Positions 1 to 64,000 of a stretch of DNA of 64,000 bases are shown here, piece by piece. Every line of letters starts with the position of its first letter. Positions within the stretch are counted from its first letter, which is position 1. The notes under the pieces are model-generated. The model did not search any database, was not told where the DNA came from, and saw only the letters and a program-made list of their open reading frames with translations. Both the position numbers and the translations under genes were made by a program. Origin of the DNA: Beijerinckiaceae bacterium (GTDB lineage: Bacteria; Pseudomonadota; Alphaproteobacteria; Rhizobiales; Beijerinckiaceae); the NCBI GenBank assembly GCA_947452455.1, contig CANGBX010000002.1, positions 248,001 through 312,000 of the forward strand, read 5' to 3'.

Positions 1-13
1 GTAACATTTTTGC

Positions 14-40
14 GCCATATAGAAATGTATATGGCTTTTT
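14..40 (+). terminator. Rho-independent terminator of a gene upstream of the window
   Basis: A perfect 8-bp stem (GCCATATA / TATATGGC, loop GAAATG) is followed directly by five T residues on the plus strand. It probably ends a plus-strand gene lying left of the window. There is no matching T-run for the minus strand. Confidence 0.7.
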
Positions 41-170
41 CATTCATTTTGTCTCAACACATGGTCTCCATGGGTTAGAATAGCTTTTAGGCGGGTCTGA
101 TGCCGTTATGGCTTCCGTAACCACTATGGTTAACATTCTGCCAATGTATTGGATTGATTCGAGGATTCAA

Positions 171-1601
171 ATGGCCCGCAGGTTTTCTGGCGCATCGGAT
201 ACGGGTTTGTTCCGTCTCCGTCTTCTTGGCAGCGCGCTGTCTGTGGCTCTTGCATCAGCTGGTCTTTGTGTCCCTGCTTCCGCTGAGACAATTTCGAACG
301 CTCTTGCGCGTGCTTACGGCTACAATCCTGATCTCAATCAGCAGCGTGCAGGCGCACGCTCGGTTGATGAAAACATGCCCAACGTTTTGTCCGGCTATCG
401 TCCGACGGTGACGGCGACCAGTGATATTGGTCGCGCATGGCAAGAACAGCATGCCGGAGTGTCTGCTAAGACCCCGGGTGACACGCGTGCTTCAACCAGC
501 CCGCGTGGTGCTGGTGTCACCATTACTCAGAATGTGTGGAACGGCAATCGCACCATCAATGGTGTTGACCGTGCGGAAACACAGATTTTTGCGGCGCGCG
601 AGCAACTCCGTTTGACGGAGCAAAATGTTCTTTCCAGTGCTGCTACCGCTTATATGAATGTGTTGCGCGACACAGCCATTCTCAATTTGCGCCGCAACAA
701 TGTGGACGTGCTTGAGCAACAGCTGCGTCAGACGCGCGATCGTTTCCAGGTGGGTGAAGTGACGCGCACAGATGTGGCGCAGTCTGAAGCTTCGCTGGCG
801 CAGGGCCAAGCAGATGCCTTTACGGCACAGTCGAATTTGCAAACAAGCATTGCCAATTATCGTAGCTCGATTGGCGATGATCCCAAGAATTTGCAGCCGG
901 CCCGTCCGCTGGATAAGTTGATCCCGCCATCTTTGCAGGCGGCAATCGGCATGTCCGAAATGGAGCATCCTGGTCTGCAAGCGGCGCGCTTCACTGCGGA
1001 AGCGGCAAAGATCAATATTAATATCATCGAAGGTCAACTTTATCCGACGATTGGCGTGACTGGTTCATTGACACGCCGCAATGATGCGATCGCCTCACCC
1101 GGTACCAACTCAACAAGTGCCTCTATCGTCGGCTCTCTCTCGGTGCCCATTTATGAAGGCGGCGCCGTCTATGCCAACGTGCGTCAGGCGAAGGAATTGT
1201 TCCAGCAATCGCAATTGCTGGCCGATTTGCAGCGTGAAACTATTCGCGCGCAGGTCGTCTCGGCTTGGGGTGTCTGGTCGAATTCTTCTGCTGTGATCCA
1301 AGCCGCACAGGCTCAGGTGCGTGCTGCGGAAATTGCTCTCAACGGCGTGCGGGAAGAAGCCAAAGTCGGTCAGCGCACCACGCTCGACGTTCTCAATGCG
1401 CAGCAGACTTTGCTTAATGCGCGCGTGCTGCTTGTGACCGCGCAACGTGACCGTGTGGTTGGCTCTTATTCCGTGGTCGCAGCTTCCGGTCGTCTGTCAG
1501 CCACTACGCTCGGCCTTGAAGTCGTGCCTTATGACCCGACCGTCCATTATGCCCAGGTCAAGGGCAAGTGGATCGGCACCGGCACGCCGGACGGTCGCTA
1601 A
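171..1601 (+). CDS. TolC family outer-membrane efflux channel protein
   Basis: Outer-membrane factor of tripartite (type I secretion or RND-type) export systems, forming a trimeric beta-barrel and periplasmic alpha-helical tunnel. The 476-residue product has a Sec signal peptide (basic start, hydrophobic core, likely cleavage after PASA near residue 38). Two OEP-type helical repeats follow, with the motifs LARAYGYNPDL near the start and GQRTTLDVLNAQQ near the end, the latter typical of TolC. The ATG at 171 is preferred over the ATG at 108 because a GAGGA ribosome-binding site lies 5-9 bases upstream and the signal peptide then begins at the N-terminus. No inner-membrane or adaptor partner lies nearby, so the exported substrate is unknown. 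Confidence 0.9.
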   Translation: MARRFSGASDTGLFRLRLLGSALSVALASAGLCVPASAETISNALARAYGYNPDLNQQRAGARSVDENMPNVLSGYRPTVTATSDIGRAWQEQHAGVSAKTPGDTRASTSPRGAGVTITQNVWNGNRTINGVDRAETQIFAAREQLRLTEQNVLSSAATAYMNVLRDTAILNLRRNNVDVLEQQLRQTRDRFQVGEVTRTDVAQSEASLAQGQADAFTAQSNLQTSIANYRSSIGDDPKNLQPARPLDKLIPPSLQAAIGMSEMEHPGLQAARFTAEAAKININIIEGQLYPTIGVTGSLTRRNDAIASPGTNSTSASIVGSLSVPIYEGGAVYANVRQAKELFQQSQLLADLQRETIRAQVVSAWGVWSNSSAVIQAAQAQVRAAEIALNGVREEAKVGQRTTLDVLNAQQTLLNARVLLVTAQRDRVVGSYSVVAASGRLSATTLGLEVVPYDPTVHYAQVKGKWIGTGTPDGR

Positions 1602-1758
1602 AAAGCAAGCGGGGCGGGCGCTTTGGCGCCTGTCCACAACAGCTTTTTGCCTTCCCCTTCCTCAGCCTTGCTCTGCTTCTGCCCAGCGTCCAATGTGATT
1701 TGGCGCGCGTCAGCGCGTTCGTCGCGTTTGATTGAGCGTATGGAAAGAGCATCCGGCC

Positions 1759-2310
1759 ATGACCCCCATTCCGGAATCGACAGCTGCCGAACAGCGGGCC
1801 CATGAGCCCTCGATGGAGGAAATTCTGGCCTCCATCCGGAAAATCATTTCCGAAGATGTCGCTTTGCCGCTCACCCCGCGCCCCGCACCCCGTGAGGTAG
1901 CCCCAGAGCCGCGCCCCGTTGCGCCTGCTGCCCGCCCAGCCGGTGATTTCAGCCTTTCGCCACCACCCGCTATCCCGCGTATTCCACGCGTCGAGCCATC
2001 TTTATCGGCGCCTGCGCGCCCGCATGAGCCCTTGCGCCCCCTTACGCCCTCGCGCCCAGCATCCCCGCAGCCCGTCTTGGATGACGAGGTCGAAGGTCTG
2101 ATCTCCGACGAGACTGGATCGGCCGTAGCAGCTGCCTTCAAAACCCTGTCGGCGGCGCGCCCCGCCATGCCGGGGCCGGAAGTCATGGAAGCTATGGCGC
2201 GCGAGCTCTTGCGCCCCATGCTGAAAGAATGGCTCGACGACAATCTGCCGACCATTGTCGAGCGTCTTGTGCGGGCTGAAATCGAGCGCGTGGCGCGCGG
2301 ACCGCGCTGA
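1759..2310 (+). CDS. popZ: PopZ-like polar organizing protein (DUF2497)
   Basis: PopZ forms a cytoplasmic matrix at the cell pole that anchors the chromosome origin through ParB and recruits cell-cycle regulators in alphaproteobacteria. This 183-residue protein shows the family architecture. An N-terminal helix (EPSMEEILASIRKIISED) contacts partners, a long Pro/Ala/Arg-rich disordered middle spans residues of about 35-110, and a C-terminal oligomerisation helix pair contains LRPMLKEWLDDNLPTIVE. The ATG at 1759 has GAAAGAG about 10 bases upstream; a TTG at 1732 is a less likely start. Placement directly before valS is common in Hyphomicrobiales. The acidic linker of Caulobacter PopZ is replaced here by a proline-rich, rather basic one. 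Confidence 0.88.
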   Translation: MTPIPESTAAEQRAHEPSMEEILASIRKIISEDVALPLTPRPAPREVAPEPRPVAPAARPAGDFSLSPPPAIPRIPRVEPSLSAPARPHEPLRPLTPSRPASPQPVLDDEVEGLISDETGSAVAAAFKTLSAARPAMPGPEVMEAMARELLRPMLKEWLDDNLPTIVERLVRAEIERVARGPR

Positions 2311-2416
2311 TTTGCCATCCATTTCATTGACAGTCTGATCTGGCTCGGGTTTTTAAGCCGCAACCCTTGAGAGTCGCGCGGCCCATGAGCCGCCTTTGCA
2401 TGAGCCCGATATTCCC

Positions 2417-5140
2417 ATGATGGAAAAGACCTTTGATCCCGCCAGCGTCGAAGCACGCATCTCGAGCGCTTGGGAGCAAGCGGAAGCGTTCAAGGCTGGC
2501 CGCGCTGACCGGGCGGGCGCGGAAACCTTTTCCATCGTGATCCCGCCGCCCAATGTGACGGGCTCGCTGCATATGGGCCATGCGCTCAATAATACGCTGC
2601 AGGACATTCTCTGCCGCTTTGAACGCATGCGCGGCAAGGATGTGCTCTGGCAGCCGGGCACCGACCATGCCGGCATTGCGACGCAAATGGTGGTCGAGCG
2701 GCAATTGGCTGAGCGCAAAGAGCCCGGCCGTCGCGATATGGGCCGCGAGAAATTTCTGGAACGCGTCTGGGAATGGAAAGCGGAATCGGGCGGCACCATC
2801 GTCAATCAGCTGAAGCGCCTTGGCGCCTCTTGCGATTGGTCGCGTGAACGCTTCACGATGGATGAAGGTCTGTCGCGCGCGGTGCTCAAAGTTTTCGTCG
2901 GGCTGCATCGCCAAGGCCTCATTTATAAAGACAAGCGCCTCGTGAATTGGGACCCGAAATTGCTCACGGCGATTTCCGATCTCGAAGTGCAGCAGGTCGA
3001 GACCAAAGGTCATCTCTGGCATTTCACTTATCCGCTCGAAGGCAAGACCTATGATGCGGAAGATTCATCGACCTTCATTACGGTGGCGACAACCCGTCCA
3101 GAAACCATGCTCGGCGATACAGCTGTGGCTGTGCATCCCGAAAACGAAAAGCTCGGACATCTGATCGGCAAGAATGTTGTCTTGCCGCTTGTGGGTCGTC
3201 TCATTCCGATTGTTGGCGATACTTATGCCGATCCCGAAAAGGGAACGGGTGCGGTGAAGATTACGCCCGCGCATGACTTCAACGATTTTGAAGTCGGCAA
3301 GCGCCACAATCTGCCGATGATCAATATTCTCGATGCCGAAGGCCGTTTGCTGCTTGAGAATAATGAAGAGTTTTCGGCTGGTCTGAAATCCTCTGATGAT
3401 CTCGCCGCTGTCATGGGCCTGCATCATGTGGATCGTGCGCAAGCCCGCAAAGCCATTGTTGCGATGATGGAAGAGCGGGGGCTCTGCCCGACCATCGAGC
3501 CGCACATGCATATGGTGCCGCATGGCGACCGTTCCGGCGTTGTGATCGAGCCATGGCTCACCGACCAATGGTATGTCGATGCGCACACACTCGCACAGCC
3601 CGCGCTGAAGGCTGTGCGCGAAGGCAAGACGAGCTTCATCCCGAAGAATTGGGAAAAGACTTATTTTGATTGGCTCGAAAATATCCAGCCTTGGTGCATT
3701 TCGCGCCAGCTTTGGTGGGGCCATCAGATTCCGGCTTGGTATGGGCCCGATGGTGAAGTCTTTGTCGCCATGTCCGAAGAAGAAGCTCACGCGCAGGCTG
3801 AACAGCAGTTTGGTCGCAAGGTTGAGTTGAAGCGCGATGAAGATGTGCTCGACACATGGTTCTCGTCCGCGCTCTGGCCTTTCTCGACACTTGGCTGGCC
3901 CGATGATGCACCTGAAGTGAAGCGCTATTATCCGACCAGCGTTCTTGTCACCGGCTTTGACATTATCTTCTTCTGGGTTGCCCGCATGATGATGATGGGC
4001 ATTCATTTCATGGGCGAGGTTCCCTTCAAGGATGTCTACATCCATGCGCTCGTGCGAGACGAGAAGGGCGCGAAAATGTCCAAGTCCAAGGGCAATGTGA
4101 TTGATCCGCTCAATCTCGTTGACACTTATGGCGCGGATGCTTTGCGCTTCACCCTTGCTGCCATGGCGGCACAAGGTCGTGACATCAAGCTCGCGACCTC
4201 GCGTGTCGAAGGCTATCGCAATTTTGCAACCAAGCTCTGGAATGCTTCGCGCTTTGCCGAAATGAACGGCTGCGCGCGCGTTGAGGGATTTGCGCCCGAG
4301 CAAGTCACGCTTGATGTGAACCGCTGGATTTTGGGCGAAGCGCAAAAGGCGGTGGCCGATGTGAGCGGTTCCATTCAAGCCTATCGTTTCAATGATGCAG
4401 CCAATGGCGTCTATCGCTTTGTCTGGAATATTTTCTGCGATTGGTATGTCGAACTCACCAAGCCCATTCTGCAAGGCGAAGACGGCGCGGGCAAAGTCGA
4501 GACACGTGCGACGACCGCCTATGTCATCGATGTGATATTGAAACTGTTGCACCCCTTCATGCCCTTCCTCACAGAAGAGCTCTGGGCGATCAAAGGTGCC
4601 GAAGGCCCCGCACGCAATTCGCTCCTCGTTCTTGCCGATTGGCCGGCGCTGAAGGGACTTGAGCATGAGGGTGCTGAAGCCGAAATCGGCTGGATGGTCG
4701 ATCTCATTTCCGAAATCCGCTCGGTGCGCTCAGAAATGAACGTGCCCGCCAGCGCACAAATGCCGCTCGTTCTGGTGGGCGGATCTGCCGAAATGAAGGC
4801 GCGGGCCGAGCGCGGCCTTGATACGCTGAAACGTCTGGCCCGCGTGTCGGAGCTGTCTTTCTCGGAGACGGCGCCTGCCAATTCCGCGCAGATGATCGTG
4901 CGTGGCGCGCTGGTTGCTCTGCCGCTCGAAGGCATTATCGATATTTCGGCAGAAAAAGTCCGGCTCGAAAAGGAAATTGCCAAGCTCGACGGCGAGGTGA
5001 ATAAAATCGACGCCAAGCTCGGCAATGCGGATTTCGTTGCCCGTGCGCCCGAAGAGGTGGTCGAGGAGAACCGCGAGCGCCGGACCGATGCGGTCTCGCG
5101 CATCGAGAAAATGTCGGCGGCGCTCAAGCGCCTGTCCTGA
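2417..5140 (+). CDS. valS: Valine--tRNA ligase
   Basis: Class Ia aminoacyl-tRNA synthetase that charges tRNA-Val with valine in the cytoplasm and hydrolyses misacylated Thr-tRNA in its CP1 editing domain. The HIGH motif appears as HMGH at residues 52-55, after PPPNVTG, and KMSKS lies at 553-557. The editing domain carries [10 protein letters not shown] and [12 protein letters not shown]. An anticodon-binding helical domain follows, and the C-terminal coiled coil ([16 protein letters not shown]) is typical of ValRS. The length of about 907 residues is normal. The start was placed at ATG 2417 (ATG 2420 is equally possible); an in-frame TTG at 2396 has no clear ribosome-binding site. A long open frame on the opposite strand is a shadow. 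Confidence 0.97.
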
Positions 5141-5492
5141 GGCCGGGTTCCGGACGCAAGCGTTGCAGTTAAGCAACAGCACACAGCCATGTGTTTGCGG
5201 CGGGGCCCAATGCGGGGCTCCTGCCGCTTTTCAGCCATAAACCCCGCGCTATCTCGGGCGGCTGGCAGTGCTGTGTTGCCGGCGCGAGGGCAGGGGCTGA
5301 TCGTGGCAGGCCGTTTCACCATTCTAGAGGCACCCCTTGGGGGCCCATTGAGCACTAGCCCGCTATTAACCCTCTTTCCAATCCTCAACTTTTTGATCGT
5401 TTTTCAGGCCGCCACGGCTCTTCCAAGCCTGCACACAAGCTGGCATGACTATGCATCCCTGACCTTGGGTCAAGCGCACGAGATTCTGGTCT
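5141..5492. other. 352-base non-coding stretch between valS and the exoR-like gene
   Basis: I see no convincing gene here. A plus-strand open frame at 5189-5506 runs into the next gene with no ribosome-binding site and no family resemblance. Weak inverted repeats follow valS, but none has a T-run. The AT-richer part at about 5360-5400 probably carries the promoter of the exoR-like gene, though no box stands out. Confidence 0.5.
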
Positions 5493-6308
5493 ATGCGGTC
5501 GTTTGAGAAAATCATTCTACTCAGCCTTTGCATGGGCCTCTCCGGTCCGGCGCTGGCGTTGGATGGTTCGGACAGCCCGGCGGGCATGACCCCGCCCATG
5601 CCGCTCTTCAAAAATTCTCTCCATGCGTTGAACGAAGCCATTCTTGGTTTGCGCTCTGGTGATGCAGCCTCTTCCATCGAAGCATTGAAATATGCTGCCG
5701 CCGGTGGCCAATCGCTCGCGCAGTGGAAGTTGGGGCGCATGTATGCCTCTGGCGAAGGCGTGCCCCATGATGACGCCAAGGCTTATGAATATTTTCTGCA
5801 AATCGTGACCAATTACGACGAAGACAATCTTTCGCGTCGCGAGATTGGCATTGTGTCGAGCGCTTATGTGGCGGTTGGCATTTATGCTTTGAATGGTCTG
5901 CCGCAGATGAAGATGAAGCCGGATGTATTCCGCGCGCATGAACTGTTCCAGTTCGCAGCCTCCACATTCGGTGATCCCAACGCGCAATATAATCTGGCGC
6001 GCATTTATCTGGATGGCATTGGCATCAAGCGCGATCCGCGCCAAGCCGCAGGCTGGCTCGTTCTCGCTTCTGAAAAGAGCCATATGGAAGCCCAGGCTCT
6101 GCTTGGCAATTTGCTCTTTACCGGCCAAGGCGTGCAGCGCCAGCGGCCCAAAGGGCTCATGTATCTGACGCTTGCTGTTGAAAGCGCCGGAAATGATCCC
6201 AAACATGCATGGATTGTCGATCTGCATGACAAGGCTTTGAAAGTTGCCTCGGACAATGATCGTGAAATCGCCGCCAATCTTTTGACCGGTTATTCCACCC
6301 GCCGCTGA
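5493..6308 (+). CDS. ExoR-like periplasmic Sel1-repeat protein
   Basis: The protein resembles ExoR of rhizobia, a periplasmic Sel1-repeat protein that inhibits the ExoS sensor kinase and so controls exopolysaccharide synthesis and motility through ChvI. It has 271 residues, close to the rhizobial ExoR length. A signal peptide is likely cleaved near residue 22 after PALA. A TPPMPLF segment follows, and at least three Sel1 repeats are visible (AQWKLGRMYASGEGVPHD, AQYNLARIYLDGIGIKRD, AQALLGNLLFTGQGVQRQ). No exoS or chvI gene lies in the window. Function is inferred from architecture and length; another Sel1 periplasmic regulator cannot be excluded. It converges tightly with the next gene, their stop codons abutting. 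Confidence 0.72.
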   Translation: MRSFEKIILLSLCMGLSGPALALDGSDSPAGMTPPMPLFKNSLHALNEAILGLRSGDAASSIEALKYAAAGGQSLAQWKLGRMYASGEGVPHDDAKAYEYFLQIVTNYDEDNLSRREIGIVSSAYVAVGIYALNGLPQMKMKPDVFRAHELFQFAASTFGDPNAQYNLARIYLDGIGIKRDPRQAAGWLVLASEKSHMEAQALLGNLLFTGQGVQRQRPKGLMYLTLAVESAGNDPKHAWIVDLHDKALKVASDNDREIAANLLTGYSTRR

Positions 6309-7811
6309 TTAAGCGGCACCCTTGCCAGCCTTACGCAATTTCGGATGGAGCGCCTTGGTCTCGATTTCGAGTTCCGGAATAGCGATGATGCGCGCACCTT
6401 GAAAATCCGTGCGCAGAACGATCAATCCATGTTCTTCCATATTGCCTAAAAGGCGGCGCGCACGGCCGGGTGAATGCGAACCGAAAAATTGCGCGATGTC
6501 ACCGTCTTCCGGTGCAGGGCGTTCTGCAACGGCTGCGCGGGCAATCAACAAGAAGGGCGCGCGCATATCATCGGGCAGGCGATCTGACAGCTCGATCACT
6601 TTGCTCCAAAGTTTCTTGTCGACTTTTTCGGGCGCGGAATGTTCTGCGCGTTTTACATTGAGCATTTTCTGGAAGGCGCGCAGATCCGGCAGAGACGGGC
6701 CCATCCGTTTGATGCGGCAGCGGGTCAGAAAATCGCGGTGCAAATCTGTAACCGGACGGAAAGCGACCTGCGCATCTTCGGCCATGGCGAGGACAATCTC
6801 ATCCATGGCTTGCGCGCGTTGCGCCTCTGTTAATTCGGGAGCGGGGGCTGCGACATAAGCAGGCTTTGCGGCAGCCTCAATGCGCGCCATCACATGTTCG
6901 CTGGAAGCAGGCGCATCGGCCTTGTGCTTGCCTGTTGTCTTCTTGGGCGGTGGCGCATCGGCTGAAAAGATGAGGTCGTGCGGAGCAGCTTTTGCCTTGG
7001 CGCCAGGCAGCGGCACAAGTTTGGGCGCGCTGCCACGATCAGCTGTTTCAACATCGCCAATGGCAATGGTCAGCGGACGGCGGGCAATAGCAGGACCAAG
7101 GCCAACAAAGGCGCCACGCTGCAAATCGCGGAACATTTCTGCTTGGCGCTTCTCCATGCCCAGCAGATCTGCCGCACGGGCCATATCAATATCGAGGAAG
7201 GTGCGGCCCATCAAAAAGTTCGAGGCTTCAGCCGCGACATTTTTGGCAAGTTTGGCAAGGCGCTGCGTGGCAATCACACCCGCCAAGCCGCGCTTGCGGC
7301 CGCGGCACATGAGATTGGTCATGGCGGCCAAAGATTGACGGCGCGCATCATCCGAAGCATCAGCGGATGCGGCGGGTGCAAAGAGCTGCGCCTCATCCAC
7401 GATGACGAGCATGGGGAACCAGAAGTCACGTTCGACTTCGAACAGGCCATTCAAGAAGACGGCAGCGCATTTCAATTGTGCATCGACATCCACACCTTCC
7501 AGATTGAGCACAACCGAGACACGATGCTGGCGTGCGCGCGTCGCAATGGAGGAGAGTTCTGCTTCGGTGGAGTGAGAGGCATCGACGACGACATGACCGA
7601 AGCGCTCGGCGAGCGTGACGAAATCGCCTTCGGGATCAATGACGACTTGCTGGACGAGGCCCGCACTTTGTTCGAGCAGGCGGCGCAGAAGATGCGACTT
7701 TCCGGACCCCGAATTGCCCTGCACCAGCAGGCGGGTCGCCAGTAGTTCTTCCAGATCAATCAGCGCCGGGCTTTGTGCACCGTTGAGGCCAATGTCGATA
7801 TGCGTGCTCAT
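6309..7811 (-). CDS. HerA/DUF87-type P-loop ATPase
   Basis: Cytoplasmic ATPase of the HerA-FtsK superfamily, whose members pump or process DNA or other polymers. Residues 32-39 form Walker A (GNSGSGKS) and residues 134-140 Walker B (LVIVDEA), followed by an RGRKRGLAGVIATQR segment that fits sensor and arginine-finger positions in this family. The C-terminal half is an Ala/Lys/Pro-rich linker and a likely winged-helix region that ends in GLIVLRTDFQGARIIAIPE. It has 500 residues. Genes of this type are widespread in alphaproteobacteria as a stand-alone ATP-binding protein of unknown role; no NurA-type nuclease partner is adjacent. Cellular function is not known. Confidence 0.75.
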   Translation of the reverse strand: MSTHIDIGLNGAQSPALIDLEELLATRLLVQGNSGSGKSHLLRRLLEQSAGLVQQVVIDPEGDFVTLAERFGHVVVDASHSTEAELSSIATRARQHRVSVVLNLEGVDVDAQLKCAAVFLNGLFEVERDFWFPMLVIVDEAQLFAPAASADASDDARRQSLAAMTNLMCRGRKRGLAGVIATQRLAKLAKNVAAEASNFLMGRTFLDIDMARAADLLGMEKRQAEMFRDLQRGAFVGLGPAIARRPLTIAIGDVETADRGSAPKLVPLPGAKAKAAPHDLIFSADAPPPKKTTGKHKADAPASSEHVMARIEAAAKPAYVAAPAPELTEAQRAQAMDEIVLAMAEDAQVAFRPVTDLHRDFLTRCRIKRMGPSLPDLRAFQKMLNVKRAEHSAPEKVDKKLWSKVIELSDRLPDDMRAPFLLIARAAVAERPAPEDGDIAQFFGSHSPGRARRLLGNMEEHGLIVLRTDFQGARIIAIPELEIETKALHPKLRKAGKGAA

Positions 7812-7881
7812 AGAGCAGGGCTTAGCACCTCTGGGCCTGCCCGATCACGCATCAGAAGCGGGTATGCACAGGGGAAACGCA

Positions 7882-7910
7882 TTGACACCTCAGGATGCGC
7901 CACCTAATCC
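7882..7910 (+). promoter_or_regulatory. Possible sigma70 promoter of the AEC transporter gene
   Basis: TTGACA and TAATCC are separated by 17 bases, ending 27 bases before the ATG at 7938, in the divergent region between two genes. The -35 element is perfect but the -10 is poor. Confidence 0.35.
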
Positions 7911-7937
7911 GGCGCCATCCGTGTGGAGTGGTCCGCA

Positions 7938-8975
7938 ATGCGCGCTTTGGCGCCCCTCATCTGGCCTGTAGGAGCCTTTCTCGCCCTGATCGGGGCGGGG
8001 TTGGCCCTGCCTGCGCTTGCGCAGGTGCTTGATCTGGCTCTGCCCTTTTTCGGGCTCATCCTTTTGGGCTTTTGTCTGGGGCGCATTTTTGATGTGCCCG
8101 AAGAGGGCCTCGGATGGATGCACACATTCATCGTCTATGTGGCGCTGCCAGCCCTTTTCTTCAAATTGATCGCAGTCACGCCGCTCGATGAATTGGCCAA
8201 TTTCAAATTCATCGCCATCACCACGCTCTCAACCACCATTGCCTTCTTCGTTTCCTTCGCTGTCGGCATGGTGGCGGCGCGTGGCAATATGGTGCAAGCC
8301 ACAATTCAAGGTGTCGGCGGCGCCTATTCCAATGTCGGCTATATGGGCCCGGGCCTCACATTGGCTGCTTTAGGTTCGCAATCGGCTGTGCCGACCGCAT
8401 TGGTTTTTGTCTGCGACAGTATTTTCTTTTTCACCATCGTGCCCTTCATGATGGGGCTGGCGGGCGCGCAGAAAATGCGGATCGGCGAGACGCTCTGGCT
8501 GATTGCCAAACGCATTCTCACACACCCTTTCAATATTGCGACGGCACTCGGCATTCTGGCGGCCTATGTGCATTGGCAGCCGCCCGTTGCGATTGAAAAA
8601 ATGCTGACCTATCTCGCCAATGCCGCAGCACCTTGTGCGCTGTTCACCATGGGTGTGACGGTCGCATTGCGTCCCGTGAATCGCGTGGCTGGCGAAATGC
8701 CCGTCTTGCTTGCGATCAAACTGATCGCGCATCCGTTGCTGGTGTGGACATTGTTGTCACTGACGGGGGATTATGGCGCGGTCTGGACATTTACGGCTGT
8801 GTTGATGGCGAGCTTGCCGCCAGCACTCAATGTCTTTGTCATGGCGAGCCAGTATAAGGTCTATGTCGAGCGCGCTTCGGCGATTATTCTGATCGGAACC
8901 ATCGCCTCCGTCGTGACCGTGACGGGGCTGCTCTATCTGATCACGATCGGCGGGGTTTCTTACAAGCTCTTTTAG
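7938..8975 (+). CDS. AEC (auxin efflux carrier) family transporter
   Basis: Inner-membrane secondary transporter with about ten transmembrane helices in two inverted halves, typical of AEC proteins such as MdcF and YfdV. Bacterial members move organic acids (malonate, oxalate and others); the substrate here cannot be told. Family landmarks include YVALPALFFKLIA in the second helix region, the GAYSNVGYMGPGL segment after it, and LPPALNVFVMASQY in the C-terminal half. The ATG at 7938 starts directly at the first hydrophobic helix; a GTG at 7923 would add five residues. The last four bases overlap the convergent hydroxylase gene. Confidence 0.85.
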   Translation: MRALAPLIWPVGAFLALIGAGLALPALAQVLDLALPFFGLILLGFCLGRIFDVPEEGLGWMHTFIVYVALPALFFKLIAVTPLDELANFKFIAITTLSTTIAFFVSFAVGMVAARGNMVQATIQGVGGAYSNVGYMGPGLTLAALGSQSAVPTALVFVCDSIFFFTIVPFMMGLAGAQKMRIGETLWLIAKRILTHPFNIATALGILAAYVHWQPPVAIEKMLTYLANAAAPCALFTMGVTVALRPVNRVAGEMPVLLAIKLIAHPLLVWTLLSLTGDYGAVWTFTAVLMASLPPALNVFVMASQYKVYVERASAIILIGTIASVVTVTGLLYLITIGGVSYKLF

Positions 8976-10174
8976 GCTTGCATGAGGCGCGGAACAGGTC
9001 CGCGTGGCATCACACCTTCACGCATCACCATGCGCTTCAACGGGCGGATGTTGGCGAGTGCCAAAAGCCCCGCGCCGCGCAGGAAATCTACGGGCAGGGC
9101 GCCAGCCAGCAACGAGCGGTTGAGCATATCGACGCCAGCCACGCGCGAGCGCACATCGGTGCGCCGTGCCGTGTCGTAGCGCGCGAGCACATCGGCAGCG
9201 CCAGGATCTTGTGCGCCATTCAGACTATCCACGAGATGGGCGATGTCACGCATTCCAAGGTTCAGGCCTTGTGCGCCGATAGGCGGAAAACCGTGCGCGG
9301 CATCGCCAATCAAAGCGATGCGATTGTATGCGAATTTTTGAGCGACCAAGCCGCTCATGTCGAAGGCGCTGCGCGGCCCTTCGAGGTGCAATTTGCCGAG
9401 CATGTGATGGCTCTGGCGCGTCATTTCTATGGCGAGCTTGTCATCATCAAGGTTTTGACGGCGGCGCGCTTCGATCGGATCCATCATCCACACAAGGCTC
9501 GAACGGTTGGGGCCTTTGTCGGACTTAGGCAGAGGCACCAGTGTGAACGGACCTTGGCGTGTGTGAAACTCGGTCGAGATTTCGCGATGCGGGCGATCAT
9601 GCAGAAGCAGCGCTGTCATGGCGACTTGCGGATAGGACCAATGGCGCGTCTCGATGCCAGCTGCTTTGCGCAACAATGATTTGCGCCCTTCGGCTGAAAT
9701 GACAAGTTTGGCCGATAGGGTGTTTCCATTATCCAGCGTCACATGGGCGGCCTGCTCATCATGCGTTGCCGAGACGACTTGCGCCTCCACCCAAGTGATG
9801 CGCGGCTCAGCGCGCACTGCTTCTGCCAAATGGCGCACGAGATGGCGGTTCTCGATATTCTCGCCAAAGACATCAAGGCCGATTTCGGAGGCGCGAAAAT
9901 CAACGGGTGGTGTGCGAAACAGCGAGCCCGTGTCATCGACAATGCGCATGGTCTCCAGCGCAGCAAAATCGGGACGCAGGCGCTCGAGCACTTGCAGGTT
10001 TTGTAAAAGTTTTAGCGAGCCATCGAACAAGGCGACTGTGCGTGCAGTCGCTGTGAGGTCAGCGCGCCCGATAAGCGTCAGCGACCAACCCGATTGGGCG
10101 AGCCCGAGGGCAGCCGTGAGGCCAGCGGCTCCCGCGCCGACAATGATCAGGTCCTGTGATGGGTTCGTGCTCAT
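8972..10174 (-). CDS. UbiH/UbiF/VisC-family FAD-dependent hydroxylase (ubiquinone biosynthesis)
   Basis: Flavoprotein monooxygenase that hydroxylates the aromatic ring of ubiquinone precursors. It has 400 residues. The FAD-binding GxGxxG is at the N-terminus (VGAGAAGLTAALGLA, about residues 12-26), and the second FAD motif, IALIGDAAHGFPPIGAQG, lies near residue 285, followed by LNLGMRD as in UbiH. Alphaproteobacteria often carry a single broad-specificity Ubi hydroxylase (UbiL or UbiH type), so the exact ring position is not assigned. The gene converges with the AEC transporter with a 4-base overlap. SulP lies upstream on the same strand at a 38-base distance, so the two may be cotranscribed. 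Confidence 0.87.
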   Translation of the reverse strand: MSTNPSQDLIIVGAGAAGLTAALGLAQSGWSLTLIGRADLTATARTVALFDGSLKLLQNLQVLERLRPDFAALETMRIVDDTGSLFRTPPVDFRASEIGLDVFGENIENRHLVRHLAEAVRAEPRITWVEAQVVSATHDEQAAHVTLDNGNTLSAKLVISAEGRKSLLRKAAGIETRHWSYPQVAMTALLLHDRPHREISTEFHTRQGPFTLVPLPKSDKGPNRSSLVWMMDPIEARRRQNLDDDKLAIEMTRQSHHMLGKLHLEGPRSAFDMSGLVAQKFAYNRIALIGDAAHGFPPIGAQGLNLGMRDIAHLVDSLNGAQDPGAADVLARYDTARRTDVRSRVAGVDMLNRSLLAGALPVDFLRGAGLLALANIRPLKRMVMREGVMPRGPVPRLMQA

Positions 10175-10212
10175 GGGGCTCTATCTAGAGCGCAAGTGAC
10201 TGTTTGGCGAGA

Positions 10213-11484
10213 TCAATGCGCCTTTAAATGTCCGGTCTTCTGCAAGATGATCCCGAGGGCGGCGCCCGCCGCAATGCCGGCAATCAGATCGACAAAGGCC
10301 ACCAGCACAAAGGTCAGGGCAATGACAGAGGCGGCCGCCCTGTCGTGCCTGAAGATATTGGCGATGGTCTCTTTCTCGATCATGTTCCAAGCGACCAGCG
10401 CCAGCACGCAGGCGAGTGCCGCCAGTGGCACATAGGCGGCAAGAGGAGCTGCGAGCATCATAAAGAGCAGCAAGAAAAGGGCATGCAGGATGCCGGAGAC
10501 CGGTCCATGCGCATGGGCGCGGATATTGGTGGCCGTGCGGGCAATCGTGCCGGTGGCGCAGATCGCCCCGAAGAAAGCACAGGCGATATTGGCATAGCCT
10601 TGTGCCACGAGCTCGCAATTGGAGCGATGCTGGCGGCCCGACATGCCATCGGCCACCACGGCCGAGAGCAGGGATTCCATGCCGCCTAGCAGGGCGAGCG
10701 CGATGGCTGTTGGCAGGATTTCGGTCAGGCGCGCCAGATCAAAGCGCGGCAGAGCAGGGGTCGGCAGGCTATCGGGGATGCCGCCGAATTTCGTGCCGAT
10801 GGTCTCGACCGGCAGATCAAAAGCCCAGACGGCACCCCCCGCCAGAATGACGCCTGCCAGCAGGAAGGGAAAAGTCGGGGCGATTTTGCGCAGAACCAGC
10901 ATGAAAGCGAGACAGGCAGCCGACAGGCCGACGGCCGCAGGATTGACGCTGGAGCGCGCCTCCCAAAGAGCAGCCAAGCGCGGCAGGACAGAGGCGGGCT
11001 CGGTTTTGAGGGCGAGGCCGAACAGATCGCGCAATTCTCCGGAAAAAATGATGATGGCAATCGCCGCCGTAAATCCTGTCAGGACAGGGTGGGGGATGTG
11101 GCGAATGAGCGAGCCAAGGCGCAAATAGCCCAGCGCCAGCAAGAAAAAACCAGCCAGAAGCGTGGCAAAGAGAAAGCCCTCATAGCCAAAGCGCATTATG
11201 GTTGTGGCGACCAGCCCGATGAAGGCGGCGGCGGGTCCACCGATCTGGAACCGGCTGCCGCCAAGGGCTGAAATGACAAAGCCGCCGACAATGGCCGAAT
11301 AAAGCCCATGCTCGGGCTTGGCGCCTGAGCCAATGGCAATGGCCATGGAAAGCGGAAGCGCCACAATGGCGACTGTCAGCCCTGCCAGCGCGTCAGCTTT
11401 CAAGTGAGCGGCGCGATAGCCCTCGCGCAGGACGGTAACGAGCTTGGGCGTGAAGGGCCCGATGGTTTCAGCTGGTGTCGTCAT
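10213..11484 (-). CDS. SulP family anion transporter without STAS domain
   Basis: Inner-membrane transporter of the SLC26/SulP family, which carries sulfate, bicarbonate or dicarboxylates. The membrane domain is complete. PLSMAIAIGSGAKPEHGLYS lies near residue 45, GGSRFQIGGPAAAF follows, and the hallmark GGMESLLSAVVADGM with NCELVAQGYANI lies near residue 265. At 423 residues it stops right after the last helix, whereas most bacterial SulP proteins run to about 500-570 residues with a cytoplasmic STAS domain. No separate STAS gene follows. The substrate is unknown; bicarbonate or sulfate are both possible. Confidence 0.85.
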   Translation of the reverse strand: MTTPAETIGPFTPKLVTVLREGYRAAHLKADALAGLTVAIVALPLSMAIAIGSGAKPEHGLYSAIVGGFVISALGGSRFQIGGPAAAFIGLVATTIMRFGYEGFLFATLLAGFFLLALGYLRLGSLIRHIPHPVLTGFTAAIAIIIFSGELRDLFGLALKTEPASVLPRLAALWEARSSVNPAAVGLSAACLAFMLVLRKIAPTFPFLLAGVILAGGAVWAFDLPVETIGTKFGGIPDSLPTPALPRFDLARLTEILPTAIALALLGGMESLLSAVVADGMSGRQHRSNCELVAQGYANIACAFFGAICATGTIARTATNIRAHAHGPVSGILHALFLLLFMMLAAPLAAYVPLAALACVLALVAWNMIEKETIANIFRHDRAAASVIALTFVLVAFVDLIAGIAAGAALGIILQKTGHLKAH

Positions 11485-11611
11485 CGGTGCTGGGTTCGAC
11501 TCACAAAAAAGCGTCAGACATCATAAGCATTCACAGGTGAGGTGACAGCCTCTGTTGCGCCCAAGGGGGCGGCGCAGCATGATGCGGCATCTCAAAATTC
11601 AGGAGTTTTCG

Positions 11612-12583
11612 ATGACCAAGGCCATTCGTATCCATCGCACAGGCGGTCCGGAAGTGATGGTTCTGGAAGAGATCGATCTGCCCAAGCCCACCAAGGGCGA
11701 AGTTTTGGTGCGCAATCACGCCGTCGGTCTGAATTTCATCGATATTTATTTCCGTCAGGGCTCTTATCCCGCGGCGCTGCCCTTCACGCCGGGCAATGAA
11801 GGAGCGGGGGAAGTTGTGGCAGTTGGTCGCGGTGTCACCGAATTCAAAGTCGGTGATCGCGTAGCCTATGTCTCCACGCTCGGGTCTTATGCAGAGGCGC
11901 GCATTGTGCCTGCCGCCTCGCTCATCAAATTGCCCAAGAGCATTTCTTATGAAATGGGCGCGGCCATGATGCTCAAAGGGCTCACCGCGCAATATCTGCT
12001 GCGCCGCACATTCAAAGTGAAGCCGGGTGACACGATCCTTGTTCATGCAGCGGCTGGCGGTGTGGGGCTTATTCTCTGCCAATGGGGCAAGGCGCTGGGC
12101 GCAACGGTGATTGGCACGGTGGGGTCAGCTGAAAAAGCCAAGCTTGCCAAAAAGGCCGGTGCGAAACATGTCATTCTCTACAAGGAAGAGGATTTTGTTG
12201 CGCGCGTGAAAGAGATCACCAAGGGCAAGCTTTGTGATGTCGTCTACGACGGCGTTGGCAAAGATACTTTCCCCGGTTCGCTTGATTGTTTGCGCCCGCT
12301 TGGCATGTTTGTCTCTTATGGCTCGGCCTCAGGCGCATTGGATGCCTTTAACATTGGCTTGCTGGCGCAAAAGGGTTCGCTCTTTGCCACGCGTCCGACG
12401 CTCTTCTCTTACATTGCCAAGCGCGAAGATTATGTCGCAATGGCCAAGGATCTGATGCGTGCCATTTCAAAGGGGGATGTCACCATTCCCATTCATGGGC
12501 ACTACAAGTTGGCGGATGCAGCCAAGGCGCATGAAGATTTGGGTGGGCGCAAAACCACTGGCGCAGCCGTGCTGATCCCTTGA
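11612..12583 (+). CDS. NADPH:quinone oxidoreductase (zinc-free MDR family)
   Basis: Cytoplasmic medium-chain dehydrogenase/reductase of the QOR (crystallin-zeta) type, which reduces quinones with NADPH. The 323-residue protein begins MTKAIRIHRTGGPEVM, has the catalytic-domain motif NEGAGEVVAVGRGV and the nucleotide-binding motif VHAAAGGVGLILCQW. The zinc-binding cysteines of alcohol dehydrogenases are absent, as expected for this subfamily. A strong AGGAG site at 11601-11605 fixes the ATG at 12611-11612 region as start, rather than an upstream in-frame ATG at 11555. The stop is 11 bases before the likely start of the ABC transporter gene, so they may share a transcript although no functional link is evident. 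Confidence 0.9.
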   Translation: MTKAIRIHRTGGPEVMVLEEIDLPKPTKGEVLVRNHAVGLNFIDIYFRQGSYPAALPFTPGNEGAGEVVAVGRGVTEFKVGDRVAYVSTLGSYAEARIVPAASLIKLPKSISYEMGAAMMLKGLTAQYLLRRTFKVKPGDTILVHAAAGGVGLILCQWGKALGATVIGTVGSAEKAKLAKKAGAKHVILYKEEDFVARVKEITKGKLCDVVYDGVGKDTFPGSLDCLRPLGMFVSYGSASGALDAFNIGLLAQKGSLFATRPTLFSYIAKREDYVAMAKDLMRAISKGDVTIPIHGHYKLADAAKAHEDLGGRKTTGAAVLIP

Positions 12584-12594
12584 GCTTATCTGGA

Positions 12595-14145
12595 ATGACG
12601 GCACAAAAAGACGGCAAGCCAGCGCTGGTGTCTATGCGCGGGATCGTGAAGCGCTTTGGCACTTTCACGGCCAACGATCACGTTGATCTCGATATTCGCG
12701 CGGGCGAGGCGCATGCGCTGCTGGGTGAAAATGGTGCAGGCAAATCAACGCTTGTCAAAATTCTCTATGGATTATTGGAGCCCACAGGTGGGCGCATCGA
12801 GCTCAATGGTGCGACCGTATCGCTTGAAAGCCCTGAAGCTGCGCGAGCGGCTGGTATCGGCATGGTGTTCCAGCACTTCTCCTTGTTTGAAAATCTGACT
12901 GTTGCAGAAAATATCGCCTTGGTTCTGCCAGCGGGTGAAAAAATCGAGAGTGTAGCGGCGCGGATTGAGGGATTGACGTCACGTTATGGCCTCAAGCTGG
13001 AGCCTGATCGCCCTGTCTGGACTTTGTCAGCAGGCGAGCGCCAACGCATCGAGATTGCGCGTTGTCTGTTACAAAATCCCAAACTCATCATTCTGGATGA
13101 GCCGACTTCCGTTCTGACACCGCAAGAAGCCGATGCGCTTTTCTCAACGCTCAATCTTTTGCGCGTCGAGGGGCGCGCCATTCTATATATTTCGCACAAG
13201 CTGGAGGAAGTCCGCCGCCTTTGCGAGCGCGCCACGGTTTTGCGAGCAGGCAAGGTTGTTGCAACATGTAATCCACGCGAGGAAAGCGTTCGTTCATTGG
13301 CGGCGATGATGGTCGGCACGCATTTGGTTGATGTGCGCGCCAAGCCCAATGAGGCTGAAGGGCCCGCGCGGCTCAGTGTGGATGGATTGTCACTCAAATC
13401 AGAAGATTTGCATGGCGTGTCGCTGAAAGATATTTCTTTTGCAGTGCGCGGTGGCGAGGTGTTTGGCATTGCAGGCATCGCTGGCAATGGCCAGGACGAA
13501 TTATTTTCAGCGCTTTCTGGCGAGCGCCTCGCACGTCGTGCTGGCGATGTCCATATTGACGGCATTTCGGTGGGTCGTGAGGGCATCAATCTTCGCCGCC
13601 AATATGGAGCGGCCTTTGTACCTGAAGAGCGCAATGGCCATGCTTCGGCTCCCGATTTTTCATTGTCAGAAAACATTCTTCTCTCGCGTCATGCGACGGG
13701 CGAGGTGACACGCGGTCTCTCCATTGATGTGACGGCTGCAAAATCGATTGCACGTCAAATCATCGACAGCTTTGATGTGCGCATGTCGGGCGATGATCCG
13801 GCGGCGCGCACTTTGTCAGGTGGTAATTTGCAGAAGTTTCTGGTTGGTCGTGAAGTCTCGCGCAAGCCTTGCGTGCTTGTGCTGAACCAACCGACATGGG
13901 GTGTGGATGCAGCTGCTGCGGCAGATATTCGCCAGCGTCTCATTGATTTATCCCGACAGGGTGCGGCGGTCCTCGTCATCTCACAGGACCTTGATGAATT
14001 GTTTGAAATTGCAGACCGCATGGCTGTGATTCATCAAGGAGAGGTTAGCGATGCACGCTTAACGCGCGAGGTGACGCGCGAGGAAATCGGGCTATTGATG
14101 GCAGGCGAGACTGCGCGCGGGGAGGGTGTATCCCATGCGCATTGA
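12595..14145 (+). CDS. ABC transporter ATP-binding protein, BMP/nucleoside importer type
   Basis: Double-cassette ATPase of importers for nucleosides or related compounds (YufO/NupA/BmpB-like), bound to the inner face of the membrane. Cassette 1 has Walker A GENGAGKST at residues 44-52, signature LSAGERQRIEIARCLL and Walker B LIILDEPTSVLTP. Cassette 2 has the degenerate P-loop GIAGNGQDEL and signature LSGGNLQKFLVGRE, as usual in this family, followed by LVLNQPTWGVDAA in place of a canonical Walker B. Length 516 is typical. The start was set at ATG 12595; a TTG at 12580 overlaps the previous stop. It overlaps the permease gene downstream by 11 bases. Confidence 0.9.
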   Translation: MTAQKDGKPALVSMRGIVKRFGTFTANDHVDLDIRAGEAHALLGENGAGKSTLVKILYGLLEPTGGRIELNGATVSLESPEAARAAGIGMVFQHFSLFENLTVAENIALVLPAGEKIESVAARIEGLTSRYGLKLEPDRPVWTLSAGERQRIEIARCLLQNPKLIILDEPTSVLTPQEADALFSTLNLLRVEGRAILYISHKLEEVRRLCERATVLRAGKVVATCNPREESVRSLAAMMVGTHLVDVRAKPNEAEGPARLSVDGLSLKSEDLHGVSLKDISFAVRGGEVFGIAGIAGNGQDELFSALSGERLARRAGDVHIDGISVGREGINLRRQYGAAFVPEERNGHASAPDFSLSENILLSRHATGEVTRGLSIDVTAAKSIARQIIDSFDVRMSGDDPAARTLSGGNLQKFLVGREVSRKPCVLVLNQPTWGVDAAAAADIRQRLIDLSRQGAAVLVISQDLDELFEIADRMAVIHQGEVSDARLTREVTREEIGLLMAGETARGEGVSHAH

Positions 14146-15217
14146 ATTGGAGCGCCGCACCGCGCAATCTCCTGTCATCGAATTTTTGGCGCCACTTTTG
14201 GCCATTTTTGCGGCCGTTCTGATCGGCGGCGCTTTGTTGTCGGCCATCGGTAAATCGCCTCAACAAGCTTTTCTTGTTTATTTCGTTGAACCCTTCAGTG
14301 ATGCCTGGTCCTTACAGGAACTGGCCGTCAAAGCCTCGCCGCTCATTCTCATCGCCTCGGGACTTGCCTTTTGTTATCGCGCCAATCTCTGGAACATCGG
14401 CGCAGAAGGGCAATTTGTGATTGGAGGTCTCGTCGGTGGGACGATTGCTGTCGTGACGCATGGCATGGATCACGCTTTGGGCGGTTATTGGATTTTGCCG
14501 GCCATGCTGATCGCAGGCGCGTTGGCTGGGATGTGCTATGCCATGATCCCGGCTTTCTTGCGTTTCAAACTTGGGGCTTCTGAAATTCTGACGAGCCTCA
14601 TGCTTGTCTATATTGCAGAGATCACCCTCGACTATTTTGTGCGTGGACGTTTGCGCGATCCCAAAGGGTTCAATTTTCCCCAAAGCGTGCCTTTTGAAGA
14701 TATTGCGCGTCTGCCATTTCTTGCAGAAGGCGAGCGCCTCCATGCAGGTATTTTGTTTGCACTAGCCGCGGTCTTTCTTGCGAGCTTTGTGTTTCGTCGG
14801 ACTTTGTTTGGGTTTGATGTGAAACTAGTCGGCTCCGCACCGAAAGCCGCCCGTTTTGCGGGCTTCAGCGAAGGGCGTTTGACTTTCGCGGTCTTTGCTA
14901 TTTCCGGCGCTGCCGCAGGGCTTGCAGGTGTGTGCGAAGTTGCGGGCCAGATCGGCCAGTTGCAGCCGGTGATTTCACCGGGCTACGGCTTCTCTGCCAT
15001 CATCGTTGCCTTTCTGGGTCGTTTGCAGCCATGGGGTATTCTTTGTGCCGGGCTTGTTTTATCGCTCACCATCATTGGTGGAGAAAATGCCCAGATCGCG
15101 ATGAAAGTGCCGCTTGACATGTCACGCGTGTTTCAAGGCACGTTGCTGATGTGTGTTCTTGCGATGGATGTGTTCACGCGATATCGCCTGCGCCTGATCT
15201 GGCGGAGGTCCGCATGA
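14135..15217 (+). CDS. ABC transporter permease 1, BMP/nucleoside importer type
   Basis: Multi-span inner-membrane permease of the BPD_transp_2 (branched-chain/ribose-like) family, pairing with the following permease as a heterodimer. The conserved core ASGLAFCYRANLWNIGAEGQ and the later GLAGVCEVAGQIGQL are typical of YufP/NupB-type proteins. It has 360 residues and about nine to ten helices. The ATG at 14135 follows a GGAGG site at 14121-14125, inside the end of the ATPase gene, so translation is coupled. It overlaps the second permease by four bases (ATGA). Confidence 0.9.
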   Translation: MRIELERRTAQSPVIEFLAPLLAIFAAVLIGGALLSAIGKSPQQAFLVYFVEPFSDAWSLQELAVKASPLILIASGLAFCYRANLWNIGAEGQFVIGGLVGGTIAVVTHGMDHALGGYWILPAMLIAGALAGMCYAMIPAFLRFKLGASEILTSLMLVYIAEITLDYFVRGRLRDPKGFNFPQSVPFEDIARLPFLAEGERLHAGILFALAAVFLASFVFRRTLFGFDVKLVGSAPKAARFAGFSEGRLTFAVFAISGAAAGLAGVCEVAGQIGQLQPVISPGYGFSAIIVAFLGRLQPWGILCAGLVLSLTIIGGENAQIAMKVPLDMSRVFQGTLLMCVLAMDVFTRYRLRLIWRRSA

Positions 15218-16137
15218 CCTTGACTATGTTCGAGCTGGTGGCCTTCACCATTCTGACCGCTGCAACACCTTTGGTGATTGCGGCTATTGGTGAATTGGTG
15301 ACAGAGCGTTCAGGCGTCCTCAATCTGGGTGTTGAGGGCATGATGATTGCGGGCGCTGCTTGCGCTTTCGCCATAGCCATTGTCACAGGCTCAACTGCAC
15401 TAGGCATTCTTGCGGGCATCGGGGCAGGAATGTTGCTCTCATTTATTTTTGCTGTGCTGGTGATTTTTCTTGCAGCCAATCAGGTTGCAACAGGTTTGGC
15501 ATTGACCATTTTGGGAACGGGTCTTGCTGGGCTCATTGGCTCAGGCTTTATCGGCTTGAAGCGTGATGCAACTGTTCATCTATATATTCCCTTGCTCAGC
15601 GATTTGCCGTTGATCGGCAAATTGCTCTTCAGCCATGATCTCTTCGTCTATCTCGGTTGGGCGCTTGTGGCCGGTGCGGCTTGGTTCTTGAACCGAACGC
15701 GCTCTGGTCTTGTGTTGCGCGCCATTGGTGAGAACCATCAGTCGGCCCATGCGCTGGGACTGCCAGTGCGGCGTGTTCGTTTTCTCGCCGTCTTGTTTGG
15801 TGGCGCCTGTGCAGGATTGGCAGGGGCTTATTTGTCGCTCTCTTATACGCCCTTCTGGGCACCTGGAATGACAGCGGGGCGCGGTTGGATTTCGCTGGCG
15901 CTCGTTGTCTTTGCGTCATGGCGTCCAGTTTACGCTTTTGCAGGTGCGTTATTGTTTGGCGGTGCAACAGTGCTGCAGCTTCATGCGCAAGCTGCAGCGC
16001 TTGGTATTCCCGGACAATTGCTGACGGCCATGCCCTATTTGGCAACCATTATCGCGCTTGTGCTTTTGTCCATGCGTCGGCGCCGCGGGTCTGTTGCACC
16101 AGCCTCGCTGGGTTCAACCTTTATGCCGGAACGCTAG
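15214..16137 (+). CDS. ABC transporter permease 2, BMP/nucleoside importer type
   Basis: Second BPD_transp_2 permease (YufQ/NupC-like), 307 residues. It carries TPLVIAAIGELVTERSGVLN and LGVEGMMIAGA near the N-terminus, the standard signature of this subunit, and GLAGAYLSLSYTPFW near residue 215. The ATG at 15214 overlaps the previous stop codon and has a GGAGG about 6 bases upstream. An efficient terminator follows at 16301. No substrate-binding (BmpA-type) lipoprotein gene is present before or after the three genes, so the binding protein must be encoded elsewhere or be absent. Confidence 0.9.
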   Translation: MTLTMFELVAFTILTAATPLVIAAIGELVTERSGVLNLGVEGMMIAGAACAFAIAIVTGSTALGILAGIGAGMLLSFIFAVLVIFLAANQVATGLALTILGTGLAGLIGSGFIGLKRDATVHLYIPLLSDLPLIGKLLFSHDLFVYLGWALVAGAAWFLNRTRSGLVLRAIGENHQSAHALGLPVRRVRFLAVLFGGACAGLAGAYLSLSYTPFWAPGMTAGRGWISLALVVFASWRPVYAFAGALLFGGATVLQLHAQAAALGIPGQLLTAMPYLATIIALVLLSMRRRRGSVAPASLGSTFMPER

Positions 16138-16300
16138 ACGAAATCCCTGCGCTGGTTTTGCAATGCAGCGTGGCAAAGTTTGCACACAACGCCGAAAGTC
16201 TAAGCGCTCCCCAATCGCAAGGGTGCTGTTGCTCGCCTATCATCTGAGTCGCTCCGGAGCGAGGTGCCTCCCTCCTCGCGTCAGCCCGGAGCCAACTCGC

Positions 16301-16340
16301 AAACCCGGCGACGCGCTTCGCGCTCTGCCGGGTTTTTCTT
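16301..16340 (+). terminator. Rho-independent terminator of the BMP-type ABC operon
   Basis: Stem AAACCCGGC / GCCGGGTTT with an inner GCGC-TTC-GCGC helix, followed by TTCTTTT on the plus strand. It lies between the plus-strand ABC operon and the convergent rimO, about 160 bases after the permease stop. Confidence 0.8.
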
Positions 16341-16346
16341 TTCGTG

Positions 16347-17693
16347 TTAGGCCGTTACGCCGTGCAGATCATAAGCATCTGCACGCTCGATTTTAACCGA
16401 GACAATATCGCCAGCACGCAAGGGCCGGCGTGAAGCGACATAGACCGAGCCATCAATTTCAGGCGCATCGGATTTGGCACGCCCCTTTGAGACTGTGGGG
16501 CCCGGCTCATCAATAATGACTTGCAAACGCTTACCGACTTTATTGCTCAGAATTTTTGCGCTGACCGCCTGTTGCTTCTCCATGAAACGACGGTAACGGA
16601 TGTCCTTCACTTCATCGGGGACTTGCGGCAGGCCAAGATCATTGGCTGTTGCGCCTGTCACGGGTTCGTATTTAAACGCGCCAACACGATCAAGTTTGGC
16701 TTCACCGAGCCAATCAAGCATCATCTCGAAATCCTCATCCGTCTCGCCTGGGAAACCGACAATGAAGGTTGAGCGAATGGCAAGATCTGGACAAATCTCA
16801 CGCCATTTGCGGATGCGTTCCAAAGTCTTTTCCTGATTGCCAGGACGTTTCATGGCCTTCAGCACATTGGGCGAAGCATGTTGGAACGGAATGTCGAGAT
16901 AGGGCAGGACAATGCCGTCTGCCATCAATTGCAGCACTTCATCGACATGCGGATAGGGGTAAACATAATGCAGGCGTACCCAAGCGCCGAGTGAGCCCAG
17001 CTCTTTGGCAAGATCATAAAAGCGCGCACGCACTGCGCGTTCTTGGAAAGCGCTTTCTGCATATTTGAGATCAAGACCATAGGCTGATGTGTCTTGCGAA
17101 ATCACAAGCAATTCTTTGACGCCCGCAGCAACAAGCTTTTCAGCCTCGCGCAAAACTTCTCCCGCCGGACGCGAGACCAGATCGCCACGCAATTTAGGAA
17201 TGATGCAGAATGTGCAGCGGTTATTGCAGCCCTCTGAAATTTTCAAATAGGCATAATGGCGCGGCGTGAGTTTGACGCCATGCGCGGGAACAAGATCCAG
17301 AAACGGATCATGAGCTGGCGGCACAGCCTCATGCACGGCACCAAGCACGCTCTCATAGGCTTGTGGTCCGGTGATGGCGAGCACATTGGGGAAGCGATCG
17401 CGAATTTGTTCGGGCTCAGCACCCATGCAGCCGGTGACTATGACTTTGCCATTTTCCTTGAGTGCAGCGCCAATAGCCTCGAGCGATTCAGCTTTCGCAC
17501 TGTCGAGAAAACCGCAGGTGTTGACGATCACTGCATCAGCGCCCGCATGCGAGCGTGTCAGTTCATAGCCCTCCGCACGCAGGCGCGTGATGATGCGCTC
17601 GCTATCGACCAGTGCCTTTGGGCAACCCAGCGAGACGAAAGATATGCGCGGTAGGTCGGACGAGGATTGCGGATCGCTTGTTTTTTGGCTCAT
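16347..17693 (-). CDS. rimO: Ribosomal protein S12 methylthiotransferase RimO
   Basis: Radical-SAM enzyme that adds a methylthio group to the conserved aspartate of ribosomal protein S12. Domains in order are an N-terminal UPF0004 domain with [12 protein letters not shown] and VNTCGFL cysteines and [12 protein letters not shown], the radical-SAM core with the CNNRCTFC cluster motif (CxxxCxxC), and a C-terminal TRAM domain that begins near [13 protein letters not shown]. The 448-residue length is normal. I chose the ATG at 17693 (MSQKTSD) since a GGAAG site precedes it; the longer frame to 17780 adds 29 residues outside the family. The gene converges on the ABC terminator. Confidence 0.95.
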
Positions 17694-17854
17694 GGAGGCT
17701 TCCGTGCCATGCCGGGCAGGGGCTTGCAAGTGAAGTTGGCTCTTAAACGCAAATGGCGTGTCTGGAATTGATACGTTCAATTCTATTATTTCTATCTATT
17801 CAACACCTTATGCGCCCGATTTCAGACCTAAAATGAGCTTGGGTCATCAAACAG

Positions 17855-18274
17855 ATGCAGGACCATCACAACGTGCAAACGCCGATAGTCAGCCTGGTCG
17901 CCAAAGAGGGGCAAAATGAAGCCGCGCAGCTCATTGCCCTGCGCAGTTTCTTTGCCTCGATCGACAATATGCGCGCATCGCTCAATCTCGATGTCGAAGA
18001 AATGCTGCTTTATCTGGGCGTCGGATATTTGAATACCGAGCGCATCCAGCAAATTGGCTCGAATGGCTATATCACCTCGACCAATGTTTCGTCTGTCGCT
18101 GACTTTATGAAAATCCCCAAAGAGACGGCTCGACGTAAGATCAAGCGTCTCATCGCCTTGGGGCTGATTGAAAACAAACGCGGCGTTGTGGTGAGCGATG
18201 TCTCACGATGGTTTGCATTCGTGCGGCAAATGCCTTTGTGCACGCATCAAACCGGTGATGCTGAACGTCGCTGA
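17855..18274 (+). CDS. Small winged-helix DNA-binding protein, unrecognised
   Basis: I do not recognise a named family. The 139-residue protein has a helical N-terminal half (AAQLIALRSFFASIDNMRAS, DVEEMLLYLGVGYL). A likely winged-helix segment covers residues of about 65-110: VADFMKIPKETARRKIKRL reads as helix-turn-helix, and IENKRGVVVSD as the wing strands. It is probably a transcription regulator. No effector or oligomerisation domain can be named. The start is uncertain: ATG 17855 has a poor ribosome-binding site, and a GTG at 17873 lies behind AGGA. It converges with the next gene, and their stops abut at 18274/18275. Confidence 0.65.
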   Translation: MQDHHNVQTPIVSLVAKEGQNEAAQLIALRSFFASIDNMRASLNLDVEEMLLYLGVGYLNTERIQQIGSNGYITSTNVSSVADFMKIPKETARRKIKRLIALGLIENKRGVVVSDVSRWFAFVRQMPLCTHQTGDAERR

Positions 18275-18790
18275 TTATTTGCCTTCTTTTTCTTTCTTCT
18301 CAAATTCTTCTGGGAAGAGGCGAGAAAAGACGGTCTCAAATTCTACTTCTTGCGTGGGTTCCCATTCCGCGGGGCGGGGTGGGGCAGTCTTAGAGCCGAC
18401 TGCATATGTATATGTCTTGAAATTCTTCGCCGTCGCATATACGCGGTTCGACTCGCGTGGGCGTCCCTTTAAAGGCGAGCCTATCAAAGCCTTCTTCTTG
18501 CGTTTGACAGTCAGGCTTTCATAATTTGCCGCATACCAGACATAAGACAAAAGCAGACGATCGACATCATCGATTTCGACGGATTCAATGAAGACGAGCA
18601 GACGTTCAATGGCCTGTACCAGGTCAGCTTGCAGCGCTTCAGTGTCATAGATATCATCAAAGGCTTCGGTTAATTCAACCGCAATGGCTTCGGCTTCCTC
18701 ATCGCGCGTCAGGAACACGCGCGTGGCCTGAGCTGCGATCATCTCGAAGACAAATTGGGGCGGGCACTTGCCGCTATTCTCGCTCGCCAT
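18275..18790 (-). CDS. Hypothetical protein
   Basis: Not recognised. The 171-residue product is acidic in its first 90 residues (DEEAEAIAVELTEAFDDIYD), probably helical. A basic patch follows (LTVKRKKKALIGSPLKGRPR), and the tail is charged and ends in EEFEKKEKEGK. No signal peptide or membrane segment is seen, so it is probably cytoplasmic. It lies 12 bases downstream of the Sel1 gene on the same strand, so the two are probably one operon. Codon use is like that of its neighbours. Confidence 0.6.
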   Translation of the reverse strand: MASENSGKCPPQFVFEMIAAQATRVFLTRDEEAEAIAVELTEAFDDIYDTEALQADLVQAIERLLVFIESVEIDDVDRLLLSYVWYAANYESLTVKRKKKALIGSPLKGRPRESNRVYATAKNFKTYTYAVGSKTAPPRPAEWEPTQEVEFETVFSRLFPEEFEKKEKEGK

Positions 18791-18802
18791 ATGCTCTCCC
18801 CC

Positions 18803-19420
18803 TCACAAACGGTCTTTACGAAATTTAGCAAACCATTCATTGGCTTTTTGTTGTGTCTTTAAAAGGTCTGCCTGTTTGATCTTGCTGACAAGCCCATCAC
18901 GTTGGCGCCGCACTTCTGCCTTGCCTGCAGAGAAAGCCAGAGAAGCCCAGTAATAGGCTTCGATGTCATTTGCAAAGCCGAAATCAGGGGAATAGCTGCG
19001 TGCCATAGACACAAGCGCTGCATCATCCCCGCCTTCTGCCATTTTGATGAGCCTGAGCCTTGACCATTCCATGGCCTTTTGCACGACAACCGGTTCGAGC
19101 GTTTTTGCCATGACACGGCGTGCGGATGCGGATTTATTATGTCCACGTACCCCCGCCAGAGTGCTCCAGCGGATGGCCTCGTCATAATTCTGGGGGATGC
19201 CGACACCATGCCAATAGAAGAGGGCCAGGTTATATTGCCCCTCAATATCATTGGCGTCCGAGAGTTCGCGCGCGCGACGCGCAGCGCCGGGCAGGTCGCC
19301 CTTGGTAATGGCATCGCTGACATTTGGCTGAGAGAGTATCTCGTTCTGAGCAAATGCAGGCAGAGACGGCCCGATAAGGCCCAAAAGGCCGACCAGTCCG
19401 AGTGTGAGTTTCAACTTCAT
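18803..19420 (-). CDS. Exported Sel1/TPR-like repeat protein
   Basis: The 205-residue product has a Sec signal peptide (MKLKLTLGLVGLLGLIG..., likely cleaved after AFA near residue 24). A Sel1-like repeat, EGQYNLALFYWHGVGIPQN, is followed by DEAIRWSTLAGVRGH, and a second degenerate repeat includes DAALVSMARSYSPDFGFANDIEAYYWASLA. Sel1 repeats mediate protein contacts; a periplasmic role is inferred. The partner is unknown. The ATG at 19420 lies behind an AGGCGGACGG stretch; an earlier ATG at 19447 would put nine residues before the signal peptide. The upstream 230 bases are AT-rich. Confidence 0.7.
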   Translation of the reverse strand: MKLKLTLGLVGLLGLIGPSLPAFAQNEILSQPNVSDAITKGDLPGAARRARELSDANDIEGQYNLALFYWHGVGIPQNYDEAIRWSTLAGVRGHNKSASARRVMAKTLEPVVVQKAMEWSRLRLIKMAEGGDDAALVSMARSYSPDFGFANDIEAYYWASLAFSAGKAEVRRQRDGLVSKIKQADLLKTQQKANEWFAKFRKDRL

Positions 19421-19657
19421 CCGTCCGCCTGCAGAGAATTGGCTCAATTGAACACTTCTTTATCCGATATTTTATGAAGAAAGGTGAAGAGGGCTTGGCC
19501 TTTGTCTTTCTTGATTCAAACAGAGGCAATCCTTTAAGTCTATGCCATATAATTATAATTTTAGATTTGAGTGATTTTGTCTTTATGAAATATCGTTGAG
19601 CCGCAAGAGCAAAACACTAAAATGAGTTTCTTGCATCATATTAGTTTCCAAAAAAGC

Positions 19658-19684
19658 TAAAGTTTGGAATGGACGATCCGTCTT
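19658..19684 (+). promoter_or_regulatory. sigma28 (FliA)-type promoter of the unknown gene at 19719
   Basis: TAAAGTTT begins at 19658 and TCCGTCTT at 19677, with exactly 15 bases between TAAA and TCCG. The same arrangement precedes both flagellins and flgM. Enterobacterial FliA boxes are TAAAGTTT-N11-GCCGATAA: the -35 is identical and the -10 shares the CCG core. Confidence 0.75.
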
Positions 19685-19718
19685 AGGAGTTACGGTTAGG
19701 TCTCTATGGACGAAAACC

Positions 19719-20441
19719 ATGTTTGAACGCGTTCAAAATGACGGGGTAGGCCCCAAAACTGCGACGGTGGGTGCACAAGCACGCGCCGATCTTGCTGTTT
19801 CGCCTGCACCCGCCTCAAGCGAGTTGCGCGAGAAAGCTGTTGCTCCGGCAACCAATGGTCAGAAGTCATCAACCGAGCAAGATGCGACTGACCATTCGGT
19901 TCATCTCTTGGGGCAGGTGCGCCATGAGATCGACGCTATCAGTGCTGCTGATCAAAATACGAAAAAGCTCGATGAGCTCTATTCAAAGCTCTTCAAAGCT
20001 TATGATGCTGCCAAGCAGGGCCCGCTTCCGGCAGAAATGAAGACGGAAATTGATCGCACTCTGGACGAGCTTGATAAGCATGACGCGGTGCATCAGATCG
20101 GTCAGGGTGATGGGCCGGTCGATGTTTCCGAGGAAACAGCGGCCGATCTGGCTTTGCGTCAACAGCGTGAGCGCACGATCGACAAGATTGCAAATGCTTT
20201 ACGTAAAGTAGGTGTTTTGCGCAACAAGCTATCAGATAGCAGCCAGAGCGCGCATGAACGCCTGCTTAACATCAATTCGTCGCTGTCGGGTCTGAACATG
20301 GCTCGTACGCAGGTCGATGAGAATCAATTCTCGATAGAAAATGCCTCTTCGACTGTTGATTCTGTCATGATCAACCTGCGTAGCCTAGTTTTGGCCCACG
20401 GCAAGATTTCATCCGATGTTGTGCGTATCGTGATGAGCTAA
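19719..20441 (+). CDS. Unknown protein of the predicted FliA regulon, flagellin-like C-terminus
   Basis: Not a recognised family. The 240-residue product has no signal peptide or membrane span. The first 60 residues are Ala/Ser/Thr-rich and probably disordered. Helices follow (LLGQVRHEIDAISAADQNTK and QQRERTIDKIANALRKVGVL). The last 47 residues, ARTQVDENQFSIENAS then STVDSVMINLRSLVLAHGKI, have a hydrophobic pattern resembling the flagellin C-terminal D0 helix (SRIxDxDYxxExxxxxxxQIxxxxxxxVLAQ). That likeness is weak and is my inference. A FliA-type promoter precedes it, and a terminator shared with the convergent glycosyltransferase follows. A filament-associated, secreted or chaperone role is possible. 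Confidence 0.75.
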   Translation: MFERVQNDGVGPKTATVGAQARADLAVSPAPASSELREKAVAPATNGQKSSTEQDATDHSVHLLGQVRHEIDAISAADQNTKKLDELYSKLFKAYDAAKQGPLPAEMKTEIDRTLDELDKHDAVHQIGQGDGPVDVSEETAADLALRQQRERTIDKIANALRKVGVLRNKLSDSSQSAHERLLNINSSLSGLNMARTQVDENQFSIENASSTVDSVMINLRSLVLAHGKISSDVVRIVMS

Positions 20442-20443
20442 GT

Positions 20444-20479
20444 CAAAACCCGCTGACCAACCAGCAGGTTTTGTTTTTT
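20444..20479 (+). terminator. Rho-independent terminator between the 19719 gene and the glycosyltransferase gene
   Basis: CAAAACC-C-GCTG pairs with CAGC-A-GGTTTTG around an ACCAAC loop, with one opposed mismatch, followed by TTTTTT on the plus strand. The other strand has a short T-run too, so it may act in both directions. Confidence 0.75.
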
Positions 20480-22694
20480 AGATCATGTCATGTTTTTTGG
20501 CGACATCGAGAAGCAGGGCTTCAAAGTCGCGGGCAAAACCCACCGTATCATAGAGCTCAGATGTTGCGATGCCTGAACGCAGACGTTCTTTTATGGCGTC
20601 GATCTTTGCGCGGTCAGTTGCGAGCTCGTAGGCTTTTTCTTCATAGGCCTGATAATTATCGGTCACGAGGTCATGAAGGCCTGCCGATGTCAAAATGCTT
20701 GCCGCCACACGTGAGGCAAATGTCTCTCCCTGAATGGTCAGGACAGGCAGGCCCGCAAAGAGTGCATCGCTTGCTGTTGTATGGGCATTACAAGGGAACG
20801 TGTCGAGAAGCAGGTCGCCATGCGCCTGTCGCGAAATATGATCCCCCTGGTTGCAGCGCGGTGTGAAGATCAGACGATCCTCAGCAATACCCCGGATTGC
20901 GGCTTCTTTGATGAGATTGTCTTTGGCATAATCATTGTCAGCCATGATCCAGAGAACGGAACTTTCGACCCGCGTAAGCAAGCGGCACCATATATCAAAG
21001 ATTTCGGGTTCGATTTTATAGTTATTATTAAATGAGCAGAATACGAATGCATTTTCCGGCAAGCCGAGCTGCTCGCGACTGAAAATGCGCCCATTATTCT
21101 TGCGTGTTGAATCATTGACTTGATAGCAGCGGGACAGCCTTAGAACTTTTTCATTATAATTTTGTTCGTGCTGAGGCGGAATGAGCACATCATCTGCGAT
21201 GATATAGTCGATATAATCTGAGCCCATTGTACCTGGGAATCCGAGGTAATTGATCTGCACCGGTGCCGCACGATGTGCAAAAATGCTGGCTCTTGAATGT
21301 GTTGTGTATCCTTTGAGGTCGATTGCTATGTCGATTTCGAAATAGCGTGCCAGCAAAGCTACAGCGCGGTCTGTAAGGGGACGTACATCCATAAAATGAT
21401 CAAAAGCCATTTCGGCACGAATGCGCATTTTATCCATGCGCTCCGGCCCGAATGAGAAACCAAAGATTTCGAATTTTGACTTATCATGAATCTCAAAAAA
21501 GCGCGCCATAAGTATCATTGTGGCATGTTCTGAGAAGTCTGCTGAGAAATAGCCAACGCGAATTTTACGCCCGTCCGCCTTACGCGGTTCAATGGCTTCG
21601 ATATCTTTTCGATTGGGATGCAGTTGTTGGCAGAAAAGCTCAGCAGATTTTTGCAGCAATTTGGGGTCATAGGTCCAAGCCAGAAGATTGAATGGATAAG
21701 CGCTCAGTTTGTTCTGTCGCAACCCATCCCAAGCTTCTTCTTGAAGTGCCTTAACTCCATCCCAGTCGCATATTTGCCGTTTGACATGGATGAGATCGCT
21801 GATCGCTGAGGCAGGGCAATCCTTTATCGATATTGCCCGTTCATAATCTCGAACAGCTGCATGATAGTCGTGAGTTAATATGTGCACCTGGCCGGTGTGT
21901 AAAAAACCGATATGCGATTCAGGGAAGAGCTCTTCCATCTTCCCAAAGCATTCTAAGGCTTCTTGATAGCGTGCTGCTTTGAAATAAATCTGTCCCTCAC
22001 CATACCAAGCATTGATCGACTTGGGGTCTTCATCCTTGGCAGTTTTGAAATATTCGAGGGCTTGAACAAAATCACCCAATTCAAGATGGATGATCCCAAG
22101 AGTTTCCAGTGTCTTAATATGTTTGGGGTCGTGGTCTAGGATTGTCTTTGCTTCTCGAATTGCGTCCTCATAAGCACCAAGTCCTTTGAACGCTATTACA
22201 AGATTAATACGTGCGTATAGGTCTTCCGGCTTTGCCTGAAGGTAGGTCGTATAATGTACGACCGCCTGAGCAAAATTGCCCCGGTCAATCTCAATGTTAC
22301 CAAGATGAAACCATGCCTCGACTTCAGGGGCATTACCTAAAGTTGATTGTTCGAACGCGAAGAAGGCCTCGTCGCGTCTGTCAGCTCGCAAGAGGCACAT
22401 TCCCCTCACGAAATGGGCTAAAGGAAAATGAGGGGCGATACGAAGCGCCTCGTCTAAATCGACTAGGGCTGCCTCGTGGTGTTTGGCTTCATCAAAAATC
22501 TGGGCACGGAAGATGTGCCCCATCAAATTGTCTGGGTTTCTATCTAGTATATGACAAAGGAGCTCCAATGCCTCGGACGATTTGCCCTGGCGAAGTAGAT
22601 TAAAGACATCAGCCTCGAGCTCGCGGTCCGTCTTATCCGCGAGCGCTCTTGTTGAGGTGTCGCCTATGCTCCGGGCGGCTAAATGAAAATTCAT
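20478..22694 (-). CDS. TPR / GT41 O-GlcNAc-transferase-like glycosyltransferase, probably for flagellin
   Basis: The N-terminal 310 residues or so are tandem TPR repeats (for example AWYGEGQIYFKAARYQEALE). The C-terminal 370 residues match the O-linked GlcNAc transferase (SPINDLY/OGT, GT41) catalytic domain. VGYFSADFSEHATM near residue 385 corresponds to the OGT catalytic-His region, GFPGTMGSDYIDYIIAD follows, then FCSFNNNYKIEPEIFDIW with the UDP-binding lysine, and DTFPCNAHTTASDALFAGLP. Such enzymes transfer a UDP-sugar to Ser/Thr. It has 738 residues. It stands next to two flagellin genes and has its own sigma54 promoter, so flagellin O-glycosylation is the likely role. The sugar is unknown. 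Confidence 0.88.
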   Translation of the reverse strand: MNFHLAARSIGDTSTRALADKTDRELEADVFNLLRQGKSSEALELLCHILDRNPDNLMGHIFRAQIFDEAKHHEAALVDLDEALRIAPHFPLAHFVRGMCLLRADRRDEAFFAFEQSTLGNAPEVEAWFHLGNIEIDRGNFAQAVVHYTTYLQAKPEDLYARINLVIAFKGLGAYEDAIREAKTILDHDPKHIKTLETLGIIHLELGDFVQALEYFKTAKDEDPKSINAWYGEGQIYFKAARYQEALECFGKMEELFPESHIGFLHTGQVHILTHDYHAAVRDYERAISIKDCPASAISDLIHVKRQICDWDGVKALQEEAWDGLRQNKLSAYPFNLLAWTYDPKLLQKSAELFCQQLHPNRKDIEAIEPRKADGRKIRVGYFSADFSEHATMILMARFFEIHDKSKFEIFGFSFGPERMDKMRIRAEMAFDHFMDVRPLTDRAVALLARYFEIDIAIDLKGYTTHSRASIFAHRAAPVQINYLGFPGTMGSDYIDYIIADDVLIPPQHEQNYNEKVLRLSRCYQVNDSTRKNNGRIFSREQLGLPENAFVFCSFNNNYKIEPEIFDIWCRLLTRVESSVLWIMADNDYAKDNLIKEAAIRGIAEDRLIFTPRCNQGDHISRQAHGDLLLDTFPCNAHTTASDALFAGLPVLTIQGETFASRVAASILTSAGLHDLVTDNYQAYEEKAYELATDRAKIDAIKERLRSGIATSELYDTVGFARDFEALLLDVAKKHDMI

Positions 22695-22722
22695 TGCTAT
22701 TCCTCGCGATTTTCAAGAAATC

Positions 22723-22738
22723 AGCAATCTTCGTGCCA
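22723..22738 (-). promoter_or_regulatory. sigma54 promoter of the GT41 glycosyltransferase gene
   Basis: On the minus strand TGGCACGAAGATTGCT matches the sigma54 consensus TGGCAC-N5-TTGCW with GG-N10-GC spacing, 29 bases before the ATG at 22694. An AGGA ribosome-binding site follows. Confidence 0.8.
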
Positions 22739-22787
22739 TTGACGCAGCGGTTATTTGTATCATTTTTTGTTACATAAAAGTTTTTTC

Positions 22788-22814
22788 TAAAGCTTTCTGG
22801 AAAGGCTCCGTCCT
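22788..22814 (+). promoter_or_regulatory. sigma28 (FliA)-type promoter of flagellin 1
   Basis: TAAAGCTT at 22788 and TCCGTCCT at 22807, 15 bases between TAAA and TCCG. The predicted leader is about 65 bases and ends in a GAAGGAG ribosome-binding site. It is divergent from the sigma54 promoter of the glycosyltransferase. Confidence 0.78.
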
Positions 22815-22885
22815 TCTGCTTATCGGGCGGTTCGAAGTTCCTGCGGGGGAAGTTTGAGCTGCTCATGGAGTGAAGGAGTACCGCT

Positions 22886-23737
22886 ATGACAGTCATCAAC
22901 ACCAATGTGGCTTCGCTCAATGCGCAAGCTGCGATCACAAGCAACGCACGTGGCCTAGCGAAGGCTATGCAGCAATTGTCAACGGGTCGTCGGATTAATT
23001 CCGCCGCTGATGATGCTGCGGGTCTCGCGATTGCGGACAAGTTGACGATGCAGATCCGTGGCCTGAACCAGGCCATCCGCAACGCCAATGACGGCATTTC
23101 GATGCTGCAGACCGCTGAAGGTGCGACGAACGAAATCACGAACATGCTCCAGCGCATGCGTGAATTGGCGGTGCAGTCGGCCAACGACACAAATGGTGTT
23201 GCGGAACGTTCTTCGCTCCACGCTGAATTCGACCAACTGCGCACAGAAATCAACCGTATTGCAAACACCACGCAGTTTAACGGTTTCAACATGCTTGATG
23301 GCGGCTCTGCTGCTGGCGGCTTATCCGGTGGTGTTGCCACTTTCCATATTGGTGATGCGGGATCATCTTCGGTCCAGGTTACCTTCGGTTTTGTTGACTT
23401 CCGCACTTCAGCTAGCGGTCTTGCTGTTGATATTTCTCAGTCAACGCTGTCTGGAACAGGTGGTCTTTCGGCGATCAGCGCTGTGAACGATGTCATTCTC
23501 AAAGTTGACAGGCAGCGTGCTAGCATGGGTGCTTTGATCAATCGCTTTCAATATACGGTTGATAATCTGACCAATGTTGTGACCAACGCGTCTTCCTCGC
23601 GTAGCCGCATTGTTGACGCAGATTACTCAACGGTTACTGCAGATCTTGCTAAAGCACAGATCATTCAGCAGGCTGCGACGTCGATGTTGGCGCAGGCAAA
23701 TCAATTGCCACAGTCAGTCTTGGCACTTCTCAAATAA
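22886..23737 (+). CDS. fliC: Flagellin 1
   Basis: Filament subunit, secreted through the flagellar export channel. The 283-residue protein has the conserved N-terminal D0/D1 region ([59 protein letters not shown]) and the C-terminal D1/D0 region ([37 protein letters not shown]). The variable outer domain, residues of about 135-195, is very short, so the surface is small; Ser/Thr there could be sugar sites for the adjacent GT41 enzyme. It has a good GAAGGAG site, a FliA-type promoter and its own terminator. It is nearly identical to the next flagellin over the first 135 residues. Confidence 0.96.
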
Positions 23738-23761
23738 GCTTCTGTGACAGGTCTTTATAAC

Positions 23762-23796
23762 AAGGAGGCGAGATAATTCTCGTCTCCTTTTTTTTT
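23762..23796 (+). terminator. Rho-independent terminator of flagellin 1
   Basis: An 11-bp stem AAGGAGGCGAG / CTCGTCTCCTT (one G-T pair) with a six-base loop is followed by eight or more T residues. It separates the two flagellin genes into independent transcripts. Confidence 0.9.
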
Positions 23797-23806
23797 ATTA
23801 TATACC

Positions 23807-23833
23807 TAAAATTTGTAAACATTGATCCGTTCT
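23807..23833 (+). promoter_or_regulatory. sigma28 (FliA)-type promoter of flagellin 2
   Basis: TAAAATTT at 23807 and TCCGTTCT at 23826, with 15 bases between TAAA and TCCG. The ATCGGGCG stretch just downstream is shared with the flagellin 1 leader, a trace of duplication or a common control site. Confidence 0.75.
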
Positions 23834-23900
23834 TAGGATCATCGGGCGAATAGCATTTATGTGCTAACGTTTGCGATGGGACGGTAGAACGGAGACTTTT

Positions 23901-24755
23901 ATGACAGTCATCAACACGAACGTAGCCTCGCTCAATGCGCAGGCTGCTATTTCGTCAAATGCGCGTAGCCTTGGAAAGGCTATGCAGCAATTGTCGACAG
24001 GGCGCCGTATTAATTCGGCGGCAGACGATGCGGCTGGTCTGGCCATTTCAGACAAATTGACGATGCAGATCCGCGGTCTGAACCAGGCAATCCGTAATGC
24101 CAATGACGGCATTTCGATGCTGCAGACAGCGGAAGGTGCGACCAACGAAATCACCAATATGCTTCAGCGTATGCGTGAATTGGCCGTGCAATCTGCCAAC
24201 GACACGAATGGTGTGGCAGAACGTTCATCACTTCATGCTGAATTTGATCAGCTGCGCACGGAAATCAATCGTATTGCAAATACCACGCAGTACAACGGTT
24301 TCAATATTCTTGATGGTGGCGCTGCTTCTGGCGGATTGTCGGGAGGCATTGCCACTTTCCATATTGGGGATGCTGGGTCAACTTCGGTCCAGGTTACATT
24401 TGGTTTCGTTGACTTCCGCGGTAACACAGCAAGTGGTTTGGCTGCGGGGATTTCAACGGCCGCCTTGACCGGCACAAGTGGTCTTTCTGCTATCTCTGCG
24501 GTGAATGATGTTATTCTCAAGGTCGATGAGAAGCGCGCATTGATGGGCGCTTTGATCAATCGCTTTCAGTATACGGTCGACAATCTGACCAACGTGTCTA
24601 CCAATGCATCTGCTTCGCGCAGCCGCGTTGTGGATGCAGACTATTCCATGGCAACTGCTGATCTTGCTAAGTCGCAGATCATTCAGCAGGCCGCGACCTC
24701 AATGCTGGCTCAGGCTAACCAAGCGCCTCAGTCCGTGTTGACCCTGCTAAAGTAA
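23901..24755 (+). CDS. Flagellin 2
   Basis: Second flagellin, 284 residues, a tandem paralogue of flagellin 1. The N-terminal region differs by only a handful of residues in the first 135 (for example [14 protein letters not shown] against [14 protein letters not shown]); differences concentrate in the short outer segment of about residues 170-190 and near the C-terminus ([20 protein letters not shown]). The ATG at 23901 follows a GGAG site; an in-frame ATG at 23871 would add ten residues before the conserved MTVINTN start and is unlikely. It has its own FliA-type promoter and terminator, so the two filament proteins can be made in different amounts. Confidence 0.95.
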
Positions 24756-24780
24756 GACCAAGCCAGTTCTGGCTTGAAGA

Positions 24781-24805
24781 GGGCGGGGGCAACCCCGCCC
24801 TTTTT
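24781..24805 (+). terminator. Rho-independent terminator of flagellin 2
   Basis: A perfect 8-bp GGGCGGGG / CCCCGCCC stem closed by a GCAA tetraloop is followed by TTTTT. It ends 24 bases before the sigma54 promoter of fliD. Confidence 0.92.
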
Positions 24806-24828
24806 GCATTTTTCGTCGGTTTTTCGGC

Positions 24829-24844
24829 TGGCCCGTCTTTTGCT
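24829..24844 (+). promoter_or_regulatory. sigma54 promoter of fliD
   Basis: TGGCCCGTCTTTTGCT has the GG-N10-GC arrangement of sigma54 promoters and lies 24 bases before the fliD ATG, with a GAGGAG site in between. Confidence 0.75.
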
Positions 24845-24867
24845 CATATCTCTTTGAGGAGAGTTTT

Positions 24868-26421
24868 ATGGTCACCAGTGTCAATAATTCGACATCCAGT
24901 ATTGGCTCGACGAAGACGGTGTCTTCTTCGTCGTCTTCCAGTACAGCGAGTTCAAGCTCATCGACGTCGGAGACGCAAAATACCGGCTCGGCGATCATTG
25001 GCGCGCTTGGCGGCAGTCAGATCGACATTCAGGCCTTGGCGACCAACTTGGTTAACGCCGAGCGCGCGCCCTTGCAGAAGCTGCTCGATGACCAAAAGAC
25101 TGCTCTAGACAATAAAATTTCTTCTATTGGCCGGATTTATTCGTCTGCCAATGACATGAAAAGCCAGCTGGCCGCTTTTGGGAAGGACCCGCGTTTATTT
25201 GCTTATACGCCTCAGTCCAGTGATAGCAGCAAGGCTTCGTTCGTCTTCAAAAGCAATCCAACTAATTTCAACCTCAGCTTTGAGGTAAAACAGCTCGCCA
25301 CCGAAAATTCGGTCACGCTGGAGGGGTTGGATTCTGCGGCAAGCTGGCCGACATCTGGTCAATTGGTGATTACCCAAGGCCGTCGAAGCGGAACACCTGG
25401 GACGGCTCTGACATTCAATTATGCCGATTATACCAGCCTCGATGGTCTGAAGGACGCTATCAATACAGCAGGTCCCTATAAAGCACAGATTCTCACATCA
25501 GTTTCTCCGACGGGGACGACGCGCTATTTGTCGATCAGTCGAGGAACGGGCGCGGAACGCAATTTCTTTGTTTCGACAAAGAATGGCAATGCTGATTTGA
25601 CGACAGGTCTTTATGTTACACCACCAACCTATACGGGCGGCACACTGACCACCGACCCCGGTCAGGCCAATGGCGTCGATGCCAAGATCGTTTCGGGTGG
25701 GCACGAATATACCAATTTCAAGAACAGCTTCGCTGATCTGATGCCCGGCGTGACTGTTACAGTGAATGCGGTGACTGACACCAATAAACCAGTCAATCTG
25801 TCGACAGCTGTCGATACATCGAAATTCACCAGTATCGTTCGCCAGATCGTGTCATCTTACAATGATTTGCAGGGTACAATCAGCGACGAGATCAAATATG
25901 ATCTCGATGTCAAAAAACGTGGTGGTTTGGCCAACGATTATGTGGCGCGCAGTTTCCTTGGACAAATGCGTCGTATGACAACTGATTCAATTACCACGCT
26001 CAATGGTAACAGTGTCAGCCTTTCTTCGCTTGGCGTTCGCACCAATATTGATGGATCTTTGACAATCGATGAAACCAAGCTCACGGCTGCCACGCAAAAT
26101 CCGGATTTGATGGAAGCTGTTCTAGCCTCGACAACCAGTTCATCCAGCACCATTAAAGGTGCTTTTGAAAAGATGAATGATTTTGCCGATATGATCATGG
26201 GCAAAGACGGTGCTTTGGTCACGCTTTATAATAAGACCGAAACAACTGATATGAAAAAATATCAAGATAAAATTGATAAATTGAACAATGACATGGATTC
26301 GCTCAAGCAGCGCTACATGAAGCAGTTCATCTCCATGCAGGATTATCTGAATACAACAAAGTCAGCGCAAAATTCACTGACACAATCCATGACGGCGTGG
26401 ACCGCCTCCATGAAGGGTTAA
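24868..26421 (+). CDS. fliD: Flagellar filament cap protein FliD (HAP2)
   Basis: FliD forms the cap under which flagellin is folded and inserted at the filament tip. The 517-residue protein begins with a Ser/Thr-rich disordered stretch of about 45 residues, then the FliD N-terminal domain (SQIDIQALATNLVNAERAPL, LQKLLDDQKTALDNKISSIG). A central beta-rich part follows, then the FliD C-terminal domain (SKFTSIVRQIVSSYNDLQG, then SLGVRTNIDGSLTIDETKL) and a final coiled coil with YMKQFISMQDYLNT. The Ser-rich start, longer than usual, could be glycosylated. It is followed within 16 bases by a small gene on the same strand. Confidence 0.93.
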   Translation: MVTSVNNSTSSIGSTKTVSSSSSSSTASSSSSTSETQNTGSAIIGALGGSQIDIQALATNLVNAERAPLQKLLDDQKTALDNKISSIGRIYSSANDMKSQLAAFGKDPRLFAYTPQSSDSSKASFVFKSNPTNFNLSFEVKQLATENSVTLEGLDSAASWPTSGQLVITQGRRSGTPGTALTFNYADYTSLDGLKDAINTAGPYKAQILTSVSPTGTTRYLSISRGTGAERNFFVSTKNGNADLTTGLYVTPPTYTGGTLTTDPGQANGVDAKIVSGGHEYTNFKNSFADLMPGVTVTVNAVTDTNKPVNLSTAVDTSKFTSIVRQIVSSYNDLQGTISDEIKYDLDVKKRGGLANDYVARSFLGQMRRMTTDSITTLNGNSVSLSSLGVRTNIDGSLTIDETKLTAATQNPDLMEAVLASTTSSSSTIKGAFEKMNDFADMIMGKDGALVTLYNKTETTDMKKYQDKIDKLNNDMDSLKQRYMKQFISMQDYLNTTKSAQNSLTQSMTAWTASMKG

Positions 26422-26436
26422 TAAAAGGAGTGAATC

Positions 26437-26628
26437 ATGAAGTACAAGGTTGAATGGATCATCAACGGCGAAGTGGCTGTTGAAGCTGATAGCAAAGAAC
26501 AGGCTGAGCAACTTGTTGAGCAGCTTTTGGTTGGCACGCTCACCGATGGTGATCGCTGGCCTGCAGAGCTCGGCGCGCAGGGCATTCAGGGTGCTGCAAC
26601 TGTTCTTGAAGGCGAATTGGTCGCCTAA
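26437..26628 (+). CDS. Small hypothetical protein downstream of fliD
   Basis: A 63-residue acidic protein, not recognised. It starts MKYKVEWIINGEVAVEADSK and reads as two beta strands, then a helix (EQAEQLVEQLLVG), then a short tail. A strong AAAGGAG site about 8 bases upstream and the 15-base gap from fliD argue that it is a real gene in the fliD operon. It could be a small chaperone or regulator at the position where fliS usually lies, but no FliS similarity is visible. Confidence 0.65.
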   Translation: MKYKVEWIINGEVAVEADSKEQAEQLVEQLLVGTLTDGDRWPAELGAQGIQGAATVLEGELVA

Positions 26629-26654
26629 TTGGCGGCCAATCACCATCTTTGACC

Positions 26655-27167
26655 ATGTCAGAGAGTGCTTTCACGCGGATCAACGCGCTAGAATTATCGC
26701 GTTTGACGGAGCCTGAGCGCCAGGCTGCGACCGTGGAAGTGCGCGGTCTTCTGGATGCGATTGCCGGAAGTGGCAAGCATGATGTCGAGACACTTACACA
26801 TAAGGTGGCTCTTCTAAAAATTTGGCAGAAATTGGTGCATATGCGCGTGCTCGATGTCTCTCGCAATGTACCGCCACCTCATGAAAAGCTCGAGGCGAAA
26901 CGGCTCTATCCGGATAGCCCCTTGTTTGACGTGGCTGCAGAACAAGGCGCCCGCGATGAAGCAGCAAGCCTACAGGAAGATGAATCCAATGGGCTGGTTC
27001 TGGTCCGGACGTTAACTGAAGGCGTTGTGCAAGGTATGCGCTTGCCGGCTGGGGTCACCGTGGAGACCTCGGCAGCAGACGCTGAGACGCTGGTTGAAAG
27101 CGGACTCGGCATTATTATCCAGCGGGCCGACATCCGTCCGGACGAAAAAGTCACACGCGCTAAATAA
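26655..27167 (+). CDS. Hypothetical protein of the fliD operon
   Basis: A 170-residue cytoplasmic-looking protein, not recognised. The first 65 residues are helical and amphipathic (LSRLTEPERQAATVEVRGLL, then ETLTHKVALLKIWQKLVHMR). A charged disordered middle follows, and the last 60 residues suggest a small beta domain (GVTVETSAADAETLVESGLG). The position after fliD and its small follower fits fliT or another flagellar chaperone. That is inference from position only. Start ATG 26655 is chosen over TTG 26649. The stop is 11 bases from the convergent muramidase gene. Confidence 0.65.
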   Translation: MSESAFTRINALELSRLTEPERQAATVEVRGLLDAIAGSGKHDVETLTHKVALLKIWQKLVHMRVLDVSRNVPPPHEKLEAKRLYPDSPLFDVAAEQGARDEAASLQEDESNGLVLVRTLTEGVVQGMRLPAGVTVETSAADAETLVESGLGIIIQRADIRPDEKVTRAK

Positions 27168-27178
27168 TCTGGATATGC

Positions 27179-28189
27179 CTATTCTTTGTCGCTGGGAGTG
27201 ACCGCTTTCAGGACAAGACGAGAACCTTGGGCCAAGGGTGCAATATTTCCTGAGGACGTGAATTCATCCCCACGCAAATCGGCACCGCGAGAGGCATCTC
27301 TTGTTGCGCGTGTGTCAGGTGGTGTCAGGCCATTTTCGTGATCGATCAAATTAAAGCCTTTCAGATAGGTCTGAAGAGCTTCCTGTGAAACTTGACCCAA
27401 TTCCGCCTTGTTCATTGTGGGGGTAGGGGCCGAGTTTTCTGATGGACGGTTGATCGTTGATGTGTTCGTTATCGGCCGATTTTCAGCTATCACACGTTGA
27501 GCAATATCGGCAATTTTCTGATCGCTGAGGCTAAGGCGCAAATCTTTAGGTTTGATTGCTTCAGCGGCGTTGAGCGTTGCTGGCAATGTGGTCGCAGCCC
27601 CCGCAAATTTTTGGGCAAAGCGATCATAAATCTCGCGATAGCTACGAGGGGCAGCGCCGTCATAGAAAATAGGGGTGTTGGCATTTGCCGCTTGTGGCAG
27701 AGCATTTGCCGCAGCTTGGTCTGGCGTGTCGCGCAAGCCATTCAAAAATGTTGCTGCTCCGCCGGCGCCCAGAAAATGGGCAAGGTAGAGTTCAGTGGGA
27801 CCTACAGCAGTATGGCCAGCTGAGTTGAGCGATTTGGCATTGTCGAGAGCAAAGCGGGCAGCCAATTCTGCCGAAATGGCAGGTTCTTGACGCAAGGCCA
27901 GAACTTTCGCGACAGAGGTTGAAGAGACATTAGCGGTTTTAAGTTCCGCTGCTTCTGCCGACAAACCAACTTTATCACCGTGACGGCGCACGACGTTCAG
28001 CCATGTTGAAGATGTAAATTGGAACAATCCCGTTGCGGAAGATGTTTTGGCGCGAGCAAGAGGGTTCAGCGCGCTTTCAACTTTAGCCTGAGCCAAAAGG
28101 TAATTGAAATCGACCTGGTTGGCTTGTGCGGCTTTTTGAATGGAAGCCACAACATGCTCTCGTCCACTTGGAATGCCTTCGATATTCAT
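27179..28189 (-). CDS. Lytic transglycosylase (SLT domain), probable flagellar muramidase
   Basis: The N-terminal 130 residues are an SLT goose-lysozyme-like domain. The catalytic glutamate is E38 in AQAKVESALNPLA, followed by SSATGLFQFTSSTWLNVVRR. The remaining 200 residues are Ala/Pro/Asn-rich and probably disordered with short helices. It has 336 residues. There is no Sec signal peptide or membrane anchor; flagellar muramidases such as FlgJ are exported by the flagellar type III route, which would explain this. It lies in the flagellar cluster with a sigma54 promoter, while the local FlgJ has only the rod-binding domain. I infer that this is the separate peptidoglycan hydrolase for rod growth. 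Confidence 0.82.
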   Translation of the reverse strand: MNIEGIPSGREHVVASIQKAAQANQVDFNYLLAQAKVESALNPLARAKTSSATGLFQFTSSTWLNVVRRHGDKVGLSAEAAELKTANVSSTSVAKVLALRQEPAISAELAARFALDNAKSLNSAGHTAVGPTELYLAHFLGAGGAATFLNGLRDTPDQAAANALPQAANANTPIFYDGAAPRSYREIYDRFAQKFAGAATTLPATLNAAEAIKPKDLRLSLSDQKIADIAQRVIAENRPITNTSTINRPSENSAPTPTMNKAELGQVSQEALQTYLKGFNLIDHENGLTPPDTRATRDASRGADLRGDEFTSSGNIAPLAQGSRLVLKAVTPSDKE

Positions 28190-28218
28190 TGTTTTTACGT
28201 CCTGTTTGACGTGAAATC

Positions 28219-28234
28219 AGCAAGTTTTGGGCCA
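28219..28234 (-). promoter_or_regulatory. sigma54 promoter of the muramidase gene
   Basis: On the minus strand TGGCCCAAAACTTGCT fits TGGCMY-N5-TTGCW, 30 bases before the ATG at 28189. It is back to back with a sigma70-like promoter for the divergent gene. Confidence 0.75.
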
Positions 28235-28243
28235 GCTTTGATC

Positions 28244-28272
28244 TTGGAAAGAGGGCTGTAAAAGGCTATAAT
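28244..28272 (+). promoter_or_regulatory. sigma70 promoter of the membrane coiled-coil gene at 28300
   Basis: TTGGAA and a perfect TATAAT are separated by 17 bases and end 27 bases before the ATG at 28300. This is the clearest vegetative promoter in the flagellar half of the window. Confidence 0.7.
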
Positions 28273-28299
28273 GTGACAGCTTTCAAGGGGTTTTGTGTC

Positions 28300-28779
28300 A
28301 TGGATTCGTTTGTCGTCGCGCTCATCACGGGCATGGTCTTGTTGATCATGATTGCTGTTGCGACGCTTCATGCGCATCAGAGCCGTCAGTTACGCGAAAT
28401 CCAAGAGCGGCTTGAAGCTATGGGCGCTGAAAATAAGCGCAAAGAGGAAAATCTGCGCTTTCAGCGAACTGAGGTGATGGACCCGATCTCGCAGCTTGAA
28501 ATCCAGCTCATCAATCAAGAGCGGAAATTTCTGACCGAGCAAGAGATTGTGTCGATCTTGAAGGCGCGAGAGCAAATGAAACAGATCAGCGATGAGTTGA
28601 AGAAGCTCGAAGCTTGGCGTGGTGCGCCCTATGATCTGGAATGGGCAGAATATCTCGAGCGTGTTCCAGTTCTCAAAACTCTATATTTGCGCGCCGTGCA
28701 AGATCAGCTTCCGGCAGATCAGATGGAGAATACGGCGCCGACCGATCCCGCTCAGCCGGCGCCTGCTCCAGTTACTTAA
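28300..28779 (+). CDS. Membrane-anchored coiled-coil protein, unknown
   Basis: Not recognised. The 159-residue protein has one N-terminal transmembrane helix (SFVVALITGMVLLIMIAVAT, residues of about 3-22) and a long charged coiled coil (RQLREIQERLEAMGAENKRK, then LTEQEIVSILKAREQMKQIS). A compact segment with YDLEWAEYLERVP follows, then a Pro/Ala tail. The bulk should face the cytoplasm. The start at ATG 28300 puts the helix at the N-terminus; an earlier TTG-type start at 28273 overlaps the promoter. It has a sigma70 promoter, unlike its flagellar neighbours. Its last eight bases overlap flgL on the other strand. Confidence 0.7.
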   Translation: MDSFVVALITGMVLLIMIAVATLHAHQSRQLREIQERLEAMGAENKRKEENLRFQRTEVMDPISQLEIQLINQERKFLTEQEIVSILKAREQMKQISDELKKLEAWRGAPYDLEWAEYLERVPVLKTLYLRAVQDQLPADQMENTAPTDPAQPAPAPVT

Positions 28780-29674
28780 GATAGTTAAACAGAGATAGAT
28801 CGGACATGCGCACGAATGATGATTGAGCCGCCTCCAAGCTCGTCATTTTCTGCTTCAATTCCGTAATTGCTTTTTCAATATCAGTATCTTCCAAAGACGA
28901 CAGGCGGCTTCTTGTGGCGAGCATGTCGCTTGTCAGCGTATCTGCTGTTGAATTCACACGTGCCAAACGCGCACCATTAATGGCATGAAATCCATTGATG
29001 TGGTCAGAGGCTGCTTGCAGATCCAACAAGCTCCCACCTGCAGATTCGCCAGCATTCAGATTGTTCGTAATCGTTTGAACAATTTCAAAGACGGATTTGG
29101 CAGAATTGCCACTTGTCTTGACCGCCATAAAAACTTCATGACCCGACGAGCTGACTTCCATTTCCGTATCATCTGCAATGGTCAGTGATAGGCGGCCTGT
29201 GTCACCATGATAAGTCGTGAGACCGCTTGTTGCGCTGAATGGTTCCTGGTTTGCCAGATAACCTGAAAACAGATAGCTGCCATCACCTGACTTCGTATTC
29301 GCCAGCGACACAAGTTCTGAGTTCAAACTGGTCACTTCTGCCGCAATCGCTTTACGATCGGCTGACGAATAAGTGTCATTGGAAGCTTGAACGGTCAGTT
29401 CCTTGACTCGTGTCAGAATGTTTGTGACTTGTGTCAGCACGCTGTCTTCCGTCGAGAGACGTTGTGTCAGGCTTTGTGTAGTCTTGTCATATTGTTCAAG
29501 GCGCGATTCGCGGGCCTTTAAAATAGATATGGCCGAGAATGCGACAGGGTCATCGGACGGTTTTGTGACTTTTTTGCCCGTCGCAATACGATCTTCCAGC
29601 TGCGCTGTCTGAGTCTTCAGGTCAGTGATATTTTCGCTTTGCTGACGAAAGAATGTGGTTGTGCTGATTTGCAT
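28772..29674 (-). CDS. flgL: Hook-filament junction protein FlgL (HAP3)
   Basis: FlgL joins the hook-associated FlgK to the flagellin filament. The 300-residue protein begins MQISTTTFFRQQSENITDLK and carries the flagellin-like N-terminal motif EDRIATGKKVTKPSDDPVAFS and VKELTVQASNDTYSSADRKA. Its C-terminal helix is flagellin-like too (TDIEKAITELKQKMTSLEAA). Size and placement after flgK are standard. It is the last gene of the flgB-L operon. Confidence 0.93.
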   Translation of the reverse strand: MQISTTTFFRQQSENITDLKTQTAQLEDRIATGKKVTKPSDDPVAFSAISILKARESRLEQYDKTTQSLTQRLSTEDSVLTQVTNILTRVKELTVQASNDTYSSADRKAIAAEVTSLNSELVSLANTKSGDGSYLFSGYLANQEPFSATSGLTTYHGDTGRLSLTIADDTEMEVSSSGHEVFMAVKTSGNSAKSVFEIVQTITNNLNAGESAGGSLLDLQAASDHINGFHAINGARLARVNSTADTLTSDMLATRSRLSSLEDTDIEKAITELKQKMTSLEAAQSSFVRMSDLSLFNYLK

Positions 29675-29683
29675 GACGAACCT

Positions 29684-32600
29684 TTAGAAGCTTCTCAGAA
29701 TGGTTTCGAACATTTGACGGGCTGAGGATACGACTTGTGCAGCAGCCTGGTAGGCTTGTTGGAACCGGATCAAGTCAGACGCTTCCTTGTCGAGATTGAC
29801 ACCAGTCTTCGCCTCATAGGCTGACTTCAGATCTGAAGCAGTCTGCTTGCTGGACGAGGCCGACATTTCTGCCGAATTGACAGTAGAACCCAAAGTGCCG
29901 GCAACAGTGGTGTAAATGTCCGTGAACGAGCCTTGGTTTTCACCAAAGATCGACCGTGTGGCCATTGACGAAATGGACTGCGCATTACGGCTGTCACCTG
30001 ATCGCGTGGCATCATTGCTAATATCAAAAACATCACCAGCTTGCGCGTTACCAGAGATGTTGAAATTAATGCCAAGATAAGTGACGTCTTGATCTGGTAT
30101 CCACGAGCGGGTGGCGAGGCTCACGCCACTCTTTCGGTCGATGATTTCCAATTTATTATTGGAGAGAACCTTGACCGTGATATTCGGGAACGGGACGGCA
30201 CTCGTATCACGCGTACCCATTTGAGCCGCAATGCGTCGCAATCCATTAATGTCCTGATTGTCCAATTGGACGATCATATCTTCCGGTGCAACGGACGCCA
30301 ACTCGATCTTGCTTCCTGCCACAGAGCGCGAGGCGCTTGTATCAATGAGATTATTGTTCTGATCCGCCGCTGTGGATGTCAGTTTGATCTGCGTGCCAAT
30401 CGACAATGTATCTTCGTCATTGCCATTAAATCCCAGTGACGTGGCATTGGCATCATCTGTTGTCAAGTTGCGTTGCAAACCCGGTTTCATTGAAGGTCCG
30501 GCGATCTTTAGATGTCCATCAATGACTTCCCAAGATGTCGCACCAATGAGGCCTTTGGGCGCGTCAATTGCAATTGATGATCCATCAGCCAGATTAAATG
30601 TCGCCGGGGACGTGGCGAGCATAGATTCTGCAAATGGGGTCGTTGCAATCAACGCGCCCGAGCCGTCAAATGTCTCTTGGCCGCCAAAGCCAAGAGCATT
30701 TGCGAATTTTTTATAATCTGTTGTTGAAGTGTCGATGCGCAGAGAGCGGTCATCACTGCGCAATTGCAGTCGCCCATTCACTGTTGACCACGACACACCA
30801 TTCGAGGACCCTGATGTGCCTGTCAACGTCAATGTCATTGCGCCCACGGACGTACCACTGACGCGTAATTGCGGTGCGCGCCCTGCCAGCAACGCATCAT
30901 CCAGAGACGCGGCAGCGGTGACAAAACCATCACCGGGTGTATCGCGCTGAGGTCCAAGGAAGCCCAAATCTTGAGCGACCTTTTGTGAATTCGCATTTCC
31001 GGCGGCAACACTGGCAGCAAGATACGGGCTTGAGATCCTCAGACGACCATCGACAATCGACCAGGTTCCATTTGCGCCTTGCCCTGAAGCCGCATTAATC
31101 GTCAAACGGCTGTTATCGGCGAGCGTAACTGTGACAGGCTGTGTTGCCAGTAGCGCTGTTGAGAGATTGGTAGTCGCAGACAAAATCCCATTTTGTGCTG
31201 TTTCATTGCCGGTAAAGCCCAGCATATCGGCCAGCATTTTGTCTGTATTTTGGCTCAGTACTTTGAGTGATGAATCACTGCTGGTGAGCACCAATTTGTC
31301 GTTCTGAATAGACCATGAGATGCCACCCGATTGTCCCGATACGGAATCAAGTATGATGGTTTTATCACCGATCACATTGCCCATGAGATGCAATTTGGGT
31401 TTGCGCGCACTCAGTAGTGCCGGCACCAATTGTGTTGAACCGGTAACTTGACTCGAACGCGTTACATCAAGGTCAGCACCCAGAAATCCGAGACGCTTGG
31501 CGCTATCACGCTGCGCAACCGTCTCTGCAATGATGGACACATCAGGGTCAGATGAGGTGAGGCTCAGCTTGCCATTGGCCATCTTCCAGGAAAAATCGCC
31601 AACGCTGTTGCTGGCTTGACCGATGGTCAAGGTTTGTAAATGAAGATTATTTGTGCCGTTGACGATTTGAAGGTTCGCGTCACTGCTGCTTGTGACAACG
31701 AGATCGCCTGAACTGTTAAATTGCCAAGAGATATCTCCATTCTTGCCACTGGTACGGTCAATGAACAGTGACATTTCAGGTGTCGTATTGCCTCTGACAC
31801 GAATTTTACGCTGCCCTGTGAGCAGGGTCAGAGTATCGGTTCCAGTTCCATTCATGACCGCCTGGGGCGGGGCCGCAGCAGCTGTCAAAATTGTGGATGT
31901 TGGTTTGGCAGAAAGCCCCAAAGTGGCAGCCGTTACGGCATCAGCTGCAATCGAAATATCAGGCGGTAGAGCGCGCATTGTCGCTGGCGCTGCGATCACC
32001 AATCGCGCTTGAGAAGGAATATCTGCATTGGGTACAAGGTTAATTTGAAGATCAAGAGGCCCCGTGATGCTGAAGCTGCCCGTATTCAGATAAGACCCAT
32101 CCAAGGCAATGAGATTATTGACGTCACCTGTTGCTTGCTTGCTCGTAAATGTCACGACATTGGTCGAGCCCGACTTAAGCGCAGCTGTCCACGCCCGTTG
32201 CGATGTCGAAAAATTATTGATGATGGCATCACCGCCGGTGCCGGTCACAAAAGCTTGTGCCACTTCGGCGGCGCTCATATCGCGTGTTGCGCGAACGGTC
32301 ATGCCATCGATTGCGAGAACTTGACCTGCTGACAGGGTCGAGAATGTGACGTCGGCTTTTTCAGCTGTGCTTACTGTGCCTGCAGCCGTGTTGATGGTGG
32401 GCAAAGTTGGGCCCACGGCATCGCTCGGACGTGAGCCCGGCGTATAAGTGATCTGATGATCCTGCCCATCAATGCTGACGGTGAAATGAAGGGGCTCTCC
32501 ATTTGGCGGTATCGTCACATCCTTGCCTAGCCAGCTGCGACGTGTGGCGAAGGAATTAATCTGCTGCGTGAGCAAATCGGAAATTCCAGCCGCGTCGCGT

Positions 32601-34810
32601 GCACCAATCGCATCACCCGCTAGGCGGATCGGCGGCAGGCCAACTATGTCCATGCCATAGAGAGCACCTGGCGATGTGCCATTGCCATTGGCAGCTGGAA
32701 CCTGATTATAAAGGCTCTGTGCAACATCAATTGTTGCCGATGTCTTTGTTGCCAGCGTGAGCGACAAAAGATCATTGGCAGTTGAAAGGTTGAGGCCGCG
32801 ATATCCGGTATTGACGCTCGGGGGACGGTAGAACGCTTCAGACAGGAAACCATTCGCGGTAGTGACGAATGCCGCGGCCTCAGACTCGGTCATCGCGGGT
32901 CCCGTCAATTGACGGCCATCCCGCGTGAATAGGCGCATCGATGCAGCACTGCTGGCTTGTTCAGTGTCTGCTTTGATGCTCGTTGCTAATCCCGCTTTGG
33001 TAAAACCGTCGAGGGATCCGCTCGAAATCGTATGCGTTCCAAGGGCGCTGATCGAAAGAGCGCCTCCCGAAACATTTGCGTAAATTTCACTGGAGGCGCC
33101 GATATTGTTGGCGGCGTCATTGATGGCTTTGGCGAGATCCGCCATGCCAGTTCCCATCGGGTGAAGCACTAGTTTGCGTTGAACAGAACTGTTCGTGCCG
33201 GCATCCAAAGTGAACGACAGGCTCAATCCGCCTGCGCCTTGTCCATCGCTATTACCAAGAGCCAGTATGTCACTGGCTGAGGCGTTGAAACGAAGGGATG
33301 GCATAGTGCCAAGCGATGTGAGGGTAGAGGGGCCTGTACCTGCCTGAATGACGAAGGCCGCACCATTGCGCAAGAAATCGACACCCGCGAGGCTGGTACC
33401 AGAAAACAGATCTGCAGCATTGGGAAGCGGAACAGGTGTGGAGGCCGCGTTGCGGTTCGTCACGGAAACAACGCCGGAACCTTGATTGCCTGTCCCTTGG
33501 TCCACATATAGCGGGAGGGCGGCAGCGATTTCCGATGGTGTTTTGCGCAGGAAACGCATGCCTGAAGCAGCATTGTTCAGTGGCTCTGCAAAGAAAACAT
33601 CTTTCGCTGAGAATGTGCCTTCGAAGGTAAAATCAACGCCATCTAGAGACACGCTCCTGGCACCGGAAGCGGAGCCACCATAGCTGGATGTCACGGTCCA
33701 TGTTGACTTATTGGGGTCGTAACGCCCGGTATATGTTGCCCCCTTAAGTTGCGCAGCGGTTGTGACCTCCAGGCTCATTTTGGTGAGGCCAGTATTGCTG
33801 GGACCCGCTTTGGCAGTCAGGCTATCAGTTGAAAATAATTGTTTACCCTGATTGCCATCCTGATCCACGCCAAGTGAATGTTGCTGATTGACAGCAGATG
33901 CAAATCCAACGGCCAAGCGATCCACATTTTGCATGAGCGTTGTGGCTTCACGTCGGAAATCCATCAAGCCAGCAAGCATGCCGCTTTTTATTTGCGTTGT
34001 AATGCTTGGATTGCTGTTCGGGTCGAATGCAATGTCGAGGCGCGCGCCAGTCTTCAGCGCACCCAATTGATGCGCGCCATCGCTACTGAGAAGTTTCTGA
34101 CCTGAGGCAGTATCACCCAAATAAAGCGTGATAGATCCATTGTTGGCTTCAACCGTGGTGAAGCTTGTCAGATCTGACAAATTTTGAAGCAATTTATCGC
34201 GTTGATCGAGCAGATCATTGGGCTTCTGGTCGCCAGCAGCACTGCGTGCAATTTCATTATTGAGGCGTGCCAATTGACTGGTGATGACATTCACCTGGCT
34301 TAAAGCCGCATCAATAGCCGATTCAACCGACTGCATATTTGTTTTGATTTGATTGGCAGCAGAGCGGAATGAAGTGGCTACACGTTCACCTGCATCAAGA
34401 AGGGTGAGGCGGGTTGAAGTCGAGGTTGGTGAGCTCGCAAGCTGCGAGAAAGTTGCATAGAAATTCTGCACCTCAGTCGACATATTCGACGCATTGGTGA
34501 AGACAGATTTTTCCAATTGCGACAGGGTTTCAGCCAAAGTTGAGGACTGTTTCGCTTGTGCATTGGAATTATAGGTTTGTGCTTGCAGAAAAGAATCTGT
34601 TCCACGACGAACGGCATCCACCAAGACGCCCGAACCCGATGTTGTGGGTCGAGCTGTAGGCAGCATGGTGCTTTCGCCCGTTGCCTGCAAAGAGACATCA
34701 CGGCGCACATAGCCTTCCGTATTGGCATTGACGATATTGCTGCCCACTGTTTCCAGGAGCTTGCGATATGCCGTCAGGCCGGAAGAGCCTATGCCAAGGA
34801 TGTCGGGCAT
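29684..34810 (-). CDS. flgK: Hook-associated protein FlgK (HAP1), giant form
   Basis: FlgK is the first junction zone between hook and filament. The conserved ends are both present. The N-terminus has MPDILGIGSSGLTAYRKLLE and GSNIVNANTEGYVRRDVSLQ, with the long FlgK coiled-coil region after it, and the C-terminus has DKEASDLIRFQQAYQAAAQV and SARQMFETILRSF. The length of 1708 residues is about three times the usual 450-650. A large insertion from about residue 330 to 1560 is beta-rich and Ser/Thr/Asp-rich, and between about 960 and 1460 shows degenerate repeats. The frame is unbroken for 5.1 kb. Rhodobacter sphaeroides Fla1 FlgK is also known to be enlarged by a central region. Confidence 0.93.
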   Translation of the reverse strand: MPDILGIGSSGLTAYRKLLETVGSNIVNANTEGYVRRDVSLQATGESTMLPTARPTTSGSGVLVDAVRRGTDSFLQAQTYNSNAQAKQSSTLAETLSQLEKSVFTNASNMSTEVQNFYATFSQLASSPTSTSTRLTLLDAGERVATSFRSAANQIKTNMQSVESAIDAALSQVNVITSQLARLNNEIARSAAGDQKPNDLLDQRDKLLQNLSDLTSFTTVEANNGSITLYLGDTASGQKLLSSDGAHQLGALKTGARLDIAFDPNSNPSITTQIKSGMLAGLMDFRREATTLMQNVDRLAVGFASAVNQQHSLGVDQDGNQGKQLFSTDSLTAKAGPSNTGLTKMSLEVTTAAQLKGATYTGRYDPNKSTWTVTSSYGGSASGARSVSLDGVDFTFEGTFSAKDVFFAEPLNNAASGMRFLRKTPSEIAAALPLYVDQGTGNQGSGVVSVTNRNAASTPVPLPNAADLFSGTSLAGVDFLRNGAAFVIQAGTGPSTLTSLGTMPSLRFNASASDILALGNSDGQGAGGLSLSFTLDAGTNSSVQRKLVLHPMGTGMADLAKAINDAANNIGASSEIYANVSGGALSISALGTHTISSGSLDGFTKAGLATSIKADTEQASSAASMRLFTRDGRQLTGPAMTESEAAAFVTTANGFLSEAFYRPPSVNTGYRGLNLSTANDLLSLTLATKTSATIDVAQSLYNQVPAANGNGTSPGALYGMDIVGLPPIRLAGDAIGARDAAGISDLLTQQINSFATRRSWLGKDVTIPPNGEPLHFTVSIDGQDHQITYTPGSRPSDAVGPTLPTINTAAGTVSTAEKADVTFSTLSAGQVLAIDGMTVRATRDMSAAEVAQAFVTGTGGDAIINNFSTSQRAWTAALKSGSTNVVTFTSKQATGDVNNLIALDGSYLNTGSFSITGPLDLQINLVPNADIPSQARLVIAAPATMRALPPDISIAADAVTAATLGLSAKPTSTILTAAAAPPQAVMNGTGTDTLTLLTGQRKIRVRGNTTPEMSLFIDRTSGKNGDISWQFNSSGDLVVTSSSDANLQIVNGTNNLHLQTLTIGQASNSVGDFSWKMANGKLSLTSSDPDVSIIAETVAQRDSAKRLGFLGADLDVTRSSQVTGSTQLVPALLSARKPKLHLMGNVIGDKTIILDSVSGQSGGISWSIQNDKLVLTSSDSSLKVLSQNTDKMLADMLGFTGNETAQNGILSATTNLSTALLATQPVTVTLADNSRLTINAASGQGANGTWSIVDGRLRISSPYLAASVAAGNANSQKVAQDLGFLGPQRDTPGDGFVTAAASLDDALLAGRAPQLRVSGTSVGAMTLTLTGTSGSSNGVSWSTVNGRLQLRSDDRSLRIDTSTTDYKKFANALGFGGQETFDGSGALIATTPFAESMLATSPATFNLADGSSIAIDAPKGLIGATSWEVIDGHLKIAGPSMKPGLQRNLTTDDANATSLGFNGNDEDTLSIGTQIKLTSTAADQNNNLIDTSASRSVAGSKIELASVAPEDMIVQLDNQDINGLRRIAAQMGTRDTSAVPFPNITVKVLSNNKLEIIDRKSGVSLATRSWIPDQDVTYLGINFNISGNAQAGDVFDISNDATRSGDSRNAQSISSMATRSIFGENQGSFTDIYTTVAGTLGSTVNSAEMSASSSKQTASDLKSAYEAKTGVNLDKEASDLIRFQQAYQAAAQVVSSARQMFETILRSF
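30400..31930 (-). repeat. Protein-level tandem repeats inside FlgK
   Basis: The translated segment holds about five to six degenerate units of 85-92 residues (the first longer, about 140). Each ends in an LGF[LTGN]G-like motif (LGFLGADLD, LGFTGNETA, LGFLGPQRD, LGFGGQETF, LGFNGNDED at about residues 1107, 1199, 1284, 1374 and 1459). Between them recur ALLAxxP, SGxxGxxSWS and GxLxLxSxD. DNA identity between units is low, so the repeats are old. Confidence 0.7.
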
Positions 34811-34813
34811 AGC

Positions 34814-35155
34814 TTAGTCCTTCCCCTTTTCCATAGGAGGAAGATCTGCATTTTTCTTGCCAAGTTGCGGCGAGAATTGGCGCTCAATGCTCTCGGCAAT
34901 ACCAAGACGCATTTTCTTGACCGCCAGATCTGAATAAGCTTGGTCCAGCATCGCCTGGAACGGCTTTTCATGTTCATTTTCGAACAGGCCACCTTCGATT
35001 TGCGCATCGCGCATCGACTTCATGATCGTGTTCATGAACAAGCCTTCGAACGACTTGCCGACTTGCTGCAAGGTCGGCTTTTTGCCGTATTGGCGGCTTT
35101 GGTCGATCGAGAGCGACGAAAGTGCTGCAGTTGAGCGGGATGAAAGAGCGTCCAT
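34814..35155 (-). CDS. flgJ: FlgJ-like rod-binding protein (single domain)
   Basis: The 113-residue protein has only the rod-binding domain that caps the growing rod (GKSFEGLFMNTIMKSMRDAQ, then EKPFQAMLDQAYSDLAVKKM and LGIAESIERQFSP). The C-terminal muramidase domain of gammaproteobacterial FlgJ, about 170 residues, is missing, as in many alphaproteobacteria. It lies between flgI and flgK, the usual place for flgJ. The muramidase function may be supplied by the SLT protein encoded at 27179-28189. Confidence 0.85.
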   Translation of the reverse strand: MDALSSRSTAALSSLSIDQSRQYGKKPTLQQVGKSFEGLFMNTIMKSMRDAQIEGGLFENEHEKPFQAMLDQAYSDLAVKKMRLGIAESIERQFSPQLGKKNADLPPMEKGKD

Positions 35156-35159
35156 GACG

Positions 35160-36338
35160 TTAGATCACCACGAGTTCAGCATGCAGCGCGCCAGCCTGCT
35201 TCAATGCTTCGAGAATGGCGACAATGTCGGAAGGCGATGCGCCCACCGCATTAATGGCATCAACGATGCTCGAGAGTTGCACGTCGGGAGCAAACAAGAA
35301 GGTGCGGGCAGGGGGCGCATCAACCGAGATCTGGCTGTTTTGCGTCTGTTGGCCTGCCTGACCTTGGACCACCTGATTCTGGTTCACGACAGTCGGAGTT
35401 GCGCCAGCAACATTCTGGTTTTCTTTGATACGGACGGTCAAGCTACCATGCGAAACAGCTGCTGGTGTGACGCGCACGCCTTCGCTGATCACAATCGTGC
35501 CGGTACGTGAATTAACAATCACACGGGCAGGCGGTTGTGACGGACCAATCTTGATTTCTTCAATAGCTGCCATAAAAGCCACGCGCTGATCAGGATCACG
35601 CGGTGCATTGACTTTGACTGTTGATCCATCGACCGCTTGCGCGGTTCCATTGCCAAGTGTCTTATTGATTGCATTGGCGAGTCGCATTGAATTGGTGAAA
35701 TCAGCCGTGTTCAGATTGAGCATCAGGACAGGGGCTGTTTCGAAAGGATTGTTGACCATACGCTCAACTGTTGCACCGCCCGGAATGCGACCAACTGTTG
35801 GCACGTTAACTGCCACTTTCGAACCGTCATTGCCGGTGATACCAAGACCACCAACGGCCAGATTGCCCTGTGCTACTGCGTAAGTTTCATTATCAGAGCC
35901 GATGAGCTGCGTGATCAGCAGTGAGCCGCCGCGCAAGCTGGTGGCTTTCGATAAAGCGGCAACCGTCACGTCGATCTTCTGACCAGGCTTAGCGAAAGCT
36001 GGTAGCTCCGCCGTTACCATGACGGCTGCCGTGTTCTTCGCGTTGACGGCATTGGCATCAACAGTCAGGCCAAAGCGCTGCATCAAGCTTTGCACGGTCT
36101 GCGATGTGGCGGCAACGTTACCATCACCCGTGCCGTTGAGACCAACGACAATGCCATAGCCGACGAGCTGGTTGGAACGAACGCCGCCAACCGAGGCCAC
36201 GTCTTTGACGCGGTCGGTGGCGACAGGCGCCGCATTGCCTGCGGCGACGGAGAGAGTTTGAGCTTGCGCTAAAGCTTGCGACACACCAACCGTTATTGTC
36301 AGTGCGGCAAGGAGCGAGCGGAGAATGATGCGGGTCAT
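35160..36338 (-). CDS. flgI: Flagellar P-ring protein FlgI
   Basis: Periplasmic P-ring subunit in the peptidoglycan layer. The 392-residue protein begins with a Sec signal peptide (MTRIILRSLLAALTITVGVS, cleaved near ALA about residue 23). The family motifs RVKDVASVGGVRSNQLVGYG and IVVGLNGTGDGN follow, then ATSLRGGSLLITQLIGSD, and the C-terminal segment DIVAILEALKQAGALHAELV. The start at 36338 avoids a three-residue extension. The gene is 14 bases from flgH and 4 bases from flgJ. Confidence 0.95.
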   Translation of the reverse strand: MTRIILRSLLAALTITVGVSQALAQAQTLSVAAGNAAPVATDRVKDVASVGGVRSNQLVGYGIVVGLNGTGDGNVAATSQTVQSLMQRFGLTVDANAVNAKNTAAVMVTAELPAFAKPGQKIDVTVAALSKATSLRGGSLLITQLIGSDNETYAVAQGNLAVGGLGITGNDGSKVAVNVPTVGRIPGGATVERMVNNPFETAPVLMLNLNTADFTNSMRLANAINKTLGNGTAQAVDGSTVKVNAPRDPDQRVAFMAAIEEIKIGPSQPPARVIVNSRTGTIVISEGVRVTPAAVSHGSLTVRIKENQNVAGATPTVVNQNQVVQGQAGQQTQNSQISVDAPPARTFLFAPDVQLSSIVDAINAVGASPSDIVAILEALKQAGALHAELVVI

Positions 36339-36352
36339 ATCCTGCAAGTTCC

Positions 36353-37033
36353 TTAAAGCGGTGAAACAAGGTTGAAGAAGCGGCCGAACCAGCCCTGCTT
36401 CGTCACGTCATGAATAGCGCCGGCGCCGGTATAGCTAATCTTGGCCTGACCAACACGGCTGGAGTCGACTGTGTTGCCGGGGCCGATGTCTTCTGGACGG
36501 ACGAGGCCTTCGACACGCACATATTCTTCGCCCTGGTTAAGGGTGAGCATTTTCTGGCCTTGCACCCAGAGATTGCCGTTCTCGTAAACGCGCGTGACAA
36601 CAACGGTCACCTTGCCAGAGATGGAGTTGCTCTGGTTGGCGGCGCCGTTGCCTGCAAATTTTGAATCGCTTGATGCGTCGAGCGCACCTGGTCGAACGGC
36701 TGGAATATTCAACCCTGTGCCGAAAAGACCGCCAGGGAGTGTAATCGCATTTGACGCTTTGGTGTCGAGAGCAGCATCGTTCGATTTGCTGGCCTGCATT
36801 GTCTCGACGAGATTGACTGTCAACACATCACCGACACGTTGAGCGCGACGATCGCCGAGAAAAAATCCTGCCTGAGAACGCGAATAGATTGCGCCATCGG
36901 GTGACGCAACGCGAACAGGCACAACCTCGTCGTAGTTCATCTGGAACTGCTCGGAGATCTTTGCCTCGCGATAGGACGAGCAAGCGCCAAGCGCCAATGT
37001 CAGTCCAAGAGTGATTGCGGCTGCGGGTTTCAT
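36353..37033 (-). CDS. flgH: Flagellar L-ring lipoprotein FlgH
   Basis: Outer-membrane L-ring subunit. The 226-residue protein starts with a lipoprotein signal ending in the lipobox LGAC (cysteine near residue 18), then SSYREAK. The family core is clear: AQRVGDVLTVNLVETMQASK, NSISGKVTVVVTRVYENGNL and VQGQKMLTLNQGEEYVRVEG, then PEDIGPGNTVDSSRVGQAKI. It sits between flgG and flgI in the standard order. Confidence 0.95.
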   Translation of the reverse strand: MKPAAAITLGLTLALGACSSYREAKISEQFQMNYDEVVPVRVASPDGAIYSRSQAGFFLGDRRAQRVGDVLTVNLVETMQASKSNDAALDTKASNAITLPGGLFGTGLNIPAVRPGALDASSDSKFAGNGAANQSNSISGKVTVVVTRVYENGNLWVQGQKMLTLNQGEEYVRVEGLVRPEDIGPGNTVDSSRVGQAKISYTGAGAIHDVTKQGWFGRFFNLVSPL

Positions 37034-37045
37034 CGCAAAAAACCT

Positions 37046-37831
37046 TCAGATGTTCTGGGTCAGGAATTTCATCATGCCGTCGACGGCGCTGATGGCTTTC
37101 GAATTCACTTCATAAGCGCGCTGCGTCTCAATCATGCTGACGAGTTCTTCAACGACGTTGACGTTGGAGGATTCAAGCGCGCCTTGGATCAGCTTGCCGG
37201 CGCCATTCGAGCCCGGAGCACCAACGGTCGGATCACCCGAGGACGGGGTCGCGAGAGCGAATGATTCACCAATCGGTTTCAGGCCCGATGTATTCGGGAA
37301 TGTTGCGAGTTCAACCTGACCAACCTGATCAAGTTTGGTCGAGCCCGGTGTCGAGACCGAGACAATACCATCCTTCGAGATGGAGATGGATGTCGCATTG
37401 GCCGGAATGTTGATCGCCGGTTCCAACGGATAACCATTGGCAGTCACAACCTGACCTTGCGCATTTTTGGTGAAGTTACCGGCACGTGTATAGGCTACCT
37501 GGCCGCCGGGTGTCAGCACCTGGAAGAAGCCGGGACCATCAACAGTCATATCCAGCGAATTGTCGGTGTTGATGATATTGCCCTGATTATAGAGCTTTTC
37601 AGACGAAACAATGCGCACGCCGGTACCGATGGCCAAGCCAGTCGGAGAGGTCGTGGACTGGGATGTCTGCGAACCGGAGTCGCGGAAGTTCTGATAGAGA
37701 AGCGTTTCAAAATTGGCGCGGTCGCGCTTGAAACCAACTGTATTGACGTTGGCAAGGTTGTTCGAAATCACGGTCATGCGCTGCTGCTGAGCGTTCAGGC
37801 CGGTCTTGGCTACGTGGAGTGCGTCAGGCAT
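37046..37831 (-). CDS. flgG: Distal rod protein FlgG
   Basis: Forms the distal rod that crosses the peptidoglycan and outer-membrane rings. The 261-residue protein has the usual length and motifs: ALHVAKTGLNAQQQRMTVIS, NNLANVNTVGFKRDRANFE at the start, LDMTVDGPGFFQVLTPGGQ in the middle, and LESSNVNVVEELVSMIETQ, RAYEVNSKAISAVDGMMKFL at the end. The N- and C-terminal heptad helices form the D0 core. It is exported by the flagellar type III apparatus, so there is no signal peptide. It is 28 bases downstream of flgF. Confidence 0.95.
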   Translation of the reverse strand: MPDALHVAKTGLNAQQQRMTVISNNLANVNTVGFKRDRANFETLLYQNFRDSGSQTSQSTTSPTGLAIGTGVRIVSSEKLYNQGNIINTDNSLDMTVDGPGFFQVLTPGGQVAYTRAGNFTKNAQGQVVTANGYPLEPAINIPANATSISISKDGIVSVSTPGSTKLDQVGQVELATFPNTSGLKPIGESFALATPSSGDPTVGAPGSNGAGKLIQGALESSNVNVVEELVSMIETQRAYEVNSKAISAVDGMMKFLTQNI

Positions 37832-37859
37832 CTGTGTGCTCCTGGATGTCGATCAGCTC

Positions 37860-38606
37860 TTAAGAGCCGGGTCGCATGAGTTTGGCTGTTTCGGAATCAA
37901 GTTCTTTGGCCGTTGCAAGAAGCTTGACGTTAATTTCGAAGGATCGTGATGAATTCAACATCTCGACCATATTTTCGATGGGACTGATGTTGGACGCTTC
38001 GAGGCTTTTCGAATTCAAGGTCACATTTGCGTCCACTGGCGGCACGCTTTTGTCACGGGTTCGTAAAAGACCATCGACGCCTTTTTCAACATTGGAAAAA
38101 GGTGTGTTGACGAGTTTTAAGCGGCCTACAGAAATAGGCGCTGTCGTCGGCTCGGAGCCTGGCGCGCGCACAAGGATTGAACCGTCGCGCGAAATTTCAA
38201 TCGACTCGTATGGCGGAATCGAAATTGGACCCGCGTCACCCTGCATAATAACATCTTCGCCATTACGCAATTGACGATCCGCACCGACACGCAAGTCACC
38301 GCGACGAGATAAAACGTCCTCGCCATTGGCTTTCTTGGCAGCAAAGAAACCGTTGTTGTCAATCGCCACATCAAGTGGATTTTCGGTCGGTATCATTTTG
38401 CCAATGTCGAGGTCGACAGAGTTTTCTGATCGTGTCGGATAGACACGATCCAATCCTTCCGGACCCGCAAAATAGGCCGAGCTCGAATTGGCGTAATCGC
38501 GCTTGAACCCGACTGTATTGGCGTTGGCCATGCCAGCGGCGATCAGCCGCTGGTTTTCAGCGTGAATGCGCATCGCATTTGATGCAACTTGTACTAGGCG
38601 TTCCAT
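37860..38606 (-). CDS. flgF: Proximal rod protein FlgF
   Basis: Rod protein between FlgB/FlgC and FlgG. The 248-residue protein starts MERLVQVASNAMRIHAENQR and LIAAGMANANTVGFKRDYAN, contains NPLDVAIDNNGFFAAKKANG, and ends in MVEMLNSSRSFEINVKLLAT, a form of the FlgF/FlgG C-terminal helix. The position before flgG supports FlgF over FlgG. The N-terminal NNLAN motif is altered to AGMANANT. A second related gene lies at 45826-46653. Confidence 0.9.
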   Translation of the reverse strand: MERLVQVASNAMRIHAENQRLIAAGMANANTVGFKRDYANSSSAYFAGPEGLDRVYPTRSENSVDLDIGKMIPTENPLDVAIDNNGFFAAKKANGEDVLSRRGDLRVGADRQLRNGEDVIMQGDAGPISIPPYESIEISRDGSILVRAPGSEPTTAPISVGRLKLVNTPFSNVEKGVDGLLRTRDKSVPPVDANVTLNSKSLEASNISPIENMVEMLNSSRSFEINVKLLATAKELDSETAKLMRPGS

Positions 38607-38629
38607 TGACTACGTCCCCTTAGTCAATA

Positions 38630-41600
38630 TTAGCCGCGGATCTGGATGATCGTTTGCGACAATTGCGTTGTCGTTTCGATCGCCTTCGCGTTGGCTTGGA
38701 AGTTTCGCTGGGCAGTGATGAGATTGACCAGCTCTTCCGTGATGTCCACGTTTGAGCGCTCGAGAGCACCCGCTTTGATGTTGCCGAACCCGTCGGCACC
38801 CGCTTGCCCGAGCACCACTTGGCCCGAGGTTGAGGTCGCGACATAATTCGCATTACCAATCTGCTTGAGGCCGTTCGGGTTGGCGAAGTTGGCGATCATC
38901 ACCTTGCCGAGAGCGACCGTTTGGCCGTTGGTATAATTCGCGCGGATCGTACCGCCCGCATCAATATCCAGACCGTTCAACGAACCTGACGGATAACCGT
39001 CCTGCGAAAGCGACAGCACCGAGAAGGGCGAGGAGAACTGTGTCGAATATTTACCGTAGTCGATGTTCAGACGGAGCAAGTCAGAACCGTTCTGCGGATC
39101 GAAGGGCGAGTAGATCACGCCTTCTTTCGGCGAGATCAGCTTACCAACCGTATCGAAGGTCAGCTGGCCTTCGGTCAGATAGAGCGGATACCAGTTCTGC
39201 TGCGAACCCGGATCAGCTGTTGTCACTTCACCATCAGCAGTCACGTAGAGTTTGTTGCCCTGATCGTCAGTGGCCTGCTTGAGGTTTGTGATGACCGGCA
39301 CCGAGCCTGCCGTCTGTGTGACTTTGCCCAGACCGAAGTTCGGATGACCGACAACGTTGATCTGCGAATTCTGGCCCGTGGTGCCAGAGGTGAAGATCAG
39401 ACGGTTATTGTCCGGATCGAATTTCACCGACACGCCAGAGACAATGCGGCCAGTCTTCGGATCCTGGATCTGATTGACGCGGTCCTGAATGGCGGTTGCG
39501 AAAGTGTCACCCGTATAGGCACGGATTGGCAGCGTGATTGTGCCAACGATACCATCGACCGTGAAGGTCATACGGTTTTCACCGAGGCTTTCGTTCAAGA
39601 AGAATGTCTGGCTCATCGACGTGATGGCTGTCGTACCAATGGCCGTTGCAGCACTCGAGGGAAGACCAGTGCCTGACACGTAATTGACATTGGCACCTAA
39701 GCCGACACCCAGAAGATCGTTTGATCCCTTGTTGAGGCTGATCGTCTTGGCCTGGCCGATCTGCACGCCATTGGCACCATTCGGATTGTTGGCAGCGCCG
39801 ACCGGAAGAGCGGTCTTCACTTCACCATCAATGCGCACATTCATGCGGAAGGCTTCACCATTGCGGTCGCCCACCACTTCGAGATTGTTGCCCTGATGAT
39901 CGAAGTAGAACTCTCCGACTGGATCAGGTCGTACAGTCTTGGTGACGGCCGATCCGCTGACCAGACGGCAGTCTTTGATCTTTTCGAAAGTCAATGTGCC
40001 AGAAATATTGCCGGAAGAACCAATTTTGGCTGTGAATGTATCCGTCGCGCCCGTTAGGTATGACAGGTTCAAATCCGTTGGCAGATTTGAGGCCGTCTTC
40101 ATGGCATCCACAAACTCAGTGATGGAGCTGAAAGTCGCACCTAGGGCCTTTGTCGAGGTAGTTGGGACAGTTACGTCGTAGGTAGATTCCGAACCATTTT
40201 CATTCGGCATTGTGATGCGGAAAACATCGCCAACATGGAATGATGGCGGATTGTTATCCGGATCACGCAGCGTGATGTCATATTGTGTCGCAGTCGAGAC
40301 AGTGCCGTCGATGCGAACTGTTTTTGCCGTTAGGATCGACTGATCTGTAAGATTGATAGCTGCGAATGTAGATACATCTGATCCACGTGTCACTTGCTTC
40401 AGAGACGCCAGCACTGTGGTCGTGCCTGCGGTCGGATATGTCAGGACAATCTTGTCGTCGCTTGCTTCAACTGTAACGCCTGCAGTGGAAGGGCTATAGG
40501 CAGTGTTGATCGCAGTACTAATCGCCGCGCCTAGAGCTGTAATACGGTCGTCGAGTGATGAACTCTCAGTTAATGTTGCTGTCGAAAGATTAACTGTGAG
40601 CGTTTGTTCCTGTGGTGTTTTGCCCGGCAAAGTCAGAGTCAGTTCGAACTTGTCGCCCTTCATCACACGGCCGTAGACGTCAATCGTCTGCTTTTCTGGC
40701 TGGCTTGAGGTTGCCTCGGTCTTTTTTGTCGGAGCAAAATTGACCGGAATATGCTGGTCGAGTTTGCGGAAGAAATCTTCCTTTGAGCCTGTGCCACTTG
40801 TCGGGACATAGCGGAACTCTAGCGCGCGGCCATTGACTTCGAATGCAACATCAAGAGGGCTCGAGGAGGTCGCATCAGCAAATGATACAGCACTCATATC
40901 GAATGCAGAGACCTGAGCAGTCGCTGTTTCAGCAATCTCCGAGCGACCAACCTTGATGCTCGAAGCTTCACCCGTCGAACCCGACGAGAAGACAAACTGG
41001 CGTGTGTCTTTGTTGTAGGAAACTTTGATTCCCGTGCGCTGTTCGCGCGGATCGAGCACATAGTCGCCAGATGGCAGCGTAGCAGAACCCGTCCAGACGG
41101 TATTCGCACGCACAAGGATGTCAGGGCTGGCTGAACGTGTCGGCAGGCCCAAATCATTGGTCAGCGAAGTCGGGTTGAAAACCTGCAGCGAGTTGAAGCG
41201 CGCTGCCGGTTCGTTGGCATCAGCGCCCAATTGTGTCGGGTCGACCGTGAATGTCAGCGCGCGTGCGCCCACATCATAGCCCACTGTAATCGGCGGGTTG
41301 GATGCATCGGGCCAATCAGTGCCCTTGCTGAGTTCAAGGCGACGCTTGGAAAGCGCATCATTGAGTTTTTGCTGGGTGAGGGCAATCAGCTGGTCACGGG
41401 TGAGCGTGAGCTTATTGTCAGGCTGAATGGCATTGCCAGCTTGTGGCGTACCAGCGCCACCGCCCGTGCCGAGCAAATCGATTTCGAGCGGCGGGTTCAG
41501 CGGGATGGTCGCACCATCTTCGCTGAGCTTAGACAGGTTCAGCTGAATGACATCATTGCCAGGAACAACGGCGCCGCTGTCCTTGCGATACGTATCTGTG

Positions 41601-42793
41601 ATCGAGAAATATTTCTGGCTCGAATATTTTTCATTCACGGCGCGGGTCATTTCTGCCGCGAGCTGCGTACCCGTATAGGTGCCAGCTTTGATCGAGACCG
41701 ATTGCGGCTCGGAACCGTCCACGGAAATCGTGAACATGTCGCGGCCCCAATAGGGCGGGTTGGCTTCGTCACGGCCACCTTCTTTCGTCAGCGCATAGCT
41801 GTCGGGATCGGTGTAAATAGTGACGGGCGTCGCATCCGTATCGCCGAAGTCGAAGCCCGATGTCTTGATGATCGCACCAACAGCGGAAGCCGCGGTTGAA
41901 GCAGTCTTGTCATTCTGGTCATCCTGCTTGAAGAGCGGATGCGCAGCGGCGGCGTTGAACGTCGGGTCAACGGCCTGCGGATCGGTGGTGATCTGGCCGA
42001 ATTTGTTGATGTAATAAGAGCGCGACTGATCGTCCTTGGCGGTGATCAGCTGTGGTGTCACTTCGCGGTCACCCACGAACACGTGCGTCTGCCACTTGTT
42101 GGTCGGAGACGTTTCGGTCGCATTGCTCGTCTTCACATAATAGATCGTTGCAATGGTGGGGTTGCCGAGCGAGTCATAGATGGTGATCGAAGTCGATTTG
42201 TTATAGGTCGCCGGGTTGGTCTTATCGAAGACATAAGGGTTGGACGACGTATATTGGGACTTGGCCGGAATGATTTCCGCATCTGCCGGCAGGTTCAGAC
42301 CGAGCTGAATGGTCTGCGAGGCTTTCGGCAGGCCAGAGGTGGTCGGCAATTGCAGGTTTTGTGCTGATTGAATGCCGGTCGCGATGACCGAACCGTCGGC
42401 GTTGACCGGGAAGACCTGCAGGAGCTGGCCCTGCGAGTCGACAACGTAACGGTCATTGTTGACGGAGAAAGCGCCGTTACGCGTATAGACGGTCTGCGTC
42501 GAGGTCAGGCTCGGCTTCAAGGCGAAGAAGCCCTGGCCGGAGATGGCAAGGTCAAGCGCGTTCAGCGAGGATTCAATATTACCCTGCGTGAATTGCTGCT
42601 TGATGGATTTCAGAATGGTGCCCGAACCAATCGCCGAGCTGGCTGCCTGCAAGGGCGAGGTCGCGAAAATATCGCCGAATTCTGCACGCGAGCGTTTAAA
42701 GCCCGTCGTGCCGACGTTGGCGATGTTGTTGGAAATGGCGGCAATGTCTGCCTGCGCGCCGTTAAGGCCGGTGAGCGAGGTATAAAATGACAT
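38630..42793 (-). CDS. flgE: Flagellar hook protein FlgE, giant form
   Basis: Subunit of the universal-joint hook. The conserved ends are MSFYTSLTGLNGAQADIAAI and NNIANVGTTGFKRSRAEFGD at the start, then LALDL-type segment NALDLAISGQGFFALKPSLT. At the end are NGLKQIGNANYVATSTSGQ, LERSNVDITEELVNLITAQR and NFQANAKAIETTTQLSQTII. The length is 1387 residues, against about 400-450 in enterobacteria. The extra 900 or so residues lie in the surface-facing middle, with at least two copies of a FlgE-insert-like motif (FSSGSTGEASS near residue 600 and FTSGTTGQNSQ near 1134). The frame is unbroken for 4.2 kb. It follows flgD by 60 bases. Confidence 0.94.
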   Translation of the reverse strand: MSFYTSLTGLNGAQADIAAISNNIANVGTTGFKRSRAEFGDIFATSPLQAASSAIGSGTILKSIKQQFTQGNIESSLNALDLAISGQGFFALKPSLTSTQTVYTRNGAFSVNNDRYVVDSQGQLLQVFPVNADGSVIATGIQSAQNLQLPTTSGLPKASQTIQLGLNLPADAEIIPAKSQYTSSNPYVFDKTNPATYNKSTSITIYDSLGNPTIATIYYVKTSNATETSPTNKWQTHVFVGDREVTPQLITAKDDQSRSYYINKFGQITTDPQAVDPTFNAAAAHPLFKQDDQNDKTASTAASAVGAIIKTSGFDFGDTDATPVTIYTDPDSYALTKEGGRDEANPPYWGRDMFTISVDGSEPQSVSIKAGTYTGTQLAAEMTRAVNEKYSSQKYFSITDTYRKDSGAVVPGNDVIQLNLSKLSEDGATIPLNPPLEIDLLGTGGGAGTPQAGNAIQPDNKLTLTRDQLIALTQQKLNDALSKRRLELSKGTDWPDASNPPITVGYDVGARALTFTVDPTQLGADANEPAARFNSLQVFNPTSLTNDLGLPTRSASPDILVRANTVWTGSATLPSGDYVLDPREQRTGIKVSYNKDTRQFVFSSGSTGEASSIKVGRSEIAETATAQVSAFDMSAVSFADATSSSPLDVAFEVNGRALEFRYVPTSGTGSKEDFFRKLDQHIPVNFAPTKKTEATSSQPEKQTIDVYGRVMKGDKFELTLTLPGKTPQEQTLTVNLSTATLTESSSLDDRITALGAAISTAINTAYSPSTAGVTVEASDDKIVLTYPTAGTTTVLASLKQVTRGSDVSTFAAINLTDQSILTAKTVRIDGTVSTATQYDITLRDPDNNPPSFHVGDVFRITMPNENGSESTYDVTVPTTSTKALGATFSSITEFVDAMKTASNLPTDLNLSYLTGATDTFTAKIGSSGNISGTLTFEKIKDCRLVSGSAVTKTVRPDPVGEFYFDHQGNNLEVVGDRNGEAFRMNVRIDGEVKTALPVGAANNPNGANGVQIGQAKTISLNKGSNDLLGVGLGANVNYVSGTGLPSSAATAIGTTAITSMSQTFFLNESLGENRMTFTVDGIVGTITLPIRAYTGDTFATAIQDRVNQIQDPKTGRIVSGVSVKFDPDNNRLIFTSGTTGQNSQINVVGHPNFGLGKVTQTAGSVPVITNLKQATDDQGNKLYVTADGEVTTADPGSQQNWYPLYLTEGQLTFDTVGKLISPKEGVIYSPFDPQNGSDLLRLNIDYGKYSTQFSSPFSVLSLSQDGYPSGSLNGLDIDAGGTIRANYTNGQTVALGKVMIANFANPNGLKQIGNANYVATSTSGQVVLGQAGADGFGNIKAGALERSNVDITEELVNLITAQRNFQANAKAIETTTQLSQTIIQIRG

Positions 42794-42853
42794 CTTCGGT
42801 TTCGCCTGTCTTGCTGTGGTCTATCGGGTTTCGTTCAGTGCTCGGGTGAGCGC

Positions 42854-43555
42854 TCAGTATTTGAAGGATTTGATATCGGTCAGATTGACCTTGCCGATAC
42901 CAGCAACCTTGAATTGTTGATCTGCCGTCGATGTGCCGACTGTCGCTTCCGTGATCGGTGCGTAAATGTCGGTGGCTGCAGCCGACTGCTTGCCCGCAGC
43001 CGTCATCGTGGCCTTCACATAATAACGTGGCGCACCAATCTTGTTGCCGCTGGCATCTTTGCCATCCCATTCAAAGCCGACGAGGCCGGCGTTGTTGGAG
43101 CCAAGTTCAATCGATTTGACGAGCTCGCCATTTTCTTTGGTGATTTGCAGCGTCAAGCCGGTCGCATCGGTTGGCAGATCAACTGCACCAGAAATTGCAC
43201 CCGCATCATCAGGCAGTGCGACATTGCCGGGGACGAGAACCGTCTTGCCGACGAAATTCGCAGCCGTTGCAATGCGATTGTCTGAAATCGTTGTCTGGAT
43301 GCCCGAGAGCGTCGAATTGAGCTGCGTAATGCCCGACACGGTAGAGAACTGCGCCATCTGCGCGATCATCTGATCGTTCGACTGAGGCTGGAACGGATCC
43401 TGGTTCGATAACTGCGCCGTCATCAGCTTCAGGAAATCTTCCTGGCCGAGTGTGGACTTATACGATTTCGTGCCCGACGTATCGAGCTTCTTTGCACCAA
43501 GCTTGGTGAGAAGCGAGTCCAACGTCTGCTGGGATTGGGCATTGATCTCAGTCAT
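42854..43555 (-). CDS. flgD: Hook capping protein FlgD
   Basis: FlgD caps the growing hook and is discarded when hook assembly ends. The 233-residue protein has the N-terminal conserved region (LGQEDFLKLMTAQLSNQDPF, QPQSNDQMIAQMAQFSTVSG) followed by a FlgD Ig-like and Tudor-like part (VGFEWDGKDASGNKIGAPRY). A Ser/Thr-rich first 30 residues probably carry the export signal. The size is normal, unlike that of its partner FlgE. Confidence 0.93.
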   Translation of the reverse strand: MTEINAQSQQTLDSLLTKLGAKKLDTSGTKSYKSTLGQEDFLKLMTAQLSNQDPFQPQSNDQMIAQMAQFSTVSGITQLNSTLSGIQTTISDNRIATAANFVGKTVLVPGNVALPDDAGAISGAVDLPTDATGLTLQITKENGELVKSIELGSNNAGLVGFEWDGKDASGNKIGAPRYYVKATMTAAGKQSAAATDIYAPITEATVGTSTADQQFKVAGIGKVNLTDIKSFKY

Positions 43556-43567
43556 CTTTGGGTTCCG

Positions 43568-43984
43568 TTATTTGCCGACGTTGAGGGTCTTCAACATGAG
43601 GGATTTCGCAGTCGAAAGTACTTCGATGTTGTTTTGGTACTGACGAGAAGCTTCGAGCATGTCGACCATCTCTTCATGGCTGTCGACGTTGCTGGCGTAG
43701 ATGTAGCCTTCGTCATCTGCGAGCGGATGGGTCGGCGCGTAACGCTTTTCGGGCTGCACTTGCGAGCGCTGCACATCGACAGCAGAAACGGTGGCGACAC
43801 CGCTACCTTCCTGGAAGGCGGGATATTCTGTCTCAAAGACAGGGCGGATGGCGCGATAGGCGTTTTCCGGTGTCTTCGACAGCGTGTTGACGTTGGCGAG
43901 GTTCGAGGCAACTGCGTTGAGGCGCACTTGTTGCGCCGACATCGCACGTCCTGAAATGTCAAAGATTGAGAGCGGCTTCATCAT
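43568..43984 (-). CDS. flgC: Proximal rod protein FlgC
   Basis: The 138-residue rod protein begins MMKPLSIFDISGRAMSAQQV and RLNAVASNLANVNTLSKTPE, has AYRAIRPVFETEY in the middle and ends in VDMLEASRQYQNNIEVLSTA, the standard FlgC pattern. Its start overlaps the flgB stop by four bases (ATGA), so the two are translationally coupled. Confidence 0.94.
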   Translation of the reverse strand: MMKPLSIFDISGRAMSAQQVRLNAVASNLANVNTLSKTPENAYRAIRPVFETEYPAFQEGSGVATVSAVDVQRSQVQPEKRYAPTHPLADDEGYIYASNVDSHEEMVDMLEASRQYQNNIEVLSTAKSLMLKTLNVGK

Positions 43985-44367
43985 TCACCCCTGAGAGCAG
44001 AACGAAGACCGCGGATGCGATCGTTCAAAAACTGAAGGGAGGCTTCGTAGCGCGTGGCGTTTTCAGCAAATTGCAATTGTTCGACATGCAATTCGACAGT
44101 GTTGCCATCAATCGAAGCGGAAATGGGTGTGCGGAACATCATCTCGGGCGACGAGCCCGAAGCTGTTTCAATGTGGCCGCTGGTCGTGGTTGCAAGCGAG
44201 CCCTGGCCGCTCATTGCCTGTTCGTAGGCAGATGAGAAGTCGATGTCGCGCGCCTTGTAATTAGGCGTCGCAGCATTGGCGATATTCGCGCCAATCACTT
44301 CCAGCCGCTTCTGGCGAAGCTGGAGAGCGTTGGCATGCGGGGCCAGGTGTTTGTCCAGTACGTTCAT
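43981..44367 (-). CDS. flgB: Proximal rod protein FlgB
   Basis: The first gene of the flgBCDEFGHIJKL operon. The 128-residue protein has the FlgB motifs RQKRLEVIGANIANAATPNY and KARDIDFSSAYEQAMSGQ, and the C-terminal helix ENATRYEASLQFLNDRIRGL RSALRG. Its sigma54 promoter lies 39 bases upstream. The whole flgB-L set is read leftward over 15.6 kb without a visible internal terminator. Confidence 0.94.
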   Translation of the reverse strand: MNVLDKHLAPHANALQLRQKRLEVIGANIANAATPNYKARDIDFSSAYEQAMSGQGSLATTTSGHIETASGSSPEMMFRTPISASIDGNTVELHVEQLQFAENATRYEASLQFLNDRIRGLRSALRGE

Positions 44368-44405
44368 CTGTCGAGACGGGTCCTAGATTGGTTCCCTCAT
44401 CTCTC

Positions 44406-44421
44406 AGCAATTGTCGTGCCA
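44406..44421 (-). promoter_or_regulatory. sigma54 promoter of the flgB-L operon
   Basis: On the minus strand TGGCACGACAATTGCT is a near-perfect sigma54 promoter, 39 bases before the flgB ATG at 44367. An AT-rich stretch (about 44421-44450) separates it from the end of fliL. Confidence 0.88.
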
Positions 44422-44448
44422 GTCTAATAATTAAATAAAAACAATTAC

Positions 44449-45000
44449 TTACTGAACATAGTAGCGCTTGATGAAAACCTTATCGACCAGATCAGCTCCG
44501 GTCTTCTTGCGCATTTCCGCGTTGAGAGCCTTTTGCAGGCGTTCTGCCAGCTTATCCTGGGCATCTTCGGCTGTGGCTTGGGCAACCGTCATTTCCGAAA
44601 TGATTGCCATAGTGTGGGCGCGCAGCGGAATGCGATCGTCGGACAATGTCTTTTCGGCTTTTTCACCCTTCATCGTGACGATGCCAATTTCGACAATCAG
44701 CGCACGACCCTTTTGCGGAAGATTGGAAATGAATTCATCGCCCAGAGTGATGTAGAGAGGCTCGAAGGGGCTCGGGCCCGTTTCGCCAAGCGGCACGCGT
44801 TGGGGTTTTGGCGGGCCGCGCTTGGCCGCTTCTTCAGCGGCTTTCAGCTCGGCTTTTTTAACTTCTTCCGCTTTGATCATCTGATTGGCGACGAGATAGC
44901 CAATCCCGCCGCCAACGGCGACGAGCAGCAACATGCCAATGGCAATGGCGAAAGGACCGGTGAGTGCAGCTTTGAGCTTGGCGAGAATTGTCTGGACCAT
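44449..45000 (-). CDS. fliL: FliL-like flagellar basal-body-associated protein (copy 1)
   Basis: FliL proteins surround the stator units in the inner membrane and strengthen torque. The 183-residue protein has one transmembrane helix (PFAIAIGMLLLVAVGGGIGY, residues of about 16-35) and a periplasmic SPFH-like domain (YITLGDEFISNLPQKGRALI, then MTVAQATAEDAQDKLAERLQ and VDKVFIKRYYVQ at the end). The VFIKRYYVQ end matches the usual FliL VYFTEFVVQ-type terminus. A Lys/Glu/Ala-rich linker follows the helix. It shares one base with the upstream small gene (TGATG). A second fliL is at 63053-63694. Confidence 0.82.
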   Translation of the reverse strand: MVQTILAKLKAALTGPFAIAIGMLLLVAVGGGIGYLVANQMIKAEEVKKAELKAAEEAAKRGPPKPQRVPLGETGPSPFEPLYITLGDEFISNLPQKGRALIVEIGIVTMKGEKAEKTLSDDRIPLRAHTMAIISEMTVAQATAEDAQDKLAERLQKALNAEMRKKTGADLVDKVFIKRYYVQ

Positions 45001-45224
45001 CAGAGCCAGCCTCCGCCACCGCCGCCGCCCTTGCCGCCATGTTTCTTCGCATCATTTTGCATGATGGATTGGATTGCAAAAGCCATCGTGCGTGCACGTT
45101 TATTGGCCTTGGTCGAGGTCTTGCGGAGCAAGATATCCCCGTCTCCGTAGACCTTTTCGAGTGTATAGGCTGTCGTTCGCTTGAGCAGATGCTCAAGCTC
45201 CAGCAAGAATTCCTTCTCGGTCAC
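45000..45224 (-). CDS. Small unknown protein with glycine-rich tail, upstream of fliL
   Basis: A 74-residue protein from a GTG start at 45224, preceded by a GAGGG site that overlaps the end of the gene before it. It begins VTEKEFLLELEHLLKRTTAY, followed by TLEKVYGDGDILLRKTSTKA and NKRARTMAFAIQSIMQND, then a tail of His, Lys and seven consecutive glycines ending in Trp-Leu. The open frame extends to 45446, but the upstream part overlaps another gene out of frame and looks non-coding. I do not recognise the family. Coupling to fliL suggests a motor or basal-body role. Confidence 0.6.
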   Translation of the reverse strand: MTEKEFLLELEHLLKRTTAYTLEKVYGDGDILLRKTSTKANKRARTMAFAIQSIMQNDAKKHGGKGGGGGGGWL

Positions 45225-45234
45225 GGGAGAGCCC

Positions 45235-45690
45235 TCAGGCGAAGAGATCGTATCTCTGGCGCTTCTCGGCGAGCAGCACCGGCAAATAGGACACGCTGGC
45301 GTAGCGCGTGCTGGCATAATGATGAACGTAAGCCGGTTCGCTGGAGATGCGTGCTTCCAGTTTGGTGAGAGCCGGCGTCGCATCGCTGGGCGCGCTTCGC
45401 GGATTGTAGAGCGGGCGTGATTGATCCCAGCTGCGTGGTTCGGCAAAGGCTCCCGGCGCGCCGCCGGTGCGTTGCTGCCATTCCGTGCGACGCAATGAGC
45501 CCGATTGATCTTGGCGTGCGGACTGTGTCCACTCGGCCATATCCTCGGGCAGGTCGCTCGATGTTTCTGCGGAAAACCCCGGACTCAAAACCTCGCGGCG
45601 CTGCGACAACGCGAGATTGTCGCGTAGGTCGTTCGACGCCGAAAAGGCCGCAAGCTGCGGCCGTGTCAGAGGTGGCAGATCCAGCACCAT
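45235..45690 (-). CDS. Hypothetical protein in the fliL transcription unit
   Basis: A 151-residue protein, not recognised. It starts MVLDLPPLTRPQLAAFSASN and has a polar, probably disordered middle (QSARQDQSGSLRRTEWQQRT). The C-terminal part is more ordered (YVHHYASTRYASVSYLPVLL, then AEKRQRYDLFA). There is no signal peptide or membrane helix. A GGGG ribosome-binding site lies close before the ATG, and codon use looks genuine. The gap to the next gene is 10 bases. A competing frame at 45221-45829 has a poor composition. Its position in an otherwise flagellar operon suggests a flagellar role. Confidence 0.55.
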   Translation of the reverse strand: MVLDLPPLTRPQLAAFSASNDLRDNLALSQRREVLSPGFSAETSSDLPEDMAEWTQSARQDQSGSLRRTEWQQRTGGAPGAFAEPRSWDQSRPLYNPRSAPSDATPALTKLEARISSEPAYVHHYASTRYASVSYLPVLLAEKRQRYDLFA

Positions 45691-45825
45691 GGAACCCCGG
45701 GTTCAGGGCAGGGGTTGATACCCCCGTTAACCATGATCTTAAGCCCTGTTGGGCCTTGGTTCCAGCAGATTTTATCCGGTCCCAGAGGGGTGCCTCAGGG
45801 GCCCACCCCAGGGTGCAATCCAGCG

Positions 45826-46653
45826 TCATTTTGCCAAGGTCTCGATGGCCGAGCGCAGCATTTCCGAGCTCGTCTGGAGGGCGCGGGCATTGCCATTATA
45901 GGCCTGCTGCGCCTGGATCATGTGGAGCATTTCATTGGTCAGATCGACATTGGCGCCTTCAAGAGCCCCCTGTTTGATCTCGCCCGTGCCGTTATAGCTG
46001 GCCTTGCTGAATTCCGGAGTGCCCGAATTATCGGTCTCGGTGAGGGTCGAGCCGCCGACCTGCTTCAAGCCCATTTCATTGGGGAAATTGGCAAGAGCCA
46101 CATTGGCGACTTTCACATTTCGCCCGTCCGCCAGCTGAACACTGACCAAGCCCCGGCTATCAATGCCAAGCGTTTGAATATTAGAGAGATTCCCGCCCGT
46201 GGCCGCATTCAGATTGATTGGCTGGGGCGTCCCACCTGTGCCGCCTGCCATTCCGGCCGGCAGGCCCATCAGGGGCGCACCATTCTGGTCGGTCAGATTG
46301 CCATTGGCGGAAATGGTCAGGGAGCCTGCGCGGCTATAGGTCAAATGCTGGTCCGAAGCCGTCTGCGCTTTGGGGTCGCCATAAACAAAATAGCCGCCGC
46401 CGTTGATCGCAATATCGAGGGTCTTGTCGGTTGAATCGAGAGAGCCTTGCTGAAGGGTGCGGCGCACGTCATCGACACGCGTGCCAGAGCCGGTTTCTGT
46501 ACCGGGGCGGGCATCCATGCTCTCTGAGCGCGCTTCGATGAATTGGGCCATCGAGCGCTTGAAGCCGGCTGTGCGTGCATTTGCGAGGTTGTTGGCCGTG
46601 ACAGAGAGGTCGCGCGAGGCGGCGCCAATGCCTGTCATATTAATGCGGATCAT
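45826..46653 (-). CDS. FlgE/FlgF/FlgG-family hook-basal body protein, additional copy
   Basis: The 275-residue protein starts MIRINMTGIGAASRDLSVTA and NNLANARTAGFKRSMAQFIE, has TLDIAINGGGYFVYGD in the middle, and ends in LEGANVDLTNEMLHMIQAQQ and AYNGNARALQTSSEMLRSAI. These are the D0 and D1 signatures of the rod/hook family. It lies outside the flgB-L operon, which already has flgE, flgF and flgG, so it is a fourth paralogue. It may form an extra rod segment or replace FlgF. The ATG at 46653 follows a GGAGCG site; an upstream start at 46677 is less likely. It has its own sigma54 promoter. Confidence 0.85.
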   Translation of the reverse strand: MIRINMTGIGAASRDLSVTANNLANARTAGFKRSMAQFIEARSESMDARPGTETGSGTRVDDVRRTLQQGSLDSTDKTLDIAINGGGYFVYGDPKAQTASDQHLTYSRAGSLTISANGNLTDQNGAPLMGLPAGMAGGTGGTPQPINLNAATGGNLSNIQTLGIDSRGLVSVQLADGRNVKVANVALANFPNEMGLKQVGGSTLTETDNSGTPEFSKASYNGTGEIKQGALEGANVDLTNEMLHMIQAQQAYNGNARALQTSSEMLRSAIETLAK

Positions 46654-46698
46654 GCGTATGCGCTCCGGTTTCAACAAAACATGTTTCGCGCGTTGATC

Positions 46699-46714
46699 AG
46701 CAATTTAGATGCCA
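46699..46714 (-). promoter_or_regulatory. sigma54 promoter of the extra rod/hook gene
   Basis: On the minus strand TGGCATCTAAATTGCT fits the GG-N10-GC rule, 46 bases before the ATG at 46653. It faces away from the motA promoter, with 45 bases between the two -24 elements. Confidence 0.7.
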
Positions 46715-46759
46715 TGCGGGTGCATGATCTTAAGTGATTGAAAACAAGCGATAAAAATC

Positions 46760-46775
46760 TGGCCTCGAACTTGCA
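46760..46775 (+). promoter_or_regulatory. sigma54 promoter of motAB
   Basis: TGGCCTCGAACTTGCA fits TGGCMY-N5-TTGCW, 28 bases before the ATG at 46804, with a GAGGA ribosome-binding site between. The promoter lies inside a possible 22-residue extension of motA, so that extension is not coding. Confidence 0.75.
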
Positions 46776-46803
46776 AATTCTATCTTTGAACCGAGGACAT
46801 CTG

Positions 46804-47568
46804 ATGCGCACCATTTACATTGCGATTATTGCAACCGTCTCACTTGCTCTGGGATTGCTGTTCTTCGCATCCGTCTCGCTGTCGAACTATATCGACCCCG
46901 TGGCCTTCCTGATTGTCGGAGGCGGGACTGTGCTTGTGACGGTGCTGCGTTCAGGGCTCGCACCCTTTGTGCAATCGCTGGCTGTTTTATGCCGTCGCAA
47001 AGTGAATGGGGCAGCGCGTCTTGATGCGCTTGCAAGCGCCTTTCACGAAATGGCGCTGATCGCACGCCGAGATGGCCCTGTCGCTCTCGAACATCATAAA
47101 GTTGATGATCCCTTTTTGTCTGATGGTTTGGCGCGTTTTGTCGATGGCGCGGATGAAGACCGTTTGCGCCTTTATCTCGAGCGCGAATTGGCCCATCTTG
47201 AAGAACATCACGCGGCGCAAGTCGATTGCTGGCGCGGCTGGATTGATCATGCGCCTGCAATGGGATTGATCGGCACAATCATCGGTCTCGTGGGTGTGTT
47301 GGGTAATCTGACGGATCCGCAAGCGATAGGTCCGGCTCTTGGCCTGGCGCTTTTGACAACTCTTTATGGCGCGCTGCTCGCCAATCTTGTGGGCGTGCCT
47401 GTTTTGGCGCGGCTGCAACGTCGGCTGCGTGAAGAGCGTGATTATTGTGACAAGATGACCGATGGTCTGTGCGTCTTAGCGCGCGGCGGATCTTCGCGTC
47501 AGATGCGTGAAGCTTTGCAGCCACATGCACTCGTCAAGCCTGTTCTCAAACTCGTTGGCAATGGTTGA
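46804..47568 (+). CDS. motA: Flagellar motor stator protein MotA
   Basis: Stator subunit of the MotA/TolQ/ExbB family, which with MotB conducts ions and turns the rotor. The 254-residue protein has two N-terminal helices (YIAIIATVSLALGLLFF and DPVAFLIVGGGTVLVTVL) and a cytoplasmic loop with charged residues (RLYLERELAHLEEHH). Two C-terminal helices carry the conserved prolines in HAPAMGLIGTIIGLVGVLG and GPALGLALLTTLYGALLA. It is nearer to PomA than to E. coli MotA in size. The ATG at 46804 has GAGGA 5-9 bases upstream. It overlaps motB by eight bases. Confidence 0.92.
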   Translation: MRTIYIAIIATVSLALGLLFFASVSLSNYIDPVAFLIVGGGTVLVTVLRSGLAPFVQSLAVLCRRKVNGAARLDALASAFHEMALIARRDGPVALEHHKVDDPFLSDGLARFVDGADEDRLRLYLERELAHLEEHHAAQVDCWRGWIDHAPAMGLIGTIIGLVGVLGNLTDPQAIGPALGLALLTTLYGALLANLVGVPVLARLQRRLREERDYCDKMTDGLCVLARGGSSRQMREALQPHALVKPVLKLVGNG

Positions 47569-48328
47569 ACCCATCATGTCGATGCACACCATTTATGAAT
47601 CAGGTCAAAACCGGTCACTTGGGTGGCCGATGATGCTGGCGGACATGGGCCTTTTGCTCATGGCCTTTTTTGCTTTGATGGTGGCGCAATCCCAAAATCA
47701 AACAAGTGCAGTGCGCGTAGCACCTGCTGAAAAGCTTGCAGAAATAATTGTGCCGAAGGATGCAGAAAGCCTGATTGCCCATTTGCGAGTGAGCCGCATT
47801 CCCTTCGAGCCATTGGATTTGACGACGCCCCAAGATCTGCCCGATGATGAAGTGCCAACGCCCCAGGCCACAGTGGCAGCATTAAACAAAGACGCCGTGG
47901 AAGATTTGCGCCATGCTTTGATTGAGCAAATTCCGGCGCGTAATTTCTCTGTCGAAAGAGCAGGGGATTCGGTCGTTGTCAGTCTTGGAGCTGTGGGTAA
48001 TTTTCCGGCAGGGTCAGCTGATTTGGACACGAGCGCCCAGCGCACAATCCAATCCATTGCAGAGATTATTGGTGATGTGAAATCTGAGATCGCCATTGAG
48101 GGACATGCCGATTCAAGTCCCATGGTCAGCGCACGTTACAAAGATAATTGGGAATTGGCTGGCGCTCGCGCCGTGGCAGTCTTGCGTGAATTAAGCCGCT
48201 CGCCACAATTGGCAGGTTCGTCATTGCGGGCTGTGAGTTTCGGGGACCGCCGTCCGGCAATTGTCAGTGCTGATCCTAAAGAACGCGAGCGCAATCGTCG
48301 CGTCGAAATCCGGATCCGTCCAATCTAA
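47561..48328 (+). CDS. motB: Flagellar motor stator protein MotB
   Basis: Partner stator subunit. The 255-residue protein has a single transmembrane helix (MMLADMGLLLMAFFALMVAQ) with the ion-binding aspartate at about residue 28. A linker follows, then an OmpA-like peptidoglycan-binding domain with FPAGSADLDTSAQRTIQSIA, IAIEGHADSSP, NWELAGARAVAVLRELSR and a final RERNRRVEIRI. The ATG at 47561 overlaps the motA end; starts at 47576 or 47582 are also possible. Whether protons or sodium drive it cannot be told here. A terminator follows immediately. Confidence 0.92.
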   Translation: MVEPIMSMHTIYESGQNRSLGWPMMLADMGLLLMAFFALMVAQSQNQTSAVRVAPAEKLAEIIVPKDAESLIAHLRVSRIPFEPLDLTTPQDLPDDEVPTPQATVAALNKDAVEDLRHALIEQIPARNFSVERAGDSVVVSLGAVGNFPAGSADLDTSAQRTIQSIAEIIGDVKSEIAIEGHADSSPMVSARYKDNWELAGARAVAVLRELSRSPQLAGSSLRAVSFGDRRPAIVSADPKERERNRRVEIRIRPI

Positions 48329-48344
48329 CGGGTCCGTTCTTTTT
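48312..48344 (+). terminator. Rho-independent terminator of motAB
   Basis: GGATCCGT pairs with ACGGGTCC (one wobble pair) around an eight-base loop that contains the motB stop, followed by GTTCTTTTT. It lies between the convergent motB and fliA genes. Confidence 0.65.
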
Positions 48345-48351
48345 GCACCTT

Positions 48352-49077
48352 TTAGGCGTCGTCTTCCTGCATCCATTGACGCAGCTGACCGAGCGCAGCC
48401 TTCTTGAGCTGCGAGACGCGACCAACGGTAACGTCCAGTACTTCGGCGATTTCCTCAAGGTTGAGTTCTTCAACGAAGTAAAGCTGAAGCACCAAGGCCT
48501 CGCGCTCTTTGAGACGCTTCAGATGTTTCTTAAGTGTTTCGCGGAGTTCATCTGCAACGATGGCGCTTTCAGGCGTATGGCCTTCATCCGCAAACCAAAC
48601 CGAATGATCATCATAGACTTCGTCGAGTGACTTGTTGGGTGCGGCAGCGACTTTGTGCTTCCACGAATGGAGCTCGCCAACGGTAATACCCAAATGCTCG
48701 GCCACGAGCTCATGTTTTGTCGGGTCAGCGCCGGCCGCTTTGATGGCCGCCTCTGCTGCGCGGATTTGATCACGGCGCTGTACGCCCAAACGGGTGAGCG
48801 TCAGGTTTTTGCGCAAATGATCGGTGAGGGCACCTCGCACGCGCACTGCGGCATAGGCCGAGAACGAAGCCTGCCCCGTATCTTGGAAACGCTGCGCGGC
48901 TTCAACCAGCGTCAGCATGCCAATCTGGATCAGATCTTCGACTTCAAACAGATCACGGACGCGGCCGTGAATTTGCCAGGCGACTTTGCGCACGAGTGGT
49001 GTGTGCGAGCGCACACGTTCCGCAATCTCGCGAGCATCGCCAGCGGCCGCATCGGCATAGGCGCGAAGTCCGCTCAT
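48352..49077 (-). CDS. fliA: Flagellar sigma factor FliA (sigma28)
   Basis: Alternative sigma factor for late flagellar genes. The 241-residue protein has region 2 (HTPLVRKVAWQIHGRVRDLF, EVEDLIQIGMLTLVEAAQRF and SFSAYAAVRVRGALTDHLRK), region 3 (KHELVAEHLGITVGELHSWK) and region 4 (KEREALVLQLYFVEELNLEE, IAEVLDVTVGRVSQLKKAAL). The length is typical. It overlaps flhG by four bases (ATGA) at the end of the flhA-flhF-flhG-fliA set. Its likely targets in this window are the four FliA-type promoters at 19658, 22788, 23807 and 55736. FlgM at 55787 is its predicted anti-sigma factor. Confidence 0.93.
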   Translation of the reverse strand: MSGLRAYADAAAGDAREIAERVRSHTPLVRKVAWQIHGRVRDLFEVEDLIQIGMLTLVEAAQRFQDTGQASFSAYAAVRVRGALTDHLRKNLTLTRLGVQRRDQIRAAEAAIKAAGADPTKHELVAEHLGITVGELHSWKHKVAAAPNKSLDEVYDDHSVWFADEGHTPESAIVADELRETLKKHLKRLKEREALVLQLYFVEELNLEEIAEVLDVTVGRVSQLKKAALGQLRQWMQEDDA

Positions 49078-49874
49078 GTCGTCGTCTCCGAGGCGAAGAA
49101 AGCTTCGGCATCTTCATTCACAGGCGTCGCCTTGGGGCCCGTGATGAGTTCGGCAAGACCCATGATGGCTTTGGCCGAACGTGAATTGGGAGCAGAGAGC
49201 ATCACGGGATTGCAGCGTGAGACACCAGCATTGAGCTGGTCATCTTCCGGCACGCTCGCCACGTGATAGATATTCGCATCCAGGAAGCGCTCAACAATCG
49301 CCTTGAAGCGCTTGAAGATGTCTTTGCCATGCGCTTCATTGCGCGCGCGGTTCACGACAATATCGAAATGCGATATGCGCCCCGATTGCGAGAGAACCTT
49401 GATCGAGGCATAGGCGTCGATGAAGGCGGCTGGTTCACCAACCACAACCACGAGCACACGATTGCAGGCATGCACGAAATCAAGGACATTGTCTTCAATA
49501 CCGGCGGCTGTATCGACAACCAGATAATCGACATCCTGACCGAGTTCAGCAAAAGCATTGATGATCTTGCGGCGATTGGCGGTGGAGAGATTCATCATCT
49601 CGGTCAAGCCGCTGCCGCCCGAGATCAGCTTCACGCCTTCCGGGCCTTGCGTAATAATGTCTTTCAAAGGGGCATCTGCATTCAGTGCATCGACCACGGT
49701 CTTTGCCGGATTGACACCCATCAGAATATGGCCGTTTGCGAGTGCCAAATCCGCGTCGAACAGAGCGACGCGCTTGCCAAGCTTGCTCAGCGCAAGCGAC
49801 AGATTCACGGATATATTCGTCTTGCCGACGCCGCCCTTGCCGCTGGTAACTGCGATTGCTGTGCTGCCGCGCAT
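49074..49874 (-). CDS. flhG: MinD-like ATPase FlhG (FleN)
   Basis: FlhG limits the number of flagella and works with FlhF at the pole. The 266-residue protein has the deviant Walker A SGKGGVGKTN near residues 11-20, ALFDADLALANGHILMGVNP as switch I region, LVVDTAAGIEDNVLDFVHAC as Walker B/switch II, and a C-terminal amphipathic segment as membrane anchor. The N-terminus starts right at the first strand. The DQAxxLR helix with which FlhG of other bacteria activates FlhF is absent. It is 12 bases downstream of flhF. Confidence 0.9.
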   Translation of the reverse strand: MRGSTAIAVTSGKGGVGKTNISVNLSLALSKLGKRVALFDADLALANGHILMGVNPAKTVVDALNADAPLKDIITQGPEGVKLISGGSGLTEMMNLSTANRRKIINAFAELGQDVDYLVVDTAAGIEDNVLDFVHACNRVLVVVVGEPAAFIDAYASIKVLSQSGRISHFDIVVNRARNEAHGKDIFKRFKAIVERFLDANIYHVASVPEDDQLNAGVSRCNPVMLSAPNSRSAKAIMGLAELITGPKATPVNEDAEAFFASETTT

Positions 49875-49886
49875 TCTTTTTATTCC

Positions 49887-51110
49887 TTATTGGAGAACTT
49901 GATGACCGGGGATTGCGCCCCGGATCAGCTGTTCGAGATCTTCAATGGTTGGCTCAACCATGCCACGTGTCAGATGCGGAGTGGCAGAGAGATAAGCAAT
50001 GGGCGCACGACGCAGAGCAAGGCTGCCGAGTGTGGCCAGAGTAGGCTGTGCCTCGCCTAGCTTGGTCAGTGCGAGCGCATCAAGATTTGTGTAGCGGTCG
50101 AGCATAGCGCCAACCGGATCAGAGGCGAGATTGGCTGCAATCACACCGATGCGGGTGATTGGTGCCATATTGTAGCGGTTCTCTTCGATCGTCTCGAGCA
50201 GCTTGGCGCATTCATCCGTATTGCTCGGCATATCGACAAGCATGGTGAGATCGGGATCGACGCTCTGCGAGAATTCCGACAATTCATTCACATGTTCGAT
50301 GTCGACAACCGGAATGTCGAGGATACGACCATAGGCGCGCAGCTGTTCGGCTGCACCCAGACGGCTTGAATCGGCATTGACGAAAGTGACACGCGCATCA
50401 GGATCCGCCATGCGCAGACGTGCGGCCATTTGTGCAAGCAATGTTGTCTTGCCCGAGCCCGAGGGGCCCAGTGTCACGATCACGCGCGGCGGTGCAATCA
50501 AATCCTTGGGGTTGGGATGCAGCAGACGCTTGGCCAAGAATGTGCCGAATTTGCGATCTGCATTGTCATGATCATAGGCGCCCGATTGGGCGAGGAAGAC
50601 TGCGATGAGTTCGGGTGTTGCACCAGCCGCACGCAAGCCATTGGCCATCAAATCGGAGCCCAGCATAGATTTGATTTCAGCAACCGACTTTTCAAGCGCA
50701 ATAAGGCGATTATCTTCAACCGGAGCTGGGGCTGCAGCTGCAGCTGCAGCTTGTTCCATCCGTGATTGTGTATGGCCCGCCAAACCCGCGGCATGTTGAG
50801 CTGAGCGAGGTGCGGGCTTTGCCGGAGCAGGTTTGGCTGGACGGGCGGGGCGCTCGTCACGGCTGGAGGCCGCGCGTGCTGTCGCCAACAGATCAGCGAA
50901 ATTGATTTCTTCTTTTTTTGTTGCGCGGTTGAAACGCTCAGGGCGTTCCATCTCGTCTTCTTCTTCATCATCGGGCGGACCGGCGATGATTTCAATGCCG
51001 CCATTCACCTGACGGGTGGAATAGATGCGTGCATCTCCGCCCAATTCACGGGTGATTTTCGCCATCGCTTCAACGCTGTCATCTGCGAAAACTTTTACAC
51101 GGTTCAGCAT
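49887..51110 (-). CDS. flhF: FlhF, SRP-type GTPase for polar flagellum placement, altered G motifs
   Basis: SRP-family GTPase that marks the flagellar pole. The 407-residue protein has the basic N-terminal B domain (LNRVKVFADDSVEAMAKITR) and a long Ala/Pro linker with a run of seven alanines (about residues 121-127). The NG domain follows, with Walker A GPSGSGKT (215-222) and NADSSRLGAAEQLRAYG (245-261). The G3 motif, usually DTAGR, is LVDMPSNTD (about 291-299), and G4, usually TKLDE, is TKLGE (349-353). Loss of the G4 aspartate should weaken guanine recognition, so nucleotide use may be unusual. It lies 13 bases after flhA. Confidence 0.9.
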   Translation of the reverse strand: MLNRVKVFADDSVEAMAKITRELGGDARIYSTRQVNGGIEIIAGPPDDEEEDEMERPERFNRATKKEEINFADLLATARAASSRDERPARPAKPAPAKPAPRSAQHAAGLAGHTQSRMEQAAAAAAAPAPVEDNRLIALEKSVAEIKSMLGSDLMANGLRAAGATPELIAVFLAQSGAYDHDNADRKFGTFLAKRLLHPNPKDLIAPPRVIVTLGPSGSGKTTLLAQMAARLRMADPDARVTFVNADSSRLGAAEQLRAYGRILDIPVVDIEHVNELSEFSQSVDPDLTMLVDMPSNTDECAKLLETIEENRYNMAPITRIGVIAANLASDPVGAMLDRYTNLDALALTKLGEAQPTLATLGSLALRRAPIAYLSATPHLTRGMVEPTIEDLEQLIRGAIPGHQVLQ

Positions 51111-51123
51111 CGCTTATGTCCTG

Positions 51124-53229
51124 TTACTCTGAGGCGCCAATCACGGCGACAACATTGATACGCTTGGATTCGGGAACTTCTTTGTAGGTCAGCACGAGAC
51201 CATCGGGCACGGCTTGGCGAACAAGAGAAGAAAGGTCACGGCGCAGTGTCGGTGTGGTGACGACGACCAGCGCTTTGTCTTGCTCGGCCAATTTGCGGCC
51301 CTGTTCTTGGAAACTTTCGATCAGTTTGCGGCCAAGGCCCGGCTCAATCATGCCCGTTTCGCGGCCACCAGCACGCGCATTCTGGACAATGATCTGCTCG
51401 AGACCCGGATCCAAGGTGATGACCATGAGGGGTTCTTTCGGCCCGCTCACGCGCTGCACGATGATGGGGGCAAGCGCCACGCGCGCTGTGTCGACCAGAT
51501 CATCAATCTCGCGGCTTTTGGCGCCAGCCATAGATTCGAGAATGCGGCGCAGGTCGGCAATCGAAATCTGATCGAGAAGCAGATGCTTCAGCACTTGCGT
51601 CAAAATGCCGAGCGTCACGACTTTCGGAACAATGCCAGATACCAGCGAAGGCGAGGTCTTGGCCACGTGATCCAACAATTGCTGGACTTCGTCTTGACCC
51701 AGAAGGTCGCAGATATTCTGGCGCAGCAATTGATTGAGGTGTGTCGCGATCACGGTTGAGGGATCAACAACCGTATAATTGGCTGCCTGTGCGCGCACGC
51801 GATCACTCTGTTCGATCCAGACGGCATCAAGACCGAAGGTCGGGTCTTTTACCTTTTCGCCAGGCAGTGCAATCGTCGATTTGTCACCCTGAATGGCGAG
51901 CAATTTGGCAGCTTGCACTTTGTCATCGGCAACGATGACACCGCCAACCGTAATGCGGTAGCCATTGGGCTCAAGGCTCAGATTGTCGCGAATACGAACT
52001 GACGGGATGATAAAGCCGAAATCACGAGACGTTTGCTTGCGAATGCCGGTGATGCGCGTGACAAGCGAGCTCTTGCCCTTGTCTTCCAGCAGCGGGATCA
52101 GGCCATAGCCGACTTCCAGCATGAGCAGGGCGCGGTTTGACACATCGTCGATCGACAATTGGTTTTCTTCACCCATTGTCGTTTCCACACCATCTTCATC
52201 GACGGACTTATTTTCTTCGATTTGTTCTTTTTCCTTGAGCTTGCGCGCCTTGCCAGCACTCAGGGCGATATAGGCTGCAATGCCAGCTGCGCCGAGGAAC
52301 AGGGTCGTGGGCATGCCGGGGACCAGACCAAACAAAAGCAAAATTGCGGCAACCGGCCACCATGCTTTGTCGATGCCAAGCTGCCCGACCATAGAATCTG
52401 TGAGATCTTTGCCCGAGGAGTCACGCGTCACGATGACGGCGGTGGCGAGCGAGATCAGCAGCGAGGGGATCTGGGCAACAAGACCGTCGCCAATGGCGAG
52501 TGTCACATAAATCTTGGCGGCTTTCGCAATGCCAAGATCGTGGAAGACCATGCCGACGATCAAGCCGCCGATGATATTAATGGCCAGAATAAGAATGGCG
52601 GCGATGGCATCGCCCTTCACGAATTTCGTCGCACCATCCATGGAGCCGTAGAAATCGGACTCCTGCGTCACGTCTTCGCGGCGCTGGCGGGCTTGTTCTG
52701 GTGTCAGCAGGCCGGCGTTCAATTCGGCATCAATGGCCATTTGCTTGCCGGGCATAGCATCCAAGGTGAAGCGGGCGGAGACTTCCGACACGCGGCCAGT
52801 GCCCTTCACGATGACGATCATGTTGATGACCATCAAAATGAAGAAGACCAGAATACCAATGGCGAAATTGCCGGCCGTGATGAATTCACCAAAAGCCTTG
52901 ATGACCTGACCAGCCGCATCCGTGCCTTGATGACCATGAGCCAGCACGACACGGGCTGATGCCACGTTCAAGGACAGACGCAGGATGGTCGCAAAGAGCA
53001 ACACGGTCGGGAAGGCGGAAAAGTCGAGCGGACGATGTGTATTGAGGCTCGCCATAAGAATGGCCAGCCCAACCACGATGTTGAGCGTGAAGAAAATATC
53101 GAGCAGGAGCGGATGGACAGGAATGACCATCAGCAGGATCAGCGCAATCAAAGCAAGCGGGAGAATCGCAGCCTTGACGAGGCTTGGCGATTTGCCCGTT
53201 CCTTGCGATGTCAAACCAACGTCGGTCAC
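51124..53229 (-). CDS. flhA: Flagellar export gate protein FlhA
   Basis: Large subunit of the export gate of the flagellar type III secretion system. The 701-residue protein has about eight N-terminal transmembrane helices and the FHIPEP-family signature RVSEVSARFTLDAMPGKQ then MAIDAELNAGLL. The cytoplasmic domain (from about residue 330) binds chaperone-substrate complexes and includes LEVGYGLIPLLEDKGKSSLV and RDFGFIIPSVRIRDNLSLEP. The start is a GTG at 53229 behind a GGAGCG site; the nearby ATG is out of frame. A leader of about 80 bases separates it from its sigma54 promoter. Confidence 0.95.
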   Translation of the reverse strand: MTDVGLTSQGTGKSPSLVKAAILPLALIALILLMVIPVHPLLLDIFFTLNIVVGLAILMASLNTHRPLDFSAFPTVLLFATILRLSLNVASARVVLAHGHQGTDAAGQVIKAFGEFITAGNFAIGILVFFILMVINMIVIVKGTGRVSEVSARFTLDAMPGKQMAIDAELNAGLLTPEQARQRREDVTQESDFYGSMDGATKFVKGDAIAAILILAINIIGGLIVGMVFHDLGIAKAAKIYVTLAIGDGLVAQIPSLLISLATAVIVTRDSSGKDLTDSMVGQLGIDKAWWPVAAILLLFGLVPGMPTTLFLGAAGIAAYIALSAGKARKLKEKEQIEENKSVDEDGVETTMGEENQLSIDDVSNRALLMLEVGYGLIPLLEDKGKSSLVTRITGIRKQTSRDFGFIIPSVRIRDNLSLEPNGYRITVGGVIVADDKVQAAKLLAIQGDKSTIALPGEKVKDPTFGLDAVWIEQSDRVRAQAANYTVVDPSTVIATHLNQLLRQNICDLLGQDEVQQLLDHVAKTSPSLVSGIVPKVVTLGILTQVLKHLLLDQISIADLRRILESMAGAKSREIDDLVDTARVALAPIIVQRVSGPKEPLMVITLDPGLEQIIVQNARAGGRETGMIEPGLGRKLIESFQEQGRKLAEQDKALVVVTTPTLRRDLSSLVRQAVPDGLVLTYKEVPESKRINVVAVIGASE

Positions 53230-53324
53230 TCATGCGCTCCGGTCGTCGGTTTCCTGACATTTCATGTGAAATTGTCCGGAACCCGACAGGTTTTTGGGGT
53301 CGAAACCCCTTCGGAACAGGGTTT

Positions 53325-53340
53325 TGCAAGGGGTGTGCCA
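53325..53340 (-). promoter_or_regulatory. sigma54 promoter of flhA-flhF-flhG-fliA
   Basis: On the minus strand TGGCACACCCCTTGCA is a full sigma54 match, 96 bases before the flhA GTG. It is back to back with the flgP promoter, 34 bases between the -24 elements. Confidence 0.85.
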
Positions 53341-53374
53341 GCGTTTTTGCTGCTTTTTCGTCCATTTTGGTCTT

Positions 53375-53390
53375 TGGCACGCTTGTTGCT
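53375..53390 (+). promoter_or_regulatory. sigma54 promoter of the flgP-flgT-flgA set
   Basis: TGGCACGCTTGTTGCT matches TGGCAC-N5-TTGCW and lies 39 bases before the ATG at 53429. An extended GGAGGGG stretch serves as ribosome-binding site. Confidence 0.85.
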
Positions 53391-53428
53391 GCCACCCTTT
53401 CGAAAATGTCTTCGGAGGGGTGTTCCCT

Positions 53429-53863
53429 ATGGATAAGAAAACGATCAGTGCGCTCATGGCCTGCATGCTCTTAGGTGGGTGCAGCGCTTATGACGTTGGT
53501 TTGGGTGGAGCGGCAGTGACGCCCTCTGGTCCCTATCGCGCCATCGGTTATGCCTCGACCTCAATTCAGCCCGGCCGCAATGCCGCGCAGAAACAATTGA
53601 TGGCAATCCGTGCGGCAAAGGCCGCTGCCATGCGCGAACTGGCTGAAAAGATCTATGGCGCTGATGTTGGCGCCCAGAGCTCGGTTGGCGAGGGCCGCAT
53701 CTACAATGATGTGCTGCGCATGAATGTCGAGGGTCTGGTGCGCGGTGCGCGCGTCGTGTCCATCCAGCCCATCCGCGCCGATGTCTATGAAGCTGTTCTC
53801 GAAGTTGACCCTGCGGAAGTGGCGGCCATGCGCTCCCATCCGCCCCGGTCTTTCTATCGCTAA
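53429..53863 (+). CDS. flgP: FlgP-like LPP20-family outer-membrane lipoprotein
   Basis: FlgP forms part of the outer-membrane H ring or basal disk of polar flagella in Vibrio and Campylobacter. The 144-residue product has a lipoprotein signal with lipobox LGGC (cysteine near residue 18). The LPP20-type domain follows (AQKQLMAIRAAKAAAMRELA, EKIYGADVGAQSSVGEGRIY, then RGARVVSIQPIRADVYEAVL). The flanking flgT, flgA, flgM and flgN-like genes match the Vibrio arrangement. No FlgO homologue is visible. The ATG at 53429 is behind GGAGG; an upstream frame from 53294 covers the promoter and is rejected. Confidence 0.8.
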   Translation: MDKKTISALMACMLLGGCSAYDVGLGGAAVTPSGPYRAIGYASTSIQPGRNAAQKQLMAIRAAKAAAMRELAEKIYGADVGAQSSVGEGRIYNDVLRMNVEGLVRGARVVSIQPIRADVYEAVLEVDPAEVAAMRSHPPRSFYR

Positions 53864-53872
53864 GGATTTCCG

Positions 53873-54967
53873 ATGAACGCCCGCAGCCTTCTGACTTCTG
53901 TCGCCCTGTTCGTCGCTATGACGATGCCTGCCTATGCGGGGATGCAGGTCGTGCGTGGAGAGGGCCGGGCGGTTCTATCTGGAAGTGATACGGGCTCTGC
54001 CCGGAAAGCCGCTCTCGCGGACGCGTTATATGATGCCGCAGGGCGTCTGGGGACGCGCGTCCGCGGGGCGAGCCTTCTTAATCAGGGTGTGTTGCGGGAA
54101 GAAAGCAGCGCGCTCGTCGATGGCCGGTTCAAGACCTATACAGTGGTCCAAGAGGGGCGTGAGGGTTCCGCCTATGTTGTGATCATTGAGGCAGTGGGCG
54201 AGACCGAGGGCGAGAGCTGCTCGGGCAAGCGTGCTGATCTTGATATTCGGGCAGTGACGCTGCGCGCTGCTCCTGGCATTCAGGGCTATATGCTTCGGAA
54301 TGTTCAGGAAGGTTTCTCGCGGGGTCTGGCTGTGCTGGCCGAGGGCGACTCCTTCCGCGTCACCGACCAGCGCCACCTTCCGGCCATTCGGGGCGGGGAG
54401 CGCAACAGCGCCTCCCAATATGATTACATGGCTCAATTGACGGATTCCCGCCCCCATCAGGCAGGCTATTCGGTTTCCGGCGAAATCCTTGTCGAGACGG
54501 TCCGTCGCGACAATTACGTGGCCAATATCACCGATGTGAGCGTCACGGTTGCTCTCCAGCTGAAAGACAATTTTACCGGCGCGCGGATCGGATCGATCCG
54601 CCGCTCCAAATCTTATGCAGGTCGCCGAACATTGTTTGGAATGGAACCCGCACTGATGCCGAATTCTCAGGCCCAGATCGATATGGGTGCTCTGTTCGAT
54701 GATGTGCGTGCGGAGCTTGAGGACAAGCTCGCATGCCAGCCTTTGCGTGCCGCTGTTCTGGAGTCGGATCGGGGTCAATTGACGCTCTCCGTCGGCCTCG
54801 AGCATGGTGTAAAGGAAGGTGACTATTTCCTTGTCACTACAAAGAATTCTAAAGGTGCATCGCAGATCGTGAAGATTGAAGAGGTGGGTCCTGTTCAGTC
54901 CGTAGCCCGTTCCTTGAAGCCGCAGCCGGTGGTACCCGCCAACGTGCTCGCCACTTTGATGCGATGA
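53873..54967 (+). CDS. flgT: FlgT-like flagellar H-ring assembly protein
   Basis: Periplasmic protein needed for H-ring assembly and stator retention in Vibrio. The 364-residue protein has a Sec signal peptide (cleaved after AYA near residue 22). A FlgT-N-like domain contains VVRGEGRAVLSGSDTGSARK, AALADALYDAAGRLGTRVRG and the YTVVQEGREGSAYVVIIEAV strand pair. A middle domain contains RADLDIRAVTLRAAPGIQGY and SVTVALQLKDNFTGARIGSI, and a C-terminal beta domain contains GQLTLSVGLEHGVKEGDYFL. Size and three-domain layout match FlgT. An AGGA site precedes the ATG. The call rests on architecture and context. Confidence 0.75.
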   Translation: MNARSLLTSVALFVAMTMPAYAGMQVVRGEGRAVLSGSDTGSARKAALADALYDAAGRLGTRVRGASLLNQGVLREESSALVDGRFKTYTVVQEGREGSAYVVIIEAVGETEGESCSGKRADLDIRAVTLRAAPGIQGYMLRNVQEGFSRGLAVLAEGDSFRVTDQRHLPAIRGGERNSASQYDYMAQLTDSRPHQAGYSVSGEILVETVRRDNYVANITDVSVTVALQLKDNFTGARIGSIRRSKSYAGRRTLFGMEPALMPNSQAQIDMGALFDDVRAELEDKLACQPLRAAVLESDRGQLTLSVGLEHGVKEGDYFLVTTKNSKGASQIVKIEEVGPVQSVARSLKPQPVVPANVLATLMR

Positions 54968-54975
54968 GGTCCGGT

Positions 54976-55707
54976 ATGATCCGCTCCAAGCTCCTCTCCT
55001 CGTTGATGGTTGCCGCCTTGGTCAGTCCGGCGATGGCGCAGGGCGTCGGCAAATGGGGTGCTGATGATTTGCGCAAAGCTTTGAGCGATCATTTGGTTCA
55101 GATTGGTCGCCCCGCCCCAGATCAGGCCGCCATCGGCCCGCTCGACACTCGGATGAGCGTCCCAGCCTGCGAAAAGCTCGATATTTCAACGCGTGGTGGC
55201 TCTGGAACCTCTTTTGTTCTGCGTTGTGAAGGCCCTCAGGCTTGGCAGCATGTTTTGCGGGTAGACAATCTGCCCCCCGGTCAGGTCCAGTCGGAAGTGG
55301 CTCCGGCCGCAGCGCCTGGCGGACTGTTCCGTGTCGTGGTTGCGAAAGTTGACCTGCCGGCAGGTTCAATCCTCACAGAAAAAGATTTGGAAGAGCGCTC
55401 TGTTGGCAATTCACCGGGGGCGACTGCGGTGAAAACGCTTTCGGATGCCGTGGGCCTTCGCCTGACGTCGTCCATCGGACCGGGGCTGGCCCTGACCACG
55501 CGCCATATCGCGCGGACACCGGCAATTCTTAAAGGTGAAAATATAACACTGCTCGCAAATGGTTCCGGCTTCGAGATTTCTGTCCCGGGCCGGGCTGAGC
55601 AGGACGGACATGAAGGCGACGTCATTTCGGTGCGCAATACGCGTAGCGGATCGGCTCTGAAGGGCCGCGTCGGCAAAGGAAAGATCGTCTCGGTTATCGA
55701 GATGTAA
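54976..55707 (+). CDS. flgA: P-ring assembly chaperone FlgA
   Basis: Periplasmic chaperone for FlgI polymerisation. The 243-residue protein has a Sec signal peptide (cleaved after AMA near residue 21). The N-terminal domain is FlgA-like, and the SAF domain contains VVAKVDLPAGSILTEKDLEE and RLTSSIGPGLALTTRHIART. It ends in a beta barrel (VISVRNTRSGSALKGRVGKG). The ATG at 54976 follows TGAGGT; an alternative ATG at 54964 overlaps the flgT stop. FlgI lies 19 kb away in the flgB-L operon. Confidence 0.92.
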   Translation: MIRSKLLSSLMVAALVSPAMAQGVGKWGADDLRKALSDHLVQIGRPAPDQAAIGPLDTRMSVPACEKLDISTRGGSGTSFVLRCEGPQAWQHVLRVDNLPPGQVQSEVAPAAAPGGLFRVVVAKVDLPAGSILTEKDLEERSVGNSPGATAVKTLSDAVGLRLTSSIGPGLALTTRHIARTPAILKGENITLLANGSGFEISVPGRAEQDGHEGDVISVRNTRSGSALKGRVGKGKIVSVIEM

Positions 55708-55735
55708 AATATCATCGCTGAAAGTGGTTGGGGGC

Positions 55736-55762
55736 TAAAGTTTTGGCTTTTCCAACCGTCTT
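55736..55762 (+). promoter_or_regulatory. sigma28 (FliA)-type promoter of flgM
   Basis: TAAAGTTT at 55736 and ACCGTCTT at 55755, with 15 bases between TAAA and ACCG. The stretch CCGTCTTAGG is identical to that before the unknown gene at 19719. A FliA-driven flgM gives feedback control, as known in enterobacteria. Confidence 0.78.
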
Positions 55763-55786
55763 AGGCCCTGTGAGAGGTGAAGTACC

Positions 55787-56089
55787 ATGATTGATGGCAT
55801 CCGCCAGAACCTGAGCTACCTAGAGCCCGGCGCCCGCAAAGGCGCTAAGGCTGATGGTGCAAAGACGGCATCTTCCTCCTCCGCCAGCAGCTCCACGTCT
55901 GGAGCGATCGGGGCCGAGATCGTCGAGATCAGCGCTTCGGGTCAGGCCGCCGTTGGCGCGCCGCTCGATCGCAAGAAGATCGACGACATTCGGACAGCCA
56001 TTCGCAACAATGCCTACCCGATCGACTACGACAAGCTGGCCGATTCTATGATCGAACAGCTAACGGGGGGCGGCACGGCGAAGGAGTAA
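55787..56089 (+). CDS. flgM: Anti-sigma28 factor FlgM
   Basis: FlgM holds FliA inactive until it is exported through the completed hook. The 100-residue protein has a disordered Ser/Ala-rich N-terminal half and the FlgM C-terminal sigma-binding segment (PLDRKKIDDIRTAIRNNAYP, IDYDKLADSMIEQL), matching the usual pattern in which a helix is followed by a GxYxIDxxKxAxxM motif. A FliA-type promoter and an AGAGGTGAAG site precede it. The flgN-like gene follows at 4 bases. Confidence 0.87.
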   Translation: MIDGIRQNLSYLEPGARKGAKADGAKTASSSSASSSTSGAIGAEIVEISASGQAAVGAPLDRKKIDDIRTAIRNNAYPIDYDKLADSMIEQLTGGGTAKE

Positions 56090-56093
56090 TCCC

Positions 56094-56378
56094 GTGGCGT
56101 CAGTGAGTCATGTGTCTGAATTCCTGGCTCTGCGCGAAGCCTTCGCGCAGCTCGGCCGGGCTATTGCCGTTTCCGATCTCGAAAATATCGAGGCTTCAAC
56201 CGAAGCGCTGCGGGGCTTTATGGCCCGCATGCAGGATGTGACCCCCGAGGGTCTTGACCGTGCGGCGCTCGAACAAATCGATCTTGCCAGTGCAGATGTC
56301 GCCGAGCTCCTTGCTTCGCGTCTGCGGGCCTATGACATGGCAATCGCGGCCTGGCGCGAAGCGGAGACCGACAAATGA
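56094..56378 (+). CDS. FlgN-like small helical protein
   Basis: A 94-residue all-helical acidic protein (LALREAFAQLGRAIAVSDLE, STEALRGFMARMQDVTPEGL, then SADVAELLASRLRAYDMAIA). Its size is below that of typical FlgN (about 140), but the position directly after flgM matches flgMN of gammaproteobacteria, where FlgN is the export chaperone of FlgK and FlgL. The identity is inferred from position and helical content. The start codon here is a GTG. It overlaps the next gene by four bases (ATGA). Confidence 0.6.
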   Translation: MASVSHVSEFLALREAFAQLGRAIAVSDLENIEASTEALRGFMARMQDVTPEGLDRAALEQIDLASADVAELLASRLRAYDMAIAAWREAETDK

Positions 56379-56788
56379 ATTTTTCGCTCGAAATGGCCAT
56401 GATGGCCGCTCTCTTTATCGGTGGGTTTGCCGCTCTGGCTCTGGCCATGCGCAAGCGTGAGCGCCTTCTGACCACAGTTGTCGCCCAAATGGCGTTGCGT
56501 CTCGATAAGGCCGAGCAGGAGGCCGAGCGCCAGCGCGGGGTGATGGGCAAGCTCTTTGCCCAACGCGAGCGTGATCTCGAAACCAAGATCCGCCAGACCC
56601 ATTCGGATCTGAAGCGCGTTGAAATGCAGATGCGCAGCCCCGAGCGTGAAGCCTCAGAATCCGTCGAGCTTGCGATCCAGCTCACCCGCCAAGGTGAACA
56701 TTTGGATCAGATTGTGCGCAAGACAGGGTTGCCCGCAGATATTATCGAGACGATCACAACTTTGCATTCAGCGCGTCCGCGCCACTAA
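56375..56788 (+). CDS. Membrane protein with C-terminal DUF2802-like motif
   Basis: The 137-residue protein has one N-terminal membrane helix (MAMMAALFIGGFAALALAMR), a long charged coiled coil (LRLDKAEQEAERQRGVMGKL), and a small C-terminal helix-turn-helix-like piece (VELAIQLTRQGEHLDQIVRK, TGLPADIIETITTLHSARP). The last part resembles DUF2802, found in proteins encoded near chemotaxis and flagellar genes of Pseudomonas. Function unknown. It ends the flgP-to-DUF2802 set. A GC-rich inverted repeat follows at 56815-56837, inside the end of the convergent gene and without a T-run. Confidence 0.68.
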   Translation: MNFSLEMAMMAALFIGGFAALALAMRKRERLLTTVVAQMALRLDKAEQEAERQRGVMGKLFAQRERDLETKIRQTHSDLKRVEMQMRSPEREASESVELAIQLTRQGEHLDQIVRKTGLPADIIETITTLHSARPRH

Positions 56789-56813
56789 GCAAACATGGCA
56801 ACGATTTGTGAGA

Positions 56814-57530
56814 TCAGGCCGCCGCTTCGGCGGCCTGTTGCGTTACTTCGTCGGATGGTAAAACGGGGGGCAAGCCCGCACGAACACGGCGAATTCGCTC
56901 AGCTGTGACGATTTCCAACGCTGACGCATCCGAGCCCCGCGCGATCATATAAGAACCACGTGGGACATATCCCTGGCGCTCGGAGGCTTCGCGCATCATG
57001 GATGCGCCTCCAAATAAAGCCGCAGCAACGCTGACCAGATAGGCCATGGCAATCGTCACGGGGCCTTCGATGAGGCCTACGCACCAGACCAGCGACGTGG
57101 CCGCAAGCATTTGCCAATTATGGAAGCGCGCATAGAGGAGAGGCGGGAATATCGCCCAGATGGGGGAGATGTGGTCGGGGACAAGGATGAGCTCACCCGT
57201 TGTCTGCATGCCGCCCCAATAATGAGGCCAGTTCACACCCGTAGCGATGGTCACATCTTCTAGGGGGCGCCCGGCTTCAAACGTAGCGCCTTCAATGCCT
57301 TCGCCATAACCGAGTTTGAACGCGGTTTTGCCGCGCATGATGAAGAGCAAATCCGAGCGCTTCAATGTGCCCAAGAGATCATTATCCGCAACAATCGCAT
57401 GGGGCGGATGAGCGCCGAAAGATAGAATGCAATCACCCGCCACCAGGCCGATCCGCTCAGCTGGCGTATAACGGGTGACTTTTGTCACCAGAACGACATC
57501 ATCGAATGTGCGAGTTTCGGTTTTCATCAT
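56814..57530 (-). CDS. Membrane protein with N-terminal PDZ-like segment, unknown
   Basis: Not recognised as a known flagellar protein. In the 238-residue product, residues of about 10-45 (VVLVTKVTRYTPAERIGLVA, GDCILSFGAHPP) resemble the peptide-binding strand and loop of a PDZ domain. Two hydrophobic segments follow at about 130-175 (LAATSLVWCVGLIEGPVTIA and MAYLVSVAAALFGGASM) and make a hairpin in the membrane. A charged C-terminal tail ends in an Ala/Glu run. It is 18 bases downstream of the coiled-coil gene, probably in the fliK-flhB transcription unit. A role in placing or testing flagellar membrane proteins is possible but speculative. Confidence 0.65.
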   Translation of the reverse strand: MMKTETRTFDDVVLVTKVTRYTPAERIGLVAGDCILSFGAHPPHAIVADNDLLGTLKRSDLLFIMRGKTAFKLGYGEGIEGATFEAGRPLEDVTIATGVNWPHYWGGMQTTGELILVPDHISPIWAIFPPLLYARFHNWQMLAATSLVWCVGLIEGPVTIAMAYLVSVAAALFGGASMMREASERQGYVPRGSYMIARGSDASALEIVTAERIRRVRAGLPPVLPSDEVTQQAAEAAA

Positions 57531-57548
57531 GCCATCTTTTTACGAGGA

Positions 57549-58379
57549 TTAGGGATAGCGGATCATGTCCCGTTCGCGCGCGGCTTCACGCGCACGCGCA
57601 GCCTGCGCGCGCTGTGCGGCAGTGGGCGCGGCCACGGGCTTGGGCGGTGGAGGTGGCGGGGTAACTTGCTTGGCCTGGATTTCACCAATCCGCTGCGCAA
57701 TGACTTTGTTGGCCGCCAACAGATCATCGAGATTCTTCTGCAGAGCCGCGATGGATTTGTCCGTATTATTTGCCACCGGCGCTGGCGTATTGATTTTGTT
57801 GGCGAGCGCAGCTTGGCCAACAGTGAGGCCCTGAATCGTCTTGCGCAGGTCTTCCTGCATGATTTGCGATTCTTTCAGCTGCACGGCTGAAGCTTTGATC
57901 GATTCATCAATCTTCTTACTGGCTGCAACCAGACCGTTGATCTCGCCTGCAAAGACAGTGAGTGCTTCACGATTCACTTTCGCTGTCGCGTCAAATTCAT
58001 TGAAGCCGCGTTTGTAGAAAACAAGAGCGCCAAATACGCCCCCGCTTGCAATCGTCAAAATCAGCAGGACGGCATAGATCAAAATCTTGTTGTTGCGATT
58101 GTGACCTTTGATGAGTGTTTGCACTTCACCACGCAGGCGCTGGATTTCCTGTGCTGAATCAACCGCCGTGCTTGCCGAGGCAAGCGCCAGTTCAATCGCT
58201 TCCTCAATCGGGGAACGACCGGCAGGTTTGTCATCAGTCTTTTTGGCGCTGGCCGCAGCTTCATCTTTAACTGGTTCAACAGATTCTTTTGCTTCCGCGG
58301 TTTTAGATGCGGCGGCAGATTCTGTGGCTTTATCTTCAGCCTTGTCTGTGGTTGCGGCTTTTTTCGGGGCCTTGCTCAT
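57549..58379 (-). CDS. Membrane coiled-coil protein with charged N-terminal domain, unknown
   Basis: The 276-residue protein has a Lys/Ala/Glu/Asp-rich disordered N-terminal part (about 1-105), a transmembrane helix (ILIYAVLLILTIASGGVFGA, about 120-140) and a long periplasmic coiled coil (FAGEINGLVAASKKIDESIK, then LQKNLDDLLAANKVIAQRIG). It ends in a Pro-rich segment with six prolines in a row and an Arg/Ala tail. I chose ATG 58379 behind GAGGAG; an extension to 58661 would overlap flhB and reads as non-coding. It follows flhB by 180 bases, with no promoter seen. Function unknown. Confidence 0.68.
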   Translation of the reverse strand: MSKAPKKAATTDKAEDKATESAAASKTAEAKESVEPVKDEAAASAKKTDDKPAGRSPIEEAIELALASASTAVDSAQEIQRLRGEVQTLIKGHNRNNKILIYAVLLILTIASGGVFGALVFYKRGFNEFDATAKVNREALTVFAGEINGLVAASKKIDESIKASAVQLKESQIMQEDLRKTIQGLTVGQAALANKINTPAPVANNTDKSIAALQKNLDDLLAANKVIAQRIGEIQAKQVTPPPPPPKPVAAPTAAQRAQAARAREAARERDMIRYP

Positions 58380-58560
58380 GGGGCTGCGCTCCTCTTTGGC
58401 GCGTCTGTTGCCGCGCGGCGGCTGCAGGGTTGACCGGATGATGACATGACGTCGAGCGCCGGAACGCGGTTCGACTGGAAACCAAAGGCCGTGCACGCAT
58501 AGGGGCGCGCAGGCTGATGTGTGATGCGGAAATGCTGGCAGCCAAAACACGAGACCTGTG

Positions 58561-59694
58561 TCATGGACGTTTCTCCAACTTGCGGCCATTGGCGTCGAAT
58601 CGCATCTCATCCGGCACGTCAACATTAGGCATATCGCCTTGCGCGCCAGCATTGAGAACAAAGCTCAACACGGTAGCAACGGCACGATAGAGCTCGGCTC
58701 GAATTTCACCGCCAATTTCTGTCGTGTAATAGATAGCACGTGCAAGGAGTGGCATTTCGAGTACGGGGATGCCCAGCTCTTCAGCTTTTTCGCGAATATT
58801 TTGTGCGATTTTATCTGTGCCCTTCGACAAGACTTTGGGCGCAGCACCTTCTTCAAAATCATAGCGGAGCGCGACAGCAAAATGCTCGGGGTTGACAATG
58901 ACAACCTGTGCTTCAGCCACATTGGTGACCGATTTGCGCTGCGACACTTCCTGCTGCAACTTGCGGATACGGTTTTTGACCTCGGGACTCCCTTCGGTCT
59001 GCTTCATTTCGTCTTTGACTTCCTGACGGGTCATGAGCAGTCGTTGGCGATGCTGGTACCATTGCAGGAATGCATCACCTGCGCCGATCAGCGCAATGGC
59101 GCCAACAACAATGAGCAGGGTCAGAATGAGCATGTTACCGCTTTGCTCAAGCGCCATATCAAACGGGATGAGCGAAAGGCGAAGGATGTCAGGTAAGAAA
59201 CCCTTCAATACGATGTAGCCGACCAGCCCAACGACAATGATTTTGACAATCGACTTGCCAAGCTCGATCAGTCCCTGTGTCCCGAAAATGCGACTCAAGC
59301 CCTGAATAGGCGAGAGGCGGCTGCCCTTCGGCATGATATTTTTCCAAACAAAGTGGAACCCGCCAAGGCCAATTTGAGTAGCAACAGCGGCAACCATGAT
59401 GGGAATGGCAAAAGCTAGCACGATGATAATAGCGCTGCCAAAGCGATCGGCTAAAACATGGGTGAGCGGTAAATCGCGCGCGAGCGGATTGTAGAAATCG
59501 AGCCCGAAGCTGAACGCATTGCGGATTTCTTGGTAATAATAGCGACCAAAGAAATAGAATTGCACGCAGCCGACCAATAAAACCATCGCCATGACGAGAT
59601 CACGCGAGGTCAGAATTTGTCCGTCTTCGACGGCCTGTTCAAGCCGTCGTCCGGTTGGTTCTTCTGTCTTTTCTTGGCCGGTTTCCTCGCTCAT
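58561..59694 (-). CDS. flhB: Flagellar export switch protein FlhB (NPEH variant)
   Basis: FlhB is the export-gate protein that switches substrate class from rod/hook to filament after self-cleavage. The 377-residue protein begins MSEETGQEKTEEPTGRRLEQ, has four membrane helices and the cytoplasmic domain from about residue 215. The autocleavage motif NPTH reads NPEH at residues 268-271 (VIVNPEHFAVALRYD). The asparagine and proline needed for cleavage are kept; threonine is replaced by glutamate. The C-terminal tail is slightly longer than in E. coli. It overlaps fliR by four bases. Confidence 0.95.
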   Translation of the reverse strand: MSEETGQEKTEEPTGRRLEQAVEDGQILTSRDLVMAMVLLVGCVQFYFFGRYYYQEIRNAFSFGLDFYNPLARDLPLTHVLADRFGSAIIIVLAFAIPIMVAAVATQIGLGGFHFVWKNIMPKGSRLSPIQGLSRIFGTQGLIELGKSIVKIIVVGLVGYIVLKGFLPDILRLSLIPFDMALEQSGNMLILTLLIVVGAIALIGAGDAFLQWYQHRQRLLMTRQEVKDEMKQTEGSPEVKNRIRKLQQEVSQRKSVTNVAEAQVVIVNPEHFAVALRYDFEEGAAPKVLSKGTDKIAQNIREKAEELGIPVLEMPLLARAIYYTTEIGGEIRAELYRAVATVLSFVLNAGAQGDMPNVDVPDEMRFDANGRKLEKRP

Positions 59695-60476
59695 ACGGGG
59701 ACCCCCTTGCCAAGAATGAGATCACGCACAATGACAGTCACGGTATGCAGAAGCCCTGACATGCTGTTGCCGATAGTTGGCAAGGACACGAGAAGAACAG
59801 CAAAACCCATGAAGATGGTGATCGTAAAACCGATGGAGAAAATATTCATCTGCGGCGCGACACGCGTCATGAAGCCGACGATGAGATTGGTAAGAAAAAT
59901 CAGAAAGACAACTGGAGCTGCCACCAATAGAGCCGCCGAGAACATCAATGCGCCAGCTTTCACAATGCCCAGAAACATATCTGTGTTGAAATCTGTGCTG
60001 ATCGGGATCGCTTCATAGCTTGCTGTGAGAAGACGCAGCATGACGTGATGACCTTCGGTCACCAGAAATATCATCGTCATCATAATCGACAAGAATTGCG
60101 AAATGACAGGTGATTGCGCACCTGTTTGAGGATCAACCATCGCAGCGAAACCAAGCCCCATGGCTCCAGCCATTTGTTCGCCCGCCATGTTGATGGCCGC
60201 AAATGCCAGCTGAAAGACAAGCCCGATGGCCAGGCCTAGCAAGACTTCCCGCACGATGGTCAAGATGCCGGTGGGCGAGAGAAGATCAATCTCGGGAACT
60301 TTGATGCTGCTTGCGATCGCGAGCGTGATAGCCAGCGTCAGAGCAATGCGGATGGGCAAGGAAACAGCGGTGGCTGAAAGAATGGGAGCAGCAGCAAACA
60401 TGGCGCCCATGCGCACAGCCAGTAGCATAAAAGCCACCAGCTCTTTCATAACAACATCTTGGCCCAAGAGGATCAT
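59691..60476 (-). CDS. fliR: Flagellar export protein FliR
   Basis: Inner-membrane export-gate subunit that forms the FliPQR core with FliP and FliQ. The 261-residue protein has five to six hydrophobic helices, with LAIGLVFQLAFAAINMAGEQ, AGAMGLGFAAMVDPQTGAQS and PVISQFLSIMMTMIFLVTEG as recognisable stretches. It overlaps fliQ upstream and flhB downstream by four bases each. Confidence 0.93.
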   Translation of the reverse strand: MILLGQDVVMKELVAFMLLAVRMGAMFAAAPILSATAVSLPIRIALTLAITLAIASSIKVPEIDLLSPTGILTIVREVLLGLAIGLVFQLAFAAINMAGEQMAGAMGLGFAAMVDPQTGAQSPVISQFLSIMMTMIFLVTEGHHVMLRLLTASYEAIPISTDFNTDMFLGIVKAGALMFSAALLVAAPVVFLIFLTNLIVGFMTRVAPQMNIFSIGFTITIFMGFAVLLVSLPTIGNSMSGLLHTVTVIVRDLILGKGVPV

Positions 60477-60742
60477 CGATTGACCCTCGAGACTTCTGTG
60501 AAAACGAAAGCAAAGAAACCAGAGACGGTCGAAATCATGAAAGGCGCTGAAAGAGCCAAGACCCCGACCACGATCACCAATTTTGGTACGAAAGTGAGCG
60601 TCGCTTCATTGATGGATGTTGCAGCCTGAAAAATACCGATCAGCAGGCCGATCACCAGCGAGGCCAAGAGGGCAGGGCCGATCAGGAGCAGCACGCTCAT
60701 AATCGTTTCATGGCCGACCGTGATGAATTGCTGATATTGCAT
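60473..60742 (-). CDS. fliQ: Flagellar export protein FliQ
   Basis: The 89-residue two-helix protein of the export gate. It has LLIGPALLASLVIGLLIGIF, QAATSINEATLTFVPKLVIV and a second helix, the standard FliQ pattern. It lies 2 bases after fliP and overlaps fliR. Confidence 0.94.
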   Translation of the reverse strand: MQYQQFITVGHETIMSVLLLIGPALLASLVIGLLIGIFQAATSINEATLTFVPKLVIVVGVLALSAPFMISTVSGFFAFVFTEVSRVNR

Positions 60743-60744
60743 GG

Positions 60745-61506
60745 TCAGCCCTTCAAGAAGCTTTCGACGAGCGATGTGACCGTCGCGCTCCAGCCATCGA
60801 CGACAACGAAGAGCATCAGTTTGAAAGGCAAAGAGACTAGGGTTGGCGACAACATCATCATGCCAAGCGACATGAGTACGCTCGAGACGACAATATCAAT
60901 GACTAGAAAGGGCAAAAACAGAAGGAAGCCAATGGTGAAGGCGGTGCGCAATTCACTCATTACAAAAGCCGGCACGATCACCTGATAAGGGACGGCCGCA
61001 GGAGAATCGTAGCCCTTGTCACCTTGCAAATCCGCCATGAGCAAAAGGTCGCTCTCACGCGTGTGACGGAGCATGAAAGCTTTCATCGTTGTGCCGGCGC
61101 GCGTTGCAGCTTCTTCGATTTGAATCTGGCCTTGCGTATAGGGAGTAAAAGCCTGTTCGTTGATGGTCTTGAATGTCGGCGCCATGATGAACAGCGTCAT
61201 GAAAAGGGCAAGGCCCACAAGAACCTGGTTCGGGGGTGTCTGCTGGGTGCCGAGCGCTTGGCGCAGAATTGACAATGTAATGATGATGCGAGTGAAGCTT
61301 GTCATCACTAAAAGAAGTGATGGCAAAAGTGTCAGCGCTGTCATGAGCGCCAATGTTTGCAAAGACAGCGAGAGGGTTTGGCCACCCCCCGGTTGTGATT
61401 GAAGGCGCAGGAGCGGAATATCGAGCGCGCTTTGTGCCGCTGCCGGTTCAATCAGAGCAAATGCGAAAGCGCCCGCGCAAAGGAGTGAGAGAACAAACTT
61501 GCGCAT
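60745..61506 (-). CDS. fliP: Flagellar export protein FliP
   Basis: Export-gate pore subunit. The 253-residue protein has a cleavable signal peptide (MRKFVLSLLCAGAFAFALIE, PAAAQ) and the family core LLPSLLLVMTSFTRIIITLS, ILRQALGTQQTPPNQVLVGL and MMMLSPTLVSLPFKLMLFVV. The ATG at 61506 overlaps the fliO stop by one base (TGATG). A longer frame from 61575 lies inside fliO and is rejected. Confidence 0.95.
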   Translation of the reverse strand: MRKFVLSLLCAGAFAFALIEPAAAQSALDIPLLRLQSQPGGGQTLSLSLQTLALMTALTLLPSLLLVMTSFTRIIITLSILRQALGTQQTPPNQVLVGLALFMTLFIMAPTFKTINEQAFTPYTQGQIQIEEAATRAGTTMKAFMLRHTRESDLLLMADLQGDKGYDSPAAVPYQVIVPAFVMSELRTAFTIGFLLFLPFLVIDIVVSSVLMSLGMMMLSPTLVSLPFKLMLFVVVDGWSATVTSLVESFLKG

Positions 61507-61772
61507 CAGGCGTGATCCTGATCGGCGGCGCCTACAACCTGTAGTGCTGTAATCCCGGTTTTGTTGAGACCACAAACGACTTTCATGCCGTCGATTTCCA
61601 CAACAGCCAGTTGAACGCCTGGGATCACATCAACAGTTTTTTTGATCGCTTTTGGCCCTGTGCCAAAAGCATTGTTCAGACGGTCACGGTAGCGCGACAG
61701 CAGGAAACCCACGCCCACGAGGACGCAGAGCAGAACCGCCATCACAGCGCTATAAAGACCGCTTGAACTCAC
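61506..61772 (-). CDS. fliO: Flagellar biosynthesis protein FliO
   Basis: The 88-residue protein helps to assemble FliP. It has an N-terminal transmembrane helix (LYSAVMAVLLCVLVGVGFLL) and a small FliO-type domain (VDVIPGVQLAVVEIDGMKVV, then CGLNKTGITALQVV). It overlaps fliN by four bases. It is at the short end of the family, and the call rests on size, structure and place between fliN and fliP. Confidence 0.82.
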   Translation of the reverse strand: MSSSGLYSAVMAVLLCVLVGVGFLLSRYRDRLNNAFGTGPKAIKKTVDVIPGVQLAVVEIDGMKVVCGLNKTGITALQVVGAADQDHA

Positions 61773-62068
61773 AGGCTGCGCACCCGCTTTTCTGGTGAAA
61801 CAATTTCCGAGAAACGAATGCCCAGACGTTCGCCCACCAACACGACTTCACCACGCGCAAGCAAGGTGCCGTTGACGAGAATATCGAGATGCTCGCCGGC
61901 CAGACGATCAAGTTCGACAACAGAGCCGTCATTCAATTTCAAAAGATCGCCGATCGAAATTTTGGTTCCACCCACTTCAACTGTGAGTTTCACTTCGATA
62001 TTTTCGAGCCGCTTCAGATTGGCAGAGCCGCCTTCACCGCTCTCTAGTTCTGTATCGGTATTGGACAT
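61769..62068 (-). CDS. fliN: Flagellar motor switch protein FliN
   Basis: C-ring subunit. The 99-residue protein has the SpoA (surface presentation of antigens) fold: LENIEVKLTVEVGGTKISIG, DLLKLNDGSVVELDRLAGEH and LDILVNGTLLARGEVVLVGE, then RLGIRFSEIVSPEKRVRSL. I set the start at ATG 62068 behind GAGAGAG; a TTG at 62089 would overlap the fliM stop. The family length is normal. Confidence 0.93.
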   Translation of the reverse strand: MSNTDTELESGEGGSANLKRLENIEVKLTVEVGGTKISIGDLLKLNDGSVVELDRLAGEHLDILVNGTLLARGEVVLVGERLGIRFSEIVSPEKRVRSL

Positions 62069-62085
62069 GGGTTTTTCTCTCTCAC

Positions 62086-63045
62086 TCAACCGACGACGCG
62101 TAAGGCTAGTTTGCCATCGCGGTCGCCCATCATGCCTTCAAATAATTCTTCGCCTTCAACGAAGACGCGGACGGTTTCAAAAGCCGGAATGTCGACGATC
62201 ATGCCTTCTTGCACGTTCATCAAAGTTTTCAGGCTAATGCTAGGTTCAGCTATGCGCGGCACAAAGCTCAAAGGCACCTGCATCAGTGCTTCTTCGAGGT
62301 GGCGTTCCCAATTCATGTCACGTGCTTCGCCAACGCGCTGAATTTTACTGCGCAAGATAGCGGCAATCTGTTTCAGCGATTGGCGTGGATAGAGCACATC
62401 AATCGTTGCAGGCTCGGCGAAAGGAAGCTGAACAACAAATGAGCTCACGATGACGCTTTCCGAGCCTTCAACGAAAGATGTGAAAGCTGGGTTTGTTTCG
62501 CTGTTCATATATTCAAATTGGACGGGGAAGACCTCGCGCCATGCGTCTTCCAGTGTCTTCAAAGTGCCGTCAACGATGATTTCGAGAATACGCTCTTCAG
62601 TCGGTGTAAACTCGGTTTGACGCGTGATACCCGGATCACCACGACCACCAAAGAAAGTATTCACCAGAATGCTGATGAGGCGCGGGGGGAGCGTGAGAAG
62701 GATGGTGCCTTTCAAAGCATCTGCGCGCGCAATGCTCAAGCTTTCAAACTGGCTCATGCCACGCATATGTTCTTCGAACCGCTTGGTTTCTGGCGGCAAG
62801 GTCGAAATGCGCGGCATGAAACGCAACATCGGCAACAAGACATTGCGAAGATTGCGGCCGAAACGCTCATTGATCAGACGCAGCGTGTGCAGATCACCGA
62901 GCAAGCCGGCATCTTCAGCACCAAACACATAAGGCTTATATTCGACACTTGGACGCGCACCGGGCGCAGTGTCGATTTCGCCACTGTTCAAGCCTTCGAT
63001 CAGCGCGGAGACTTCTTCGTTGCTGAGTTTACGGTTGTCTGACAT
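62086..63045 (-). CDS. fliM: Flagellar motor switch protein FliM
   Basis: C-ring subunit that binds phospho-CheY and controls rotation sense. The 319-residue protein has the short N-terminal CheY-binding segment (LSNEEVSALIEGL). A CheC-like middle domain follows (LHTLRLINERFGRNLRNVLL, FGGRGDPGITRQTEFTPTEE), and the C-terminal SpoA domain contains SISLKTLMNVQEGMIVDIPA and GDRDGKLALRVVG. The length is normal. It is 7 bases after fliL. Confidence 0.94.
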   Translation of the reverse strand: MSDNRKLSNEEVSALIEGLNSGEIDTAPGARPSVEYKPYVFGAEDAGLLGDLHTLRLINERFGRNLRNVLLPMLRFMPRISTLPPETKRFEEHMRGMSQFESLSIARADALKGTILLTLPPRLISILVNTFFGGRGDPGITRQTEFTPTEERILEIIVDGTLKTLEDAWREVFPVQFEYMNSETNPAFTSFVEGSESVIVSSFVVQLPFAEPATIDVLYPRQSLKQIAAILRSKIQRVGEARDMNWERHLEEALMQVPLSFVPRIAEPSISLKTLMNVQEGMIVDIPAFETVRVFVEGEELFEGMMGDRDGKLALRVVG

Positions 63046-63052
63046 GTGTCTC

Positions 63053-63694
63053 TTACTGCATCACGAGGGCGGTGATGTAGACATTTTCAATGCCGCCGAA
63101 GTCCGTGCGTTCCGTGAGCACGCGGTTGATTACATCGCGTATGCCATTTTGCAAACGCTTGCGATTTTCAACGCCGACCACTTCGACTTCGCTCTGTTCG
63201 GCAACTAATGCCAGAATTTCAGCGCGAATAGCGACTTCGTGTTTCTGGACATTTTCAATGACCTTTTTGTCATATTGCGTCGCCAAGCCAAGGCTTACCT
63301 GAACAAAGCGCTTCGAGCCGCGCAGGTTCGTCGTGAAATTGCCTGGGAATTCGAAATAGGTCGTGGCGAACTGCTCTTTCGAAGGCACAGCCTTGCCAGT
63401 AGGGCCGGCGGGTGCCGCTGGTGCCCCGTGCCCATCTTTTCCGGCATCCTTGCCGCCTGCTGCAGGTGCGCCATGACCATCGCCATGTGCGTCACCATGA
63501 GCATCGCCACCAGCCTTTTTCTCGATGACGATCGCAAGCGGATTATCTTCCGGTGGCTTCGTCAAAATGAAATAAGCCACTGTGCCGCCAGCGCCTACGC
63601 CAACGAGCAACAGACCGACAAGCGTCATGATAAGGATCTTGACGATCGGCAGCTTCTTTTTCTCTACCTGTTCTTCTTCCGGTTCCGCGGCCAT
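63053..63694 (-). CDS. fliL: Flagellar basal-body-associated protein FliL (copy 2) with His-rich linker
   Basis: The FliL of the fliKLMNOPQR-flhB unit. The 213-residue protein has an N-terminal transmembrane helix (IVKILIMTLVGLLLVGVGAG) and a linker at about residues 62-92 rich in His, Asp and Gly (AHGDAHGDGHGAPAAG). The periplasmic SPFH-like domain follows (YFEFPGNFTTNLRGSKRFVQ, NVQKHEVAIRAEILALVAEQ), ending in GIENVYITALVMQ. The His-rich linker is not part of the family norm and could bind metal. The other copy at 44449-45000 has a Lys/Glu/Ala linker instead. Confidence 0.9.
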   Translation of the reverse strand: MAAEPEEEQVEKKKLPIVKILIMTLVGLLLVGVGAGGTVAYFILTKPPEDNPLAIVIEKKAGGDAHGDAHGDGHGAPAAGGKDAGKDGHGAPAAPAGPTGKAVPSKEQFATTYFEFPGNFTTNLRGSKRFVQVSLGLATQYDKKVIENVQKHEVAIRAEILALVAEQSEVEVVGVENRKRLQNGIRDVINRVLTERTDFGGIENVYITALVMQ

Positions 63695-63709
63695 TTGTGC
63701 GCCCCTTCT

Positions 63710-64000
63710 TTAGGCGTTCATATCGAGGGCGAAGTCACCAGACTTCGCGCTGCGGGATTGTTGATTGTTATTTTCAGTCTCAGAGGCTTGTTTGCGGTTT
63801 TTGTCGCCGCCTTCGCCATCTTCCGAAACATCAAAACCAGTGAGCTCGAGACCACCGACTGACAAAGCATCGCGAAGATCGCCTTCAATTGAGCGCAGGC
63901 TATCAGCCGCATCGCGTGAATTGGCGCTTGTCGTGAGCTTGAGCTTCGATCCATCCATAGTGAGACGGATGATGATCTGGCCAAGGCCTGGTGGATAAAG
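63710..64000 (-). CDS. fliK: Flagellar hook-length control protein FliK, C-terminal part (runs off the window)
   Basis: The visible 96 residues are the end of a FliK-like protein. They hold the conserved LYPPGLGQIIIRLTMDGSKL segment and KLTTSANSRDAADSLRSIEG, then a Gln/Asn/Glu-rich tail. FliK measures hook length and triggers the FlhB switch. The gene begins beyond base 64000. A gap of 15 bases separates it from fliL. With a giant hook protein and an NPEH FlhB in the same cluster, its full length would be of interest. Confidence 0.85.
   Translation of the reverse strand, partial: LYPPGLGQIIIRLTMDGSKLKLTTSANSRDAADSLRSIEGDLRDALSVGGLELTGFDVSEDGEGGDKNRKQASETENNNQQSRSAKSGDFALDMNA

Follow-up and report, generated by a model that had tools for sequence, protein, structure and literature searches.

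As far as is known, flagellin needs both of its ends for assembly, and FlaC of Campylobacter, an unusual flagellin, presumably has both. FlaC is reported to have a chimeric sequence, to be secreted and to be dispensable for motility (PMC4863622); the protein described here would resemble it as a flagellin-like product that is secreted and that motility does not require. In H. pylori, a second report presents HP1076 as a 171-residue, RpoN-dependent protein, D1-domain-like by structure, which competes with flagellin for FliS and whose null strain has no motility defect, and it lists ten positions at which the flagellin FlaB contacts FliS (PMC7248283). Here we describe a Beijerinckiaceae gene whose product is best read, on its sequence, as a half-flagellin protein of FliS-type flagella. 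Like HP1076, it is flagellin-like without the full flagellin architecture and occurs in a FliS-bearing organism; unlike the RpoN-dependent HP1076, with its structurally defined D1 likeness, it resembles CD1 and CD0 by sequence and carries a FliA-type promoter. No sequence match to HP1076 was present among the listed Pfam or PDB matches.

The window, a 64,000-nucleotide stretch of a Beijerinckiaceae contig, contains at 19719-20441 (+) an open reading frame of 240 amino acids with an ATG start, which is supported by the conserved M-x-E-R beginning shared by its homologs. Sixteen full-length homologs were found, 28-53% identical over the full length. In line with the preliminary description, the protein has no assigned family at cut-off in Pfam, NCBIfam or PHROGs, and Pfam likewise assigns none of the 17 members at cut-off. 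Pfam matches of the window protein to NIT, DUF4298, BRE1, Spectrin_Anc-1 and Sirohm_synth_C all fell under the cut-off and were discarded; 27 Pfam families have matches in the 17 members, and of the 25 listed Sirohm_synth_C matches two members and the others one each. The single window protein as query, in a contig scan and in phmmer against PDB, found nothing useful. Three parts can be distinguished: a conserved leader predicted to be disordered (residues 1-50, 19719..19868), in which R22 and L25 are invariant in 17/17; a variable middle (residues 51-140, 19869..20138) with predicted helices at 51-99 and 105-127; and a part (residues 141-240, 20139..20438) that profile comparisons identify as a flagellin C-terminal half, CD1 followed by CD0. 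Compared with L033, its closest homolog, the protein is identical at 34/50, 27/90 and 67/100 positions in these parts, respectively. A leader common to other proteins of the genome was considered and rejected, the only other matches having E values of 1.5 and 4.1. Downstream, a hairpin followed by a T-run (20444..20479, +) is a probable terminator, with a fold energy of -16.5 kcal/mol (z -5.1) equalled by 0/200 shuffles; it is absent from the output of a simple terminator scan. The gene is probably a transcript of its own.

The relationship of the C-terminal part to flagellin is distant but clear at the level of sequence, as strong scores against PDB and shuffled profiles stand beside weak scores against Pfam and the window's own flagellins. 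In PDB the C-terminal profile has 45 matches at E<=0.1, every one of them a flagellin and none FlgL, with a best E value of 7e-8, and when the family profile was compared with all PDB sequences the top 20 of 66 matches at E<=10 were flagellins (best 8.4e-8), in an almost gapless alignment over about 95 residues. Residues ~150-230 align with positions 404-484 of Salmonella-type FliC, with equal lengths on both sides. Comparison of the C-terminal part with flagellins profile to profile, proposed beforehand as a check, bore out the kinship: against 16 flagellins the score was 35.7 (probability 69.7, P 4.2e-5) with the C-termini in register, and the whole-length profile scored 34.7 (probability 38.7). 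Column shuffles reached at most 20.9 (200 profiles), heptad-keeping shuffles at most 25.7 (200 profiles) and the reversed profile 11.0, and coiled coils ranked under flagellins in the PDB search, so that a chance helical likeness was rejected. Family profiles are required to see this likeness, since the window protein alone has no Flagellin_C match in Pfam even at E<=10, and Pfam Flagellin_C is matched by only one of the 17 members, below cut-off (E 0.095). On the window's frames the C-terminal profile finds its own flagellins weakly (E 0.019 and 0.091, against 0.037 for a reversed control), with a small margin between flagellin at 0.019 and FlgL at 0.072; flagellins of a sister genus, searched in frames of three loci, score better (1.7e-8 and 3.1e-6).

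The match is one of sequence homology and takes in CD1 in addition to CD0. The preliminary description had likened only the last 47 residues to flagellin; the likeness holds, and its extent has to be revised to residues ~150-230. Its companion statement, that an N-terminal flagellin half is missing, agrees with our searches: Flagellin_N has no match in the protein at E<=10, and the genome's four Flagellin_N matches all lie elsewhere, none at the gene. By these profile searches the flagellin N-terminal half is absent, and the conserved, predicted-disordered leader and variable helices stand in its place. FlgL (28772-29674), an axial flagellin relative encoded in the window, differs from the protein in having the Flagellin_N half. 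Structure prediction of the protein alone, also suggested earlier as a check, gave no such support: the AlphaFold2 model, built from 8 sequences, is of low confidence (mean pLDDT 68.6, pTM 0.39), and Foldseek returned no match at E<=0.001 and no flagellin. The model predicts disorder at 1-50 and helices at 51-99, 105-127, 141-171, 178-198, 203-226 and 232-239.

With flagellin (FliC, PF00700 region) the protein shares the homology over ~150-230, predicted late FliA-type control and the adjacency of flagellin or fliD; it differs in lacking the Flagellin_N half, in having a new leader and in its tail. There, the Gln of the flagellin AQAN motif is replaced by His in 17/17 members, followed by an invariant Gly, so that His-Gly stands for Gln-Ala, and Arg replaces Leu after the conserved Val; A226 and V235 are kept in 16/17, as are the hydrophobic ends, and S231 and R236 are also invariant. 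The protein is a specialised flagellin derivative and not a flagellin, because the invariant H227, G228, S231 and R236 depart from the flagellin consensus and because the N-terminal half, looked for, is absent. The kinship, the missing N-terminal half and the intact flagellin genes nearby could also be expected of a flagellin that has decayed or been truncated and no longer functions. Such decay is very improbable, since none of the 17 members has an internal stop, the leader is conserved, the promoter is kept in 17/17, and the four tail residues are held invariant in a form that is not the flagellin one.

The promoter concerned, of FliA/sigma28 type, has the form TAAA-N16-CCGTCTTA and lies at 19658..19685 (+), 61 bp before the ATG. 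It had been pointed out that this promoter matches that of flgM, and indeed CCGTCTTAGG occurs twice in the window, at 19678 before the half-flagellin gene and at 55756 before flgM (promoter 55736..55763, +), the two sites being built alike and equally spaced, as TAAAGTTT-N12-CCGTCTTA. The ten bases of CCGTCTTAGG are not rare, 43/100 shuffles giving two matches with one mismatch allowed. In the 3.05 Mb genome, TAAA-N15..17-CCGTCTTA is matched at these two sites only, yet its rarity alone proves nothing because the backward control has four matches; the weight of the promoter case is carried by position and conservation. When the best match within 150 bp before the start codon was taken in each of the 17 members, it lay at -57 to -73 in all of them, with no mismatch in three, one in seven, two in six and three in one, hence at most two mismatches in 16/17; among random 150-mers from the fetched loci, 27/3000 reach this level. 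Among the 15 members with a 16-base spacing the spacer drifts, while TAAA and CCGT are shared by 15/15, a constancy that arises partly by construction as the sites were picked as best matches. Sites before the window's flagellins are weaker (two mismatches within 250 bp), and fliD and the Sel1-repeat gene have sites with three mismatches. The flgM product itself scores 36.5 bits with the NCBIfam FlgM model, close to the cut-off of 40.75. A sigma factor with Sigma70 regions 2 and 4 is encoded at 48352..49077 (-), and its naming as FliA-like follows from these domains and from its flhG/flhF/flhA-like neighbours. The conserved FliA-type promoter at a fixed distance places the half-flagellin gene, as judged from sequence, in the predicted FliA (sigma28) regulon.

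Downstream of the gene lie two flagellin genes with Flagellin_N and Flagellin_C (22886..23737 and 23901..24755, both +) and fliD for the filament cap, with FliD_N and FliD_C (24868..26421, +). In 16/16 other loci, the first recognised gene to one side, no more than ~1.8 kb away, is flagellin or fliD, and a Sel1-repeat gene stands on the opposite side in 14/16; in one of these loci (L036) the gene is near a contig end and in another (L037) the layout differs. The earlier designation as a late flagellar gene can be retained in so far as it rests on the promoter conserved in 17/17 and on this neighbourhood. Three small genes at 17855-19447 (HTH-like, unknown and Sel1-repeat) accompany the half-flagellin gene in most loci. 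In L051, local tblastn identities to the window are 53% for the half-flagellin gene, 57% for fliD and 65 and 67% for the flagellins, against 78-94% for the other ten neighbours. Two small frames after fliD (26437-26628 and 26649-27167, +) are 94% and 78% identical in L051, the product of the second being left unassigned at cut-off by both Pfam and NCBIfam. Taken together, the comparisons demonstrate, at the level of predicted features, a CD1+CD0 half joined via variable helices to a new leader, with its own promoter and in a flagellin/fliD neighbourhood.

Between the half-flagellin gene and the flagellins, a protein with TPR and Glyco_transf_41 (GT41) domains is encoded on the opposite strand (20478-22694, -), which is a candidate flagellin glycosyltransferase. 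Its position as the next gene in the window, and a conserved leader that matches nothing else in the genome and could bind a partner, would suit a flagellum-associated protein with some other role, such as binding a sigma factor, the motor or a glycosylation enzyme, in which the tail merely docks. The glycosyltransferase is, however, not a constant neighbour, having only two weak matches (24-26% identity, in L022 and L037) among the 16 other loci. A glycosylation role is not supported, and we regard another role of this general kind as unlikely.

A search of 397 genomes of the family matched 20, comprising 16 members, two flagellins and two unrelated sequences; 12 of these members are in the window's genus and four in two other genera. 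Seven members are also present in MAG records, six from Beijerinckiaceae and one from Rhizobiales. Order-wide, the only match among 397 genomes was the window's own genome, and class-wide, among 385 genomes, five others were matched, by flagellins in four (G1105, G929, G922 and G790) and by an unrelated sequence in G895; G929 gave two further matches. Of 51 genus genomes, 13 have the half-flagellin gene. A flagellin class scoring >120 bits, a cut set on the score listing in which no match falls between 111.1 and 125.1 bits, is present in 14/51, and FliS at >80 bits in 15/51, each including 13/13 gene carriers. Within the 397 family genomes FliS is found in 38, among them all 16 gene carriers. 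Fisher values for the three co-occurrences are 3e-11, 2e-10 and 2e-18, in which independence is overstated as the genomes are related. The remaining 22/38 FliS-bearing family genomes have no detected copy, and a second search with the 17-row profile revealed no clear member, one of them (G127) giving a 64-residue match at E 0.008; hence the gene is not essential to FliS-type flagella. The two genus genomes with FliS and without the gene, G036 and G380, are 86% and 77% complete, and the flagellin loci of G248, G236 and G036 showed no copy. Since copies go undetected both in FliS-bearing genomes and at flagellin loci, the gene belongs to one branch of FliS-type flagella as an accessory and not as a core part.

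The presence of FliS in every detected carrier (13/13 in the genus, 16/16 in the family sample) fits the main rival explanation, namely that the protein stays in the cytoplasm as a flagellin mimic which, by way of its CD1/CD0 part, would bind FliS or the export gate and set the pace at which flagellin folds or is exported. The half that is kept is the one which FliS binds in flagellin, and HP1076 offers a published precedent of a flagellin-like FliS competitor (PMC7248283). A protein without the N-terminal half could, moreover, not polymerise in the ordinary way. Against this explanation, only about 4/10 of the FlaB positions listed there as FliS contacts keep their residue class in the family, in our own gapless mapping from the C-terminal end, and a contacting Gln is His in 17/17 members. 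The Pfam family of HP1076, FliS_cochap (PF16522), does not appear among the 25 families listed out of 27 for the 17 members, and it is absent from the window protein's five Pfam families at E<=10. Nor does the profile of FliS itself match at the half-flagellin gene, its matches in the genome (E<=0.1) lying at C2:322055 and C1:19429. We regard a cytoplasmic competitor as somewhat less likely than a role at the filament.

The explanation preferred here, though held tentatively, is that of a late, flagellin-derived accessory protein which would leave the cell by the flagellin export path and work at the filament. Three features favour export: conserved ends flank a variable middle, an arrangement also found in flagellin; the gene diverges at the pace of fliD and flagellin; and the family is nearly devoid of Cys (4 in 4123 residues), although low Cys is common to many window proteins of other kinds. 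Ordinary axial subunits need ND0 and ND1, and their absence from the half-flagellin counts against this explanation. In the proposed sequence of events, FliA would switch on the gene together with flgM and flagellin after hook completion, and the flagellin-like tail would admit the protein to the flagellin route (FliS, export gate), with the leader serving to signal export or to bind a partner. Once the protein is exported, its CD0/CD1 helices might attach at the filament end, beneath the cap or at the junction with the hook; incorporation would be in few copies, because without ND0/ND1 ordinary lattice contacts are impossible. A bolder version, which we think rather doubtful, would make the protein a new axial class: a one-sided flagellin held in the filament or junction via CD0/CD1 only, its tail specialised as H-G-x-x-S....R, and acting as a growth terminator, adaptor or regulator. 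A one-ended, late, FliS-linked protein would represent a new component of the filament or else a factor dedicated to pacing flagellin export, and both readings bear on how filament growth starts, gets capped or stops. Searches of the open-access literature, in which subscription papers are mostly not included, found no description of such a protein, and domain libraries miss the gene family despite its kinship with a very well-studied bacterial protein.

A few further observations concern the flagellar genes around and beyond this locus. At the places expected for FlgK and FlgE, the window has open reading frames of 1708 and 1387 residues (29684-34810 and 38630-42793, both -), which would be unusually large for these proteins and whose names rest on position. 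Outside the window, the same genome encodes at G000:C2:27013-27402 a flagellin that scores lower (101 bits) and falls into a second class, which suggests a second flagellar system. In genome G248, a 2659-residue open reading frame (L071, 1764-9743, +) lies directly upstream of flagellin.
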